A DNA stretch of 64,000 nucleotides from Periconia sp. R9002 (taxonomy: Eukaryota > Ascomycota > Dothideomycetes > Pleosporales > Periconiaceae). The stretch covers positions 39,811 through 103,810 of the forward strand of contig JAMAHW010000115.1 of assembly GCA_023627715.1 (NCBI GenBank), read 5' to 3'. Positions 1-64,000 of this stretch are shown here, one piece after another; within the stretch, counting starts at the first letter, position 1; the number at the start of each line of letters is the position of its first letter. The notes under the pieces are model-generated. The model had not been told where the DNA came from, did not search any database, and saw nothing but the letters and a program-made list of their open reading frames with translations. Position numbers and translations under genes: made by a program.

Positions 1-1557
1 AGAGAAGTAGGATCTTAATAGAACTCTTTGAAGCAAATGCACAAGTGTCGTACCTGAAAACCCGCAGCCATGCAGTGATTTTCCTATAGATGCACATCAG
101 ATCTGCTTACGAAAAAATACTTAGCTAAGACTGAACACGATCAAACGTCGAAGTAATCATGGAGTCGAGGATCCAGACAGGATAACGGTAATCGCTAATC
201 TGGGTCCCTGGGAGTTAAAGTATACAAGGATTCAGTAACTCTGAGGACCATCAGCGGTTCAATACCTTCAAAAGGGAGCTTGAGGAAATAAAAGCGATCT
301 AAACAGCTCCGGACAACCAACCTTGTCGAACTAAAAACCGCATCAATCGGTCCGCAATTACTTAGTCTTACACCGACAACAGATAACCCACAATTCAGAA
401 CTGCGGGTTATCTGCTGTCGATGTAAGACACGATATATATGGCGTCAACCCCTTTCAGTTCCCCGCTGGCATTTGCAGAGAAACAACGAATATTCATGTC
501 TCTAGTGCTGGAATCATACGGGGCATGGTACCGCTGTATTGGCACAAACGTCTTACAGCTTCTGCGTAGATTTGCTGGAGTGATGGAACTATTCCCGCTG
601 GAACTTGGGTACGAAGTCTTTTGCTACCAGGGCGCTACATAGTATGGCCTATTGGGGCACTGATCATGTATTGTGACCACCCTGGATGTCTATAGCCAAC
701 TTTGTATCCACTATAGCCCCAGAGTTGTCAGTAAGGAATGAAGGCGCAGTCGGCTGCATATGGCCTAAGATTTTGGTCCGCAGCTCGGTAATGGCGATGA
801 AGCGTGATCTCAGGGGCACCCTGTGCTCGCGGTTATTGTTTCGTCCACAAACCCGCCCTTCACTAGATATCCATCCACATCAGCAAAACTTCCCATATCG
901 AAGACTTCGACAGTACTAACTTTCACCTCGCAATCACATGTAACATCTTTAAAAGTGGCGATACATATGCAGCGATATCCGGGTGTGCGTATACGAGGTT
1001 CGAGATGTACCCCTTGGTCCCCCTTTCCAGACCCACGCACCGACGCCTACCTGCACCGAAAGTAAGATGCAGGACATTTGTTTTGGTTGAAGGACTCAGT
1101 TGAAGCTGCTGCAGCACAGCCGGGAAGGAATCGGTGGTGTACTATCCCTTTACCGCTAGCACTGACCGTGCCGTGGACCTGTGGTTACCACAACGGTAGG
1201 TACTATGGGGAGCATGCAGTCGCTCAATCAATACATAGCCCATTCTGCACCCTCGATTGAAGTGCCACCCAATTCCTGCAGGCATGCATTCTACGAAATG
1301 CGGCTGTTCGTTCGAACTCCCTCGTCCCCCTGAACTCGAGTTGGTCACCCACCACTCCGTCACATCACCACCACACCTGCGGCCACAACACCATGCCGCC
1401 CCCACCCACACAACACGTCGATATCTATACTCTCACGTCGGAAAATGGTGTAGCTAACAGCCTACAGACTGTTCACCCTGACACTGCCGAGTTTCCTACG
1501 TGCAGGCGTGGAGGAGATCATCGTGGCGCTGGGTCGTGAAACCGTGTCGCGCACGAG
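1..1557. other. gene-free region at window start
   Basis: I see no open reading frame here that resembles a known protein. The short ORFs lack composition bias or motifs. The only structure is the long hairpin at 365-429, listed separately. The sequence leads into a minisatellite. Confidence 0.6.
365..429. repeat. 25-bp-arm inverted repeat (hairpin)
   Basis: The arm at 365-389 is the reverse complement of 405-429 with only two mismatches over 25 bases, separated by a 15-base spacer. Both mismatches are transitions. It could fold as a cruciform or be the collapsed ends of a small inverted-repeat transposon. No flanking gene uses it as an obvious terminator. Confidence 0.85.
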
Positions 1558-1872
1558 GCGTGACCGTGACGTGGAGGTCCGTGGCGTAGAGGTGTTCGTG
1601 GCGTGGAAGGCGTGACCGTGGCGTGGAGGTGTTCGTGGCGTGGAAGGCGTGACGGCGTGACCGTGGCGTGGAGGTGTTCGTGACGTGGAAGGCGTGACCG
1701 TGACGTGGAGGTGTTCGTGGCGTGGAAGGCGTGTTCGTGGCGTGGAGGTGTTCGTGGCGTGGAAGGCGTGACCGTGGCGTGGAGGTGTTCGTGGCGTGGA
1801 AGGCGTGTTCGTGGCGTGGAGGTGTTCGTGGCGTGGAAGGCGTGACCGTGACGTGGAGGTGTTCGTGACTTC
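1558..1872. repeat. GTG-rich minisatellite, unit about 37 bp
   Basis: The block is built from alternating modules that read GTGTTCGTGGCGTGGA, AGGCGTGACC and GTGGCGTGGAG. Together they make a higher-order unit of about 37 bases that recurs imperfectly along the block. A minus-strand ORF runs through it (1518-2126) and reads as a low-complexity His/Thr/Pro/Arg repeat. I treat that as a by-product of the repeat and not a gene. The modules include several TGACGTG half-sites. Confidence 0.85.
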
Positions 1873-3897
1873 GTGACGTGTGGTGAACGTGTCCTCAGGA
1901 AGGAACCCTCCACCTCAACCACGGAAGGTGTGACTACCCCGCGACGTGCCCGTGACAATTCACGGATACGAAAAGTACACGAATGTATAGGTATCGACGT
2001 GGAACTCCCGTGTTGAACCGTGTGGATGAGTCGGGAGGGAATGGAAACATCTACACGGTTCCGAGCGCGATACGAAGAATCCTGGATGAATTCGGATATA
2101 TTAGGCAGCTCTGCTAGTAGTCTCATGCGGTAGGTAGCTGCACGTCGATCACGACAAATTCACGGGAAGTGGCCGTTTCAAAACGTGTCGATCAGTAGGC
2201 AAGCTACGAAATCACAGTGTGGCACGATTTTTACGCGGTTCAGGGCGTGTAACTGTAGGTGTTCGTGTTCGCGTTCGCGGGTGGGAAGACACAGATGGTC
2301 ATAGTGGGTCGAGGAAATCGATTGCTGTGCAAGGCGCAACCCCAACCGTTACCCCCAAGACCTGTGTAATACGTCTCGATCACTCAGACCCCCACCGAAA
2401 GCATGGAATACGGCTATATCTGCTACACTGTCAGGGTATGAGCCCTGTAGGAAGGCGAGGAAGGCACGGAGCCAGACATCCTCATATAGGCACACAGCTA
2501 GCTAGCACCCCAATACATACACATCATACCCATCCATGACCCTGATAATGGTAGCAGCGCCCAACGAAAATTCCCACCGCAGCAACGCGGTGGAAGGCCT
2601 GCGTACGCCCTCCAACGAGCGTGCAGCCAGGCAGCAAACACCATCCCCAGGCCGTGTCTTCCTCGCCTTTCTCCAGAGCTCATACCCTGACATACACCCG
2701 GATGCTGGGTGCACAATATGTATGCTAAAACATATAGGGAAGTAGAATGCGATGCTACTACATGCGATGCCCCGGAGAATACCACGCACACGCGAGAGAG
2801 GTGGCCATTCCTGGATGCGGTTGCTTGGAGCTTGCCTGGAATAACAAGTCATCTCGAGTTACCTGGAAGTTTCAGAGGGGAAAGGTATTGCGTCACATCG
2901 GGGAGCTTTGACTGTCCTGCGAAATCCTATCCCATTGTGACTAGTTATATACTAGGATTCTTAATACAAAAGTGTACATTCTGCAGTGGATTTCACTTTT
3001 AGTTCTTCATCAATGGATAATTGTTTGTGAAAACTTGAGATGATTGAGAAAGCAGGGACTATCCAAAGACGTGGATGATACTCGTTTTGGCGTGCCCCTG
3101 GGTCGAAATTGGAATATCTCTATAAGAAGATGACAATCTGCGTATGGTAATCGACAGGGCTTTACTGGAGTGAAAATATGAATTAGGGTTGAGAGCAAAG
3201 TTGAAAACAATAACAACCAAGGAGAGCAACGCCTTTGCATCTGCGAGGTTTAGCGGAAGAACGAACGTTAGCCATCAGCACCTTTTCAAGTATGTGTGGG
3301 CGACTATACACACCAGCGCAGCTCTTTAAAGATAAGGGCGGTGTGCTAGCAAGCATAGAAGCACGCTGAGCGTGAAACAGGTTGCAAGGTACTGCACTTA
3401 CATGCCCATATTTATCTCTGTCATTCACGTGTGTCTGCCAATTTCCTGTTCAGGTCGCAGATTCAAAGGGGTTCGAGTACCCTGTCTATGAAAGTTTCTC
3501 TGAGTTCAGAAGAGTATCAAGATGCGACGTGATGTAGCGTTCTGCGACTTTAATCATCCTTGCGAATTGAACGGATGGTACCCGCGAATTTGGACGTGAA
3601 GATGTAGCACGAAGGCTCTTCTCCGTACACCGAGCTACACAGGAAAATGAGTATGTCACTACAACAATGGGGTGTTGGGTGATTGAAATAGCAAAATCTA
3701 TGTTCATAGCTATGAAAAGATGACGTTTATTACTACTTGCTTTGCTTATGCTAGAATGAAGATATGATCCAAACGGTATTGAAGGAAAGTAAGAAGAATA
3801 AATAAGTCGAAATGACACGGAAAATTCCAAAATGCCTGTCTCTCCGGCCGTTTCACCACTTTATCACAACACAACGCAAAAACTCCACCCTGAAAAC
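1873..3897. other. gene-free region with a degraded inverted-repeat element
   Basis: No convincing gene is visible between the minisatellite and the CFEM gene. The only organised sequence is the inverted repeat at 2430-2691, listed separately. Confidence 0.55.
2430..2691. repeat. inverted-repeat element with about 45-bp ends
   Basis: The stretch 2430-2475 is about 80% identical to the reverse complement of 2647-2691. Both share the core AGGCGAGGAAG and the end GTCAGGGTATGAG. The arms enclose about 170 bases without a coding signal. This is the layout of a small non-autonomous inverted-repeat transposon that has decayed. I could not find a clean target-site duplication, so it may also be a plain inverted duplication. 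Confidence 0.6.
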
Positions 3898-4749
3898 CTA
3901 CAGAACTGCAACAGCGAGACCAAACATCCCCGCAAGAACAGGAGCTTTGAGACCGTTAGCAGACCCCGTGAAAGACGGCGGCAAAGCAGACGATATACGA
4001 GAGCCGGACGGAGCGATGGAAGCAGGCCGACTCGATCCAGTGGTAGCAAAAGGAGGAGACGAAGCAGCGGTTGAGATACCAGGGACAGCAGAGCTGCGGC
4101 TAGTAGGGGCAACGCCGACGCTACCACCGCCGGAACCGGAACCGCCAGTGGCGGTAACAGTGACAGTGACACCCACAGCGCAGGATCCCCCTGATCCACC
4201 TGGGCCGCTCCCGCTGTTGGATGATCCACTGCTAGTAGTTGCTGTTCTTGAAGATGATGCGTTGCTACTAGCTGTTGCTCTCGAAGATGCTGCGCTCGAT
4301 ACTGTGTTAGAGGGGAGGGACGTGCCGGGAGGTAGGTAGACTGGTTGAACATGGTAAACATGCTGTTGTGAAAATGGGAGAAGAATAGTTGGCCTACCAT
4401 ATGAGGAAGTGCTACCCACACCCGACCCAGCCCCAGAAGAGTAAGCTGGGACTGATGAAGCGCCGCTGCTTGAGGCGCCAGGAATATTTACACCCGCCTG
4501 CTGGCAGAGAGCGGTGATCACAGTGGTGACTTTCTGCTGGTCGGTAGTGCTGGAGCACGCGCTCTGGACGCAGCTGGTGACAGCCGGTGTCAGCTCGTTC
4601 GCTTTCTGGCATGAGCATTTAAAGTCTGTGAGACTGCATCCGACGTTCTGGACGCCAGTTGTGAGGCATGGCAGAGCACAGCTGGGAATGTCGGTGATTG
4701 ACTGGCCAGCGGCAACGGCGACGAATGCGAAGGTCGAGGCGAATCTCAT
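3898..4749 (-). CDS. CFEM-domain GPI-anchored cell-wall protein
   Basis: This is a secreted, probably wall- or membrane-anchored protein of 283 residues if unspliced. The ATG at 4749 opens a hydrophobic signal peptide (residues 1-16). The CFEM domain follows, with eight cysteines at 24, 28, 38, 45, 47, 60, 65 and 81 in the classic C-x3-C-x9-C-x6-C-x-C-x12-C-x4-C-x15-C spacing. Asp42 sits where CFEM haem-binding proteins carry their iron ligand. After about residue 100 the chain is a long Ser/Thr/Gly/Pro-rich stalk. It ends in a hydrophobic tail preceded by small residues, as expected for a GPI signal. CFEM proteins take part in haem uptake, adhesion or host interaction; which applies here cannot be told. 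A stretch in the stalk (reads ...GRPTILLPFSQQ...) is less Ser-rich and is bounded by possible GT/AG signals, so a short intron there is possible. Confidence 0.88.
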   Translation of the reverse strand: MRFASTFAFVAVAAGQSITDIPSCALPCLTTGVQNVGCSLTDFKCSCQKANELTPAVTSCVQSACSSTTDQQKVTTVITALCQQAGVNIPGASSSGASSVPAYSSGAGSGVGSTSSYGRPTILLPFSQQHVYHVQPVYLPPGTSLPSNTVSSAASSRATASSNASSSRTATTSSGSSNSGSGPGGSGGSCAVGVTVTVTATGGSGSGGGSVGVAPTSRSSAVPGISTAASSPPFATTGSSRPASIAPSGSRISSALPPSFTGSANGLKAPVLAGMFGLAVAVL

Positions 4750-6047
4750 GTTGGGCAAATTGAAAGAAGTAAAGAATGTGTGTGAGAGACGGCAGTGAAC
4801 GACTTGGCAAAGAGGGTTGTGAATGGTGCGTTGAGAAAAATAAATAAAGTTATGGTATCAAAGGTATCTTATAGGGGTTGCAAAGGGAGATAGAGATTAT
4901 TAGTTTGGTATTTGATGGAGCTGGAGAGGCACGCTCGAGGGACCATGGTGTTTTTATCATATACACATTTATATATGTCGTTGGATTTCGAGCCGTCGTC
5001 GCGCCGTGAAAGAAGCTTTCCACTAATAAGAGCCGGTTTGCATTCGTTAGCCACTCTCGAAGATCATTGCAGATCAACCTCATCGACATGAATCTGGGGA
5101 AATGTCAAGAATGAATAAGACAGTTATAGCTTGCGTCATCGATATGTATGCCTTGTATCTGAAATATTGCTTTCGTGTAACGCGAAATATTTGTCAATCG
5201 TCATAGCTTAAAGGTTGAATAGACAAATTGAAACAGGTTTGCTTGTTCAAAAGTGCTGGGTGGTTAAATATTTAGCTTGTGGCGTCGCACTGGCGTTGAC
5301 ACCGGCCTGTTTCGAAGTGCTTTGGCGTTGAGATCAGCATGTTTCGAATGCTATGGCCACTAGTTTGCGTGAGATTAGTGCGCCGCCCTCTCAATATTTA
5401 CCAAAAACATGCGGAGGGCTGTGCACGTTTCGTTCAGCTGATGAATCTTTGTCGAGAGTAGTTGGGGGATTTGGATGGCATATCAACTTTGCAAATTGTA
5501 AGGTGTGATAGAGGAAATCACTACAAGAGAATAAACAGATTTTCAGCACTTTGTGACCCGAATAATTTGTGATGGCCAGGGTTACGCAGCGAACATAAAG
5601 AAAGGCTTGCTATGTGAAAGTTTGACTGGCGGTTTTCTGTCACAAGCAAGTTCGCTGGCACTAGGAGGAGGCGAGAGCTGACGCTGGCATGCGCTTCACC
5701 ACCAATCATTTTGATACACTAATGCATTCGCGGAGACCATATATTTGATGGCTTTTTCAATACATAGACATGCAATGATATCACTAATTTACGAGTTCTA
5801 GCTAATGAATTTATGTCACTTGTAAAATCTAGATTTGATCATTTGGTGACGCTGCGACGAACTTTCGATAGCCAATTCCACTTGGAACTTTTGCACGATC
5901 GAGCCATCATAAGGCGGGATATACGATTGAACTCATGCTTATTGAACCTATACTTTTCTCAAGAACCATTGCCCATACCGTCCAGGACGCTCTAAGTTCT
6001 CTGAGAATGAACCGTGTATCGTGAATTCGCTCTTCCTATGATGATAC
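4750..6047. other. intergenic, nothing recognised
   Basis: This is the 5' flank of the CFEM gene and the 3' flank of the HTD2-like gene. It is fairly AT-rich with stop codons in all frames. I see no repeat or RNA gene in it. Confidence 0.5.
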
Positions 6048-7016
6048 TTACGCTTCAATCGTGGCTTTCATTCCCACCTTTCCAAAACAATCCCAAAGTT
6101 CTGCTTTAGACCCATTGGCTCCTGCACCCTCCTCCTTCAATACAATTCTGTAATCTTCTCCCACGTAAATCGGGCTGACAGCTCTGTAATAGATCCTCTT
6201 CGGCGCCACTCCGCCCGCAACATTTCCCCGTGAATCCCGCCACAAATCCAGGATGTTGATGAGATTCAATGGGCCATGTACCACAGCATCTCTATGACCC
6301 TCTACCTCACGGCACCATTCAGGCAAAAAATGGATTTTGTGCGCATTAAATGTCAACGCCGAAAATCGAAACAGGCTCACAGGAGTCTGCCTAAAATCTC
6401 TAGAAAACACACCGTTCCCCACTCCAAGATCACCAAATGGCTTTTCAGTAGGTCGGGGCGGCACTGGAATCGGCGTTGTGATTTCCTTCTGAAAGATCCA
6501 ACTCCTCCGATCTGTCAACGCGATCCCGCTTCCATTCTCAAACGTCTTTTCTACACCAACAACCAGCATTTCAGCACCAGTTTTTGATTTTTTGGCCTCT
6601 GCGCTGATTAATTTCGTGGTTTCCTGTACTGTTTGGCCAACACGCAGGGCCACATCATGCGCTTGGTTCCATTCCAATTCGCCGCCCGCCCACATTCGGC
6701 GCGTAAAGGGACGGAGTGGATTCACCGTACGGTCCGTGCCATCTTTCCCCAGTTCGCTCTCGACAATAGATGGGGTAAAGTAGACAAGATGGTACCCGGC
6801 AGGGATTGGGGTCCCGTCTTTGGGTGGAAGAGACGTGGTGGATGTGCGATTCAAGGTGATGTTCAGGAGATGGAGTTGGTTGGCATCGAGAAGTTGCGTG
6901 CGAATTGATACGGGAGAGTTGCCGAAGCGTGTGAGGAGTTCGCTGCAGATGTCCTGGGCGGATGCGGTGGCGAGGCGAGGAGTTGCGTGAATGAGGCGCC
7001 GGGGGATGAAGGCCAT
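6048..7016 (-). CDS. HTD2-like hydroxyacyl-thioester dehydratase (MaoC/hot-dog)
   Basis: This 322-residue protein resembles fungal 3-hydroxyacyl-thioester dehydratase type 2, which removes water from hydroxyacyl-ACP in mitochondrial type II fatty-acid synthesis. The same family includes mesaconyl-C4-CoA hydratases. The N-terminus (MAFIPRRLIHATPRLATASA) is Arg-rich and acid-free, as in a mitochondrial presequence. Residues 30-180 form the degenerate N-terminal hot-dog half, including the RMWAGGELEW segment. The C-terminal half holds the catalytic-type motif FNAHKIHF (His226, His229) followed by VVHGPL. The stop codon lies inside GCGTAAGTATC, a good 5' splice site, so a short further 3' exon cannot be excluded. 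The family call is firm; the exact substrate is inference. Confidence 0.85.
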   Translation of the reverse strand: MAFIPRRLIHATPRLATASAQDICSELLTRFGNSPVSIRTQLLDANQLHLLNITLNRTSTTSLPPKDGTPIPAGYHLVYFTPSIVESELGKDGTDRTVNPLRPFTRRMWAGGELEWNQAHDVALRVGQTVQETTKLISAEAKKSKTGAEMLVVGVEKTFENGSGIALTDRRSWIFQKEITTPIPVPPRPTEKPFGDLGVGNGVFSRDFRQTPVSLFRFSALTFNAHKIHFLPEWCREVEGHRDAVVHGPLNLINILDLWRDSRGNVAGGVAPKRIYYRAVSPIYVGEDYRIVLKEEGAGANGSKAELWDCFGKVGMKATIEA

Positions 7017-7567
7017 TGCGCGTGGGTTCCACGCCGGTCTAGCTCTTCAATTCACACTGTTCTCTTGTCGGATTGCCCACGTGCCTTTCAATGTCGAAGA
7101 TGTTGCATATTCAATGCCGCCGGATATTGGGTGGAGCCAGACCATGAAGAGCGGAGCAAGGTCCGATAGCCGAGATAGCCGACGACATTTGTCCACCACG
7201 TCGATCTGCGCCAGGAACCTGCAAACTTCATTCTCTAATAAGACTCTTGGGTTCTATGAATATGCCAAAAATTCACACTATTGACAAACTGATAGCTGAT
7301 TTTGGCAAATGTTTGATGTGGACAATACGCAGGTGTATGTGGATTTTGCATTTCCACTTCGGGTTAGTCTTGAGCCAGTACAACCTACGTCGAACATCTG
7401 CCAACATTGAAAGCTACATGCAACCTTTGATGGTATTTGATGAACGATTAGCGATAGGAAAAACACACACAATGGATCCTGATATTCGACAACGTGCGAT
7501 GATTGTGCCAGTTACTGGGCAGCTGGATCTTCCTAGAATGAGGTATCATGGCATTGACAATGTATTA
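7017..7567. other. intergenic, nothing recognised
   Basis: This is the upstream flank of the HTD2-like gene. No gene or repeat is visible. Confidence 0.5.
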
Positions 7568-8572
7568 TTAGTCTATAATCCCAGTGTGAGATAGGACGCC
7601 TGGGAGAGGAACTGTATTGATGCGCTGGAAATAGCTGCGGGGATCTCGACATTCCGCAATCACAAATGCGACATAATAGTCGCTGATGCCCCGTAGGAGT
7701 CGCCAATCCGAGCAGATGCCGTCCAGTCCTTGGACCACGATGGTGGCCTTGTCTCCGGCTGATAAGAGAGCGAGGATTGCATGAAGTTGGCGAACACCGG
7801 CAAGAAGTACGCCGACTTGATAGTCTGGCTTTTAAAGTCAGTTTGAGGAAAACAGAACTAGATTGCCTTCGGCTTATAGTCTGTATGGCGAGATCCGCTT
7901 TCCTTCCATTCAAACATACGACAAACTCTGCGTGCGAATTATATGGGGCAATTGGCGTAAACGCGACTCTTAGGCTATTTACGCTATCCATTACGGCACG
8001 GAAGTAGCCGAGCCCTGGGATGGTGTCCAATACCGGGCGATCTCCGCTTCTGCGCAGCCGGGTGCAGTTCCTAAGCACTACTAAGAAGTAGTTACAGCGC
8101 GGAAGCGAGCGGAATGCATATCTATATGGCTGCTGAAGCGGTAGACAAAGATGGTGATGTGCCGTGGTAGTCGGATTATCTCGCGATTCGATGACCGAAT
8201 TCTTTTAATCTCGAACTCGGCTCTTCCTTGTTCATCATTATTATTAGATGAACGGATTTTCTTGATCTCGTCTTCGGCACGGCCAGACGAAAGCGGATTT
8301 CTGTTCGATGTTGAGGCCCGAATGCGGGCAAGCTCTTCTTCTGCTCTTTCCGAGCTGACACAAGTAGCCTTGGAAGGTATCCAATACCCGGGCAGGATTG
8401 CCGTGCTTGCGAGTAGACACTGATCCGGGGCGAGTTCTTCTTCTGCTCGTCCCTGAATCTTATGTGGAAGATGCTTTGCCGCTGCTGTTTGGAACGTGAT
8501 CAAGACACGTGGCTGTTTCTGCACGTCGCCAGTGCCGCCGACAGCTAGAGATTGATGAGACTGGCTACGCAT
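7568..8572 (-). pseudogene. decayed or unresolved gene with RAEEEL repeats
   Basis: Several minus-strand segments read like protein but lie in different frames. From about 8460 to 8180, four related copies of a motif like RAEEELARIRAS / RAEDEIKKIRSS are encoded in tandem. From about 8078 to 7880 a second segment reads CTRLRRSGDRPVLDTIPGLG and onward. From about 7830 to 7568 a third reads VGVLLAGVRQLHAILALLSA and onward, then ends at a stop at 7568. A tiny intron ending at AAAAGCCAG (about 7822) could link the last two. No clean splice pattern links the first, and no start codon stands out. I do not recognise the family. It could be a real spliced gene, but a relic is at least as likely. Confidence 0.3.
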
Positions 8573-9908
8573 TGGAAGAACAAAGTCGTATCCTATCTAG
8601 GTCGCGTAATGACACGAAGACTTCGCGAGGTTATGGTGCAGTGGCGCGTCGGGATTGTGAGATGAGGTACCTCCGCACACCTTCCGACCAGCGCGTCGAA
8701 TCTCACGACACACGCTACACCATCCGCGATCCACAGGTTCACGTTCGAAAAAATGTAGCGTATCGCGGAGTTAGATTCAAGGCGCGGCATATCATGTTTT
8801 CGAGGTGAACGGACGTGACATCAAGTGTAGGCAAGGTATGGCATGTCAGGACCGTATACCTTCCATATTAGGGAATTTCGGTGTCGCGCCTGTGACGTGA
8901 GCGTGACGTGCTGGCGTTTTTGGTTTTTGGGGACGTGTCTTGAGGAAGGGAGGTGGGTGGGTGGTGACGTGACGTGCGCCTTCCTTCCCAACGCCGCCGA
9001 ACCTGCACGCCGCGTACACGCCACGTACACGGTATATATTCACGTGTTTTGAACGAGATATCTCGGAGGTTCACGATATTTTTACGTGGTAATAGTCTGT
9101 TTGGCCCTAGATACACCTCACTGGCCTGTATCTACGCGCGTCTGGCTACTGTGTGGGGCGGAACTGGGTGTGGGGAGGAGAGGCACTTTACGCGCGGGGA
9201 AAAGAGTCATTCGGACGTAAGAATACTTCAATAATTCCGAGTCGGTAATTGCAAGGTGAGAGAAGGTGCTGACAGTATTGGTACGGACGCGTAGACACTG
9301 TATAGCTGATGGTTGAGTGACACTCCATCCTCGATATGGTTCCGGATCCATGAAGACAACCTCGTTTTTCTCCCGATCTAGTACTGTGATTAAGAAAAGG
9401 CTGGGATGCAAGTAGATGGTAAGTAGAAGACGTACTATCGAAGACGTGTTGCGGGTGGTAAGGGGAGGCACAACATCAATATGGTAGCTTTACATAGAAC
9501 ATCATGTCTCTCGGCGCTGCCTGCGCACATAAAGCTCTACCTACGATGTAGTATGTCTGGTGTGCTTATACATATAATTTTTTTGAACTACGCACTCATT
9601 CTTCAGGGAACCCGCTGTATATGCAAAGGTAGACTGATACCCTGCCACGAAGCCGGGCTTAGAAGGTGATAGTGAGAGAGGGAAGCTTCCTGCCAAATGA
9701 GAGGGGAAATGAATTTGGGCAAAAAGTGATGAAGGCCAAGTGTTATTTACTAGGACGTCCCTGATTCGAACAGCCATGAAGCATGTGGCGTTAGCATCGA
9801 CTCACTTCACACTGCGGAAACTCGCAGTTCCTGTAGAACAGTAATCTAGTAATCCGAGAAAATAGAAACTTCATTATCAATCTTACTGGCGATGTATCCC
9901 GCCCAACT
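8573..9908. other. intergenic with GTGACGTG-rich patch
   Basis: No gene is recognised. Around 8890-9040 the sequence repeats GACGTG words (for example GTGAGCGTGACGTGCTGG) and ends in an ACGTG/TACACG-rich stretch. The vocabulary resembles the minisatellite at 1.6-1.9 kb but is not in tandem order. Confidence 0.5.
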
Positions 9909-11155
9909 TCACCTATCAAAAGTCCTCCAAACGGCCGTCTCAAACTCCGCCGAAAGATCCTGTGCCACATCATCATTCCATGGCAGAATCTGCGTTGCAA
10001 ACATATATCCAATCCCCTTCTCCCTGTTCGCGCCCCAATGCAGATTCAGCAGCCCACTCCACCGCAGCGTCCCCTTTCTGATCAAATAATCCTCCCTCTC
10101 CACATCATGCGTGACAATGTATCCACCAAGCGCGTAGTTCGGCGTGATACCTTCGGTCTTACGGCCCGTGTGTGCGCCCCATGACATCTCTCCGATGGGT
10201 ATCATGGCAGTTTGCTCGGGTCCTCCGTCTGCGAACTGCGGTGTGAAGAGCAACTCGACGGTTTCGGGTTTGAGCAGCTTTGGGGTATCGGATATGATGT
10301 CAACGAGAACGCGTGTGTAGTCCTCGACGTTGGAGTACATGCCGGCCCCGCCGTTTTCAGACTCGAAGATCGGGATCATGGGCTCCGTCATATCGACGAG
10401 CGAACCGTTTGGTTGCCTGACACTGATGCGCATCAGTTTCTCCGCAACGGCCGGTTTACGTTCTGGCAGCCACGTAAAGGATGTGATGTTGAGGGGCTTC
10501 GCGATGTTGTCTTCGACGTAGTCCTCGAGGGATTGCGAGTTCAACCGAGAGACGAGGAGACCGGCCCAGTCGAGGGAGCTCCCGTATACCCAGCCTTCTC
10601 CTGCTTCGAACAATCGCGGCTCGGGATAGTGTTTGGCGACGTCCCTGCCCATCTCGAAGACAGGGGACTGTCCCTGAGATTCTCTCCATGCGACGAGGCT
10701 GGGGCTCATTTGCGTGTAGGCTGCGCCGCTGGAGTGGGTTAGGAGGTGTCGGAGAGTGACCGGTTTGGTTGCATCGTGGAGTTCGAATCCTTTATCTCCT
10801 GTCGAAGTGATGATCTTTTGGGATGTGAATTCGGGGAGGTGTTTGTCTAATGGGTCGTCGAGCCCAATGAGTCCGCGTTCGACGCACTGCATTGCCGCGA
10901 TGGATGCGATGAGCTTGGTGGCTGAGGCTAAGAAATATGTCGGATCAAATTGCAGGGGTGCTGCTCCTGGGGAAACTCCATTGGTGCCCTGGACATGCTG
11001 GTAAAGGAATTTGCCTATTCTATGTTAGTGTAAGCAATGCATAGTGTTCAAGATGATTCAATACCAGTCTTGTCAACGACGGCTGCTACGGCTCCAGCAA
11101 GGCCATTGGAGTCTTTCTTAGTGGCTTTGGCCAGAGATGCTTCGAACGAGTCCAT
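9909..11155 (-). CDS. LovD/EstB-like serine hydrolase (class C beta-lactamase fold)
   Basis: There are two exons, 11155-11065 and 11014-9909, joined by a 50-nt intron (GTATTG...CACTAAC...AATAG), giving 398 residues. The fold is the serine beta-lactamase/transpeptidase type used by fungal esterases and LovD-like acyltransferases. The nucleophile motif SxxK is S61-A-T-K64, and the Tyr motif is Y174-G-S in WVYGSSLDW. The C-terminal part has the family-type LRWSGLLNLHWG and FATQILPW segments. It has no signal peptide, so it is probably cytosolic. Such proteins hydrolyse esters or move acyl groups onto small molecules; some belong to secondary-metabolite clusters. No polyketide or peptide synthase is seen nearby, so the substrate is unknown. 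The start is the first ATG in frame upstream of the intron. Confidence 0.88.
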
Positions 11156-11761
11156 ATTTGAATCCACGGTTTGGATGTAGAGAACTATATCGTATAATTG
11201 ATCCGTCACAGAAGAGAAAGTTTGCTCAGCCTCTTCATAAAAAGCTCAGATAATCGGTCGCAGCCATGTTTGTTGTTTATATACAACGAAAAAAACATTA
11301 TTACTAAGCGTGTGTGGCACAGTACGAATGAGGCCACGTAAGAAATTTGCACGTTTCAATTCTTTGCACTTTTAGGATTCATGTGACCTACCTATGTAGG
11401 ACCGACTATAACAAGGCATAGTGTACGACTACGAGGATTTTTCCACATGTGGAAAGACTACATCTAGTTGGAGACACAGACAGGGGATATACCTAGTTCA
11501 TACCCGCTAACGCTTTTCCAACAGGCCATTTCCCCTCATTCCAGGACCCGCGCCCCACTTAGATACTGCCCGAGGCCCTGATTCGTTTTTCTAACAGGCT
11601 TTAGTCAACCGAGTCGAGAGAGACCCAATTATTGTGCTATATAACGGGTGGGATATCCCACCGGTCGACTAGTTATTTGTCACTGCAGTGGCTGAGTGCT
11701 CAGAATGGGGGCGAGGTTGACTCTGGCAAGAACTCTTAATTTTGCGATATTGGGAAGCTTT
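11156..11761. other. intergenic, nothing recognised
   Basis: This is the 5' flank of the LovD-like gene. It is AT-rich around 11270-11300, with no coding signal. Confidence 0.5.
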
Positions 11762-12714
11762 TTAGGTAGGAGCATCGTCCTGGTTGTCTCTCCACTTGTT
11801 TCGTCTGTCATGACACACATCGAAGATAGACTTCCCAGAAAACCCACCTTGGGAATAAAAGCCATACTTCGCTTGGACTCGCGGGAAAGTAGAGATTAGA
11901 GTACCCTCTGAGACGCCGATGTTCATATCGGCGATGTTGATGTCGTCGTGTACGCTAGCTTGCATCGGAAGGTTGTTGTGATTCGCATTGGTTGGGGTGT
12001 TGCTTGTATTGGTGTTATTGTTCATCGGAGTATTGAAGTTTGGAAAGGCTTCTTGTCGACGCTCGTTCTTCAATTGGAGCAATCGCAGTTCCGGCTTCAT
12101 ACACGGTTTGGTGATGACTTTGTCGTAAGATTTCCATAGTTGGCGTATGCGCTCTGGTAGCTCGCCTTGTTGATTCAATAAGCCGCTAGCAGCGGCGGTC
12201 TGGAGCAGGGCCTCTACTTCCACGGAGAGATCTGAGATTGCTTCGAGAACATCATCGGACCTGTTTTTCTCGGAGGCTACGACCAGGTCCTTTCGCTTCT
12301 GATAGGTGCGCTGAGCCTCTCGGACTTGAGCGCGTCGCTTCTGGATTAGTGGTCAGCATGTGTGTCGATCAGGGCTGGCAGGGGTTTTCCGCCGCTAACT
12401 CGAGTTCCTCGATAAAGCAATGTACAGCAGCGCAATATGGAAAAAAAGTACGCGGGAAAAAGTAAGTGAATACGTACCTCGATGGCTGTCTCATCGCGTG
12501 CTCTATTCACGCGAGGCCTTCCGCGACCCCGTCGAGATGGTATGGGTGCTGATTCTGACTGTTCGATAGTAGGTGTGTTCGTGTTTTGCTGTAGTACGCT
12601 GTCGGTATCGAGGCCAAGGGGGAACCAGTTCGAAAAAGTTGGTTGTTTCTCAACACCACGCATCTGTGGATTGTATACATTGTCATTCATCTCATCGTTT
12701 CCCACAGTATTCAT
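11762..12714 (-). CDS. fungal bZIP transcription factor
   Basis: Two exons (12714-12478 and 12340-11762) flank a 137-nt intron that starts GTACGT and ends ACTAATCCAG. The product has 271 residues. A Ser/Gln-rich N-terminus leads to an AT-hook-like RRGRGRPRVNR. The basic region KRRAQVREAQRTYQKRKD follows directly after the splice junction (residues 80-97), and then a leucine-zipper-like helix. In the basic region the usual invariant Asn (as in Yap1-type RKAQNRAAQ) is replaced by Val85, which is unusual for a DNA-binding bZIP. The C-terminal 150 residues have no motif I recognise apart from an Asn/Thr-rich patch. It lies between the LovD-like hydrolase and the POT transporter, all on the minus strand, but I see no proof that it controls them. 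Confidence 0.82.
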
Positions 12715-13841
12715 TGCAAGACCGATCAGAATAATAAAAAAATTGTGTGGTGGTATAAGAGAGCGGCGTGGGTAGATAAATGGTGAAGTGATCAGATAAT
12801 CAGTAAAATCCGGAGGACAAAAACACCGCCTCCACGTTGAAACGCTAATTTAGTAACGGGAAATCCGGGGGTTGATTGGTCAATTTCTATTCATCAGGAT
12901 CATTACACTGCGTCTGTACGCAGTACCGAGTGTGTCAACCTTGTTTAAATACTCGACATTGAGAAGAAGCATTTTTTCTAGTAGGTCAATCCAACACTCC
13001 TCTATGATTATCATGTGATTAGGTAGTCTTGGCATTCCCTTTGTCTACAAACATCATTGATTGATATGTACATGCATATACCCAAAGTTCAGCGTCCAGG
13101 TCACGGCATCTGTCTATACATCAATGAGCTACCATATCGTATGACCTCCAAGTCCTTTCATTTCAGCGGCGCATTGTCCTTTGAAATTCCTTCTTCACAG
13201 ACAACAAACACTCGATACTTTGAGGATCGTCCACTACCCCTACAGAGGTATGTATCGAGCTTCCTAACTGACCTTCCGACAGAATCATGTGGTCTTCATC
13301 TTCTGACACGTGCTTTAAAGACCGCACACCCATAGTTTGAAAAGTGTTAGAGACGTATTACGACCCCGTGTATAATCCAATCTAAAAAGCGGAAAGTACC
13401 CGCGCACCTCGCCTATTCCGCATGAATTAGCCCCCACTGCGCTTTTGTCCGTATAAGGTTAGGCGCTACCACCCTTCACAGCAGCAAGCTTGATCTTAAA
13501 CCGTTACCGAACCGATTGGGACAATGGGCTCTAAGTAGACGGTTTGTTTTTATGCATGAAGATAGGGGTTTCTCTATCCGGGGGTTTTGATCTTCGTTAA
13601 TGTCGATCGGCGAATCGAGTAAATGGGTGTTGCCCTGTTGATGTTTCGTGGCCAACCAGAGTCAGTGGCAGAGATAAGCTATTTACAAGAAAGTAAACGA
13701 GTATCGAATAGGTATCCTTCATTCATAAAGTCCTATTGACGCGTTTAGGGTAGTTAAGCATCCCGGCTTATTGTAACGAGGCATCAAGATCCGCCCATGT
13801 CTACGCCTTTTCTGATCCCTCATAACTTCGTAAAAGGTTAA
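12715..13841. other. intergenic, nothing recognised
   Basis: This is the 5' flank of the bZIP gene and the 3' flank of the POT gene. No gene, repeat or RNA is seen. Confidence 0.5.
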
Positions 13842-15910
13842 CTACAAGGCAGCCTTCTCATTCTTCACCTCGACACTTTCTTGAACGGGACCACTCTCAG
13901 ACTCCTCGTCAATGCTCTTTCTTCCAATAAATTGGGACTCCTTCAGGTTGTTCAACGCATCTTCCTCCTTATCGGTGTTGCGGAACGTCCACCAGAAACC
14001 AATGGCACCGATCATGGCAACCACAGCGACGGATCCATAGTTCCACACGAGCAGCGGGTCCTCAGAGAGACCGACCAGAGCTTGTCCAAGGGCAGACGAG
14101 ACGGCAGAAGTGAAGAGCGCGATACCCTGGACGGTGGAACGCATGTTCTTGGGGGCTTTGGTGTACGCATATCTGGGATCGCTGTTAGTGGAGAGTCTTT
14201 TCGACGTTCCATCATTACTTACTCAAGCTTAGTGATGGATGCCAACACCTCAGACATTCCAACCAATCCGTAAGGGAAGACCTGCACCCAGACCGAGATG
14301 TTGACATTGCACTTGTGCTTCGCTTTCTTCATCGCGTTGATGTTCGAACCGCAGGGGCTCATCTTGTAGATGTACGCCTGGATTACAGCCGCGCTGACCA
14401 TGGCAAGACTGGCCATGACGAAACCCGCCGTGATCTTTTTGATGGGCGAGAAGTTGATCTTGAACTTCCTCAGCAATGGGTAAACGATGAAGTCCATGAT
14501 GGGGACGACAATGATGATGAAAATAGGGTTAAGTTTAGAGACGATGTCGTTGGGTGTCGATCCTAGTTTCATGGTGCCGGCTTGGGAGACGAGGTTGTTC
14601 ATCATCTGGTTGTAGGCGAGCCAGTAGAGCGGGTACCAGAGGAAGACCTTGCAAGCAATAACACCACGTCGAACCTCGTCTACCCACTCATCGTCGAAAG
14701 TCATCCATTCTGGAGGTTCTTCACCACGAGCGCGGATGACGGAAGGCTTCGCATCGTTCCAGAAGTTGGGGTCGCGGACGTTGTTGGCGCTGCAATACCG
14801 TTAGTGTGAACATCGAGCCAATTTTTGAACGGAGAACACTTACAAGGTCTTGGGGTTCCAGGAGCCCTTGCCCTTGAACGCAAATCGGATAAGTTTCCAC
14901 GCCTTGCCCATGACAGAGCCAGTGGGAGGCGAGAGCGTGTAGTATTTCTTGAACCATAACAGAACAGCCGGGCAGACAAGATAACAGATGGTGGGCAAAG
15001 TGAACGAAAGCCAGAAGCCAACAAAGTGCTCCGAGTAAACCTAAAGATGTGTGAGCCTACTATCTCTTCTGCTGTTCATGACTGTACGTACCATTGCTAA
15101 AGATCCAGTGAGTGATCCGCAGTTGATCAACAGGTAGAAATAGATGTAGATACGGGCCGTCGTGTAGGCAGGGTCTACAATCTCTTTTTGGCCTCTTTTA
15201 TTCACGCGCACGTATGCTTTCTGGTCCTTGTACTGCTCGGCGATCAACGGTGAAATGTTCGACTTAAAACCTCCGGTTCCGATGCCCATGATTACGAGAC
15301 CAAGGGAAAAGATACCCATAGCGACGTTGGGGCGCACAATGACTTGAGGGATAGCGGAGAAGATGAGGACAATGTGCCCGACAATGGCAATGAGGTTGGA
15401 ATACTGGATGGTAAGGTAACGTCCCCAGTACTGATCCGCAAGGTAAGCACCGAAGAGGGGCGTGAAGTAAGACCAAAATTGGTTGACTGCCAAAGTTAAC
15501 AGATGATTCAATGTTTTCAGCAAACGCAACATACAGGTTGTCATTCCGGTCGAGGCACGCTGGCCCATACCCAAAGCTCCAGACCCTGCGCCCTTGAGGA
15601 ACCCTGCGCCAGTCCTCGAACCTGGAGGGAGGTCTTTTTGGATGAAGTTGACGAACACGGCGCTGGTACCGTAGTACGAGAAACGCTCAGCGAACTCAAC
15701 GAACGCGACTGTCCACGCAGTCCAAGGGATTCGGCCAGCGACACGAGGAAGAGTCGCCCACTCCTCATCCGTAGGGAAAGGTCCCAGCAGCATCTCACCA
15801 TCATCAATGGATCTGTTGCTGGAGGTGTCTGCCACTGGGATAGGCTCCACAGCCGAAGCTCCCTTGGTGACCTCGAGACTTGCGCGAGTATCCTTCATGA
15901 TGGTAGCCAT
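13842..15910 (-). CDS. POT/PTR2-family peptide transporter
   Basis: This is a proton-coupled di/tripeptide transporter of the plasma membrane with 621 residues. The five exons are 15910-15535, 15486-15092, 15040-14844, 14789-14223 and 14172-13842. The introns are 48-54 nt, all GT..AG, and the summed length is a multiple of three. The POT signature FVEFAERFSYYGTS lies in the first membrane helix. The second family signature, FYLLINCGSLTGSLAM, ends exactly at an exon junction. Alternating hydrophobic helices follow to the acidic C-terminal tail. An in-frame GTG at 15961 lies upstream, but the first ATG is 15910 (MATIMKD...), which I take as the start. It fits PTR2 homologues in length and layout. 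Confidence 0.93.
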
Positions 15911-17555
15911 GTCGAAGCACTGTCCTAGAGATCGAGAAGGGGTAACGAAGCGCGTTTCCACTGGCGCGTGGCCCTCTCAATTTATGTATCCCAAGCTCCC
16001 CATACTACATTGACTGTGCCAGAAAGGCCCAAGACCTCGGGATTACGCTTCAACCACTGAGAGCGTGCAAAGCTGCCTATCTCTCTTGTTTCTTGGCTCC
16101 TGTTATCAAGAAGCGCCCGTCAAAGGCAGTGGCACCAAGGCCCAGACTCCAGGAATTTGCCCCGGACGTTTGGTAAAGACGGGCATATTGCGCGTGCAGG
16201 CCGCGATGCAGTGATATCCAATCAATGCCAAGTTAACGCCCAGATCGTGGAGATGTTCTTCGCTCCTCGGTAGAGCTTAGTGGCAGGTTGCCAAGTGTTC
16301 AAGATTGTGAAAAATGCTCGGCGCAGTAGTACCACCTTCTTGTTTAAGCATTCGTTATCCGACCGTACAAGAGAAGGTATGCGGAGGGCTGCTTGGCCAT
16401 AATATTGCGCGCAAACCTCGTGGTGGATGTATTTTGGATTCTTCTTCGAGGCTCACGGGCTGATCCTGCATCTGCAGCTCGACGCTGGCGAGACCACCAT
16501 GCGAACGTCCTTGAGCCAGCATTAACCGAATAGTATGTTGAACGCAGTTCGGCGCAGGAAAAATTCGAGTAGGGCGTTGCTTCGTTTACTCGTACGTGTG
16601 ACTTCGTATTCGACAAGGCGCCGTTGGATCTCGCCTTCCCCACTAGGGCTCAGTAGAACTTTAAAGGGCATTCACCATGGAAAAAAAATCAACCCTGTTT
16701 TGTGGCGCCCTGGAAGTGAAGCCCGGTGAAAGCACCTGCTCGTTGCAGGCATAGCGAAATCTTATATCCTGTTTTTATACTCGAGTTGTAGCCAAATCGT
16801 GCACGTATTCGTTCTCAGTGTAAACGGTAACTTGCGACTACTGGTGAGAGCAGGGTCTGTGACACTGTGTTTTTTTATTAAGCGCCGAGCCACTGGGTTC
16901 CCATTGCATGAAAGCTGATCGACCCGATACAGAAAACGTTAATGGCGTAAGCGTGATTCACGAAAACTCTCGTGAATCTTCGATATGCCTTCTATGCGTC
17001 GACCTAGAATCAATCGAGATAGCTGGAGCGCAGTTCATGCTTAAATGAAGAGAGTTGCGACGACTCTTTCTTTTCCCCTTAAAATGATTGATTATGGAAT
17101 TTCGATGTGATAGGCCCTGGTGGCGCAACATTCCATTGATGGATAAACGCATCGCAAGATCAGCGTTGAAGAAACAAAGCAACCAACATCCAGAAGTAAG
17201 GTTAGTGGCTTGGTGTCAAGCCGAAATGGCCTTTTGTTCAACCGCGCCGCGTCTTCTTATCTACCGGCTTCTGCTTAGCACTGCTTACATGGCCAAAACG
17301 ATGGGCCAAGAGCATATTGTATGAGAGTAGGAGAGCCTTTTTGTGATTGATTTGTTGGTGTTTTCATGCTCGAAGAGTTTTTAAATTGATTGGCTGGGTC
17401 CTACATGTCAACCAATGTTTAGCTTGCTGAAATCTAATATGTTGTTTGATGATTCCATAGCTGTTGTCTTGCATCGTGTGCAAAGCACTGGCGAACGTGG
17501 CACAGTAGCGCTATCGAATCACCATTCTATATTGTTTGACTAGGCAAATTTCAAA
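15911..17555. other. intergenic, nothing recognised
   Basis: This is the upstream region of the POT gene. The short ORFs show no family resemblance and no repeats were noticed. Confidence 0.5.
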
Positions 17556-18132
17556 TCAGCAGTTTCTAAGCAAGACTTCTTTCCCCTCAATCATATCCCA
17601 CATCGGCTTCGCTTTCACCATGTCGGTGCCGGACTCGTAGCGACCCCCATCCGTCTTCTCCCCTACATACTGTTTCGCAGACCCTTCAATCTTCTGCCAG
17701 TCCAGCTCCGCGGTAACAACACACATGCCGTCCTGCGCGATCCCAGCCACTGCATCCATAACCCAGGAGCGACACCGCCAGTCTGGGTTGCCCTGTATGG
17801 CCGGAACCCCTCGAAAGAGCGCGATAAGACGCTGCTCATCTTCAATCTTGGCTATAGCAATGCGCGCGAGGAGATTAGTAGCTGATTGCACGTCTTCTAC
17901 GGAAATCTCCTCGTAGGACCAGCCGAGAGGTGAGTTCTTGACGTGGTGTTTTGTGCCTGGCTGTGCGTCTTTGCTCGCTCCCTTGAGTCCGATCAGGAAC
18001 GCCCAGTGATATCTGGAGAGGTTAATACGCGGAAGGTTAAGTGAATCAGAAGCTGGTTTACTTCCGTTCTCCCTTATGGGCGGTACCGGTGGGGTATAGA
18101 GCAAGGTACAGACGCTTTTTGTTGGAGCGCAT
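17556..18132 (-). CDS. small DUF6914-like fungal protein
   Basis: Exon 1 is 18132-18062 and exon 2 is 18012-17556, separated by a 49-nt intron (GTAAAC...TTAACCTCTCCAG). The product has 175 residues. The splice creates the run RLYLALYPTG...KYHWAFLIG, which is how I recall fungal DUF6914 proteins beginning. That supports the intron over the longer unspliced reading, which starts at a non-ATG codon. The rest is soluble and mixed alpha/beta, with conserved-looking HHVKN and SWVMDAV stretches. No catalytic motif and no signal peptide are visible. The function of the family is unknown to me. Confidence 0.72.
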
Positions 18133-18668
18133 GCTGTGGAAGATGAGTGAGCGAGTGCGACGGGAACGCCCCCGTTCTACGAAAGGTTTGCTAAGCGACG
18201 TTGGGCGTGCAGTGGTGGTGTGCGCGCGACAAAGGTTGCATTTGAAAGGAGAAAGCCACCTTTACCTATAGTCTACATACCTCTAAATTCTATATTAAGG
18301 CTGAATAGAGACTTCTAGAGACTGAGCAATCTTTAACCGTCCTGCAAGAATAAACGCCCCTTGCTAAGACGGAATCAATACTATCAATCTCCATCGCGCT
18401 CTGGTGTACGATAGTTATCCAATGCGCAACATAACTAAATATCATCAGTTTTGATCAAGGCCTTGGATGAGCTTTTGACTTTACATGAGGTCAATCCATT
18501 GTTTGAATTCGAGCGCACCAGCTAGACAGGCGCCAACGATCTGGGAAGGACATATCGTTTGTACGACACCCTCGAATGCGAAGACTGGAAGGCATCTTGT
18601 TGTGGAGGAATGCAAAATTAGGGTCTGTTCGAGAACAGTCGTGACAGTGTCGCTCAGTCGCTATGTGG
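18133..18668. other. intergenic, nothing recognised
   Basis: This is spacer between the DUF6914-like gene and the 3' end of the PQ-loop gene. No coding or repeat signal is seen. Confidence 0.5.
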
Positions 18669-19658
18669 TTACACGACTGCATTTGGTACCATGTTCTTCG
18701 ATCCCTCGTCGACTTGAGTTTCCTCTACGCCTCCTTGCTCGTCTTTCGTCTCGAAATCTTTGCCTTTTCCGAACAATCGCTTCATCATTGCCCCCAAATC
18801 CCACCCCCGCGCTTGCCATTCTCTTCCTTCAATACTCTCATCAAAAGTTTCGCCCCGCTCTTTCGCCCGCTTTCGTATCCCCCTCGTCCTCAGTCGCCAG
18901 ATCAGATGGCTGACGACCATTGCCATCTCAATCGCGCAACACAGCGCATAAAGAGTGCCGAACAGTGTATCGAATTCTGTTTGCGCCACCAGAGACATCA
19001 AGCTGAAGAATGCGCCACACCAATCGATGCCGAGGAAAATGAAATCGATGCCCACAACGCGACCCCTACGCTTGAGAAGCTCGAATGGGATTGGAAAGTA
19101 TCCACCGATCAAGAGGAGAAATGCGATAATCCCAATGAGAAGGACTGGCCATTCAACTCCGCGCGCGTAGGCGGGGCGTATGGCGTAAACGAGACCGGTT
19201 TGGATACCTGCGAAGACTGTGAACAGGCTCAGTAAAACGAGTGTCGCGGTCCAGGCTCGCCATTTTCTGGTTCACAGTTAGTTATTTTCGATTGACATGA
19301 CTGGATACGATCGATGGATCACGAACCGGCCATATACCATGCACTGCGCCCAGCTAACACCACACAGCGCACAGAAACATTGCGGTTGCACAATCAACGG
19401 GATATTGAACTGCTGCGCTATCGCATACACGCCGAATGGTACGCCGCTTGCTGACCACAGAAACATCATAGCCGAAGGAAGTCCTTCGGTCGTTTTGGTG
19501 CGGTAGTTGCGAATAAGTTGAGGCACTGGATGATTGATCAACATCTACTCATAACAATACAGGAGGATTTTGCACCTACCCAATTGCACGCACCAGAATA
19601 CCGTTCCGATGGTGCCCAGAATGTTTGCTGCGAGAGGGATCTCGCCTTGCGGAGCCAT
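18669..19658 (-). CDS. PQ-loop repeat membrane protein
   Basis: Three exons (19658-19580, 19525-19327, 19266-18669) give 291 residues. The introns are 54 and 60 nt; the second uses a less usual donor, GTTCGT, with branch site AACTAAC. The first PQ motif is VPQLIRNYRTKTTEG after the first helix. The second is degenerate (FPIPFELLKRRGRVVGID). About seven hydrophobic helices are visible, which is the cystinosin/SWEET-like topology of PQ-loop transporters in lysosome- or vacuole-type membranes. The last 60 residues are a charged cytosolic tail. The transported substrate cannot be told. Choosing GTTCGT yields AQCMVYGRKW, which keeps frame and restores the family pattern. Confidence 0.8.
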
Positions 19659-21005
19659 GTCTGTTGCGCCGGGTTGTGAAGTCGGTCGGAGTGAGGGGAA
19701 TGAAGACAACCAAAAACTTCAATGACGAAATCACTTCCTAATCAACGCAGGTGGTGATTCACCGTCGAGTTATGGGCGAAGTAGAATCAAAATTTTCCCT
19801 TCCATTGTTGTGTCTTGCAGTGATAAAGGCCCGTTCGTCCATTTTGGAAGTAGGATGACAAGTTTTGCAGATTTGCTAGGATAGCGCAGAATTTCGCAGC
19901 GCTATTCGCCTCGATGCTGAGAAGGTTGATGTTCCGCGGGGCGAAAAGCGGGGACCGGGGACTTAACTACCATATCCGTCAGCCGGTGGAGTACATGTGG
20001 AGAGTCACGAATGGCGCCATTTGTTGTAGGATGCGGTTCTCGAGTGAACACTTTGAGAGGATTGAGGTGTGCAAATATCAATCAATGCGTACATTGGCTC
20101 ACTCTAGTAGGTGGTAATCGTGAAAAGCAAGAACGAAATAAACCGAGAACAAGGTAGCATTTCTTTCGATTTTTGAAGAGAAAAAAAAAGACAATATGAA
20201 CACAGCTGCCCAGGGTCTCTAACGTCCCACAAGCCCGTACACTACTCACGTGTTAGCAGTCTGAGGTGTTTCGGTACGACCTTCAAATGTTTTGTGGAAT
20301 CAATTCTCATGCCTTCTTATATGCATTTGGTGTTTACGCGCGGCAGAGCGGCAACGAACATATGCTTTTTAAAATAGGAAAGATACTTACCTAGATACAG
20401 ATCAAGTTTTCACAAATTTGCAACCATTGCCCAACTGTGATAATGCATACGCCATGTGCAAGTTTAGCCTTGTTTGCTACACGGCTGGGATGAACAGTGC
20501 AGAATTACATTTGTGTATGCAAAAAAATTGCACATATCCTAATATACGACTTTAGGATTAAAGAAACATCACAGAGCACCTACAGCGCTTGGTCAGGTGA
20601 CCAAAAATGCACTTGTCTAGAATTGCGCTAGTCTCAATAAAGTAACCAATCTCTCATTGGTTGAAGTCGCTCGCTTTATACTTTCGTCCCCGGCTGCACG
20701 GATTTTACGCGGCAATAAGCGAAGGCAATGTATAAACCCATCATCATACATGTCCTTTGATGAAACAAGTATGAACATGTAACGGGGTATGGAGTTAAGG
20801 TAGGGTCTGCGAACTAGCTCGCATCGAGTAACATATCTCGTATTGGTCAACTTTCCTTTCACTTCAGTGATCCCATGTGAACTCGGAAGTCGTATAGACA
20901 CATGAAAAGTATAAAAGAAAGCAGTCTGGATATGCAATACTTCATTACAACAGACATCAAATCCTTCATCTTTTCTCGACATTTTGCTTCCATCAATTAC
21001 ACGCC
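19659..21005. other. intergenic between divergent genes
   Basis: About 1.35 kb lies between the PQ-loop gene and the dehydrogenase gene, which point away from each other. It contains an A-run near 20180 and AT-rich stretches, but nothing I can name. Confidence 0.5.
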
Positions 21006-22134
21006 ATGATTCCCCAGCACCTTTTCAGGAACTCTCTTACGACTTACGCCAAGTTTGGTGCCACGACCGATGCTATCGATGTAGCAAAGGCTTTCTCCAG
21101 AAGAATCCAAGGCAAGAACATCCTTGTCACCGGTGCCAACAAGGGCGGCATCGGGTTTTCGGCTCTTCACGCCTTTGTAAGTGTCACTGTAGTAACAAAG
21201 GAATATCTTGCTGACCTTTTAGGCCTCTCAATCACCAGCAAACTTGATCCTCGCTAGCCGCACTCCAGCAAAAATTCAAGAGTGCATCGATGCTCTCAAG
21301 GCAGAGTTTCCCGACGTCAAATACCACGCGCTGACCCTAGACCTGTCCACCCAAAAGTCCGTTCGTGCCGCCGCCTCCGAGCTACTTTCTTGGGACGAGA
21401 TTGATGCTCTAGATATCCTAGTCAACAACGCAGCTGTAGGGTTCGGCACTCCGACCCGAACTTTGACGGAAGACGGCATTGAACTGCACTTCGCCACCAA
21501 CCATATCGGACACTGGCTCTTCACCAATCTCATCATGCCCAAGATCATCAAGGCTGCAACCCGCAATCCGAAGGGCGCCACCCGCATCGTCAACGTAAGC
21601 TCGGGGTCTCCTTTTGGCGCCGGCATCCGCTGGAGCGATACCAACTTTGATAAGAAGACCAAGGACCTCCCCGAAGACGAGAAGCCCAACGCAATGTTAC
21701 ATCAGATGTTTGGTATAACAATCGACGAGGAAACCTCTTACACAACCCTTGAGGCATACAATCAGAGCAAAGTCGCTAATGTGCTCTTCGCTGTCGGTGC
21801 AAACGCGCGGCTTTTCGAAAGATATGGGATTGCATCTTTCGGTTTGCATCCTGGCGTTATTAAGACTGAGTTGAGCCGCGACAGCACTGAAGAGCAGAGG
21901 GAAAACATCAAAAAGATGAACATAGAATACAAAACGCTGTCTCAAGGGTCGTCCACGACTTTGGTGGCGGCTTTGGATCCAAAGGTAGTGGATGGCTTGA
22001 CTGACCAGGAACCTGCTGTATTCTTGGCTGATTGTCAGATGACTGGGTTGCCTCCAAAGAGCTCTTCGAAGGAGAATGGGGAGAGGCTCTGGGGCCTTTC
22101 CGAGGAGTTGACCAAGGAGAAGTTCTCCTATTGA
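21006..22134 (+). CDS. short-chain dehydrogenase/reductase
   Basis: Two exons (21006-21176 and 21223-22134) with a 46-nt intron give 360 residues. The Rossmann cofactor motif is TGANKGGIG (residues 42-50). It is followed by a NNAA motif at about 125, the catalytic Ser in VNVSS (about 183) and Y236-NQS-K240. This is the layout of retinol-dehydrogenase/WWOX-like fungal SDRs that reduce carbonyls with NAD(P)H. The N-terminal 30 residues carry no acidic residue before Asp22 and could be a targeting sequence; that is inference. The intron falls within the first helix after the glycine motif. The substrate is unknown. The next gene downstream is a regulator-like gene on the same strand. Confidence 0.9.
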
Positions 22135-22723
22135 GTGGCATCTTGTATCTGCTAGGGGGCTCTAATGTAGCTTATGGGACAGAGGTCGTTGTTTTGTGTA
22201 GTTGTTGTACCTAGCAGTATTTATTTGGAACTAAGAACTCTTGTACAAAACACTACTCACGACTGAATATGTGATCCGACCCACCCTGATCTTTGAACTG
22301 CTTACTCGTCTCTCCCGGCCTTTTGGATGAATATTCTCTACCAAATCTCTCCATGAACCGGAAGGATCTTATCTTCACCATTTTGAAGGCTGAAATAATC
22401 CACCAAGCCATTGTACAACTGTCAACTGGTTGTTGATAACACGAAAGTAGACTGCTAGCGCCATAGAACAATCAGAATAGGTATGGCATTAAGATCAGTT
22501 GGAACATCATATATGCTTGCTTTTCCCAGGCGAATCCGTTGGTTTTGACGTGAGTCGGACCGACGGATATATGGGCTTAAAGCCGGTCATTGTACTTCGC
22601 ACTTGGCGAATCGCGTCTTACTAGATAATCTCAAGCTATGAACATCCAGCCCGACAAACCTACGCGCAGAAAAACAAACACAAAGTAGAAAAACACAAAG
22701 GCGATTCCGTCACCCAGTTCATC
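22135..22723. other. intergenic, nothing recognised
   Basis: This is spacer between the dehydrogenase and the transcription-factor-like gene. No feature is seen. Confidence 0.5.
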
Positions 22724-24297
22724 ATGACAAAAACATTTCATTTCGTTAACGGCGCAAGCACAGACCGAAAGGCGCGAAAAGAGCTCCGACGGCATGTAAT
22801 GCTAGGCAAAAATGCCGGCAGAACAATCCATCGACCGTCGAAAATCAAAGCATTTCAGCAAAAATCGTTAGAACTTACAAACAAGGATGATTGTCCGATG
22901 CACACGAGACGCAGTTTTGAGCAAGTATCAAGGAAATCCGGTGGCATCGGAACAGCTTTCAGAATGTCTGAAATGAAATCGGTGGCATTTCCCGTGGAGC
23001 TGACGCCACAGTACGTGGAGATATTATCAAACTGTGCGATATTTCAGCAAATTCCCTATACTGTAATTTTTTTATTAACAACCTATAGTTCTCAAGTTTG
23101 TAGGGAACGGAATGTACCCATCGCACATTGGAGTGTCAGTGGAGACAGCCAAGCGGACTTGGCTTCAGAACATATCGACGGATAGGTCTAGTATGCCACC
23201 GAGCACCTTTATTGCTTGCAGAACGGCTAACGACTAGATTAGCTTTCTACTGTAACGTCGCTTTGATGCAGGCTTGCAATGCACTCTTTCATGAAGGAGA
23301 GCGCGATTCGATTGTCTCTTCGCTATTCCTCGCCAGAAGCATAGCCCACGTCCGCAGAAAGATCGAGAGTGAAGACGCCCTGTCTTGCTCGACTGTCGCA
23401 ATAGTACTTTCATTAGTCACCCAAGAACAGTTTCGACACGAGCATCAAGCTGCACGAGTGCACTTGGACGGACTGATACGTATGATAAACCTCCGCGGAG
23501 GGCTTGATACCCTCACAGAAACAGTCCAAGTTCTTTTGAAAGTTTGCAAGTAAGCTGTTTCCATACACAAATACGTCATTCATATCTGATTCTGCAGGAC
23601 CGACATCTTGTTTGCTCTTGAATATGGGAATCCGCCTGTTTTCTATCGAGACCGAATGACGCAGATCCGGTCGACGTACAGACTAAAATTCAAGGCGCAC
23701 AATGTAAATCAGAATGTCCTAATCCGTCAAAACCATATAGCCGAAGCTATGTTGCATGTATTAATGGACGTTTTCGATGTCTGCGTGCTCTTCAACCCTC
23801 CCGACCACCAGAAATTCGAAATGGACCTATATTCATATCAAGAGGTCCTCGTCTCCATTTCCTACCGTTTATTAACACTCGACTACATATACCAGCAGCC
23901 CATCGTTCCGACCACGGAGACCGTCTACCAGCTCGGGTCGATAGTGTTTGTAATGACTCTTTTCCTACAATACGGGCGCAGACGACTTCATCGTTTCACG
24001 AGGATAACTCAGTTACTCAGAGGCGTCATTGAGCTCCATTCAATGCATCCTGATAAAGATCAGATGTTGTGGCTCATGATCACCGGAGGAATTTGGATGA
24101 TGGATGGTATCTGGACTTTGGATGAGCACAGTGGGGAATGGCTTCCTCCACTGATACGGGAACTGGCTCAGGATATGGGGTTGCAAACTTGGGAAGAGGC
24201 TCGAGCTCGCATCGTGAAATATCCCTGGATATACAAGCTGCATGATAAGCCGGGAGAGGAGATATGGAAGCGTGTTCATGGAGGAACGGGAAAGTGA
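22724..24297 (+). CDS. fungal transcription-factor-like protein without zinc cluster
   Basis: I read four exons: 22724-23062, 23097-23185, 23238-23549 and 23598-24297. Together they give about 479 residues in one frame. The N-terminus (FVNGASTDRKARKELRRHVM...GKNAGR) is the start shared by a large group of ascomycete proteins annotated as fungal-specific transcription factors that lack a Cys6 DNA-binding domain. The middle and C-terminus (LAFYCNVALMQACNALFHEG; MIRMINLRGGLDTL; EEARARIVKYPWIY) match the regulatory-domain style of that group. Introns 2 and 3 have good signals (GCTAACGACTAG; GTAAGC...CTGCAG). Intron 1 is only 34 nt and is my weakest join. The function is probably regulatory, but there is no evidence of DNA binding. 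Confidence 0.7.
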
Positions 24298-24772
24298 TTG
24301 AGTTCTATAGTTGCTGAGTTCTTGCATTGTTGTTGTCCAATAAGATTTGTTTAAGAGGTTTTTCAAAGTGCGTTGTTTGGACATTTAATACACCAAGTGA
24401 TTGGCTAGTTATCTAGGGCAGGGCATGATCATGTGAAATATTTTCACCGCAGGCCTTCAAAGCGATAGAACCATGTCGTCCCAACGCCGGACATAGCCAC
24501 CAAAGATTTACAATTGTATCTCACTTGACTGAGCTCTCAAAACTTTGCAGACCGGGAAAAGCCTGTCCGCTCTTACCTTTACCTCGCTAGCGAACCCCGC
24601 GTGGTAAAGGTAAGTCTGCCCACTTGGGTATTAAAGCCTCCCTCCTCCTCCTCCTCCTCCTCCTCCTCCTACCTTCCTTCTTCCCACCACCAACGACCCA
24701 CCACGGTGTTTCCTCACAACCAACTACTTACCTCCCACTCTTCTTTCCTCACTACCACTCTACCTCTTCAAG
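24298..24772. promoter_or_regulatory. 5' region of MYND gene with CTC-repeat leader
   Basis: This pyrimidine-rich stretch ends at the MYND start codon. It includes a (CCT)n microsatellite at about 24640-24670 followed by further C/T-rich leader, as is common just upstream of well-expressed fungal genes. The role is inferred. Confidence 0.5.
24640..24671. repeat. (CCT)n microsatellite
   Basis: About ten perfect CCT/CTC units lie roughly 100 bases upstream of the MYND start codon, probably in its transcribed leader. Confidence 0.9.
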
Positions 24773-25447
24773 ATGTCCGCCAACAGTCCTTCCGACAACA
24801 AGGTCGCCGACGACAAGCCCTCCGCTGCCAAGACCGCCGATGCGAACAACTCCGATGAGAACACGGCCGCTAAGTGTACCCGCTGTGGCAAGGGAAATGC
24901 TGAACCTTGCGAGACCTGCGGCAACGCGCGTTACTGCGGAGATGCTTGCAAGAAGGCGGACGCCGCGCTTCACAAGCTGCTCTGCTCTCAATTCAAGGAC
25001 TTCAAAGATCGACCTAGCAAGAAGCATGCGCGATGCATCATATTTCCCGCTAAAGGAACTGGTCCTGTCTTCAAATGGCTCCATTGGAATTGTGCTAGCG
25101 ATCCTCCTGACAAAACCGATGAGATACTCGACTGGGGCCATTTCGGAATCAAGTCTGAGCAAACAAACGAGGGGGAGAACCTCCAACCTCCAGCATATCC
25201 CCGCTCCGTTCAAATCTTTTACAGAAACGACTTCTTCAAATTTCCCTTGTCGTCGAACCTGTCAATTCTGACGGTTCCTGGAGTATATAACCCGCACAAA
25301 TTGCGCGGACCCATCTTCTTTGTCGCGTATAAGGAAGGAGACGATGTCGATGTTGACGACGGCATGCTGGCTGACGACCTCGACACCACCGACCTCAAAC
25401 ATGCGGTTAGGCTGATGAATCTTGTCGCTAGTTCAATGCCTTTCTAA
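24773..25447 (+). CDS. MYND zinc-finger protein
   Basis: This is an intronless 224-residue protein. After a 30-residue Ala/Asp/Ser-rich start there is a single MYND finger at about residues 35-72. Its Cys/His ligands run CTRC, CETC, CGDAC, H and C, the usual C6HC pattern. The remaining 150 residues (KHARCIIFPAKG...; LRGPIFFVAYKEGDDV) resemble the C-terminal domain of many small fungal MYND proteins and include an acidic stretch. MYND fingers bind proline-rich partners. No SET or other catalytic domain is present. The start ATG at 24773 sits directly after the pyrimidine-rich leader. Confidence 0.88.
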   Translation: MSANSPSDNKVADDKPSAAKTADANNSDENTAAKCTRCGKGNAEPCETCGNARYCGDACKKADAALHKLLCSQFKDFKDRPSKKHARCIIFPAKGTGPVFKWLHWNCASDPPDKTDEILDWGHFGIKSEQTNEGENLQPPAYPRSVQIFYRNDFFKFPLSSNLSILTVPGVYNPHKLRGPIFFVAYKEGDDVDVDDGMLADDLDTTDLKHAVRLMNLVASSMPF

Positions 25448-25927
25448 AATCACTCTTCGAACAAGGGAAAGAAAGGCATGACTGACTCTGTGAAATGAAA
25501 GTGGATATTTGGGTCTACAAGCAGGCATATGAATTCAAAAATGGATGCGTGGGATTACTGAGGTCTCTATGAAACCGGTTATGATTGAGGTTTTTATGAA
25601 ACCGGGAATGGCTGAGGACTTTATGAATGATTCAGAGGGTAAGGCCTTGGCCGTATCTTGAGAAACATCGGTATATTCAATCAATACTCTTATTACTCGA
25701 TCAAGCCTCAAATGCATTACTTTTGTGACACTCAAATGTCTGAATAATAAACGGCTGCCACGTACAAAGTCCACCAACCAAAGTTCCACGATTGATGATT
25801 TGATGTTGGCTAACCAGCTTGTGTGAAAATGATCATTCGCTTCCTATACACAACAAGGACGATCACTAAAACTCAGGATGTCAATTTGAAGTCTCATGCT
25901 ACCGTGACCAAACCACCAATGACTCAA
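25448..25927. other. intergenic with short 28-30-bp tandem repeat
   Basis: At about 25557-25630 a unit like TGAGGTTTTTATGAAACCGG recurs two to three times imperfectly. The rest is featureless spacer between convergent genes. Confidence 0.55.
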
Positions 25928-27274
25928 TCAAGGTAGTACCTTCTTCAACACTTCCAGCAATCCCTTAATCTCCTCCTCCGTATTATAATGCACCATACTC
26001 ACCCTCACCACAGCCTCTGGTCCCAGCCCCAACACCTCATCACAAAGCCTCTTCGAATAAACATGCCCCCACCTAAACCCGTAGTTCGAAATCTTCTCCG
26101 CATCCTCCACGAACTGGCGCGAGTTCACTCCTTTCACCGTAAAGCTAATCGTTGGTACGCGAACTTTGGAATCCGTCGACGTAGGTCCCCAGACCGTCAC
26201 GTCGTCTCGCGAGTTGAGGAAGTCGAGCAGGATCGTTTGCAGACGTTCTTCGTGCGCGGCGATGGCGTCGAAACCGATGGATTCTAGGTAGGATGTGATT
26301 TTGGGGATGGTTTGCACGTTTTCGTAGTTGGAGCCTGCGAGTGCGAGTTTGTCTTCGAGGGTTTTGGTTGGGTTGAAGAAATGGCCTAGAGGCTTTACAT
26401 ATTCTTGTGCGGCGTTGCTGGCGTATAGCATGGCCATGTGTGGGCCGTAGACCTAGTATCATTCAAATTTAAATACCGAACCGGTATTGATCTTTGATGA
26501 GACGTACCTTGTACCAGCTGAACGCATAGAAGTCGACCCCCAGCGCCTTGACGTCGATTTGCCTGTGCGGCGCGTAGCTCACTCCATCGACACACAGCAA
26601 CGCGCCAACACTATGAACCGTCTCGGCGATGCTCTTGATGTCATGAATGCCGCCGAGGACGTTGCTAACATGCGTGCATGCAACGAACTTAACCTTGTCG
26701 CTCAAGAGTGGTTTGAGGTTCTCTGGCGTGAGCTTAAGCTCAGGTTTCTCCGATACCCACCATTTGATGGTCAGCTTGAGGCGGTCAGCCAGCTTGAGCC
26801 ACGGGCTAATGTTGGTCTCGTGCTCCATTTTGGAAAGGACGATTTCGTCGCCTTCTTGAAATTTGAGGGCTGAGGAGAGGTTCGTGAAGAGTTGAGTCGT
26901 TGATGAGCCGATGACTACATGTTACGACGTAAGTAGATGACCTAGCAAATACAGTGATCAGAATTTAGCATTACCGATTTCATCTCTTCCCGCGTTGATA
27001 TACTTTGCGGCTGCTTGGTAACCATCTCCGTACTTGTTGGTGGATTGTAAGGCTGTGTTGTAAGTGGCCCCGAGCTGCACATTCGTTTTCAACAAGTATT
27101 GCGTCACGCTGAATTCTCATCAGTGAGAGAATCTCTAGTAGAATGGGGTATTTCCTACGAGTCTATCACATCTCCGAGCGTTTGGCTACCACCCGCGTTA
27201 TCGAGGAAGACTTGGTCTTGTTTTAGTGCGGGGAACCGATCCCGCACTTTTGCGACGTCAAACGTGGCGCTCAT
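25928..27274 (-). CDS. class V PLP aminotransferase (cysteine-desulfurase-like)
   Basis: Four exons (27274-27159, 27108-26975, 26914-26508, 26452-25928) sum to 393 residues in a single frame. The introns are 50-60 nt. The protein belongs to the class V aminotransferase/cysteine desulfurase fold group. It starts with VRDRFPALKQDQVFLDNAGG and has the small-residue cofactor loop GSSTTQLFTN. The Asp in LCVDGVSYAPHRQID contacts the pyridine ring. The Schiff-base lysine is Lys219 in YAFSWYK, exactly at an exon end. Relatives include isopenicillin-N-epimerase-like proteins and the LolT type of secondary-metabolite enzyme. No metabolite backbone gene lies nearby, so a housekeeping or orphan role is equally likely. 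The gene is divergent from the DJ-1/PfpI gene. Confidence 0.9.
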
Positions 27275-28500
27275 TTTGAATGTTAGATCTTAGTTGCCTT
27301 AGAAGATATCTGAATCTGACTGGTAGATGTATTGATTTAGGAAGTGTTTGTTTGATCAATGAAGGTGTTGTGAGGAACATCTGTTCAGTCCAACCTATGA
27401 CATACGTGATTGATGAGGGGCTTCTATTGCCGAATTAGGAAGGTGAAGAAGCACTTAGACATTGATGGATACGTACATACATGTATGGACCGAGGGGGAT
27501 AGCTGGACTAACCTTCCACCAGTAATACCTTTCTCCTCGGCAGATCGATTAACAATCAGATAGCCACGCGATTTTTTTGTAGTTGATGCCTTCACTTCGG
27601 TAGTACACTAGCACCCTTTCACCTGATTAGACACCGGAAATTTACTTTAACTTGAATAAATACATGTATCAACACCAGCAAAATGATCCGAGGCGCTCAC
27701 AGCATTTCTCCCACATTACATATTTCAACCAAATCATGCTTGACGGAACAACACTGGACATTTCTCCAATCTAGATTTCCTTCCGTTCGATCTAAGTGAG
27801 TCCCCGGCTTTTCCCCAAACTAGTGAATTAGGGCTGGACCCATACGTTTTGATGCATGAGCATGTGCATATAAGTGCTCGGACATTTGCCGTGCATGTTT
27901 CAAAGGTCCAATGCCGTGTTGTTGGCAGGAAAAGATTTCAATCTTTCATGCGCGTTCACTAATCTAAATACAGTAATATTCGTCTTCAGGACTATTTTTG
28001 ATTGGTCCTGGTTTAAGATGTATAATCAGAATCCATGACTTACATAAATGCGCCATTGTTTGCATACAGACTGCTCACAAACCGGGAAATGGCGGGCTGG
28101 GTGAACTAGTACATACTGATGCTTGTAAGTTTACAAATCAGAGATCCCGCGATTTCTGTCCGCTATATCTAATTTGTAGAAATCGTCTGGTACAATATCT
28201 ACCCGAACTTTCTCCCCAGCGTGCTGCCCTTCTGTACAGTCCACACTTTTCATCGTTTGTACAAAGTCTAAGATAGACAGAGCCATCACGTGAGCGGATC
28301 GGTAACGTTGGAGTATCCGTACCGATCTCAACACAAACCCAGCCTCATCCGGTAGCAGCTTGTCGATCCGTGCCGTTCCAATTCCGTCCATATAAAAATG
28401 GTCTGAAGGCAGAAACCCCCCACACACACCACCAAACAACTCAAATTCATCTTCTCCCTCCACATCATTTCCCAAGCAGCTCGCCTTTCGACAAAACACA
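27275..28500. promoter_or_regulatory. divergent promoter region
   Basis: About 1.2 kb lies between the aminotransferase (leftward) and the DJ-1/PfpI gene (rightward). A TATA-like CATATAAAAATGG lies about 110 bases upstream of the latter. No other element is identified. Confidence 0.45.
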
Positions 28501-29211
28501 ATGCCTCAATTCAACGTAGCAATCATACTTTACCCCGAAGCCGACATGATTGACTTCTCAGGCCCCACGGAAGTTTACTCGATAGAACCACTGGACAACT
28601 CCGCTACCAAGCCATTTAAAATAACATCTTTTGCATCCTACAACCCCGTCACATGCGGCGCGCTGACTTACGTCCCGGATGGGAATCTCTCCGAACTCGA
28701 GAGCCGTTTGTCGGATTTCGACATCATCGTGGTTCCCGGAGCAGCTGGGTCTTCCATCGACAAGCTTTTGGCTAGCAATGAAGGTCGCCACCTCGCGCAG
28801 GTGATTAAGAAGTTCTCGGAACTACCGCCGCGGAAGGAAACGGGCAGGCGGTTCTTGCAGAGCGTTTGTACAGGTAGCTTGGTCCTCGCTGCGTCGGATG
28901 TGCTGAGGGAAAGAACGGTAACGACGCATCACCTATTCTACGATGCTCTGCCCTCGTATGCGGATAAGGCTGTTGGAAGCGATGCGGTTGAAGGCGCGGC
29001 AGGGGTGAAGGTGGTGAAGAAGAGGTGGGTGCATGCTGGAAAGACGGAAGGGGATGTTGAGATTGTCACGGCGGGGGGTGTGAGTAGTGGGATCGATGCT
29101 AGTTTGTTTATTGTGGAGCTTTTGGCTGGGAAGGAGACGGCGGACTGGGCGAGTGAGATCATTGAATTTGCACGGAGAGGGGAGGACCAGGCATGGGGTG
29201 TCGGGAATTAA
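28501..29211 (+). CDS. DJ-1/PfpI-family protein
   Basis: This is an intronless 236-residue protein of the DJ-1/ThiJ/PfpI superfamily, in the isonitrile-hydratase-like branch. The early Asp/Glu segment (PEADMIDFSGPTEVYS) carries the conserved acid pair. The nucleophile elbow is SVCTGSLVLA with Cys123, followed by the conserved THH of TVTTHHLFYD. A C-terminal VTAGGVSSGIDASLF closes the domain. Members hydrolyse or hydrate small molecules or act as glyoxalase-like enzymes; which one applies is not readable. The length is normal for the family. The last 200 bases are strongly G-rich on the coding strand. Confidence 0.9.
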   Translation: MPQFNVAIILYPEADMIDFSGPTEVYSIEPLDNSATKPFKITSFASYNPVTCGALTYVPDGNLSELESRLSDFDIIVVPGAAGSSIDKLLASNEGRHLAQVIKKFSELPPRKETGRRFLQSVCTGSLVLAASDVLRERTVTTHHLFYDALPSYADKAVGSDAVEGAAGVKVVKKRWVHAGKTEGDVEIVTAGGVSSGIDASLFIVELLAGKETADWASEIIEFARRGEDQAWGVGN

Positions 29212-30143
29212 GATCGGGATTGATCTAAATATGAAGCTTCGGGTCGATGTGCCATTCTATATCTGAGAAATGTGCTGGTGAAAGGAACTCCGTTACAGTC
29301 ATGAGAGGTTCCGGTTCTGAATTACATCTCGCATGTAAATATCATTGATTTTACACACTCCTGCTTTCAACTTTTAGTCTCTTACCAGAGTTGATCCGTG
29401 TGGGATAGTTTGAAAGACGAAAATTATATATTTTTGTGTTGAATTCATTAATGTACTTACATAAATCATGAGCCTCGACGTCTGTACATCAATTGATATG
29501 TACATTGCCACTTCTGCCTGTGATCTGCCCTAAGCTAAATGCTACTTCAATTATTTCGGTGTCAATAGAAAAGATTAGAACTATGCTAGCATCGTAAGGT
29601 ACTCAAGTAGGTCTACATATGTCGCACCTTTCTGTCACGTGGTCCATATAAATCTCACCCCTTGCCGCACCTCTCCATTCCGCGCACACTTTCTCGACAT
29701 CAACCATCAAGAGCGAGTACAACCAACACCGACGACTGTCGCAAGCAAAAACCCCGTAACTTCGAACAATTACACTACCGGGCTTCTACAATCGTTATAC
29801 ATAGATCTGGGAATGCCTATCTGCGCTAAGTAGCACTTAGCGCTCGTTCCCTGCCAGAACTGGTAATGTACGTTCAACCCCCCTCGCCCATCCTATGCCA
29901 CAAAACCCAACATCTGAATCCTGCCCCTAACCGCCCCACTAAAAAACTCCGGGCGCGAAAAAGTACAACTTCTAGAAATACATAAAACACGATAAAGGAA
30001 ATGCAAGTCGAAAGATGGATCGCACACCAACTTATTTTTCCAGTCTCTCCTTTGCATTCTCTATCTTGAACAACTTGTACGAATATAATATTACAAGCGT
30101 CGAACGCTTCTACAGACAAACACAAAAAAAACATAAAAACAAA
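29212..30143. other. intergenic, nothing recognised
   Basis: This is spacer between the DJ-1/PfpI gene and the small secreted protein gene. It ends in an A-rich leader (CACAAAAAAAACATAAAAAC) just before the next start codon. Confidence 0.5.
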
Positions 30144-30503
30144 ATGCCTCACAAACACTGCACAATCTCCCGCCTCCCCCACGTCGCCACGCTAAGCGTC
30201 TTCCTCTTCATCCTCCACGCATGGTCGTGCGTTGCGCTTCCCGTCGAAGGCATGAGACCGGGCGTCCCTGCCGTGCTTAAAAATGATGATGCGGCGAGAA
30301 TACAAGCCATTGTAAGTTCTTCTCGTGACACGTACGGAGTATTGGGATCAATACTAATGATGGGGGATGAACAGGCGAAAAGCTTCAACACGCACTGGAA
30401 GGCTAGAGATCCCGATCATTGTCGGCGTATATGTATCTCATCGAAGCAAGCGTGTAAGCTGAAGGGGTGTGTTGGTGTGTCGGGGGTTAAGCAGTGGGAT
30501 TGA
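30144..30503 (+). CDS. small secreted cysteine-containing protein
   Basis: Two exons (30144-30311 and 30375-30503) flank a 63-nt intron with GTAAGT, a TACTAAT branch site and an ACAG acceptor. The product is only 98 residues. Because the intron is a multiple of three without a stop, an unspliced reading is also open, but the signals are excellent. A signal peptide (hydrophobic VATLSVFLFILHAW, small residues at SCVALP) ends near residue 32. The mature part is basic, with four closely spaced cysteines in HCRRICISSKQACKLKGC. I do not recognise a family. Its size and make-up are those of candidate effectors or antimicrobial-type peptides, but no such role is shown. Confidence 0.7.
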   Translation: MPHKHCTISRLPHVATLSVFLFILHAWSCVALPVEGMRPGVPAVLKNDDAARIQAIVSSSRDTYGVLGSILMMGDEQAKSFNTHWKARDPDHCRRICISSKQACKLKGCVGVSGVKQWD

Positions 30504-30873
30504 ATGGGGTTGTTGGTTGAAATGTTAGGAGAGGGATGGAAGAAGACGAGGAAAGAATAGAGTGGGGTTGTCGAGCGGAGGAAGTACAACGAGCCGGATC
30601 TCAGAAAGATGTAACGAAGACGTGAGAGGATAGGAATGCGCCAATATCACTGTCGCAGTTTGTATGATACCTTGATAGACTTTCGTTCTTATATTTTCTT
30701 CGTCTATAGGCTAGGGTGAAGCAAGTGCCTAGCATGTACATATTAGAATTCACTTTCAATATATGAATGTGAACAGCTTCTTCGTATGGGTCCATGTCTG
30801 CCCTTTTGCCGCTTTCGTGAATTTTTCACATCAGCACATGTAGTAGAGCAAAGAACCTCCCTGAAAAAGTAAC
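30504..30873. other. convergent 3' spacer
   Basis: This spacer separates the ends of the small secreted protein gene and the beta-helix gene. It presumably holds both polyadenylation regions; no repeat is seen. Confidence 0.5.
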
Positions 30874-31932
30874 CTAACAAAGCGTCTTCTGCGCATTCCC
30901 CGTAATGCTAAACTTCATGTTCTGCCCGCAAGGCGACTCCCTAACTGTTGTGCCATCCACTCTCAATGTCAACGACACATCCCTTGTGTTTGCAAACTCC
31001 GATCTCGCGGAAATGCGCACCTCGCCGCCACCATTTACAGTCCCACTTTTGATGTTGACGCCGTAGCAGTTCTCGATCAAGATGGCGTTGTTGCCGGTCT
31101 GAGCAATATCGACGCTATTGATCTCCGCGGCGCCTGATTCCGACACGCAGAAGAAGCCGCGTCCACCGCCGCGCGCGATGAGGCGGTCGACGTAGATGTT
31201 GGTCGAATACCCGCCGTTGAGTTTTCCGTTTTGGTTGGCAAAGCGAAGAGCCGCGTAGCCAGTTCCTGCCGCGCAGTTGTTGCAATCGACGGTGCCGACG
31301 CGCGCGTTGGTCGTCATTTGCAGGAGAACACCGCATTCTCCGATGTTGCGGCCTGTGAACGTGTTGAGGCTGAAGCCAGCGATGTTCCAGGTTTCAATAC
31401 CATGACTTCCAGCACCAGTAATGCTGACAGTGTTCATGCTCACGTTGGAGTTGGCGGCTTGATCGCGGTCAAAACGGATTCCGAGTCCACCGGAGAGGTT
31501 CATGGTGATGACGCCGAAAGAGAGATCTCTGCTTCCGTAGACGCGAACGCCAAAGTAAGGGTTTCCAGTGAGGCTGAGATAGGGGACTTTGACGCCCTGT
31601 GTGTTAGTGATTTCGATGCCCCCGCGTCCAGCTCGATTGCCTAGATTGATGGTGCCACAGCCTTCAAAGGTCATTCCGCTTTTCAAGACGAGGGTGTTAG
31701 TACCGATAGATCCTGAGGCCAGCACGGTGAGTCTCTGTCCGCTGGCAGTGTTGGTGATGCCGGACTGAAGCGCCGCGTTGTAATCCGAGCCAGTGTACAG
31801 AGTGGAGGAGCCTTTTTTCACGGTAAAGGTCCCTGAGCCGGAGACAGTCACATCTGGGGTTCCTGAGCCGCATTGCGCGACAACAGATGTGGTGAGTGCA
31901 AACACTGCCGTGAGGAAGGAAGCGTAGAGCAT
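30874..31932 (-). CDS. secreted right-handed beta-helix (pectate-lyase-like) protein
   Basis: This intronless gene encodes 352 residues starting at ATG 31932 (MLYASFLTAVFALT...), with a cleavable signal peptide ending near VVAQC. The mature chain has the rhythm of a parallel beta-helix: about 20-residue turns rich in Asn, Gly, Val and Ile, such as GVRVYGSRDLSFGVITM and GHGIETWN-like turns. It is bracketed by Cys near both ends. Proteins of this fold include pectate lyases, polygalacturonases and other polysaccharide-active enzymes. I do not see a diagnostic catalytic triad for one of them, so enzyme class is open. An upstream in-frame TTG (32001) is not used as a start in fungi. Confidence 0.8.
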   Translation of the reverse strand: MLYASFLTAVFALTTSVVAQCGSGTPDVTVSGSGTFTVKKGSSTLYTGSDYNAALQSGITNTASGQRLTVLASGSIGTNTLVLKSGMTFEGCGTINLGNRAGRGGIEITNTQGVKVPYLSLTGNPYFGVRVYGSRDLSFGVITMNLSGGLGIRFDRDQAANSNVSMNTVSITGAGSHGIETWNIAGFSLNTFTGRNIGECGVLLQMTTNARVGTVDCNNCAAGTGYAALRFANQNGKLNGGYSTNIYVDRLIARGGGRGFFCVSESGAAEINSVDIAQTGNNAILIENCYGVNIKSGTVNGGGEVRISARSEFANTRDVSLTLRVDGTTVRESPCGQNMKFSITGNAQKTLC

Positions 31933-33435
31933 GGTTGTAGCCTGAACTATACCGGGGAATTTGAAGACCAGAAAAGAACCAAATGCGTCCTCAACCTCCA
32001 AAATTGTAGCTCCCGTCGATCAGGCTTTGTACTCCCCACTTCAAAAGCAGAATCCCCCACAATTGCCTTTTTAGTGACTAGTCGGTCGCTATTTCTCCGC
32101 AACAAGAGCCAAAGGCGGATTTTGCGCGTCTCGCCATGCTGCGATTAGGCGGAAAAGGCAATTTCAAGATCTCGGCACTCGAAAGAGCGGGCTTGCACTC
32201 GCTATATGTGCTAGGCTTGTCCAGAAGCTGGTTATCGACTACGCTATATCAATTGCCTATTGCGTTTCTTTCCGTTTTGGCATTGGCTTGTTATTGGTGT
32301 TGGCGAGGGAGAGTGCAATCAAAGTAAAGCCGAATGCTGTTTTGTCTTCGTGTGATTGGCGCGCTTCCCCAAAAGTATTCTTCCGCTCGATTACTGCCAA
32401 GAGCGTCGACGTTATCCTGAGATGAAGGTAAATGAAGCGGTGTACCCCGCGAAGATTGTTGCGGAGACAAGTTTACAGCGAAGATCAGGATACACTGCTA
32501 CATGGAATTGGTTGTCGTTTCACAAACAAGTGGCGAAGATGATTACAGGCATGCTACTCCAAGAGACAAGGAGAAGGCACATTCGCATATAGTCCGGCAC
32601 GTCAGTCTGGGTGAGACATGGATCGTTCGCATATTCTTGTTCTTTGTAGTCGGGACGATGGTTGAAATACGCGTTCCCTCGGATTGTCGTGCCTGGTCCT
32701 ATGATAGTTGTAACCCCTCGTTAGTAGCATATGTATCAAAATCGATCACATTGTTTCCTCAAATTGAAGATTTAAACTTCGCAGCAAAATGTTTAGAAGT
32801 GAGCAGAGAGGATCGTGTGCTTGTCATAATTTATTGAGAAGAGGTGGAGGGTTGAAGGTAGACGGAGTAACGAAGCCAGACATCCCACAAATAGTTCCGC
32901 AACATTTCGATCAAGGCAGAATATGCCTCATAGCTCGTAGATGATATTGTGCTGTGTCCTTTTGTGTGTATACGTGCCATGGTGTGTTGAAATGAAAAGG
33001 AGTTGGAGCATGAGAGGAAGAGCCAAGAAGCGGTTAGTAAGTCAGCCGAAAACGACCAATCAGGACGGCTAGAATAATCCATCCAATCAATCATCAGACA
33101 AAGTAGCTGACCAAACCCCCGGTAGGCAGACGTCATAGGATGATCCCTTTCACCACCACTAACCAGACCTCAAACCACAGTCGAGTTCATGCAGCCACAG
33201 CCTTTTGTCTCCAAAACACCACCAACTTTGCGCTAACCATCAAGTGTGCCGGTCTATATATACCCCTCACCACCCACATCATCACATGAGCCATTGCCTA
33301 GTCTTACCCCCTTACTTGATTAGACATTCCCCACATCTCTGACAACACCCTCGCATTCTTCAAGAAGAAGAAAACACACATACTCACACCATAACATACC
33401 TTGATACCACCTAGATTCAACAGAACACCGCAATC
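31933..33435. other. intergenic between divergent genes
   Basis: About 1.5 kb upstream of both the beta-helix gene and the Cys-Pro repeat gene. A TATATATA motif lies near 33250. No gene is recognised. Confidence 0.5.
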
Positions 33436-33960
33436 ATGGCCGCCGCTACCGCCTGTCCAGTCATCGGCTCCACCAACTCAACTCTTCCTCCCAACCACCC
33501 CGACATCGACCTCGCCAAAGAGGGTCAGGTAGGACAGCCCTCCTCTCCCATTTGCAAGATATCAGCGAGCCATCAAACTGACTTCACATTTCTCTAGACC
33601 TGCCCCGTCGTGGGAGCAACCACCGACCACCACCACAACCTCCTCAAGCACCCCTCCGTCCCGCTCCCCGATCCTACATCCCCCGTAGCTACGTCCTGCC
33701 CAGCGCTCAAGAATGTCGTGCAGCAGCCCAAGTCTCAAGCCATGGACGACGACATCTGCCCCGTGGTAGGAACCGCGACCACCGTCCTACCCCCAGACCA
33801 CCCAAGCACTGCCAACGCGCAAGAGGGCGATGTTTGTCCAGTCACAAAGGCTACTGTTGGACACCATAAGCAAAAAGTGCATGAGCACCCTAGTGTCAAG
33901 GCAGCGAGCGAGGATAAGGTGTGTCCTGTTACAGGGCAGCACGGTGTTGCTCACGCATAA
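33436..33960 (+). CDS. small protein with repeated Cys-Pro (CPV) motifs
   Basis: Exons 33436-33528 and 33598-33960 (intron 69 nt) give 151 residues. The protein is an imperfect tandem repeat. Six Cys-Pro dipeptides occur, mostly as CPVxG, CPVVG or CPVT: ACPVIG, TCPVVGATT, SCPALKN, ICPVVGTAT, VCPVTKAT and VCPVTGQHG. They are separated by about 20-30 residues and accompanied by LPPxHP and HHxxxxHPSV segments rich in His. Cys-Pro is the heme regulatory motif found in haem-sensing proteins, and His could be a second ligand. There is no signal peptide. It lies next to GST-like, catalase and hemerythrin-like genes. Similar short ascomycete proteins exist to my knowledge, but I know of no assigned function; haem binding is inference. 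Confidence 0.8.
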
Positions 33961-34078
33961 GGGTAGAGGGTTGCATAGGCTTTCTTAACTGGATCTGGGA
34001 AGGATATATCATGAATATAACGTTTTCACTATTCAAAAATCCAGCTATCTCACATCTTCAATATCCATCTGATGGCGC

Positions 34079-34882
34079 TTACTCCCCAAGCACAATTCTC
34101 CACCCCTTCTCCTCGCATTCTTTCAACTCCTCCCCACCAATCCACCACTCCCCTTTCACCGCCTCCTCCCACCACTTCCTCAAAACCTCCCACCCCTCCA
34201 GCCAATCCCACCCATACCCCTCCCGTATATAACAAACTTGCGCCATAATCACCATATCCGCCAACGTCACCTCCCTCCCTTCCCCACTCAAACTCCTCGT
34301 CCCACGCTCCACAACATCCCTCCTAACCCAATCCTCCAAACGGCGTAGGTAAAATTCTTTCCTTCGACGCGCGTGTGCGCCTGCGCCGGGACTAATCTCT
34401 TCGTCTTTAATATGCGTCCAAGATTTCGTGGCAGGCACCGTGTGCGTAATCTCTGTGATGTAGTTCGGAAGAATATCGGCGGGGAAGGTACCTAAAATAT
34501 CGTGGGTTTTCAACCGCTGGGTGGTCGTGGTGCCGTAGATACTTGATCTACCCGCACCATTATCGCAGAAAATCTCCTCGAGGTACGCGATTATGGAAAC
34601 ACTTTCCCGTACCCACTGACCCCCTTCTTCTCCCTTGCCAGGAGACCCTGCGATGTGCATACACGGCACCGACATACCCTCCGGTCTCTCCGCATACCCT
34701 TCTTTAGAGCGTAGCTGGTACGTGACGGGGTCGAGGATCACCGGGACGAGGTGGATGTTTTGCGCGGAGAGGTCCGAGAGGGTGATGTTTTGCGCGCGCA
34801 GGTAGTAGATGATGCGTCGGGGGAAGATGCCGGTAGGCCAGATGTAGATTGTGGCTTTTGGGCGGGGGGAGGGGGGTGCCAT
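34079..34882 (-). CDS. glutathione S-transferase-like protein
   Basis: This is an intronless 267-residue cytosolic protein. Residues 10-95 form a thioredoxin-like domain (ATIYIWPTGIFPRRIIYYLR...VPCMHIA...ESVSIIAYLEEIF) ending in the ES-x-x-I glutathione-side motif typical of GSTs. Residues 120-267 are the all-alpha domain, Trp-rich at the end. The usual catalytic Ser/Cys/Tyr after the first strand is not obvious (TGIFPRR). Activity could be conjugation, thiol transfer or none. The gene lies 119 bases downstream of, and convergent to, the Cys-Pro repeat gene. Confidence 0.78.
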   Translation of the reverse strand: MAPPSPRPKATIYIWPTGIFPRRIIYYLRAQNITLSDLSAQNIHLVPVILDPVTYQLRSKEGYAERPEGMSVPCMHIAGSPGKGEEGGQWVRESVSIIAYLEEIFCDNGAGRSSIYGTTTTQRLKTHDILGTFPADILPNYITEITHTVPATKSWTHIKDEEISPGAGAHARRRKEFYLRRLEDWVRRDVVERGTRSLSGEGREVTLADMVIMAQVCYIREGYGWDWLEGWEVLRKWWEEAVKGEWWIGGEELKECEEKGWRIVLGE

Positions 34883-35665
34883 GATTTTCTATGGGATTGA
34901 GGAGTGTGGATTAAATAGGATGGTTTCGTGTCGTGGGTTTATATATACGGAGGATTGTATAAGTGGGTATTTGTAATGTTTTGGGGGTTTCAGACGGAGC
35001 CTACTCGCAGACTTTTTTATGGGAGAAGTCTCCGTGACTGAGCTAGCGGAAACTTTTTTTTTGTACTCATTCCAACGTTCTCGTACGTATGGATATCTCT
35101 CCCTATCATTGGTTTGGCCTTTATTATCTACGCTGTAAGTTGGTTTGGTTCGAGTCGAAAACTTCTTCGTTTTCACGATCGTCGGTTCGGTCCATGAATA
35201 TATAGAGGGGTGATACGCCGAGAAGTCACATATTAGGAGGACTAATAGATTCTATAAATTAGAAGCTCTACGACCTACGTAGTATGTCTAGTATAGTTAT
35301 CTAATTTATAAACAATACCTAGTACACTAACTATCCGATATTTAACCTCTCGGCGTGTCACCCCTCTCTGAGTATGTATGCGTCTACTTCTATATACTAT
35401 ATATTAGTTATGCAATAAATGATTCAGGCAAGTGTATTATGAGGAGGCAGTAGCAATTCAGAAATGGAGATTTTCCTTGTTACACAGAGACCGGTGTATT
35501 GAGGTTAGAGTGTGAAAGAAGGTATCATTCCCCCATCCAGTGTACATATCACGAAAAGGATAGACAAAGTTTTCGAAGACATAATTGATTATGACATGAT
35601 TAGATTATACTATATCCACCACTTTACCGGGGGTATCAACTTGAAATAGGTAAGCAGCTAGACCA
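34883..35665. other. AT-rich intergenic region containing a MITE-like element
   Basis: No gene is seen. The region is markedly AT-rich from about 35220 and contains the inverted-repeat element at 35204-35367, listed separately. Confidence 0.6.
35204..35367. mobile_element. MITE-like element with 20-bp terminal inverted repeats
   Basis: The 20 bases at 35204-35223 (starting AGAGGGGTGATACG) are the reverse complement of 35348-35367 with one mismatch. The 164-bp element is AT-rich inside, and the inner halves are also weakly palindromic, with TATAAATTAGA-type words on both sides. There is no coding capacity. This is the usual look of a miniature inverted-repeat transposon. The target-site duplication is unclear. 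Confidence 0.7.
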
Positions 35666-37730
35666 TTAATTGTAAACTGAGCTAACAGGCGGTACACCAG
35701 TCAGCCTCTCTCCGTTGCTGGGCCTGAACTTGGCCTCTTTGTACCAGAGATGCGCGTCCTGAGACAGCGTCTCGACTTCGGACCAGTGGAAGGATGGCGA
35801 GGGGAGGCCCTCGTAAATCCCTTTCGCGTAGTCGATGCCGATGTTGTAGACCTGGGCGAGGTATTTTTTCTGTTTGGTGGTGGTATTAGCTAGTGTAAAA
35901 AACGAGATGGCAAAATGTTATACCTGGATCGTCGGGACCTTTACAAACTTGAGCATGTTGACGGTGTTCTTGATGGTGTTTTGGCGCTCTTGCTCCGTCA
36001 TAACGCGGCTCCAGAGTTCCTTGGCTTGATCGTAATCGTTCTTCTTGCCCTCGTGCCAGTAGTGACTCTTCCGGCTCATGATGTTGTCGTTCACCTGATA
36101 CGGTGCTTCGGCGGTATCCGGTCGGAACTTGTACGCAAAGCTGTTGGGCGCATACTGTTTATTGCCTGCATGGTTTGCATCTACGCGCATCTGGCCGTCG
36201 AAGTTGAGCGGCGCAAACGACTTGGACATGAAGGGGCAGTTGACGGGGACCTGGTGAAGATTTACGCCAATGCGGTGGTACTGCGCATCGCGGTAGAAAA
36301 ACATACGGAATTGCAGGAGCGGATCAGGCGAGTCCTCAATACCCGGAACCATGCTTCCTGGGGAAAAGGCGGCTTGCTCAACGTCGCGGTGGAAGTTTTC
36401 GGGGTTCTTATTGAGGACTAGGCGGCCGAACTCTTGCAGAGGGAATTGATTGCGTGGCCAGACTTTAGTGACGTCGAAAGGGTCGAAACCGAGTTTCTCC
36501 GGGTCGGCGTCTTCGGGTTGCATGACTTGGACGTGGGCCTTCCACACAAGCTCTTGACCATTTTCGATGGTCTCCCAGAGGTCACGCTTGGAGTAGTCGG
36601 GATCCTCTCCGCACATTCGGGTAGCTTGTTCCTGGGTAAACTGCTTTTGCCCGTGCTCAGCCAGAAAGTGGTACTTGATGTACACGAATTTGCCCTCCTT
36701 GTTAACCCATTTGAAGGTGTGGCAGCCGTAGCCGTGGTTGTGTTTCCAGCCTACTGGTGTGCCGTGGTCACTGAAGAACATCAGTCCCGCGTGATTACCT
36801 TCAGGAGTGCAGCCTAGTAGGTCGAAGATCGCATCGTAGTCGAAAAGAAAGTTCTTGGGATTGCGCCATTGGGAGCGGATAACGTCTGGGCCTTGGATAG
36901 GATCCCGGCAGAAAAACACAGGCTGTTCAATTAGAATAGCCAGTCATCCATAGTTGGGGTATCTTACAAAGTTCAGGCCAACGATATCGTAGTTGCCCTC
37001 CATAGTGTAAAACTTGATGGCAAAGCCACGCGGATTACGTGCTTCATCTGGATACTCACGCCCGGGAGTGACAGTTGAGAATCGGACAAATATAGGAGTC
37101 TTCTCACCCACACTGGACAAAAAGTTTGCTTTCTACTCCTACTGTGAGAATGATATTCCATCACGTCCGAGAATTTACATACCGTAAGGCCAGTAACATC
37201 ATGAGTGGTCTCGAAATAGCCAAATGCTCCTGATCCACTGGGGTGGACCATACGCTCAAGGTTCTTCGATCGATTGAACGTTTGTTGCTTCTGGGAAAGG
37301 AACACGTCGCTTGCAACCGGAATTCCGCCAATGGTCTTGCTATGTTCCGCATCAGGCCCACGGAATACCTTCATTGTTAGTGAAGTACGGCCCATCGTCC
37401 TCGCGCTTTCCTCCTTGCACAGCACCTGATACCTATATCGTGGAGACGAAGTTAGTTAAATATAAACAGGGTGGCTACAGTACATGATCAGTGTCTTAAC
37501 ACGCCACGCTACGTGGTGTCTCGATACTATACGAATCTGTACCTAGATTTTAACATACCTTCGCAATTATATCTGCAGGACCTTCATTCGCACTCCCCAT
37601 ATGACTCAGACGGGGAGCGCGAAGCTTCACCAGAGACAACGCCTTGGATAGCTTGGGCTGTAGCTTGGAGCGGATGCTGAAGCGGATCATTCTGGTTGGT
37701 ATTTGCGCCGGTGGATGAAGGAGGAGCCAT
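35666..37730 (-). CDS. haem catalase, with an apparent +1 frameshift
   Basis: Catalase breaks down hydrogen peroxide. Exons as I read them: 37730-37631, a 14-nt micro-exon 37572-37559, 37432-37183, 37132-36968, 36922-35924 and 35869-35666. This makes about 576 residues. The ATG at 37730 has a strong CACCATGGC context; a simpler alternative is ATG 37600, fusing the micro-exon into exon 1. The distal His is in [15 protein letters not shown], the distal Asn in DIVGLNFPVFF and the proximal haem Tyr in [12 protein letters not shown]. In exon 3 the reading frame changes at a GGG run (37357-37359): one G too many separates TNNEGIPW from [11 protein letters not shown]. The intron after the micro-exon is an introner-like element (37433-37558). 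Transcribed divergently from the hemerythrin-like gene. Confidence 0.9.
37433..37558 (-). repeat. introner-like element, copy 3 (catalase intron)
   Basis: This 126-nt intron runs from donor GTATGT to acceptor GATATAG, with branch region TTTAACTAACTT. Its 110-nt core (37542-37433) is 82% identical to copy 2 and 78% to copy 1. It is the only copy on the minus strand of the window, but it lies in sense orientation to its host gene, as a spliced intron must. The hairpin stem carries a compensated pair change (CCACG/CGTGG in place of CCACA/TGTGG). Confidence 0.9.
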
Positions 37731-38536
37731 GGTGGGAAGTTTGTTAAGCAGTGTTGAAGGAATATCCATTCAAAATGTTCTACGACCGCGTAGTTTTTAT
37801 TTTCGTGGACGCGTTGGAAATGTGTGGCTTGAAGAGCGAACCCCGCGCTTTATGGTACGCCATTGCAGCGTAACTGTCTCTCGATGAGGGTAATTGATCA
37901 ATGATGATGTCTGACGTACGTTAATTGCGGTTATATGCCTGGATGCGGAGAAGATGGCATCGTTGGCTCGAAGGATGCATGTAGGCGAGCGACAAGAAGA
38001 CGTCCAAGACATTGAGAGGTTGTGTACATCTTTCTTCATTCGTCTCATGTCCCGTGGTATGACCAATAGACCGCTCCTAATTCATGATTATTGCTGGTGC
38101 TGTACCTGACTAGTACCCATATGTAGTTAGTGGGGTCGCTCCCATTTGACAGGCAGGCAATACATCCGCGGACTTGGGATCACTAAGTAATGCGAAAGTA
38201 GGAATATCCATGAGGTCGTGATGGTGATGTCGAATTTACGTTTTCTCAGTCTCGTCCAAATAAAGATGGTCTAGTACGGCCGGCGTGGTTAGCCTGCCAA
38301 TCAGCTGAGGGTAATCATACACCAAAGATTAACGTCGCATACAATCTGGACTACCAACGCCAATGCTCAAGAATGTGGGGTACGTAAAATGTGCGTGGAC
38401 GAAACGTCGATACGGGAAATGGGAACATATAAAGCTGCGTGGAGAAGGATATCATGTAGTCTAAGATACCTTCCAATTCCTCTTCCCGACGCTGCAGAAA
38501 CAAACTGCAGCGACACCATTGACAACTGACATACAA
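37731..38536. promoter_or_regulatory. divergent promoter, catalase / hemerythrin-like gene
   Basis: About 800 bases separate the two start codons, which point away from each other, so the region must carry both promoters. No specific binding site was identified. Confidence 0.5.
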
Positions 38537-39255
38537 ATGTCTTTCACAAAGCTCCAAGTCACACCTCTTCTCCGCTCTGCTCTCCGTCCCCAAATTCCCC
38601 GCACCCCCTTTGTCATTACACGTGTGGCCGCAATGTCCATGGAGGTCAAAACGAGCGTCAGCGACGCCATCAAAGACGACCACCGCGCCCTTGAAGATGC
38701 ATACAATGGTGTTCTCAGTGCTCCCGATGACGACGGTAAGCAGCGGTTCGGGAATCAATTCACGTGGGAGCTCGCAAGGCACTCCATTGCTGAGGAGTTG
38801 ATTGTGTATCCCGCTTTTGAGAAGTATTTGGGGAACAAGGGGAAGGACATGGCGGATGACGATCGAAAGGAACATCACAAGGTATGTTGAACTTCTCGTG
38901 TTGATCTATCAATGGTCCGTAGACTAACGACAACCCACAGCTCAAGGAACACCTCAAGAGATTCCAAAATATGAAAGCCTCAGATCCAGAGTACATCCCC
39001 CAGCTCAAGATCCTGTTCGATGACCTATCAAAGCACATCCACGAAGAGGAAGAACACGATCTCCCTGAGCTGGAGAAGATACTAGACAGGCCCGAGTCAG
39101 CAGACATGGCCAAGACCTTTGAGCGGACCAAGATGTTTGTACCAACGCGGTCTCACCCTGCGGCGGGTGAAAATCCAATTTTTGAGAGCGTGTTGGGGTT
39201 GCTTGCTGCCCCCGTAGACAGGTTGGGCGATATGCTGAGGAAATTCCCGAAATAA
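38537..39255 (+). CDS. hemerythrin HHE-domain protein
   Basis: Two exons (38537-38881 and 38941-39255) with a 59-nt intron (GTATGT...GACTAACGACAACCCACAG) give 219 residues. The four-helix HHE domain has the expected iron ligands: DHRALED (His49), RHSIAEE (His82), KEHHKLKEHL (His113/114, His119) and KHIHEEEEHD (His147/149, Glu, His154). Such domains bind a di-iron centre and sense or carry oxygen, NO or iron. The first 30 residues (MSFTKLQVTPLLRSALRP...) are basic with no acids, which suggests mitochondrial import. The true start is ATG 38537; an upstream in-frame TTG is ignored. It sits opposite catalase. Confidence 0.9.
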
Positions 39256-39642
39256 AGCAATTGCGTGTTATACATGTTGTTTTTGTAGGAATATAGGGAT
39301 GTATTAGTCGCCGATGTTTTTCTTTTCTCTTTTCCCAGCTCCAACGTAGTTTATGAAAATCCAAATTCAAATAATACATGCCACTCCATGTGAAACACGA
39401 CGTCACGAAGAATAGGAATAGCCACGAATCAAAACGATGTAAAATACTATGCCCAGGGTATAAAGCCATGCATGGTTCGCAAAGCAAAGATCCATGATAA
39501 CAGCCAGAGCGATGAGGCTGAGATAAAACAAAGCAAATGAGTACTCCCCTTCCTTCTCGCGTCCATGATACGTTTCTTATATCCACTTCTGCACAGCCCT
39601 GCGTCCCTCACTGATACTTCCAACTCTCGTCCACATACATGC
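39256..39642. other. convergent 3' spacer
   Basis: This spacer separates the 3' ends of the hemerythrin-like and dynein genes. It presumably holds both polyadenylation regions; nothing else is seen. Confidence 0.5.
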
Positions 39643-41409
39643 CTATTTGGCAGTAGAGTTCGGTCCCTTGCTGATCAATCCCGAGAAGAAAGACATGAGT
39701 TTCTCATTGTCCATCTTGTTGGGATCGGTGTTCGATGATGGTGTTGAGGGTGCTTCTGATTCATTGGCTCTCCCAGCCTCACGGTCCTGTCGGCCTATTA
39801 GCTATTTTATACTTACCAAAGCTCCCCACATTGCAACTTACCTGCAATCGCTTCACCATTTCGTCAGCATTTACTTGGATACCACCCATGTTGAACTGCA
39901 CTGGGCCAATGTGCTCTTCAACAACGCCAGAGACGTCTTCTGCCCGTGAGCGGTAGGCAGGTTCCGGTTCTTTGCGTGCAGCCTTTGCTTTGGCTTCTTG
40001 TTCATCTTCACGCCGGAGGGCCTCCAATATCGCAACCTGCTCACTGAGAAATTCTTGTGGATCTTGGCTGGTAACTTCCAGACCATTTGCTTGCTTGGAA
40101 TGCAGGGTCGTAAGCTTGAACTCCGATTCAGGGTTCCGGATCGTCTCTTCGTAGATTGATGTCGCTGTAGCGCCTTCCTCTTCCTCTTCGGGTGAGGATT
40201 GCCCATTTGCATGCTCCTCTGCACCAGCAGTAGCCTGTCCATTGGCGGTAGGTCGCATGTGTCGCGGAGGGTCTATGTCCACCGACCATTTCTCGCTCAC
40301 GCCTTCAACGTCGAAGCCTTCTCTCAAGATGCGTATCTTTGCCCATGAATCCCAGTTTGGTGGCACCAGCACACGATCACGGTCCGTCACGTTGTGCTTG
40401 AGCTGTTTTTGCTTAAGCGAGCTCTTAATCCCTAGAGTAGAGTGTATCAGCGTTTGCAAAGACCCTGGCGCTGTAGGCATGGTGTACACCAGGCTGGAGC
40501 CATGCTTTAGCAGTATAGTGCGAAGATATTGCAGGATGAAATCGAACTCCTCCTCTTTCCAACCCCGCTCTCTTTCTAGAGTTTCGATCTTATCGGCATT
40601 CTGGCAGACCACACATAGGGGTATGCCGAGCGGCTCGTCCCACTCTCCCGGACCAAGTGGGACCTTGACGTTCTCTAGCGCGCTGTTTCCTTCTCCGCCC
40701 AAATTCCGCCCCTTATCTTGCAATGTCGTAATGTTTTCCTCCAACACCTCCTTCGATGCATCGTCGAGCGATAGGATCAGAGAGCGCAAAACACGTATCC
40801 AGTCGCGGAGCTGTCTTATCCACAGCCAAGGATGGTTCCAATCGAGAAGGATCACAACAAGTGTATGTGGCAGTGTGCGGGGGTTCAAATAAGGCTTGAT
40901 CAGGGGCGTGAAAGAAGGGGAGGGGTTGGCGAGGAGGTAGAGCGACAGGCGGGCGAGAGTATCTGGTCAGGTTAGCCCGAAGCCCGTCACATGTCGACTA
41001 GTACTGTGCTTAATACCTTCGTGATCAGTATCCAGCACATCTTGATATGTATAACCCAGGGCGAATTGGTTGGCAATGGGTGGTTTACGGCCGCGATCGG
41101 GGGGTCTGCGATTGCTCGTTGGATCCGTCGATACAGACTCTAAAAATTCCCGCTGTGTTACTGATGTGCCGCCTATAATAATGTTGTGTTAGTCTTGCAT
41201 GTCCGCATACGTGTACTTGTAATATAGAGATTGATGATGTGTCCTGAGCGAATACACATACCCAAAACAAGCAAGCTCTTTTCTGGAAGTCGCTTCCCGC
41301 TCGATATGCTGTCTAGCATAGGCTTCCATATCTCTTCCCTTTCGTCATCCTTGTCTTTGCTGTTTGGCCGTCTAGTTGGCGGGTTGGAGTTGCGGTAGCT
41401 GGTGGCCAT
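39643..41409 (-). CDS. cytoplasmic dynein light intermediate chain
   Basis: Four exons (41409-41262, 41172-41017, 40962-39842, 39786-39643) give 522 residues. The product resembles dynein light intermediate chain, a subunit of the microtubule motor that links cargo adaptors and shapes nuclear and organelle movement in hyphae. Exon 1 ends with EKSLLVLGG, followed across the junction by TSVTQREFLES, the divergent nucleotide-binding loop region of the family. Further matches are the QFALGYTYQDVLD segment and LPHTLVVILLDWNHPW. The C-terminal part is low-complexity, with an amphipathic SFFSGLISK near the end. The first intron is 89 nt, longer than its neighbours. A 503-bp divergent promoter is shared with the IST3-like gene. 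Confidence 0.88.
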
Positions 41410-41912
41410 GTTTGCTTTGCGGGCGGAGATGCTCGGGGGTGTCGCGCGTGAGGGAGGAAGGGGATGCGTGGCGGGAGTGGAGTGACAGCACGTCTATGAT
41501 GACATGAATTGCAGCATAGGAGAGAGTTCGAAAACAGAAACGAGGAGAGCAGAATAGGGGAGACGTAGATCAATCTGCGGGGGCGGTGTGGGGGGAGTGT
41601 TTGCGACTCTCCTCCTGTTCAACGGTTCCTGCGATGTTAGCTGCAACTTTCCGCGCAGGGGTCAACAACGCCAAGAAAAACTTTTTGGCGGCGCGACATG
41701 CTTGCCTACGGCTAACCATCAACACCACACTGGATACCCCAGTACTCCTCCGCCTCCACTTCAATGGCAGTACAGATAAAAACCCTCGACACACCGCTCG
41801 ACTGATGGTATTTAAGCCTTATCGATCGTCGCCGAAATCCTCAGTAAAGCCCTCGCCAGCCACTGACATCACCCGAGGCTGTCTGCGCGCCTGATCGCAG
41901 CGTCGAACCACC
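41410..41912. promoter_or_regulatory. divergent promoter, dynein LIC / IST3
   Basis: Both start codons face outward across 503 bases. C/T-rich stretches near 41740-41760 may be promoter or leader of the rightward gene. No defined motif is claimed. Confidence 0.5.
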
Positions 41913-42899
41913 ATGAACTCCATTCGCGCCATCCAGAACCTCAATAAGCGCGAACTCGAACAGGGAATATCTACGGAAGCTTCATGGCATGCTGATTACC
42001 GCGACACAGCATTCATTAACATAGGCGGCCTGCCATTTGAGCTCTCCGAAGGTGACATCATCACCATATTCTCTCAGTATGGAGAGCCCGTATGGATAAA
42101 ACTGGCGCGCGATAAAGAAACAGGAAAGTCGCGAGGTTTTGCATGGCTAAAGTACGAAGATCAACGGAGCTGCGATCTGGCTGTGGACAACCTCGGCGGA
42201 ACGAAAGTCCTAGACCGAGTTCTGCGGGTAGATCATGCACGGTACAAGCCTAAAGACGATGAAGACATGCGTGACAACACCATGGGAGAGCTAGAGGCAG
42301 GCGCCGATACAGACGATGACGACGGCAGGCGGAAAAGACGGCGCACCGAAAGTGAAAGCGATTCTGACGAAGACAGACCGCTCCTTCAAGAAGAGATCGA
42401 ACTGCAGAAAGCAATAGACACTATCGACGAAGAGGATCCCATGAAGGATTCAATGGTCAAGAGGCTGCAAGAAAAGGCTGACGCAGCTGTCAAGAAATAC
42501 AAGAAGAGCAAACGAAAGGAAAAGGAGCGATCACGGAGACACGAAAGGCGGCATCGACGAGACCGTTCGAAAGGCCGTGATAGAAAGGAAATCAAGGATA
42601 GGGATAGGGATAGGGATAGAGATAGGAGCAGCGAGCCAAGACGTATCAAAGATGGACGTGATGCGGATGACCGAGACCGGCATAGGAGCTCTCGCAGACA
42701 TCGAGATGATTCCGAGGACAGGGAACATGATCGCCGGCGCTCTCGTGATCGCAGACATCGTAGCCGGGAGAGACGTCGGCATAGCTCGGACGAAGATGAA
42801 GACTATAGAAAATCACGGCACAAACGCTCACCCAGCCCTGCGCGGAAAGACGATAGCCGCCGCCGTCGCCGCAGCTACTCCAGCGAAGAAAGAGGCTAG
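41913..42899 (+). CDS. IST3: IST3/Snu17-type U2 snRNP RNA-binding protein
   Basis: This is an intronless 328-residue nuclear protein. The N-terminal segment (MNSIRAIQNLNKRELEQGI...SWHADYRDTAFINIGGLP) and single RRM (residues about 33-110; RNP2 FINIGG, RNP1 KSRGFAWLKY) are those of IST3/RBMX2. That protein is a member of the RES complex with Bud13 and Pml1, which aids spliceosome activation and pre-mRNA retention. The fungal core is followed here by a long Arg/Asp/Ser/Lys-rich tail (residues 150-328) with RD/DR dipeptide repeats. Part of the tail is encoded by a GATAGG hexamer repeat at 42597-42628. The tail is much longer than in yeast Ist3, like metazoan RBMX2. Confidence 0.88.
   Translation: MNSIRAIQNLNKRELEQGISTEASWHADYRDTAFINIGGLPFELSEGDIITIFSQYGEPVWIKLARDKETGKSRGFAWLKYEDQRSCDLAVDNLGGTKVLDRVLRVDHARYKPKDDEDMRDNTMGELEAGADTDDDDGRRKRRRTESESDSDEDRPLLQEEIELQKAIDTIDEEDPMKDSMVKRLQEKADAAVKKYKKSKRKEKERSRRHERRHRRDRSKGRDRKEIKDRDRDRDRDRSSEPRRIKDGRDADDRDRHRSSRRHRDDSEDREHDRRRSRDRRHRSRERRRHSSDEDEDYRKSRHKRSPSPARKDDSRRRRRSYSSEERG
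42597..42628. repeat. (GGGATA)n coding microsatellite
   Basis: About five units of a GATAGG hexamer inside the IST3-like gene code for alternating Asp-Arg dipeptides. Length changes in steps of six would keep frame. Confidence 0.85.
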
Positions 42900-43482
42900 A
42901 AGAGTGTCATTGAAATTCAAAGTGAATCGCTCGCCCTAAACGCCTTCTTCAAATTTCTTCCTGTGTATGATATTCCATGGTCTACTGATTGAATGGCAGT
43001 TAGGGGTTTGTTTGTGATGATCTCCTTATTAGACGATCCGATTCAACTATCTATCTCACCTACTTCTCATAATGCAGGAGAACTCAGAATGTTCGAAAGT
43101 CGAGGTCTACGTAAATTGCAGCCATTTCCTTAGAAAAGCAACGATATAGTCGCCAATGTGAGAACCATGACGTGGGAACTTCCGTACTGTCTGGCACATA
43201 TGTAAACTTCCCCACAAGTGTCCTGGCCGAAATCCCGGTTTCCCCGCCCATTAGTTTGGGAGGATCAATAAAAATCGTACGGTCAAACGAGAACAAGGTC
43301 GATCTAGGAAACAATATAGCCTGAACAAACCGCCTTCTCCATGCAGATCCGCCAATCACAAATAACGCCGCGGTTGATCTGCAACCCAAAAACCTGGCAT
43401 TCATAAACCCACTGTTCTCCGTTGTACCATGTATCCCTCTTAAAAAAACTCATGTATCTCAGGTAGCAATTTGCAAAAAATC
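42900..43482. other. intergenic, nothing firm
   Basis: This is spacer between the IST3-like and GH95 genes. A 106-codon ORF on the minus strand (43084-43404) has no recognisable family and no promoter context; I do not call it. Confidence 0.5.
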
Positions 43483-45960
43483 ATGCAGGCTTTGGTTGCA
43501 GCAGTGGCCCTGTCCACTTTGGCCACAGCACAGCAATTTTCCCCGCCAAATTCAAAGAACCATCCATTGCGCTTATGGTACTCTACACCTGGTACATCTG
43601 CCGTATGGAACGAGCATCTGCCGATTGGCAATGGCCGATTAGGTGGTATGGTCAGAGGTGGAATCCCCTCTGATATGGTATATTTCAACGAAGATTCTTT
43701 CTGGAGTGGAGGACCAATGGACCGAGTAAACCCCAGCGCGACAGAATCGTTAAGTCGTATACGTCCGTGGCTTCTTCAAGGTGCCATTTCTGATGCCTCA
43801 TTCGAGGCAGATCTTGGAATTGCAGGTGTCCCTTCGTCAATGCGCCAATACATGCCGGGCGGCGATTTCCAGATCGTGTTTCAGAACCAGACTGGAAATA
43901 CGAGCAGCTACGAGCGTTGGCTGGATCTATCCGATGGTACCGCGGGCGCTCACTATACTCTGGGTGGGGTTACATACGAACGCGAATATCTCGCAAGCAA
44001 TCCAGCCGACGTTCTCGCTGTACATCTCACTGCTTCAGACGCAGCGCTCAACTTCTATATCAAATTTCAACGTCCTACGTCTGGACAAAATCGTTGGGCG
44101 GAAGCTTCCTATGCAGAGGGCGGCGATACGATGATCACGAAGCTCCAGGAGAACAGCATTGTTGCGTATTTTGTGGCAAAAGTAAGAATATCCGGAGGTA
44201 AGATGAGACAAGTGGGTGATCAGATCCTGGTTACGGGGGCCAGTGAAGCCTGGATCTACGCAGATATGGAGACGACAGTGAGGCATGAGGATCCATTGAA
44301 TACTGCTGTAGAGAAGGTGGCAAATGCAGCAGGAATAGCCTACTCGACACTGCGTCAAGACCATGTCTCCGACTACACGAATTTATTCAATCGGACATCT
44401 CTTTCGCTCGGCAACTCGACAGAAACACAGAAAAGTTTGGATACAGGCGCTCGTCGTCGTGCTCTGGCTGATGGCTCCTTCGACCCTGAACTACTCTCGC
44501 TCTTTTTCCAATTCGGTCGATACCTTCTCATTGCATCTTCTCGTCCCGGGTCTTTTCCTCCTAATCTTCAAGGCATATGGAACAGCGCTCTTGATCCTGC
44601 TTGGGGGTCCAAGTTTACCATCAACATCAACTTGGAGATGAATTACTGGCCTTCCGAAGTCGGCAACTTACATGAACTCACAGAGCCACTGTTTGATCTG
44701 ATGGCGAAGCTTTATGAATCTGGCAAGGTCACGGCGAAGAAGATGTACAACGCCAGAGGCTGGGTTGCACACCACAACACAGACATTTGGGGAGATACAG
44801 CGCCTCAGGATATCTATGCGGCAAGCGCCTACTGGCCAATGGGTCACGTTTGGCTTCTCCAGCATGTCTACGAACATTACCTGTACACTGGGGACAAAGC
44901 GTTTCTTGAAAAACATTGGCAAATGATGCTCGATGCCGCTCAATTCAAGCTTGACACTCTCGATGATTTCAACGGATGGAAAGTCACCAACCCTTCCGTA
45001 TCACCGGAAAATTCCTATAAAAATGGGACTGCGGATGTCGCTCTGACTATCGGCCCTACTATGGACAACTCGCTTCTACGCCAACTTTTCGACAACGTGC
45101 TCAAAGCTTCTGAGATCCTTGGGAAGAACGACAGCAGCACATTACTGCAAGATATCAAGACAGTGAAATCGCAGCTCCCTCCCTTCCAAGTCTCGCCCCG
45201 GACAGGTGCACTCATGGAGTGGATTGAAGACTACGAAGAGAGCGAACCCGGCCATCGCCACTTCTCACCTCTATATGGCCTCTTCCCAGGCTCAGAAATC
45301 ACCCCTGCAGATCCGAAGATATGGAATGCGTCCATTGCTTTAATCAAACGGCGAGTCGAGTAAGTACCCTTACTTTTCCACATCACCAACTACAACACTA
45401 ATATCACATAAAGCAACGGTTCCGGCAACAATGGTTGGTCGCGCTCCTGGCTCGCCGCCCTTTACACACGCCTCCACAACGGCGCCGAAGCCCAATCTTC
45501 CCTCTCTACCCTCCTCTCCAACTATACCTACAACTCGCTCCTCGGCACCGGTCCGCCCGCACCCTTCCAAATCGACGGTAACTTTGGTGGGTGTGCGGCT
45601 ATCGCTGAATCGTTGTTACAGTCACACAATGGTGTTGTCAATGTACTGCCTGCGAGGTTTTCTGGGAGTGAAGAGGGTGGGTTTGAGGGGTTGGTAGCTA
45701 GAGGGGGTTTTGTGGTTGGGGCTAAATGGGAAGGTGGAGAGGTCAAGTGGGTCAGGGTTGAGAGTAGGATAGGAGGGAAACTGAATGTTACGGCCGGCAC
45801 GGGTGGGGGGTTGAGGCTCGTTGAAGGTGGCGGTGGTATCAACGGAACAATTGGTTCATCTGGGGCTGGAGGGGGGAATGGAATTGTTGAGAAGGGTTTG
45901 CAGTATGTGTCGGTTAATACTACAAAAGGAAGTATTTATGAGTTTGTGGCTGTGAGATAG
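43483..45960 (+). CDS. secreted GH95 alpha-L-fucosidase
   Basis: Exons 43483-45359 and 45414-45960 (intron 54 nt; GTAAGT...CACTAATATCACATAAAG) give 807 residues with a signal peptide (MQALVAAVALSTLATAQQ). Glycoside hydrolase family 95 enzymes remove alpha-1,2-linked fucose, and some relatives act on galactose, from plant xyloglucan or other glycans. The N-terminal beta domain begins LRLWYSTPGTSAVWNEHLPIG. The catalytic (alpha/alpha)6 barrel shows the Asn pair in TININLEMNYWPSE, the Glu in SVSPENSY and the Asp in PFQIDGNFGG, all family hallmarks. Many N-glycosylation sequons are present. The last 100 residues are Gly-rich and strongly G-biased in DNA. The start is ATG 43483; an upstream TTG is not used. 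It probably acts on plant material outside the cell. Confidence 0.93.
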
Positions 45961-46192
45961 ATGCCCGGATATATTAAAACTTACAACATCTACACAATCC
46001 ACGTGTCGTGCTGAGGCGTTATCAACACTCTTTGCCAATTGCTTGGTTTCCACATAGGGAAAAGCGCTAGCCAGAAACGGTTACCTGTATCACCATTGCA
46101 CTTCCTTTTTTAAATGCAAAGGCTCCCCTTGACCCGCTTCCTCCTCCTACTTCAACCCATCACACAAACAGCATCAGCCCATAATCGCTACC

Positions 46193-47157
46193 ATGAATCC
46201 AGAAGATCTCGTTCATGAACTGCCGGACGGGCAACTTGTTTGTCGCGAACACCTGCTTATCTATTGCGCAAAGTGCTGTGTTGATTTCACGTTCATGATG
46301 GAAGAAGAGGAAGAGCTTGAAGAGGATGATACATACGAGATTGAACAGCCTAGCATCCGTGTGGGCGGCTTTCGCTTTAGCTCTTCCTCGAGCGATGAGG
46401 ACGAGCTTAGGCAGCCTAGCATCCGTATGGGCGGTTTTCGCGTCAGCGCTCCCGCGAGCGACGAGGACAATTTTGGTGGGCCCAAGATCAAACGAGGAAC
46501 CGGCCGTGTGCTGCCCACTAGGTTCAAACCTCCCACCTCCATCGCCACCCCTATGGAGGTATTCCGTTTCGACAACAGCCGAATGCGATTTTGTCGTTAT
46601 GTCCATCGCAATGACTCCACTCAAGGACTAATCTTTACCGATGGCGCTTGTCTCGATAACGGACAAGCTCATCCCCGTGCTGGATGGGCATTTGTTACCG
46701 GACCATGTGGAGGTGCCGATGGTAGGGTTGTGAGTGGCGGTAGCAAAGGTCGTCTGGAGACCCGAGGTCCATTTGGAGACGAAGGCTTGCAGACCAGCAA
46801 TAGAGCAGAACTCCGTGCTGTCATAGCTGCACTGGGTTTTCGACACTGGCCAGGCGAAGGATTTAAAACAATGGTGCTTGCGACTGATTCATCATACGTC
46901 GTAGATATGGCGCTACAGGATGGGTCAAGAAGTGGTTGAAGAATGGATGGAAAACTTCCACCCAGGCGCCAGTCAAGAATAAAGACCTTTGGGAGATGTT
47001 ACTGGGGGAGGTGGAGAGGCTTGCAGACTGCGGCCTCACAGTTCAGTTCTGGCGCATTGGACGTGAACACAACACCGAGGCGGACGCGTTAGCCAAAGAG
47101 GGCGCGATGGAGAGTGAAGTGGATTCGTACACCCGGTTATTCGGCTTTGTTGGTTGA
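46193..47157 (+). pseudogene. RNase H-like protein gene with a 2-nt frameshift
   Basis: The N-terminus (CREHLLIYCAKCCVDF, then an acidic run) leads to a twofold repeat, QPSIRxGGFRxS...SDED. An RNase H domain follows from about residue 140: FTDGAC (Asp), SNRAELRA (Glu), LATDSSYVV (Asp) and later REHNTEADALAKEGA (Asp). All four acids of the RNase H active site are present. The frame changes at about 46903-46908: reading through gives a stop at 46939, while dropping one AT from GATATGG joins VVD to GATGWVKKW and on to the end at 47157. Either the allele is broken, the sequence has an error, or a tiny unseen splice fixes it. The 18-nt GT..AG stretch there is too short for a normal intron. Confidence 0.72.
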
Positions 47158-47930
47158 TATGTAGGGTATTCTGGATTCTAGGGTTTTTCCAGGGATTTGG
47201 AACTTTGTACGCTGTACTCTATGTTGCAGGGCTTGATTATTCAGTAATCGCACCCTGATTAAAGAAACAAACAACTGCACATGTAGGCAAGGGGCGTTTG
47301 AGTCAAATACAGCTATCAACCACTCTTGATATGGGCGTTTCAGTTAGATACAACTATTGAACACTCTTAATATGGAATAACAATACGGAAAGAAATGGAA
47401 TTTGCTTTTGATGTTGTTGGTTGTGCGTTTGCTTTTAGGGGAGCATATATAGATGCCCTCCTCGCCTACCTCGTCATGAGGTCCGAAGACGCATCCAAAT
47501 ATGATGCGGGAATAGCGGAGAGGGGCGCTCGAGATTTCTCTGGAAAAGAACTAAAGATAGATTCTCGATTAATCGTTTACGATGGCATACAGATTGTTGA
47601 TGAGCCTACCTCCTACCATCGCGATTGGTCCGTTTGTGTTTGATTTCTCTGTGAACTAGGTGAAAGACGATCCTGAAAGCAGGTGGTTGGTAGAATGTAT
47701 ACATCGCGTGATACAGAATTGCCAAATCGGGGAATAATGACAGTCATAGTTACTAAGAGCTATAAGGCTCCTTGCACGGACCAAAAGATAGTACCAAGGT
47801 ATTTAAGGAATTGGAGCTTTGATTACTCCCTGCCTGATACAAAATTCAGCATATCAACCAGTGAACGAAATTAAGTGAGCAAAGGCTTTGAAGACCAACT
47901 TGCGTCATTGGGATACAACAGATCTTCAAA
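47158..47930. other. intergenic with a 41-bp tandem duplication
   Basis: No gene is supported. An 82-codon ORF at 47395-47643 has no family resemblance. The duplication at about 47291-47372 is listed separately. Confidence 0.5.
47291..47372. repeat. two-copy 41-bp tandem repeat
   Basis: Two adjacent copies of a unit that begins GGCGTTT and ends CACTCTT(G/A)ATATG differ at about seven of 41 positions. More than half of the changes are C/T or G/A transitions, which would fit mild repeat-induced point mutation. Confidence 0.75.
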
Positions 47931-48937
47931 ATGGCACATCCTCCTACGACTACAACCCCGACCACTCTATCAAATGACCAGCTCGCCGGCAAAAACAACC
48001 CCATCCGCCCCACTCTTTCGGTCTTAAAAATCACCCTCTCGCGAGTCAAAACCAAAGTAAACCTCTTATCACCCAAATCTCCCAAATCTCCGTCCCGAGC
48101 CTTCGAGCCAACCGGAACCTTCCCATTCTTCCGTCTCCCCCGCGAGGTTCGTGAGAAGATCTACAATTCCCTGTTCAAGCAAACTATCCCTCGACGTCTC
48201 ATCGCGTGCGATATATCTCCACATCCACATCCTCCGACTTCCGCCACGATTCCTCTCCCCCGCTTCCCCAATCTCTGCTACACTAGCCGTATGTGAACTC
48301 CAGGTATAGAGTCATTTGTTATCAAGACACCACATAGTGTGGCGTATTAAGACACTGATAGTGTACTATAACCAGCCTAGTTACATTTAACTAACTTTGT
48401 ACACGTGATATAGGGCGTATGTACATCGAGTCAGTACCGAATCTCCTGCGAAACAGCGAAGTCATCCTCCTGGATGTTGTATCTATGCAAGACGTACTCA
48501 AGTACCTCAACCAGGGGCACAATAGTACTCTAGCCCAGGGCATTACATCCCTTACGTTCTCATCTCGAATCCCCTGGACGCCGCACACGACACACACGAC
48601 GCGCGCTCTACTCGAGAAGTGTATAAATGTGCGCCATGTCAAGATTTCAGTTTCGGCTACCCGGTGCGTAGAGTGGGTTGGTAGCAACGAGGTGAAGGTA
48701 AAGAGTAAGAATCAGGTTATAGAGGGAGCCGACTACTGCTGTTTGATGGATTGTGACAAGCTGAAGAAGGTTTCACTGGTTTGTGTTGGCGGAGGGGCTG
48801 AGGCTAGAGTGCTTGGTGTTCATGTGGACGCCGTGTTTGAGCCGGTTGTGAGATGGGTGAGGGAGAATATTTGTAAAGGACGGGGTATGGTCTTGGTTGT
48901 GGAGCATGTGGAAGGCGTTGGGATGGGGCGTTGGTAG
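47931..48937 (+). CDS. 2EXR (F-box-like) domain protein
   Basis: Two exons (47931-48288 and 48414-48937) join into 293 residues. The first half carries FPFFRLPREVREKIYNSLF, the 2EXR/F-box-like opening common in ascomycete proteins of unknown function. The splice joins NLCYTSR to RMYIESVPNLLRNSEVILLD, the expected helix pair after that opening. Unspliced, the ORF stops within eight bases of the donor, so the intron is required. The intron (48289-48413) is an introner-like element. The C-terminus is Val-rich (VVRWVRENICKGRGMVLVVE). Role unknown; the family may serve in ubiquitin-ligase-like or other protein interactions. Confidence 0.85.
48289..48413 (+). repeat. introner-like element, copy 1 (2EXR gene intron)
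   Basis: This 125-nt intron runs from GTATGT to GATATAG with TTTAACTAACTT as branch region. Its 110-nt core (48304-48413) matches copy 2 at 98 of 110 positions. It interrupts a codon after its first base. The host-exon side repeats CGTATGT at both ends, like a target duplication. Confidence 0.92.
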
Positions 48938-49022
48938 ATGAAAGAGGAAAGATAGCTGGTGTCGCTTTGTGGTGTGGCTTCGGTTGCAGGTTGAAGGCCG
49001 CTGCTATCTTTCAGGGTCGATT

Positions 49023-49326
49023 TCACGATTTGTTCGTGTCCATTTGGATCGAATCTGTTGTCAGGCCCTTGTTATATTCCTGGCCTCTGCCAAATAAGAC
49101 CTAGATGTCTTAGACTGTTACGTACCCAAAGATCTTGGCCTTTTGTAGTTACAGTTTGATAAGAGTTTGTAAGAATCAAATAACTGTTCAACCCGATCAA
49201 TGTAGTTAACACTGATCCTTCCTTTCTATTCCTATTTCTAGCTCGTTGTATCAGTGATACGAAACCCAGGTATGCGACTGTGATTCCACCGAAGGTGCTA
49301 AACAGAGGCCTGAGTGCAGCCGACAT
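49023..49326 (-). CDS. possible tiny membrane protein
   Basis: An ATG at 49326 opens MSAALRPLFSTFGGITVAYLGFVSLIQR. This reads as one hydrophobic helix followed by basic residues, then a second amphipathic stretch. The open frame can end unspliced at 49072. A 46-nt GTACGT...GGCCAG intron (49128-49083) instead leads to a stop at 49023, giving about 83 residues. I do not recognise the family, and there is no further evidence that it is expressed. Confidence 0.35.
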
Positions 49327-50379
49327 TGAGGGCGTGTCTGAGGAAACTGCAGGTTGCCGAGAACCGATATGAAAAATTGTTTCGGTCGTTGTCTCGAGTA
49401 TACAGAATATTAGAGCAAAACATAGGGGTATTTGGGGTAGCGTGTAGATGTGCGTGGTAAGTCACGCTTTGTTTCAAACGCCGCAGCGCTAAACTGCCCT
49501 ATCATCTTTGGAATTGAAAGACTGGCATGCAATCTTTGCCGGTATGGACGGGTTCGTGCTTACACATTCAAGCGCCGAACCGTTTCCGCCGAACCCTTCA
49601 CAGCTGCATAATGCGATACGGCTATGTCAAATAAGCCCCAACAACGCGTCGCGAGGTGCAGAATGAATCGGAACAAAATACCTGGAATTTGCTGGCGATT
49701 ATGTATGTTGTAGCAAGACTTCATCTTATCGTGGGATCATTCGCTGAATTGAAGAACATTCGTGTATGTGTAAATGTTGAATGTCGAACTTCCTTCTGCA
49801 TCAATGTACAGAGTGAGATTGGTTGGTTTATGGATTACAGTAGAGTCTGTCGCGTAGGTTAGCGCATTCGCATAAGAAGATATTGAACGATAAACTTTGC
49901 CGTAAAAGGGAAATGCCAAGATGATATCTTTCTCCGTGATTTATTTTAGCACATTGCTTTGGTCTCTCAGTCCTACGAGTGTTCCCTGAATCTGACCAAA
50001 CCAGGAAAATAGAATATATTTCATGGCCAATTGATAATTCATTTTAGGATGGGTGATTGACTGCGCTCCTATTACAAAGACAAATTCATGGCTTCAACGA
50101 CATTCACCGCCGCAAAATGGTCGACGCTCTCTGGGGCTTCATCAATGGGTGGCGGTGCCTAGATGGGAGTAAGATCTAACCAGAGATCGTAAGGTGAATA
50201 CTCGAGAAGGTTAGCTTCGTATTCTTCCTTCTACCTCGTACATCCTGGGCGGTTGATCACTGACTCACCAACTACCTATAACCTCCTGTTTTTCGCGTTT
50301 AGGGTTTGTGTAGGTATTTCCCGCGAACATATTCTGTACGATTGAAAATACCATTGCTTGTCACCCAGTCACACCTGAA
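49327..50379. other. intergenic, nothing recognised
   Basis: This is the 5' flank of the large gene that follows. Short ORFs here show no motif. Confidence 0.5.
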
Positions 50380-53300
50380 ATGCAGCAGAGACTAAACTCA
50401 AAGAAGATAAGATCTTCTTCAGCACAGGAACTCCATATCTACCTGAAGACTGTGTTAGAATCGTCACCAGAAGAGGAAATAACGAACGAGCTTCTTCGCC
50501 TTCTTGAATGCGATGTCTTCTCGCCACACCCCGTTTTCCACATATGGCTGAAATTATCTTCTCCCGCAACTATGCGGAAATGTCTGCAGCAGCAAATCTC
50601 AATTTACGTACGGAAATCAGCGATTATACTCCTTGGAAAAAGACTTCGCTCCCCACACTGGCGACTGTTCTGGGATGGCTTGGATGGTGTATCAGGTCTT
50701 ACTGCTTTGTTTAGCGACTTTTCCGAGAATGAGATAAAGATTGCTTGCCGCGCAATTGCCTACAATTGGAAGGGTGGTGATATGGAGGAGAAGATGAAGT
50801 GCTTCACCGAGCTTCTGCAAACGCTTCAGCCGTTGTCGTTCAATCTGAATCAGGAGACTTTGGATAAACGGCCTTTGAAAAAGTACTATCAACTTCTGAC
50901 GCCGGTGTGCACAAACGTTGAACACAAGGAGGCTATCGAGTCGATGGATCCAAAACAGCAGAAAAGGGTTTTCTTCAGATACCAAAGAACCGATCTGGAG
51001 AGAAAATTCCTTCAGTACATGATGGAAGGGCATGACAAAGGCAACGAATGGTTGCTTTCACTTCTCAGAGAATATCTCTCATTTACCTCATCGGAATGGG
51101 GGCGGCTAGAAACGATGCCGTTTGCCATAAGGATTTTCGATGCAGCCGCAAAAAGAAACAAACTTGTCATCAGCTACGACACGTTCATGAACACACTCGC
51201 ACGTCCCCTCCTAAGACGCGCTTTAAGACAGAAAGCAAGTTGGAACATAATCCAGGACATCGCCTGTAAAAGCGTAGCTTGGTGCGAACACAATGGCTGC
51301 CTCGACAAGCTTGATTGTAAACGCGACGGCTTTATTGATCTGGTAGCACAATGCTGGTCTCGTGAGCCGGATCTGTTTGCATACCCTTTGCGCAGTTTGA
51401 TTGCGGGTAGCGTCAAGACTTTGGGCCAGTTAGCTTCCACATATGGGAAGGATTATCACTTGATGAAATTCGGATGCTTAGCCCTGGGCTACAGTTTCGA
51501 TAACCCAGAGCATATGCGACAAGTTTTTGCCCATCTACCTACCTCCACGATAACCGTACTCGATCCGCAAGATTCTTACTCGCTATTCTGTTACTTGCGT
51601 GCTGCAAATTACAGCGAGCAGACGGATGGTTCCGTGCTCTGGTCTAGATGGTCGTTCACAGAATTTCCATTCACCGAGTTCAATTCTGGACCTGATCTGT
51701 TACAAACCATACTTCTTCAGCGGAGTGGTCGTCAAAACGATGCAGAACAGCTGGCAGCAATCAACATTCAAGAGAGAAAAAGGAGCGTGATGTCAAGCGC
51801 AGACGCGACTTCACGCGGTGAACATGTTGGAGCCGTACTGGAATATGCAAAAGCCAGTGGATCCATGCAATTATACAAACAGGAACAGATTTGGGCACGC
51901 CGTTTCGTGCGGGACCCACTTGTTGCGATGCGACTATGGGGTTTGGCATCTCACAGAGAAGTCGCTTTACTGTCCGGGATACCAGAAAGGCCTCTGCTCG
52001 CCCCCAACTTCTCTGTGCAGGACATCACCCAAAGGATTTTGCAGGCTAATGAGATGCTCAATATTTTGTTTGATACTCTGGATGCGGCGAAAGGGGAACC
52101 CTCTTTTTATACCCGTCACTTCAAAGGTTCTTTTCACACCCTCTACCATTCCATCTAGCTCTAACATTTGATGTCAGGAATCTACGACTTGCCTTTAGCG
52201 GTTATAAGAATGCGTATACATAGAGCTAATCATCTTCGAGATACTTGTGGATTCTCGAATGACCAGATATACGAGGCAGTGTGGAAGGACACCCTTCACC
52301 TGGTCTACTGTTTGGAGGCAAGGCTCTCAGCCCCCTTTTTCTCCCCGCCAGCCACCGCCAAGATTACCACCTTGACGGATGAGCAAGATCCGTCTGTGCT
52401 ACGGTTTCTGGATAACTGGTTCAAAAAACGGGACGATTTGTGGGTGGATCTGCGACCTAAAGTTATTAAACAGGATGTCGGGTTGCCTAGACCCTTTCCT
52501 CAAGGTCTTCCTATACAGGATCTCATATATCCATTTCGTTTTCAGGTTCGGTGCCTAGAAACTCACATGCCATATTTGGCTTCTCGTGTCAACGACATCG
52601 TATTTGGAGACCCTCAGCTTTTCTTAGAACCGGTTTCATCAGTTAATCTAGAGGATAGGAACAACCAAATTCTAGTCGACGACTATTTTACAGCACTGGG
52701 CTTATACGTTCCCAGTGTTATCACAGATGATGAACAAAAACAACGCACCGACAAAGCTTGGAAACATGCCATCGGACCCTTGTCTCAACCCCGCATGACC
52801 GAGGAAGAAGCTATCAGATATTGGAAAGGTGAGCGTCGCACATATTGGAGTGGGTCCAGATACCCGACGTACTGGCCGACTTGGAGTGACAAACCCATCG
52901 TTGCGAAGTGGCCAGTAGTCCCCGAGGTCGATGACCCCTTCGAGATGGAGGAATGGAGTCCGCTCCCGCCGATCCGTCGACAGTATGTTGTATTCCAGGT
53001 ACAGAGTCGTTTATTATTAAGATGCCACATAGTGTGGCGTATTAAGACACTGATAATGTACTGTTACCACCCTAGTTACATTTAACTAACTTTGTACCCG
53101 CGATATAGGTATGCGCCTGCAAAACAGTTTTCACCAGTGACTTATATCGATCTCTGCAAAAAGCCGATAGACTTCAACAGAGAGAAGCTTCCAGGAACGG
53201 ATAGATGCGTTTGGAAGCCTGTCGAGGTGCCCGGTGAAACTCCCGAGGAAAGAAGTCTGTATGCACCACTTCGTCTAGCCCGCAAAGAGCCCGCGGTGAG

Positions 53301-55431
53301 CGAAGGTCTGATCTTGACGGCTCTTCTCGCTTTGGATAAAGAAGAAGCACAGAAGGACCGGCTTCTACCAACGCCGTTCCCTCCCGGTAGTGATCCAGCG
53401 ACGATTCGCTTCCCACTGCTATCTCTGGGTGGAGAGATGCTACAAGAATCCCATCTCAGCTCTATGGCGGGAACGCTATTTTCCGAGCTTATCGACAGCG
53501 TGCCTCCAACGTTGTTAGCCAAAGGCGCCGAAACGGCACTCAAGAATCTCAGCGAAGAAGTTGCCCACAGCAACTCACACAGGGAATGGTCAGTGAAACT
53601 GTATCGATTCTTAGATCTCCTCGAGCGAAGCGATAGACCTGCGCTTGCGTTGAGGCTAGCAATACAATTCATGGAGAGCTCTTCTGCCTCTACTTCGTGG
53701 TATTGGTATATCTTGCCGCCTCGATTACTTAAAAGGCTCCCTGCGTCCCAGGCACAGGCATGTATCTCGTACTTCGCCGACGCCGTTATCGAGGCGCTGT
53801 TAGAGAACGCCGCGATCAAATCATCTATCACACCAACGAAGTCTCTCGTTGGAGAAATAGGAATCAATGAACCTGCCAGTGAGACGAAGCCACGAATCGA
53901 GTTGCCTCTTCTCAAAGTCACCACCATCAAGTCACTCGCGCAGCTGTTAAACGGTGCAGCCTTCGTATCCAACGAATTCTCTTTCGCTATACTGGCGAAG
54001 ATCTTGGCCAATGCATCGCACATAGACATAAGACGCGCTGTCGTTTCGAGTCTCTTGAAGATCTATGTATCTAACCCCTCGCGTGGGGAACTAGATGACA
54101 ATGTTCTCAACGCCCTCGAGGTCGCTATACCGCTCGCGAGCAATCTTCGCGAAAGAGAACCCATCAGCGACGCGGAATGGCAAGCGGCCGAAGAAACCCT
54201 AAAACCGCCCCGAGTCTTGAATTCCCAGTTATCAGAGAACGATTCTCCGCTATTACTCTCATTATTGACGTTCATCGGGGACGATCTGACCCGCGTAGAT
54301 GCCGGGAAGCAGGAAACGTACATGACCCGCATCATCTTCCCCATCCTTGCCAAACTGGAAGAACACACGATGCGATGGGTGCACATTTTCTTACGGCAGC
54401 AAGGCATGTCGGTATCTGAAATCCAAGCCTGCAAAATCCCACCCCTTCCCTCCAACGCCACCATCCTCCACCGAATCTTCGAAACGCGATCCGCAAATAC
54501 CCCGCTCTTCCTCCTCGACAACTACATCCAATACGTGGAATTCAACATCGCGCCTCCCACCCCCATCGCCGCTCTCAACAAGCGCCTTCGCGCCTCCAAA
54601 ACGAACCTCGACACCCCGACAATCCAGTCCTGGCTGTCCCGATACGCCTGTGGCCTCCATGTCGCCGCCGCAATGCAACTCACATCCCTCCTCGACGCTG
54701 CATACACACATCCCCGGGCCACGCTCCAACTCGCCCACCTTCAAGAAAAATACATGGAACTCTTTAAACTAACACTCGACCACGACACCGAAGACTTGCA
54801 CACCGTGCAGAGGGTAATAGACAAGCTGCTCTACCGCTTCTTCGACCCATCGAGCCCGCCCATGGAAGCGTCCTGGTCCACCATCTACCTCCCCATCCTC
54901 GACAACATCATCACATACATCGAAAGACTGCGCGCCGCAACCGCCCAACTCCCTCCTTCCTCACCAAAAGCCTTACTTCTCCCAGATACGTCCAAACTCC
55001 GCATGTACAAACTCCATTTCTCCGCGCGGCACTCAGAGCACTTACCCACGACTCGCGACCCCACCGACGAAGAGCGAGACGCACACTGCGAGGCGTTTGC
55101 GGCGCTCGTGACGCAGTACACGGATGCGATGCCGGGGACGTTGTATCATGAGCGGTACGCGCAGCTCAAGCGGGCGGTGGAGTTTTTGACGGGGGAGGAT
55201 GGGGTTAGGGTCGCGTGTTTGCTGGGGGGTGTTGAGGGGGTGATGGGGAGGGAGGTGGGTGAGGGGGAGATGCTTCGGGTGGAGTTGGCGGCTGGGTTGT
55301 TGGGGGTAGGGAAGGGGGACGTAAGGAGTGAGGGGTTGAGGAGGAGGGTCGAGGGGATGGTGCAGGGTTGGAAGGGTTGTAGGAGTGAGGAGGTGAGGAG
55401 GTGGGGGGTGCGTGTTGGGGAGGTGGAGTGA
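50380..55431 (+). CDS. very large uncharacterised protein (1,624 residues)
   Basis: Three exons are needed: 50380-52126, 52178-52982 and 53109-55431. Intron 1 (51 nt, GTTCTT...CTCTAACATTTGATGTCAG) removes two in-frame stops, and both sides are in the same frame. Its donor is weak, and GTCACT at 52115 would also keep frame. Intron 2 is an introner-like element that splits a Gln codon. The protein is mostly alpha-helical, soluble and without signal peptide, membrane helix or catalytic motif that I can name. Repeated helix pairs (for example KSLAQLLNGAAFVSNEFSFA, RRAVVSSLLKIYVSNP) suggest an armadillo/HEAT-like solenoid. The N-terminus (RSSSAQELHIYLKTVLESS) and a Trp/Pro-rich segment near residue 840 (YWKGERRTYWSGSRYP) are distinctive. 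I do not recognise the family. Confidence 0.8.
52983..53108 (+). repeat. introner-like element, copy 2 (large-gene intron)
   Basis: This 126-nt intron runs from GTATGT to GATATAG. The 110-nt core (52999-53108) is 89% identical to copy 1 and 82% to copy 3. The stem GATGCCACA/TGTGGCGTA brackets a TAG loop. After the acceptor the exon continues GTATG, repeating the first bases of the intron. Confidence 0.92.
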
Positions 55432-56033
55432 GTGGTATGGGTTGTTGGTCGTGTGAAAGGGAGTTTGTAGGACACTCTCTTGGTTGTTTCATAGAGTATA
55501 ATTAAATAGACAGTTTGACGTTTCTCTGTTCGTTGGCAAATTCTCAAGCTACCACCCACCCACCTACTCATCCGCCCGCCTTAATCCCAGGTAATATAGC
55601 ACATTACATTACATAGATACATTAATCCATACCACCCAAATCCAACTCCAACTCCAACTCCAACTCCATAACAACAACAACAAACCCTTCCCTCTCATCC
55701 CCTCCATCCTATACATAACAATCATTCTCATACACGTCGCATCTGAACATAACCCAAAAGAAAATTCAAGAATCAATCTCTCGAGTGTACTGCTATACAA
55801 ACAGTTGAGATAAATATAAGGCTTAACTACTTCTTTCCTTTTTCTTTCTTTCTGACACACAGATGGAATCAAACAAAACGATACCGGGGAGGGGGGGGGC
55901 TTGCACTTCTCTCCTCCTGTTTCCTATTGCAGGATATGGTGCTACGCTTCATCTTCCCCTTTCTCTACTTTTTTCGATTGTGAGATGTGGGTTTGGGGGA
56001 AGAAGAGAACGAGGTGAGGCAAGGAAGGGTGAA

Positions 56034-56069
56034 AAGAAGAAGAAGAAGAAGAAAAAGAAGAAGAAGAAG
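56034..56069. repeat. (AAG)n purine tract
   Basis: This is a 36-base GAA/AAG run, interrupted once by extra A residues, in non-coding DNA. Confidence 0.9.
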
Positions 56070-57262
56070 TAATAAGGAGAAATTGTACGATTGAGAAAAG
56101 GATAGAAAGACCGTCCCGAGTATGAAATACAAGCTACCACTCTGTTTTACTCTCTTTTGTATTTTGATGTCGTGTCTGTACATGACGGAACAGCGACAAA
56201 GCAATGCGGTCGGTTGGTTGGTTGGTTGGTTACACAGATTGAAGGAAGGTAGAAGGAGATATTAGGAGTAACGAGGCGTACGCGAGGGGGGTTGGGGGGA
56301 AGGTATCTCAACTGTTACACCCAACCTACCAAAAAATCGTAGTTACCACGCATTGTTGTTAGCTCGCTCAGCATCTTTAGGGACATGTATACGCATATTT
56401 TTTTTTCACGGGGGATTGAACTACCTCTGTATGTAACTCCTCATGTGTGTGAGCTGGACAAAAGCTTCTGTAGATACATACAACATGTGGATGAAACAAA
56501 CCACGTCTCCAAAGCCCTCCCTCCCAAACACACCCCCTTGAACGGAATATATCAAAAAAAAACAACAAGACCACTCACTTACTCCTTCATTCCCCAACCA
56601 GCAAACCCCCCTCGAACCCAACCCTTCGAATCGCAAGAACAAAACCTTCGAAACGAAAAACACAAATACCCTCGAAATACCCTCCCCTTACCCCCCCGTT
56701 ACGCAATCACCAACTTCCAACCAAACTCCCACATCCCATCGGTAAGAATGACCGAGCAACGAATGAATGCCCTCGGGGAGAGTCTTCTTCCGCTCCTTCT
56801 CAAGGCCTCAGGCCTCCTCGTTTCCCTTCCCCCCACCATGCCCACCTCGTCAGAGAAATAAGCGATCTCCCAACCCAAAGAAATGATTGGCCCCGGCCGC
56901 ATCAACCGAAAAAACAACCAAAATCTCAGCTCAAACGTACTCCTCTACATTCAGGCGGGCGGATCGGAAAAGTGGGGGAGACAAGGGTGGGAGGAGCACG
57001 AATTAAGCGTCGGAGAGTGGCCTCTCCTCCCACCCCCAGCGAGCGGTAAGTTACGTGGTCGGGTGAGACGTGCCGTGTACAGTACATCCAGTATGTATGC
57101 TAGTTAGTACTATTTTGTTTCTCTGGCTTTCGCAAACAGAGAGATATCGCCAAGAGATAAGAGGGTAAAAAACGACAGAGAATACATGGCGTTGACGTAC
57201 AATACCGAGGGGACGGAGACGGGGGCTGGGACCAGGGCTGAGAGCTGAGATCTAGGGTTGGG

Positions 57263-57264
<2 letters not shown>

Positions 57265-57298
<34 letters not shown>
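57265..57298. repeat. (GT)n microsatellite
   Basis: About 17 perfect GT units lie in non-coding DNA. Confidence 0.95.
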
Positions 57299-57299
<1 letters not shown>

Positions 57300-60200
57300 T
57301 ATAGGTCCTGACCGGCACGACGCGAAGATTAGCGCTTCAAGGATCGGGACGTTAGCAACTGAACTGTTGGGATTTGTGGGGCGGGGAAGAAGACGATAGG
57401 AGTGTTTTCAGCTAGCTACTCAGTAGGTAGTGCGTACGTAGACGGTGGGTGACAAGGGAAAGCGAGCCAGGGTCGAGTACGTAGAGGGAAGCTTGCGAAA
57501 GCGTGGGGCGAGCGAGCGGGCTGGATGGGAAACTATAGAGTCTAGTCTGGCCCTTTTTCACTTTTCTGTTTTTGGGGGTAGAGTCTCCGAGAGGATGAGG
57601 TGGAGATGACGGGATGAGGGTAGAAGGCGAAGAGGGAGGAGGGCAAACAGGTTCGCTCCCCTTTAGTGCTGTTTGCCAGCGTGGTTGATGTGTTCGTGAT
57701 ATCTCCGGGTCGCTTTGAGATCTGGGAACCCTTCCACCGGGAAAATCAGTAATGCGCCCGAAAAGAGCGGAGGGAAAATATGGGAGCCCCAGGGATACAG
57801 GCATTGGTGGGATTTCGGGAGGGTTCTGGGCGCCAATCAACAAGAAACAGAGGGCCCTTCCCTCCCCACACATGCTGTCCACCCTTGACTTCGGAAGTGA
57901 TCCGTGGAAGCGAACTCATCTAGGGCGAGTTTCTGAGATGTGATGAACTACCGCGTAACTTTGACATCTGTGCGACATGGTCCCTGCCTGGGTGCATACC
58001 AAAAACTCCACGTAGCCTCACCATGACGAAACGTTTTGCAACGTGCTCTCCCTAGCCCAGGCAGATGAATGGTCGCGCACATGCGAGGCCAGTGCTAACA
58101 CGTGACTGCTACCAAAGTTGACATAGGGACTACCTATGTAACGTTGAGATTAGCCTAATTGTGTACGGTAACTACCACTCCGATCTCTGTTCAACGGTCG
58201 TCCATTGGGACAAAAACACGATTTCCTTGATGGGGGACCGTTGAATTAAGGAATCGTTAGCGTTGGAATGGCAAGTGCTAGATCCCATCCCCTCCTGCTG
58301 CCGCCGGCGAATCAGATGCGACTCAGGGTCAAACCCAAAGAATGCTCACGGATTGACAAGGCTAGGCTGGGGTAGCCATCTCTTGAGATAAGTCGTATCA
58401 GACACGTGCAGCTGCTAGGCTCAGATGGGTGGGAAGCCTATCAGATTGATCGCGGCAGCCGGTCCCGCGAGGAATCAGAAAACAAGTAAAGAAAGATGAT
58501 CGGGACTTTGTGCCGTGCAACCCTGATTGGAGCATTATGACCTCTCCGTAGCGGCCGAGGCTACGTCATAGTTGGAGAAAAGATGGGTCTCTGAGCTCTA
58601 ACTCGGGAATCGAAAGTCGGAGGTTCGTGTGGGGCGGGCGGAGTAGAGTGAAGGTCGAAGCTTCTATTTTGGATGGAGCAGACGAGGAGAAGATGGTGCT
58701 GAAGGGGAGTTGCGGGAGTCGAAGAAAGAAAGTATTCAGGGAGGCGTTGAGGAGTGCATTCGAAGAAGAAGGCTTTCCCTCGGATGATATGTTTATGACA
58801 AGCAAGTCGAGAATTTGTTCTTGGTGGGAGGGTGGGGTTGGTTTTGAGACTACCTGTACAGTAGATAGTATTGAGTTTCCACCTGTGATGATATTCTGTG
58901 GGCTCTGGCATGTATCTGCGTCGAAAGACCGGAGGAATCAGTCTGGGCTAGATCTTCCATGATACGTGTGCCTGTAACAACGGTACAGTCAGTACAACGC
59001 AAACGAACCCGGCCAGGGTCCTGGACGACTGGATTGAGATTTGGAGCCGACGGCGCCCAGCGTGTGGCATTGCCTCTCTCGGCCGTTGGTCGAGCGACGA
59101 ACACGCGATGCTCGCTTACTGGCATGCTGGCTGGGTCGGTCGCTGAAGATGCACAGTTGGGAGGTGGTGAGTGGGTGAAGGAGCTGGCGTGAGATGAGGT
59201 ATTCACTGGCGGCAGGCGATGCCGCAGCCAATGACAAGACGCAACGCAAAGCCGCTAAACGCCGAGGCTACGGATCTGCATATGCAGGCCATCGACCGAT
59301 CCGACGTGGTCCGTGTGAGATGGGAAAGTGACGTGTTGCGTCATGGCCAACACAAATTCACCATGTGAGGGCCATGGGAAAATTTCTTCGGCTTCGTCGT
59401 CCGCCCCTCGACGTTGGTTATACAACCTTGCTGTCGCCCCTCCAACGGCGCCAGGGAGTACAGCACCCAACTATTGTATGGCCTCGTTTCACTCACATTG
59501 ACTCCCAGACTAGCGCTCCTCATGCACAACCATGGCTGTCTCGTTTCCCCGTTTCTCCATTTCCGGGGTCAGGGTCAGTCCTTGAGCGTTTGTCACCCAT
59601 AGCTTCCGTATAGTTGGATTCGTGAATACCGTTACCTATGTACGGTGGAAGAGGGTTGATTTCTAATAGACTGTTGGGTGCGCACGCAGTGTGATGAACG
59701 AGACGTTACACTAGCCTCCATCTATGAGGCGTCGACGATCCCATGTGGAGGAAGCCCATCACGTCTTTGGGTTGAACAAGGAAAAGCTATCACGTGACCG
59801 GACTAGAATAGATGGGTGTCTCCGCGGCGTGCCCCCCGAGAATGCCGCCGTCGTTGGCCATCACGATCCCAACCGCGATCTGCAAGCGCAAACACGTACG
59901 CGGCTGGGTGATCGTCCTGGCGACGGCGGCAGTGTTTGATGGGTGGGTGCATTCAGTCAGAATACTAAATGTACCGACGGATGTGCTTCTGGTTGACAGA
60001 TGCAGGTGCAGGCGAGGCGCAAGAGCAAACAAAGGGGCGACGGACGGTGGAGGGCAGAGGCGGCGGCCCCAAGGCGTTCAATGTTCAGGAGCTGCGCGCG
60101 CGTCAGCTGAACAGACAGTATAGTAGGTAGTAGGTACATGTACGGCCAATAACTAGTGTCGGCGAGGGTGTAGTTACAAGGGTAGGTACAGTAAGTAGTG

Positions 60201-60938
60201 AATAGATGGGTTATGGCCAAATGCCATGACGGACAAGCAGGTTTTGGGCCAGCTTTCCCATTAGGTAGACCCAATATAGTCCCCCGCAGGCTGAATGAGT
60301 AGGATCCTGGCACTTGCTCTTCGCTTTCTTTGCTTTCTGCCGTGGGGCTGAGGTAGGCTCAATTGGGGTTAGCCCGACACTGCGCGTCCCAATTGGACCG
60401 AGCTAACCTTCACGTCACCGATCGATCTCTCTATTCTCGATCCCCAAAACGCATGCTGGATTCAAATTCCCATGCCCGCGCCTACATAACGCTCACATTC
60501 CCCATCCCATTTCCCATCCCCCTCCTCCTCCTCCCTCGCATCCTCGCAACCTCGCTCCCTCTGTGCCTCCGTCGCTTTAGCTGTTTTCCGTCCTTTCGCG
60601 AACCATCCCAAAACAAAGCCGGTCCACCTCCCGTCACCTCCCGTCACCCACAACCTAGGCACCACCTTTCCTCGCCACTCACTCACTCACTCATCTTCCC
60701 CTCCCCCCATTTTCCTCCCCAATCAGCCTAACGTCACTCCCGGGATTTTCTGCCGCCCTGCGCACCTGGAAACCTATATTACAGACCAACACTCACTCCC
60801 AACGCTGACCGATTCCGCCCCGCCTCACCCGTCCTCATACTGCCTGTCATTGGTACAAAGCAAAACAAAACACGCTTGAGTGAACACCAACTGCACTCCC
60901 ACCCCCCTTCACCACATAATCTTCATCTATCGTCCATC

Positions 60939-62033
60939 ATGGCCTTGGACATGGAGACACATCACTTTGGAGGTGACTGGGCAAACGATGCCTTTGTTAC
61001 GCTCAACCACAATGACCTTCAGGCCGACAAGTGGCCTACCTTTGGCAACTCCACCTATTCCAACCCTACCTACACCATTCCCCCTTCTCTCCTTACCCAG
61101 AGCGCCATCGAGCGTTTCGGACAAGTCACCCCTCCCGAGGAACTGTCGCCTACATCGCTTTCTCGCGAAGCTAGAGAGACTTCCATTCCTGTCGAGGAGC
61201 TTAGGAACGAGGCCCTCTTCCCGGATCATCAATTGCAAGCATTGCAGAACTTCCCATCCAAACCGGATCAAACATCACAAGCACAAGAACAATCTCAGTT
61301 AGCTTCACCCCCTCTTTCTTCGTCGTCAGCACAGCAACAGGACGAAGGCCGTGCATCGAAGCGCCGCCGAACCTCCAGGAACACATCCAGTGCTAGCCAA
61401 GCGTCTTCGACAGCTGCTGATCTCTCTTCAACTCAACCACCGGTGGACAACCCGCAGCCGCCCAAGCGCAAGCGGGGCCGGCCCAAGTCCCAGCCACAGA
61501 TGATCGAAGCCTTTACCGCCGATGGCTTCCCCTTCCAGGTCTCGTCGGCCCGCCAGTCGCACCTGGAGAAGAATCGTGTTGCTGCACACAAGTGCCGCCA
61601 GCGCAAGAAGGAGTACATTGGCAGCCTGGAGAGCCGCGCCCGCGAACACGCCGCCAAGAACAAATCCCTCAAGGAAAACATTGCCATGCTTCGCGAGGAG
61701 CTGCTGGAACTCAAGAACGAGGTTTTGCGGCACGCAGGCTGCGGCTTCTGGGCTGTTGATGAATATCTCACTCGCTGTGCCGGCGATCTCCTAGGGGTGC
61801 AAGCCCCTACCTCGGACAATGCCACCAGCTCCCGAATGCAGCAAACCAACTTCACTACCACGTCTAGTCGCAGTCCAGACATGTTCTCGCAATCGCAATC
61901 ACAAAGCCCCGTCACTTCCACGCTCGAGCCTGGCAAGACACGCCGCCAGTCGAGTGTAGTTTCGTCGACTGACTCACTGGAAGATGAGTTCAATGGCTTC
62001 GACCTGCTCCATGACATTGATGAGGAGAATTAG
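60939..62033 (+). CDS. CREB/ATF-type bZIP transcription factor
   Basis: This intronless gene encodes a 364-residue nuclear protein starting at ATG 60939 (a second ATG follows at 60951). An N-terminal region with FGGDWANDAFVTLN leads to a Ser/Gln-rich stretch. A basic, AT-hook-like KRKRGRPKS follows (about 176-184). The bZIP spans about 208-265. Its basic region is KNRVAAHKCRQRKKEY with the invariant Asn and Arg, and a zipper with heptad Leu/Ile (LESRA...LKENIAMLREELLEL) follows. This is the Atf1/CREB class that binds TGACGTCA-like sites and serves stress, spore and secondary-metabolism control in ascomycetes. The HAGCGFWAVDEYL tail after the zipper resembles AtfB-like members; the exact orthologue is not certain. 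Confidence 0.9.
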   Translation: MALDMETHHFGGDWANDAFVTLNHNDLQADKWPTFGNSTYSNPTYTIPPSLLTQSAIERFGQVTPPEELSPTSLSREARETSIPVEELRNEALFPDHQLQALQNFPSKPDQTSQAQEQSQLASPPLSSSSAQQQDEGRASKRRRTSRNTSSASQASSTAADLSSTQPPVDNPQPPKRKRGRPKSQPQMIEAFTADGFPFQVSSARQSHLEKNRVAAHKCRQRKKEYIGSLESRAREHAAKNKSLKENIAMLREELLELKNEVLRHAGCGFWAVDEYLTRCAGDLLGVQAPTSDNATSSRMQQTNFTTTSSRSPDMFSQSQSQSPVTSTLEPGKTRRQSSVVSSTDSLEDEFNGFDLLHDIDEEN

Positions 62034-64000
62034 GGTCAGGTTGGCTAACAATGGTTCTTCACCTTTGGTGTCCCATTTTTCACCCTCGCTGTTTTTTTCT
62101 CTTCCTCGAGGAAGTTGTGGCCTATTCAATGTTGATTTGCTGGCGGACCTGTTCCGATGCTTCTATGATACCCAAGTCTTTTTATGACTCCTTTCCATTC
62201 GTTGTTTTACTACATCCTGCTTTGGTTGGCGGCGAGAACAAAAAAGTTTTATGTTGGTTTTCCTCATTGGGAAAAGGCTGTATTTACTTGCTTTAGCTAC
62301 GGACAAGATTGAACTGTCCTTTACCCTTCTTTTGACGCCAGCGCTTCTGTTGAGATTGATGGAGATGCTGGAAAACAGAAAAGTGGTACCATGTAGTGGG
62401 CAAACAAAAAAACAGAGATAACAATCAAAAACCATCAAATCATGACTGCATCACCTCCTCACCGTCTTGACCTCATACATGTGACATGGTAACAACTTTG
62501 GAATGTTTGCGAGGTCTGAGTTAGCATGTTGGCATCGTCAACGCAATTGTTGCATCGGGCCAAGGCAGACCAGCCAAGGCAAGCCAACCGTCCGATCCGA
62601 CCTCCCCGCTCGCCTGGAAGTGATTAGGTACTGAGTTGAACTATTCGGAGGGGTTCTACCTCGATACAAAAACAAGATCCAAAAGTAAGAACCAAAAAAG
62701 GCGGAGTACCTTGTAAGACCAAAATTTCAAAGAAAAGTCAAGGGCGTCATATGAGACTGACAGTCATGGTCCTAGGTGACCCGAGAGGTTCGTCCATATG
62801 GTGACGTCCACGACGAGTGATTAGGTACATGGTTACACATTTTGCTCTCTTTCAACGCCGACAACTGTTGCCGGCATCTTTCCACGCTACCCGTAACCCG
62901 CTGTCTGTAGTCCATCTTTTCCCTAAGCTACCCCGCGTGGTTACATAATCTACACACTGACTTCACCACCCTGCCCCACTTATATCGACTTAGCGCACCG
63001 CTCTACTAACTACACTACCCTACGCCACATCTCACTGTACTGTACTATACCGCACTTTCCCCACCCAACTCCGTGGTCACCACAAGCTGTCGTTTGCGTC
63101 GTCGTCGTCGGCGACCTCAGAGACGCCTCAGGCGCCTAACAACGGTCGCCATCCAACCCTTCGGTAGACTAGGTAGGTAGCTAGCCCCATCCCTCCCCTT
63201 GCTTGCGACGCCCCCTACTACCCGCGAGTGTCTGTGCCCTCTAGGGTCCAGGCAAAAACCTTTCCCCCCGTGGCTCATCTATGCCCTACTGTGTCTCGAT
63301 TCGAGAAATGGCGCCAAAAATCCAGCTCGATTTAGCTCTCTGTACTATGTCGGTTTGCAAATCTAACGCCGTTTCGTTCGTTCGAGTCTCGTTTCATTAG
63401 GCTATTATGTTCAAGATGGCTTCACTCCTGCACTCCTCCCACTCAAAGTCCGTGGATTGTCCCCCACTTGGGCTCTATGGCTTCTACAGCGTGCTGTTGT
63501 CATGTTTTGATGCTGCCATCTGATTGGAACGCGGGTTCCCGGGGACTCAGGCGTAGTTGAGTAAGTGGGGTTTTTTGTGTGATTGAATAGCATGCGAAGC
63601 TAGCTCTTTGACTCGATTGAAACTAGGTAGACCCTGCCATTATCATACAATGAGTGCTGAGATATAGCGGGGGTCCCCGATCACGGAACAAGTGACAAAG
63701 TCGGAAAAGCCATTTGTGACTTCACGCAGGGCGCAAGTTGACTAAATCCTTACAACGAATAGCAGAAAAGATCAAACTAGGGCGTTTGAGTAGAGACGGG
63801 GTCGGGGGATCGTGAGAAAGTGAGACCTCATTCCGTCCCCCCTCCCCCTCCAGCCCCCCTTTTCTCCATTATTTTGCCTCGATTCGAGCATCTTTGCATT
63901 CTCCAAGTCTACCCACTGTTAGGGACTCTTATTTTACCCAAATGAAGTCAAGGCATACAGCAGAATAGCCCGAGAGCCCCCGGCCCCCCCGCGCCCGGGC
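62034..64000. other. 3' region of bZIP gene and gene-free end of window
   Basis: No gene is recognised. The first 400 bases are T-rich and probably hold the 3' UTR. C-rich patches near 63070-63250 and at the very end may belong to the control region of a gene beyond the window. Confidence 0.5.

Follow-up and report, generated by a model that had tools for sequence, protein, structure and literature searches.

A putative introner family with DNA-transposon hallmarks in the ascomycete Periconia sp. R9002

In 2016 Huff reportedly described algal introners that derive from DNA transposons, and ascomycete cases may be included in a 2025 survey by Gozashti and colleagues. PIF/Harbinger and some other MITEs leave 3-bp target duplications and show a TWA preference. 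In the portions consulted of the 2022 survey by Gozashti (PMC9860276), introners of algae and other protists (Micromonas, Aureococcus, Symbiodinium) are derived from DNA transposons; some protist families carry one splice site and take the other from the target, leaving message length unchanged, and in Symbiodinium the 5' splice site comes from a 4-bp duplication and that at the 3' end from the element. The same portions describe ascomycete introners as lacking TSDs and TIRs and as highly biased to genes, and PMC8469720, as far as its consulted text goes, credits Torriani and colleagues with having seen inverted repeats in fungal elements. Two further systems from partly consulted sources are close to the present case, namely the introner-like elements of Dothideomycetes (Fulvia, Dothistroma and others; PMC4457414) and the [D1,2] stwintrons of Xylariales (PMC8469720, PMC12403724); PMC11889510, in its consulted part, concerns another kind of intron.

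Here we describe a family that came to light in a 64,000-nt stretch of Periconia DNA (the window). The original prediction held that three introns of the window, in a catalase gene, a 2EXR-type gene and the gene of a 1,624-residue protein, are copies of one introner-like element, and their coordinates and GT-AG ends were borne out (Table 1). Pairwise BLAST within the window (E = 1e-23 to 6e-41) confirmed that one element lies behind all three; as proposed, they also use the same branch region (ACTAAC) and acceptor (ATATAG). The similarity, given as a 110-nt core without gaps, proved to extend over the full 125-126 nt, with one 1-nt gap in copy 2 near its 5' end. The three identity counts reported for the last 110 nt were right but assigned to the wrong pairs, and should read 98/110 for copies 2 and 3, 90/110 for copies 1 and 3, and 86/110 for copies 1 and 2. 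This similarity is far above chance: the best matches of five shuffled cores in 20 kb of the window reached 45-52 of 110. Copies 1 and 3 are 81% identical over 126 nt. The three introns do occupy three different codon phases, that of the catalase intron having been set by comparing reading frames with catalase homologues. Rfam gave no match anywhere in the window. Two more traces of the family, absent from the original prediction, were also seen there (last two rows of Table 1).

Table 1. Coordinates of the introner copies in the window and of their parts.
Feature	Position	Strand	Basis
Copy 1, intron of catalase gene, phase 0, GTATGTT...ATATAG	37433..37558	-	alignment, homologues
Copy 1, putative transposon unit, GTTAAAA...ATATAGG (intron minus host GTAT plus next G)	37432..37554	-	
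Copy 1, left target-site duplication TAT, inside 5' splice site	37555..37557	-	
Copy 1, right target-site duplication TAT, exonic	37429..37431	-	
Copy 1, 5' inner inverted repeat GGTACAGATT	37534..37543	-	
Copy 1, 3' inner inverted repeat ACTTCGTCTC, decayed; overlaps branch point ACTAAC (37451-37456)	37443..37452	-	
Copy 2, intron of 2EXR-type gene, phase 1	48289..48413	+	
Copy 2, 5' inner inverted repeat GGTATAGAGT	48303..48312	+	
Copy 2, 3' inner inverted repeat ACTTTGTACA; branch point ACTAAC (48390-48395)	48394..48403	+	
Copy 3, intron of 1,624-residue-protein gene, phase 2	52983..53108	+	
Copy 3, putative transposon unit GTTGTATTCC...CGATATAGG	52987..53109	+	
Copy 3, left target-site duplication TAT	52984..52986	+	
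Copy 3, right target-site duplication TAT	53110..53112	+	
Copy 3, 5' inner inverted repeat GGTACAGAGT	52998..53007	+	
Copy 3, 3' inner inverted repeat ACTTTGTACC; branch point ACTAAC (53085-53090)	53089..53098	+	
Decayed fourth copy, 72% identity to copy 3 over 108 nt; usual donor position without GT	~608..715	+	
Remnant of older relative of family, profile E 3.9e-6	3490..3588	+	

A genome-wide search (42.9 Mb, 267 contigs), which had been named as the check on the prediction, yielded at least about 207 distinct family places. Right-end matches numbered 111 (reversed-pattern control, 0), left-end matches 149 (control, 0) and matches to a sister subfamily 72 (control, 0). We examined 92 of the at least ~207 places as sequence, placed both ends in 82 and retained 78 after weak copies were dropped. 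GT-AG introns make up 49 of these 78 end-resolved copies, and the remaining 29 have no GT-AG boundaries. The copies are therefore neither few nor mostly intergenic in random orientation, the pattern that had been held to count against an introner; instead, similar introns in unrelated genes, with similarity up to both splice sites, support an introner-like element family, and the Dothideomycetes setting fits, the best named homologues coming from Periconia and Pyrenophora. Identity of the copies to their majority averages 91%, and intronic and other copies are intermixed in a tree (19 label changes versus 21.0 with shuffled labels). By contig strand the right-end matches divide into 66 and 45 (p = 0.057), in which we see no meaning, and viral contigs gave no exact 25-mer matches.

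The flanks of the two classes read differently. Joined across the element, those of the GT-AG copies appear as a group to be coding in sense (median joined frame of 38 copies, 247.5 aa sense versus 78.5 antisense). The 29 other copies mostly look non-coding, and as a group they seem no more open than the control (57.5 sense and 68 antisense in 22 copies), with at least two that look genic, in a carboxylesterase (C50:137438) and, by eye, in a GDSL-like frame (C11:565464). Pfam matched 15 of 20 submitted sense frames, 2 of these below the curated cut-off, as against 0/4 antisense and 1/6 non-GT-AG frames, controls that are shorter and few. Open frames and Pfam matches together suggest that the GT-AG copies are spliced. 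The similarity itself, and nothing more, would also fit old introns of a single gene family that had been multiplied when genes or segments were duplicated; the genes carrying the element are unrelated to one another (GMC oxidoreductase, RNA polymerase I subunit, MFS, GH10 and others) and similarity ends at the element edge in the alignments inspected, making such an origin barely conceivable.

In two host genes the element has been inserted into formerly continuous coding sequence. The GH92 host protein is gapless at the junction against 12 of 12 homologues chosen from 120 listed, one from Periconia at 89% included, and ten ketosynthase paralogues (43-68% identity, no stops) are unbroken where one gene carries the element. 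Some copies lie outside clear coding sequence and the repeat is MITE-like, as would be expected of an ordinary MITE that had by chance entered pre-existing introns. We consider this very improbable, as the similarity of copies 1 to 3 extends to both splice sites, the intron in the 49 GT-AG copies equals the element plus four host bases, and the ketosynthase paralogues are intronless at the insertion site.

Judged from the aligned copies, the mobile unit differs from the intron: one of its ends lies four bases from that of the intron, and the other end one base. We place it at GTTGAAC...CGATATAGG, about 123 bp, between 3-bp duplications that are mostly TAT and match fully (3/3) in 44 of 78 copies; the duplication match totals 171 at the chosen register, and none of the 23 alternative registers exceeds 97. 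Because TAT is so strongly preferred, shuffles restricted to the intronic copies leave only a modest excess (30/49 full matches versus 22.6 expected, p = 0.0003). Among the non-GT-AG copies 14/29 match fully versus 5.9 expected (0 of 20,000 shuffles), and among copies of the 78 with a non-TAT left triplet 8/29 do so versus 1.6 expected (0 of 20,000 shuffles). With weak copies kept, the latter count becomes 9/33 versus 1.5, the extra one being the decayed copy at 608. Since GTAT is present in 37 of 49 intronic copies, these alone could blur the true ends. Copies lacking GTAT begin with host bases (for example ACA, ACT or TGC) that are repeated on the right, which puts GTAT outside the mobile unit. 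At the other end, a G follows ATATAG in 67 of 78 copies, and it does so in 21 of the 25 in which the left host base is not G; this final G therefore belongs to the element. A 4-bp duplication (GTAT) was rejected on the same 21/25, in which a left-hand C, T or A is accompanied by G on the right.

Each arm of a 10-bp inverted repeat (consensus GGTACARAGT) lies 11 nt in from an element end. The arms pair in 95.4% of 280 cells, compared with 30-50% when slid by 1-3 columns, and between the two ends the outermost 11 nt show only weak resemblance, so that the repeat is near-terminal. A conserved RNA stem as its origin was discarded: compensatory change is absent from 28 sequences, and the RNAalifold consensus fold leaves the repeat unpaired, with a covariation term of -0.09. 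According to the consulted parts of their descriptions (PMC8469720, PMC12403724), Xylariales stwintrons are likewise multiplying and intronic, with a near-terminal 10-nt inverted repeat whose 3' arm lies close to the branch point and acceptor or between the two. They are, however, nested double introns (184-185 nt, two clusters) that carry the repeat GUAUAAAAAC and are expressly described as having no target duplication, whereas the Periconia family is one simple intron with the GGTACARAGT repeat, a duplication and copies outside coding frames. No internal intron splitting an external donor was noticed on reading the copies.

Together, these data lead us to propose, with a probability of roughly 0.86, that the family is a MITE-like, non-autonomous DNA transposon, about 123 bp long, which also serves as a ready-made intron. 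Its movement as DNA would depend on a transposase supplied in trans. When it landed in sense at a host G followed by TAT, that G, the duplicated TAT and the GTT of the element would make the donor GTATGTT, and the element would bring the branch point ACTAAC, the acceptor ATATAG and its last G. This last G would stand in for the host G now within the intron, and the spliced message would therefore equal the empty site. Intronic copies would be removed by the spliceosome, and exon insertions unable to splice would be lost, which may be why genic copies lie in sense with a GT donor. The CTAAC form may, more tentatively, have arisen from an older form with the branch point CTGAC. That 29 of 78 copies are not GT-AG introns does not refute an introner and points to a mobile DNA element with ends other than those of the intron.

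In size, inverted repeats and a 3-bp duplication the family resembles PIF/Harbinger-type MITEs; the duplication has the fixed length of MITEs, though missing in 11/49 intronic copies, and copies apparently occur outside genes. It differs from PIF/Harbinger in preferring TAT rather than TWA and in that 49/78 copies form GT-AG introns. Membership was rejected on 0 matches to DDE_Tnp_4 in the genome, a probe positive in 1 of 14 control genomes. The transposase probes PF07592 and PF18759 matched neither this genome nor the control genomes and are thus uninformative, and none of the Pfam probes tied a transposase to the family. A longer autonomous element was sought from paired ends and discarded, as in most of the 6 long pairings the right end is that of a copy possessing a left part of its own; one long pairing, C65:150311, was left out of this reading.

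An alternative to a DNA-borne element would be an excised intron that reverse-splices into transcripts or R-loop DNA and thereby reaches other exons as a copy with no target duplications, which is the published view for fungi in the consulted parts of PMC9860276 and PMC8469720. Only 0 or 1 of the 3 duplication bases match in 11 of 49 GT-AG copies (6 at 0/3), window copy 2 (TAT left, GCG right) included. All 11 have a GTNN donor and a G after the element, and several are well preserved and in long open frames. Decay alone explains these missing duplications poorly, given the 91% average identity, and their pattern is exactly what reverse splicing would leave; genic copies also lie in sense, and the sole junction compared with homologues is exact. 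Yet an RNA-borne element should place its own GTAT at every new site, and copies without GTAT exist, part of which repeat the left triplet on the right of the element. Moreover, the 29/78 copies without GT-AG boundaries look non-coding as a group, and the near-terminal stem is without compensatory change and absent from the consensus RNA fold. We rejected reverse splicing as the main route, as non-intronic copies start with duplicated host bases, not GTAT, and regard an exclusively RNA-borne origin as quite improbable.

A two-route origin, in which DNA transposition spread the family genome-wide while a minority of genic copies came from the excised intron going back in seamlessly, is also unlikely, if less remote. 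Its basis lies in the six GT-AG copies at 0/3, five of them above 125 bits and in long open frames, as compared with ~0.25 such copies expected from decay at 9% per site (a hand estimate). Against it, the other copies show poor flank matches (0 or 1 of 3) at a similar rate (8/29 versus 11/49), and duplication-less copies form no separate lineage, with mean identities of 0.872 among themselves, 0.859 to fully matched copies and 0.848 among the latter. If true, it would unite in a single family the two rival models of how fungi gain introns.

Transposition of a DNA element, our preferred reading, sets the Periconia family beside the protist introners as far as PMC9860276 was consulted, to which we liken it by description, not sequence, as another short element that is non-autonomous, carries inverted repeats and is flanked by target duplications. 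Unlike them, it has an ascomycete host, a 3-bp duplication and an inverted repeat 11 nt in, and its donor G appears to be a host base outside the duplication that the spare end G of the element replaces. With Dothideomycetes introner-like elements, as described in the consulted part of PMC4457414, it shares its class, recent multiplication, unrelated genes and new positions. It departs from published ascomycete introners, compared by description from partly consulted sources, in its TSD, its near-terminal inverted repeat and its 29/78 non-introns; the trait of 'no TSD, no TIR' does not hold for it.

The Periconia family thus appears, from its sequence, to be an introner bearing DNA-transposon marks in an ascomycete. 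Ascomycete introners have so far been the exception, read in the consulted parts of PMC9860276 and PMC8469720 as products of reverse splicing with no marks of transposition. Here, intronic and non-intronic copies stand side by side in one family, and the non-intronic ones expose the element's true ends; other ascomycete families could be looked at again through their non-genic copies. The proposed mechanism also offers a rule that would predict which insertions become introns: sense orientation, with a G before TAT.

A search of the 42.9-Mb, 267-contig assembly containing the window returned 41 matches to a 126-nt query (40 scored out of 221 candidates). Pattern searches yielded 111 matches to the 28-nt 3′ end (≤3 mismatches), 149 to the 26-nt 5′ end and 72 to a pattern taken from a sister subfamily (GACATTCATCACTCATTG..., with CTGAC in the branch region), with 0 matches for each control, which was the reversed pattern for the 3′ end. 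Merging the listed pattern matches with the copies we read gave at least 207 distinct places. This is a minimum, because 11 right-end and 49 left-end matches outside the listing were not merged, although a few copies may have been counted twice through wrong splitting. The further copies sought under the original prediction are therefore present in the genome. Reading was based on 92 profile matches, fewer than half of the known places; 84 scored above 60 bits, both ends were placed in 82, and 78 satisfied both conditions. GT...AG was present at the intron positions in 49 of these 78 copies (GT-AG copies) and absent in 29 (other copies).

Pairwise alignment of the three window introns showed identities of 88% (copies 2 and 3), 81% (1 and 3) and 78% (1 and 2) across their full 125–126 nt, so that the similarity is not limited to the 110-nt core originally described. 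The counts of 98, 90 and 86 identical positions claimed for that core were reproduced in the last 110 nt, but belong to copies 2 and 3, 1 and 3, and 1 and 2, respectively, rather than to the pairs first named; shuffled cores attained 45–52 of 110. At the copy 1 junction, two of the eight catalase homologues examined agreed with the joined sequence over 12 residues, the remaining six being variable there. Compared with its homologues, the surrounding catalase reading frame appears to be shifted twice, once on either side of copy 1, which a pseudogene or assembly errors would produce alike.

Features of the element family and other repeats in the window and genome
Feature	Position	Strand	Description
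Copy 1	window 37433-37558	-	catalase intron
Copy 2	window 48289-48413	+	intron of 2EXR-type gene
Copy 3	window 52983-53108	+	intron of 1,624-residue-protein gene
Fourth copy	window ~608-715		decayed
Catalase frame	window 37200-37728	-	apparent frame shifts
Inverted repeat	window 365-429		32 bp, 28/32 matching, 1-bp spacer, GTCTTACA..GACA.CAGATAACCC
Tandem repeat	window 1579-1867		7.6 copies of 37-bp unit, CCGTGGCGTGGAGGTGTTCGTGGCGTGGAAGGCGTGA
Neighboring GT-AG copies	C1:982913, C1:983423	-	~400 bp apart
Long intronic copies	C23:271863, C130:26651		140-141 nt
Related intronic copies L085, L093	C16:199703, C25:403426		both left GTAA, right GCAT
Older relatives	C3:633118, C41:51863, C17:168466, C4:108161		starts resembling donors (e.g. 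GTAAGTTTTT), ends resembling acceptors (e.g. AATTTAG)

Judged by the bases at its ends, the putative mobile unit is not identical with the intron as first described (GTATGTT...ATATAG). A G directly followed ATATAG in 67 of the 78 copies, and this right-hand G was kept in 21 of the 25 copies whose matching left base is not G. The triplet preceding GTTGAAC agreed fully with that following ATATAGG in 44/78 copies, and the summed triplet match reached 171 at the chosen register, compared with a maximum of 97 over 23 other registers. To allow for the strong preference for TAT, we repeated the test on copies with a different left triplet, and found full agreement in 8 of 29 versus 1.6 expected, with 0 of 20,000 shuffles as good (9 of 33 versus 1.5 with weak copies included); the agreeing triplets include ACA, ACT, TAC, TGC and TGT. 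Separate analysis of GT-AG copies (30/49 versus 22.6 expected, p = 0.0003) and other copies (14/29 versus 5.9; 0 of 20,000 shuffles) gave the same picture. The persistence of the right-hand G and the triplet agreement therefore define a unit GTTGAAC...CGATATAGG with a 3-bp target-site duplication. The bases common to L085 and L093, two related copies at different places, point to a subfamily whose ends have shifted, unless they arose by chance.

Under the proposed mechanism, sense-direction insertion at a host xxxG-TAT-yyy would generate xxxG-TAT-[GTTGAAC...ACTAAC...ATATAGG]-TAT-yyy, in which G-TAT-GTT...ATATAG is the intron and the message, xxx-G-TAT-yyy, would be the same as before insertion. 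The gene would thus lend the donor G and the element supply its replacement, whereas insertion at C-TAT, A-TAT or T-TAT would create no GT donor; copies at such sites exist and, as a group, lie outside coding frames. The splice-site arrangement and restored message follow from the sequence itself; we infer movement by a transposase and removal by the spliceosome.

Insertion into continuous coding sequence is illustrated by a ketosynthase gene interrupted near residue 84 of a 180-residue query, at a point uninterrupted in ten paralogues from the same genome (43–68% identical, no stops); additional, weaker paralogues are present. Similarly, a GH92 host protein without the element showed no gap at the junction relative to 12 homologues chosen from 120 listed, including that of Periconia macrospinosa (89%).

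When the two flanks were joined, the frame across the junction in 38 long-flank GT-AG copies had a median length of 247.5 residues on the sense strand and 78.5 on the antisense strand; the corresponding values in 22 long-flank other copies were 57.5 and 68. By a shorter, first test on the 77 copies with sufficient flank, at least 80 codons were open in 30/48 sense and 14/48 antisense frames of GT-AG copies, and in 5/29 and 6/29 for other copies, compared with 28% at random points. Pfam families were matched by 15 of 20 GT-AG sense frames, picked from the 48 and mostly long (two of the 15 below the curated cut-off), compared with 0/4 antisense and 1/6 other-copy frames, the latter a carboxylesterase in which a different donor is probably used. 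Host families include DHH, GMC oxidoreductase, polyketide synthase, RNA polymerase I subunit, MFS, GH10, PHD, rhodopsin-like and AAA. GT-AG and other copies were mixed in a quick tree of 74 copies, with 19 label changes versus 21.0 in shuffles (56/300 at or below the observed value). The neighboring GT-AG copies on C1 apparently occupy the same MFS/UNC-93-like gene, and in the two long intronic copies part of the 5′ inner region appears, by eye, to be doubled.

The unit contains an inverted repeat whose left arm, GGTACAGAGT, and right arm, ACTTTGTACC, each start 11 nt from their own unit end. Scored as a stem in 28 copies, 95.4% of 280 cells were paired, compared with 30–50% when one side was slid by 1–3 columns. 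No compensatory change was found in the stem among these copies, and RNAalifold did not choose it and detected almost no covariation; the arms are therefore better explained as an inverted repeat read as DNA than as a stem kept as RNA.

Duplication matched at 0 or 1 of 3 positions in 11/49 GT-AG copies, including window copy 2 (0 of 3 in six), and several of the eleven are well preserved and lie in long frames. Since copies average 91% identity to their majority, simple decay explains such missing duplications poorly. Poor flanks were about as frequent among other copies (8/29), and the eleven did not form a separate lineage, so that a second, RNA-like route is no more than a possibility.

GT-AG status varied with branch point (CTAAC 47/69, CTGAC 1/6, others 1/3; Fisher p = 0.011, CTAAC versus rest) among copies selected partly by their 3′ end, and the inverted repeat of the CTGAC form is, by eye, slightly longer. 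As a tentative guess, splicing-competent copies may have derived from an older MITE through a better branch point. Some older relatives carry the inverted repeat GGGTACAAAGTC, and the family may have produced introns in earlier waves too.

By homology the host is probably a member of Pleosporales, because the best named homologues are from Periconia macrospinosa (GH92, 89%; a fragment from the 1,624-residue protein, 44% over 60% of that fragment) and Pyrenophora (catalase exon, 86%; Endocarpon and Colletotrichum, 83%). The nearly perfect 32-bp inverted repeat at window 365-429 looks like another small MITE.

Gozashti and colleagues (PMC9860276) report ascomycete introners as lacking target-site duplications and terminal inverted repeats and as strongly biased towards genes. 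Dothideomycete elements were described by Collemare and colleagues (PMC4457414), and Fekete and colleagues (PMC8469720, PMC12403724) exclude DNA transposition of Xylariales stwintrons for want of duplications; PMC8469720 also mentions inverted repeats seen in fungal elements by Torriani and colleagues. In the literature searched, mostly at listing level, no target duplication was described for an introner of an ascomycete. Carrying one splice site and taking the other from the target is, according to PMC9860276, a mechanism of some protist introners, and is common to them and the family described here. Since the mechanism is already known from protists, the family is a variant of it, here in an ascomycete.
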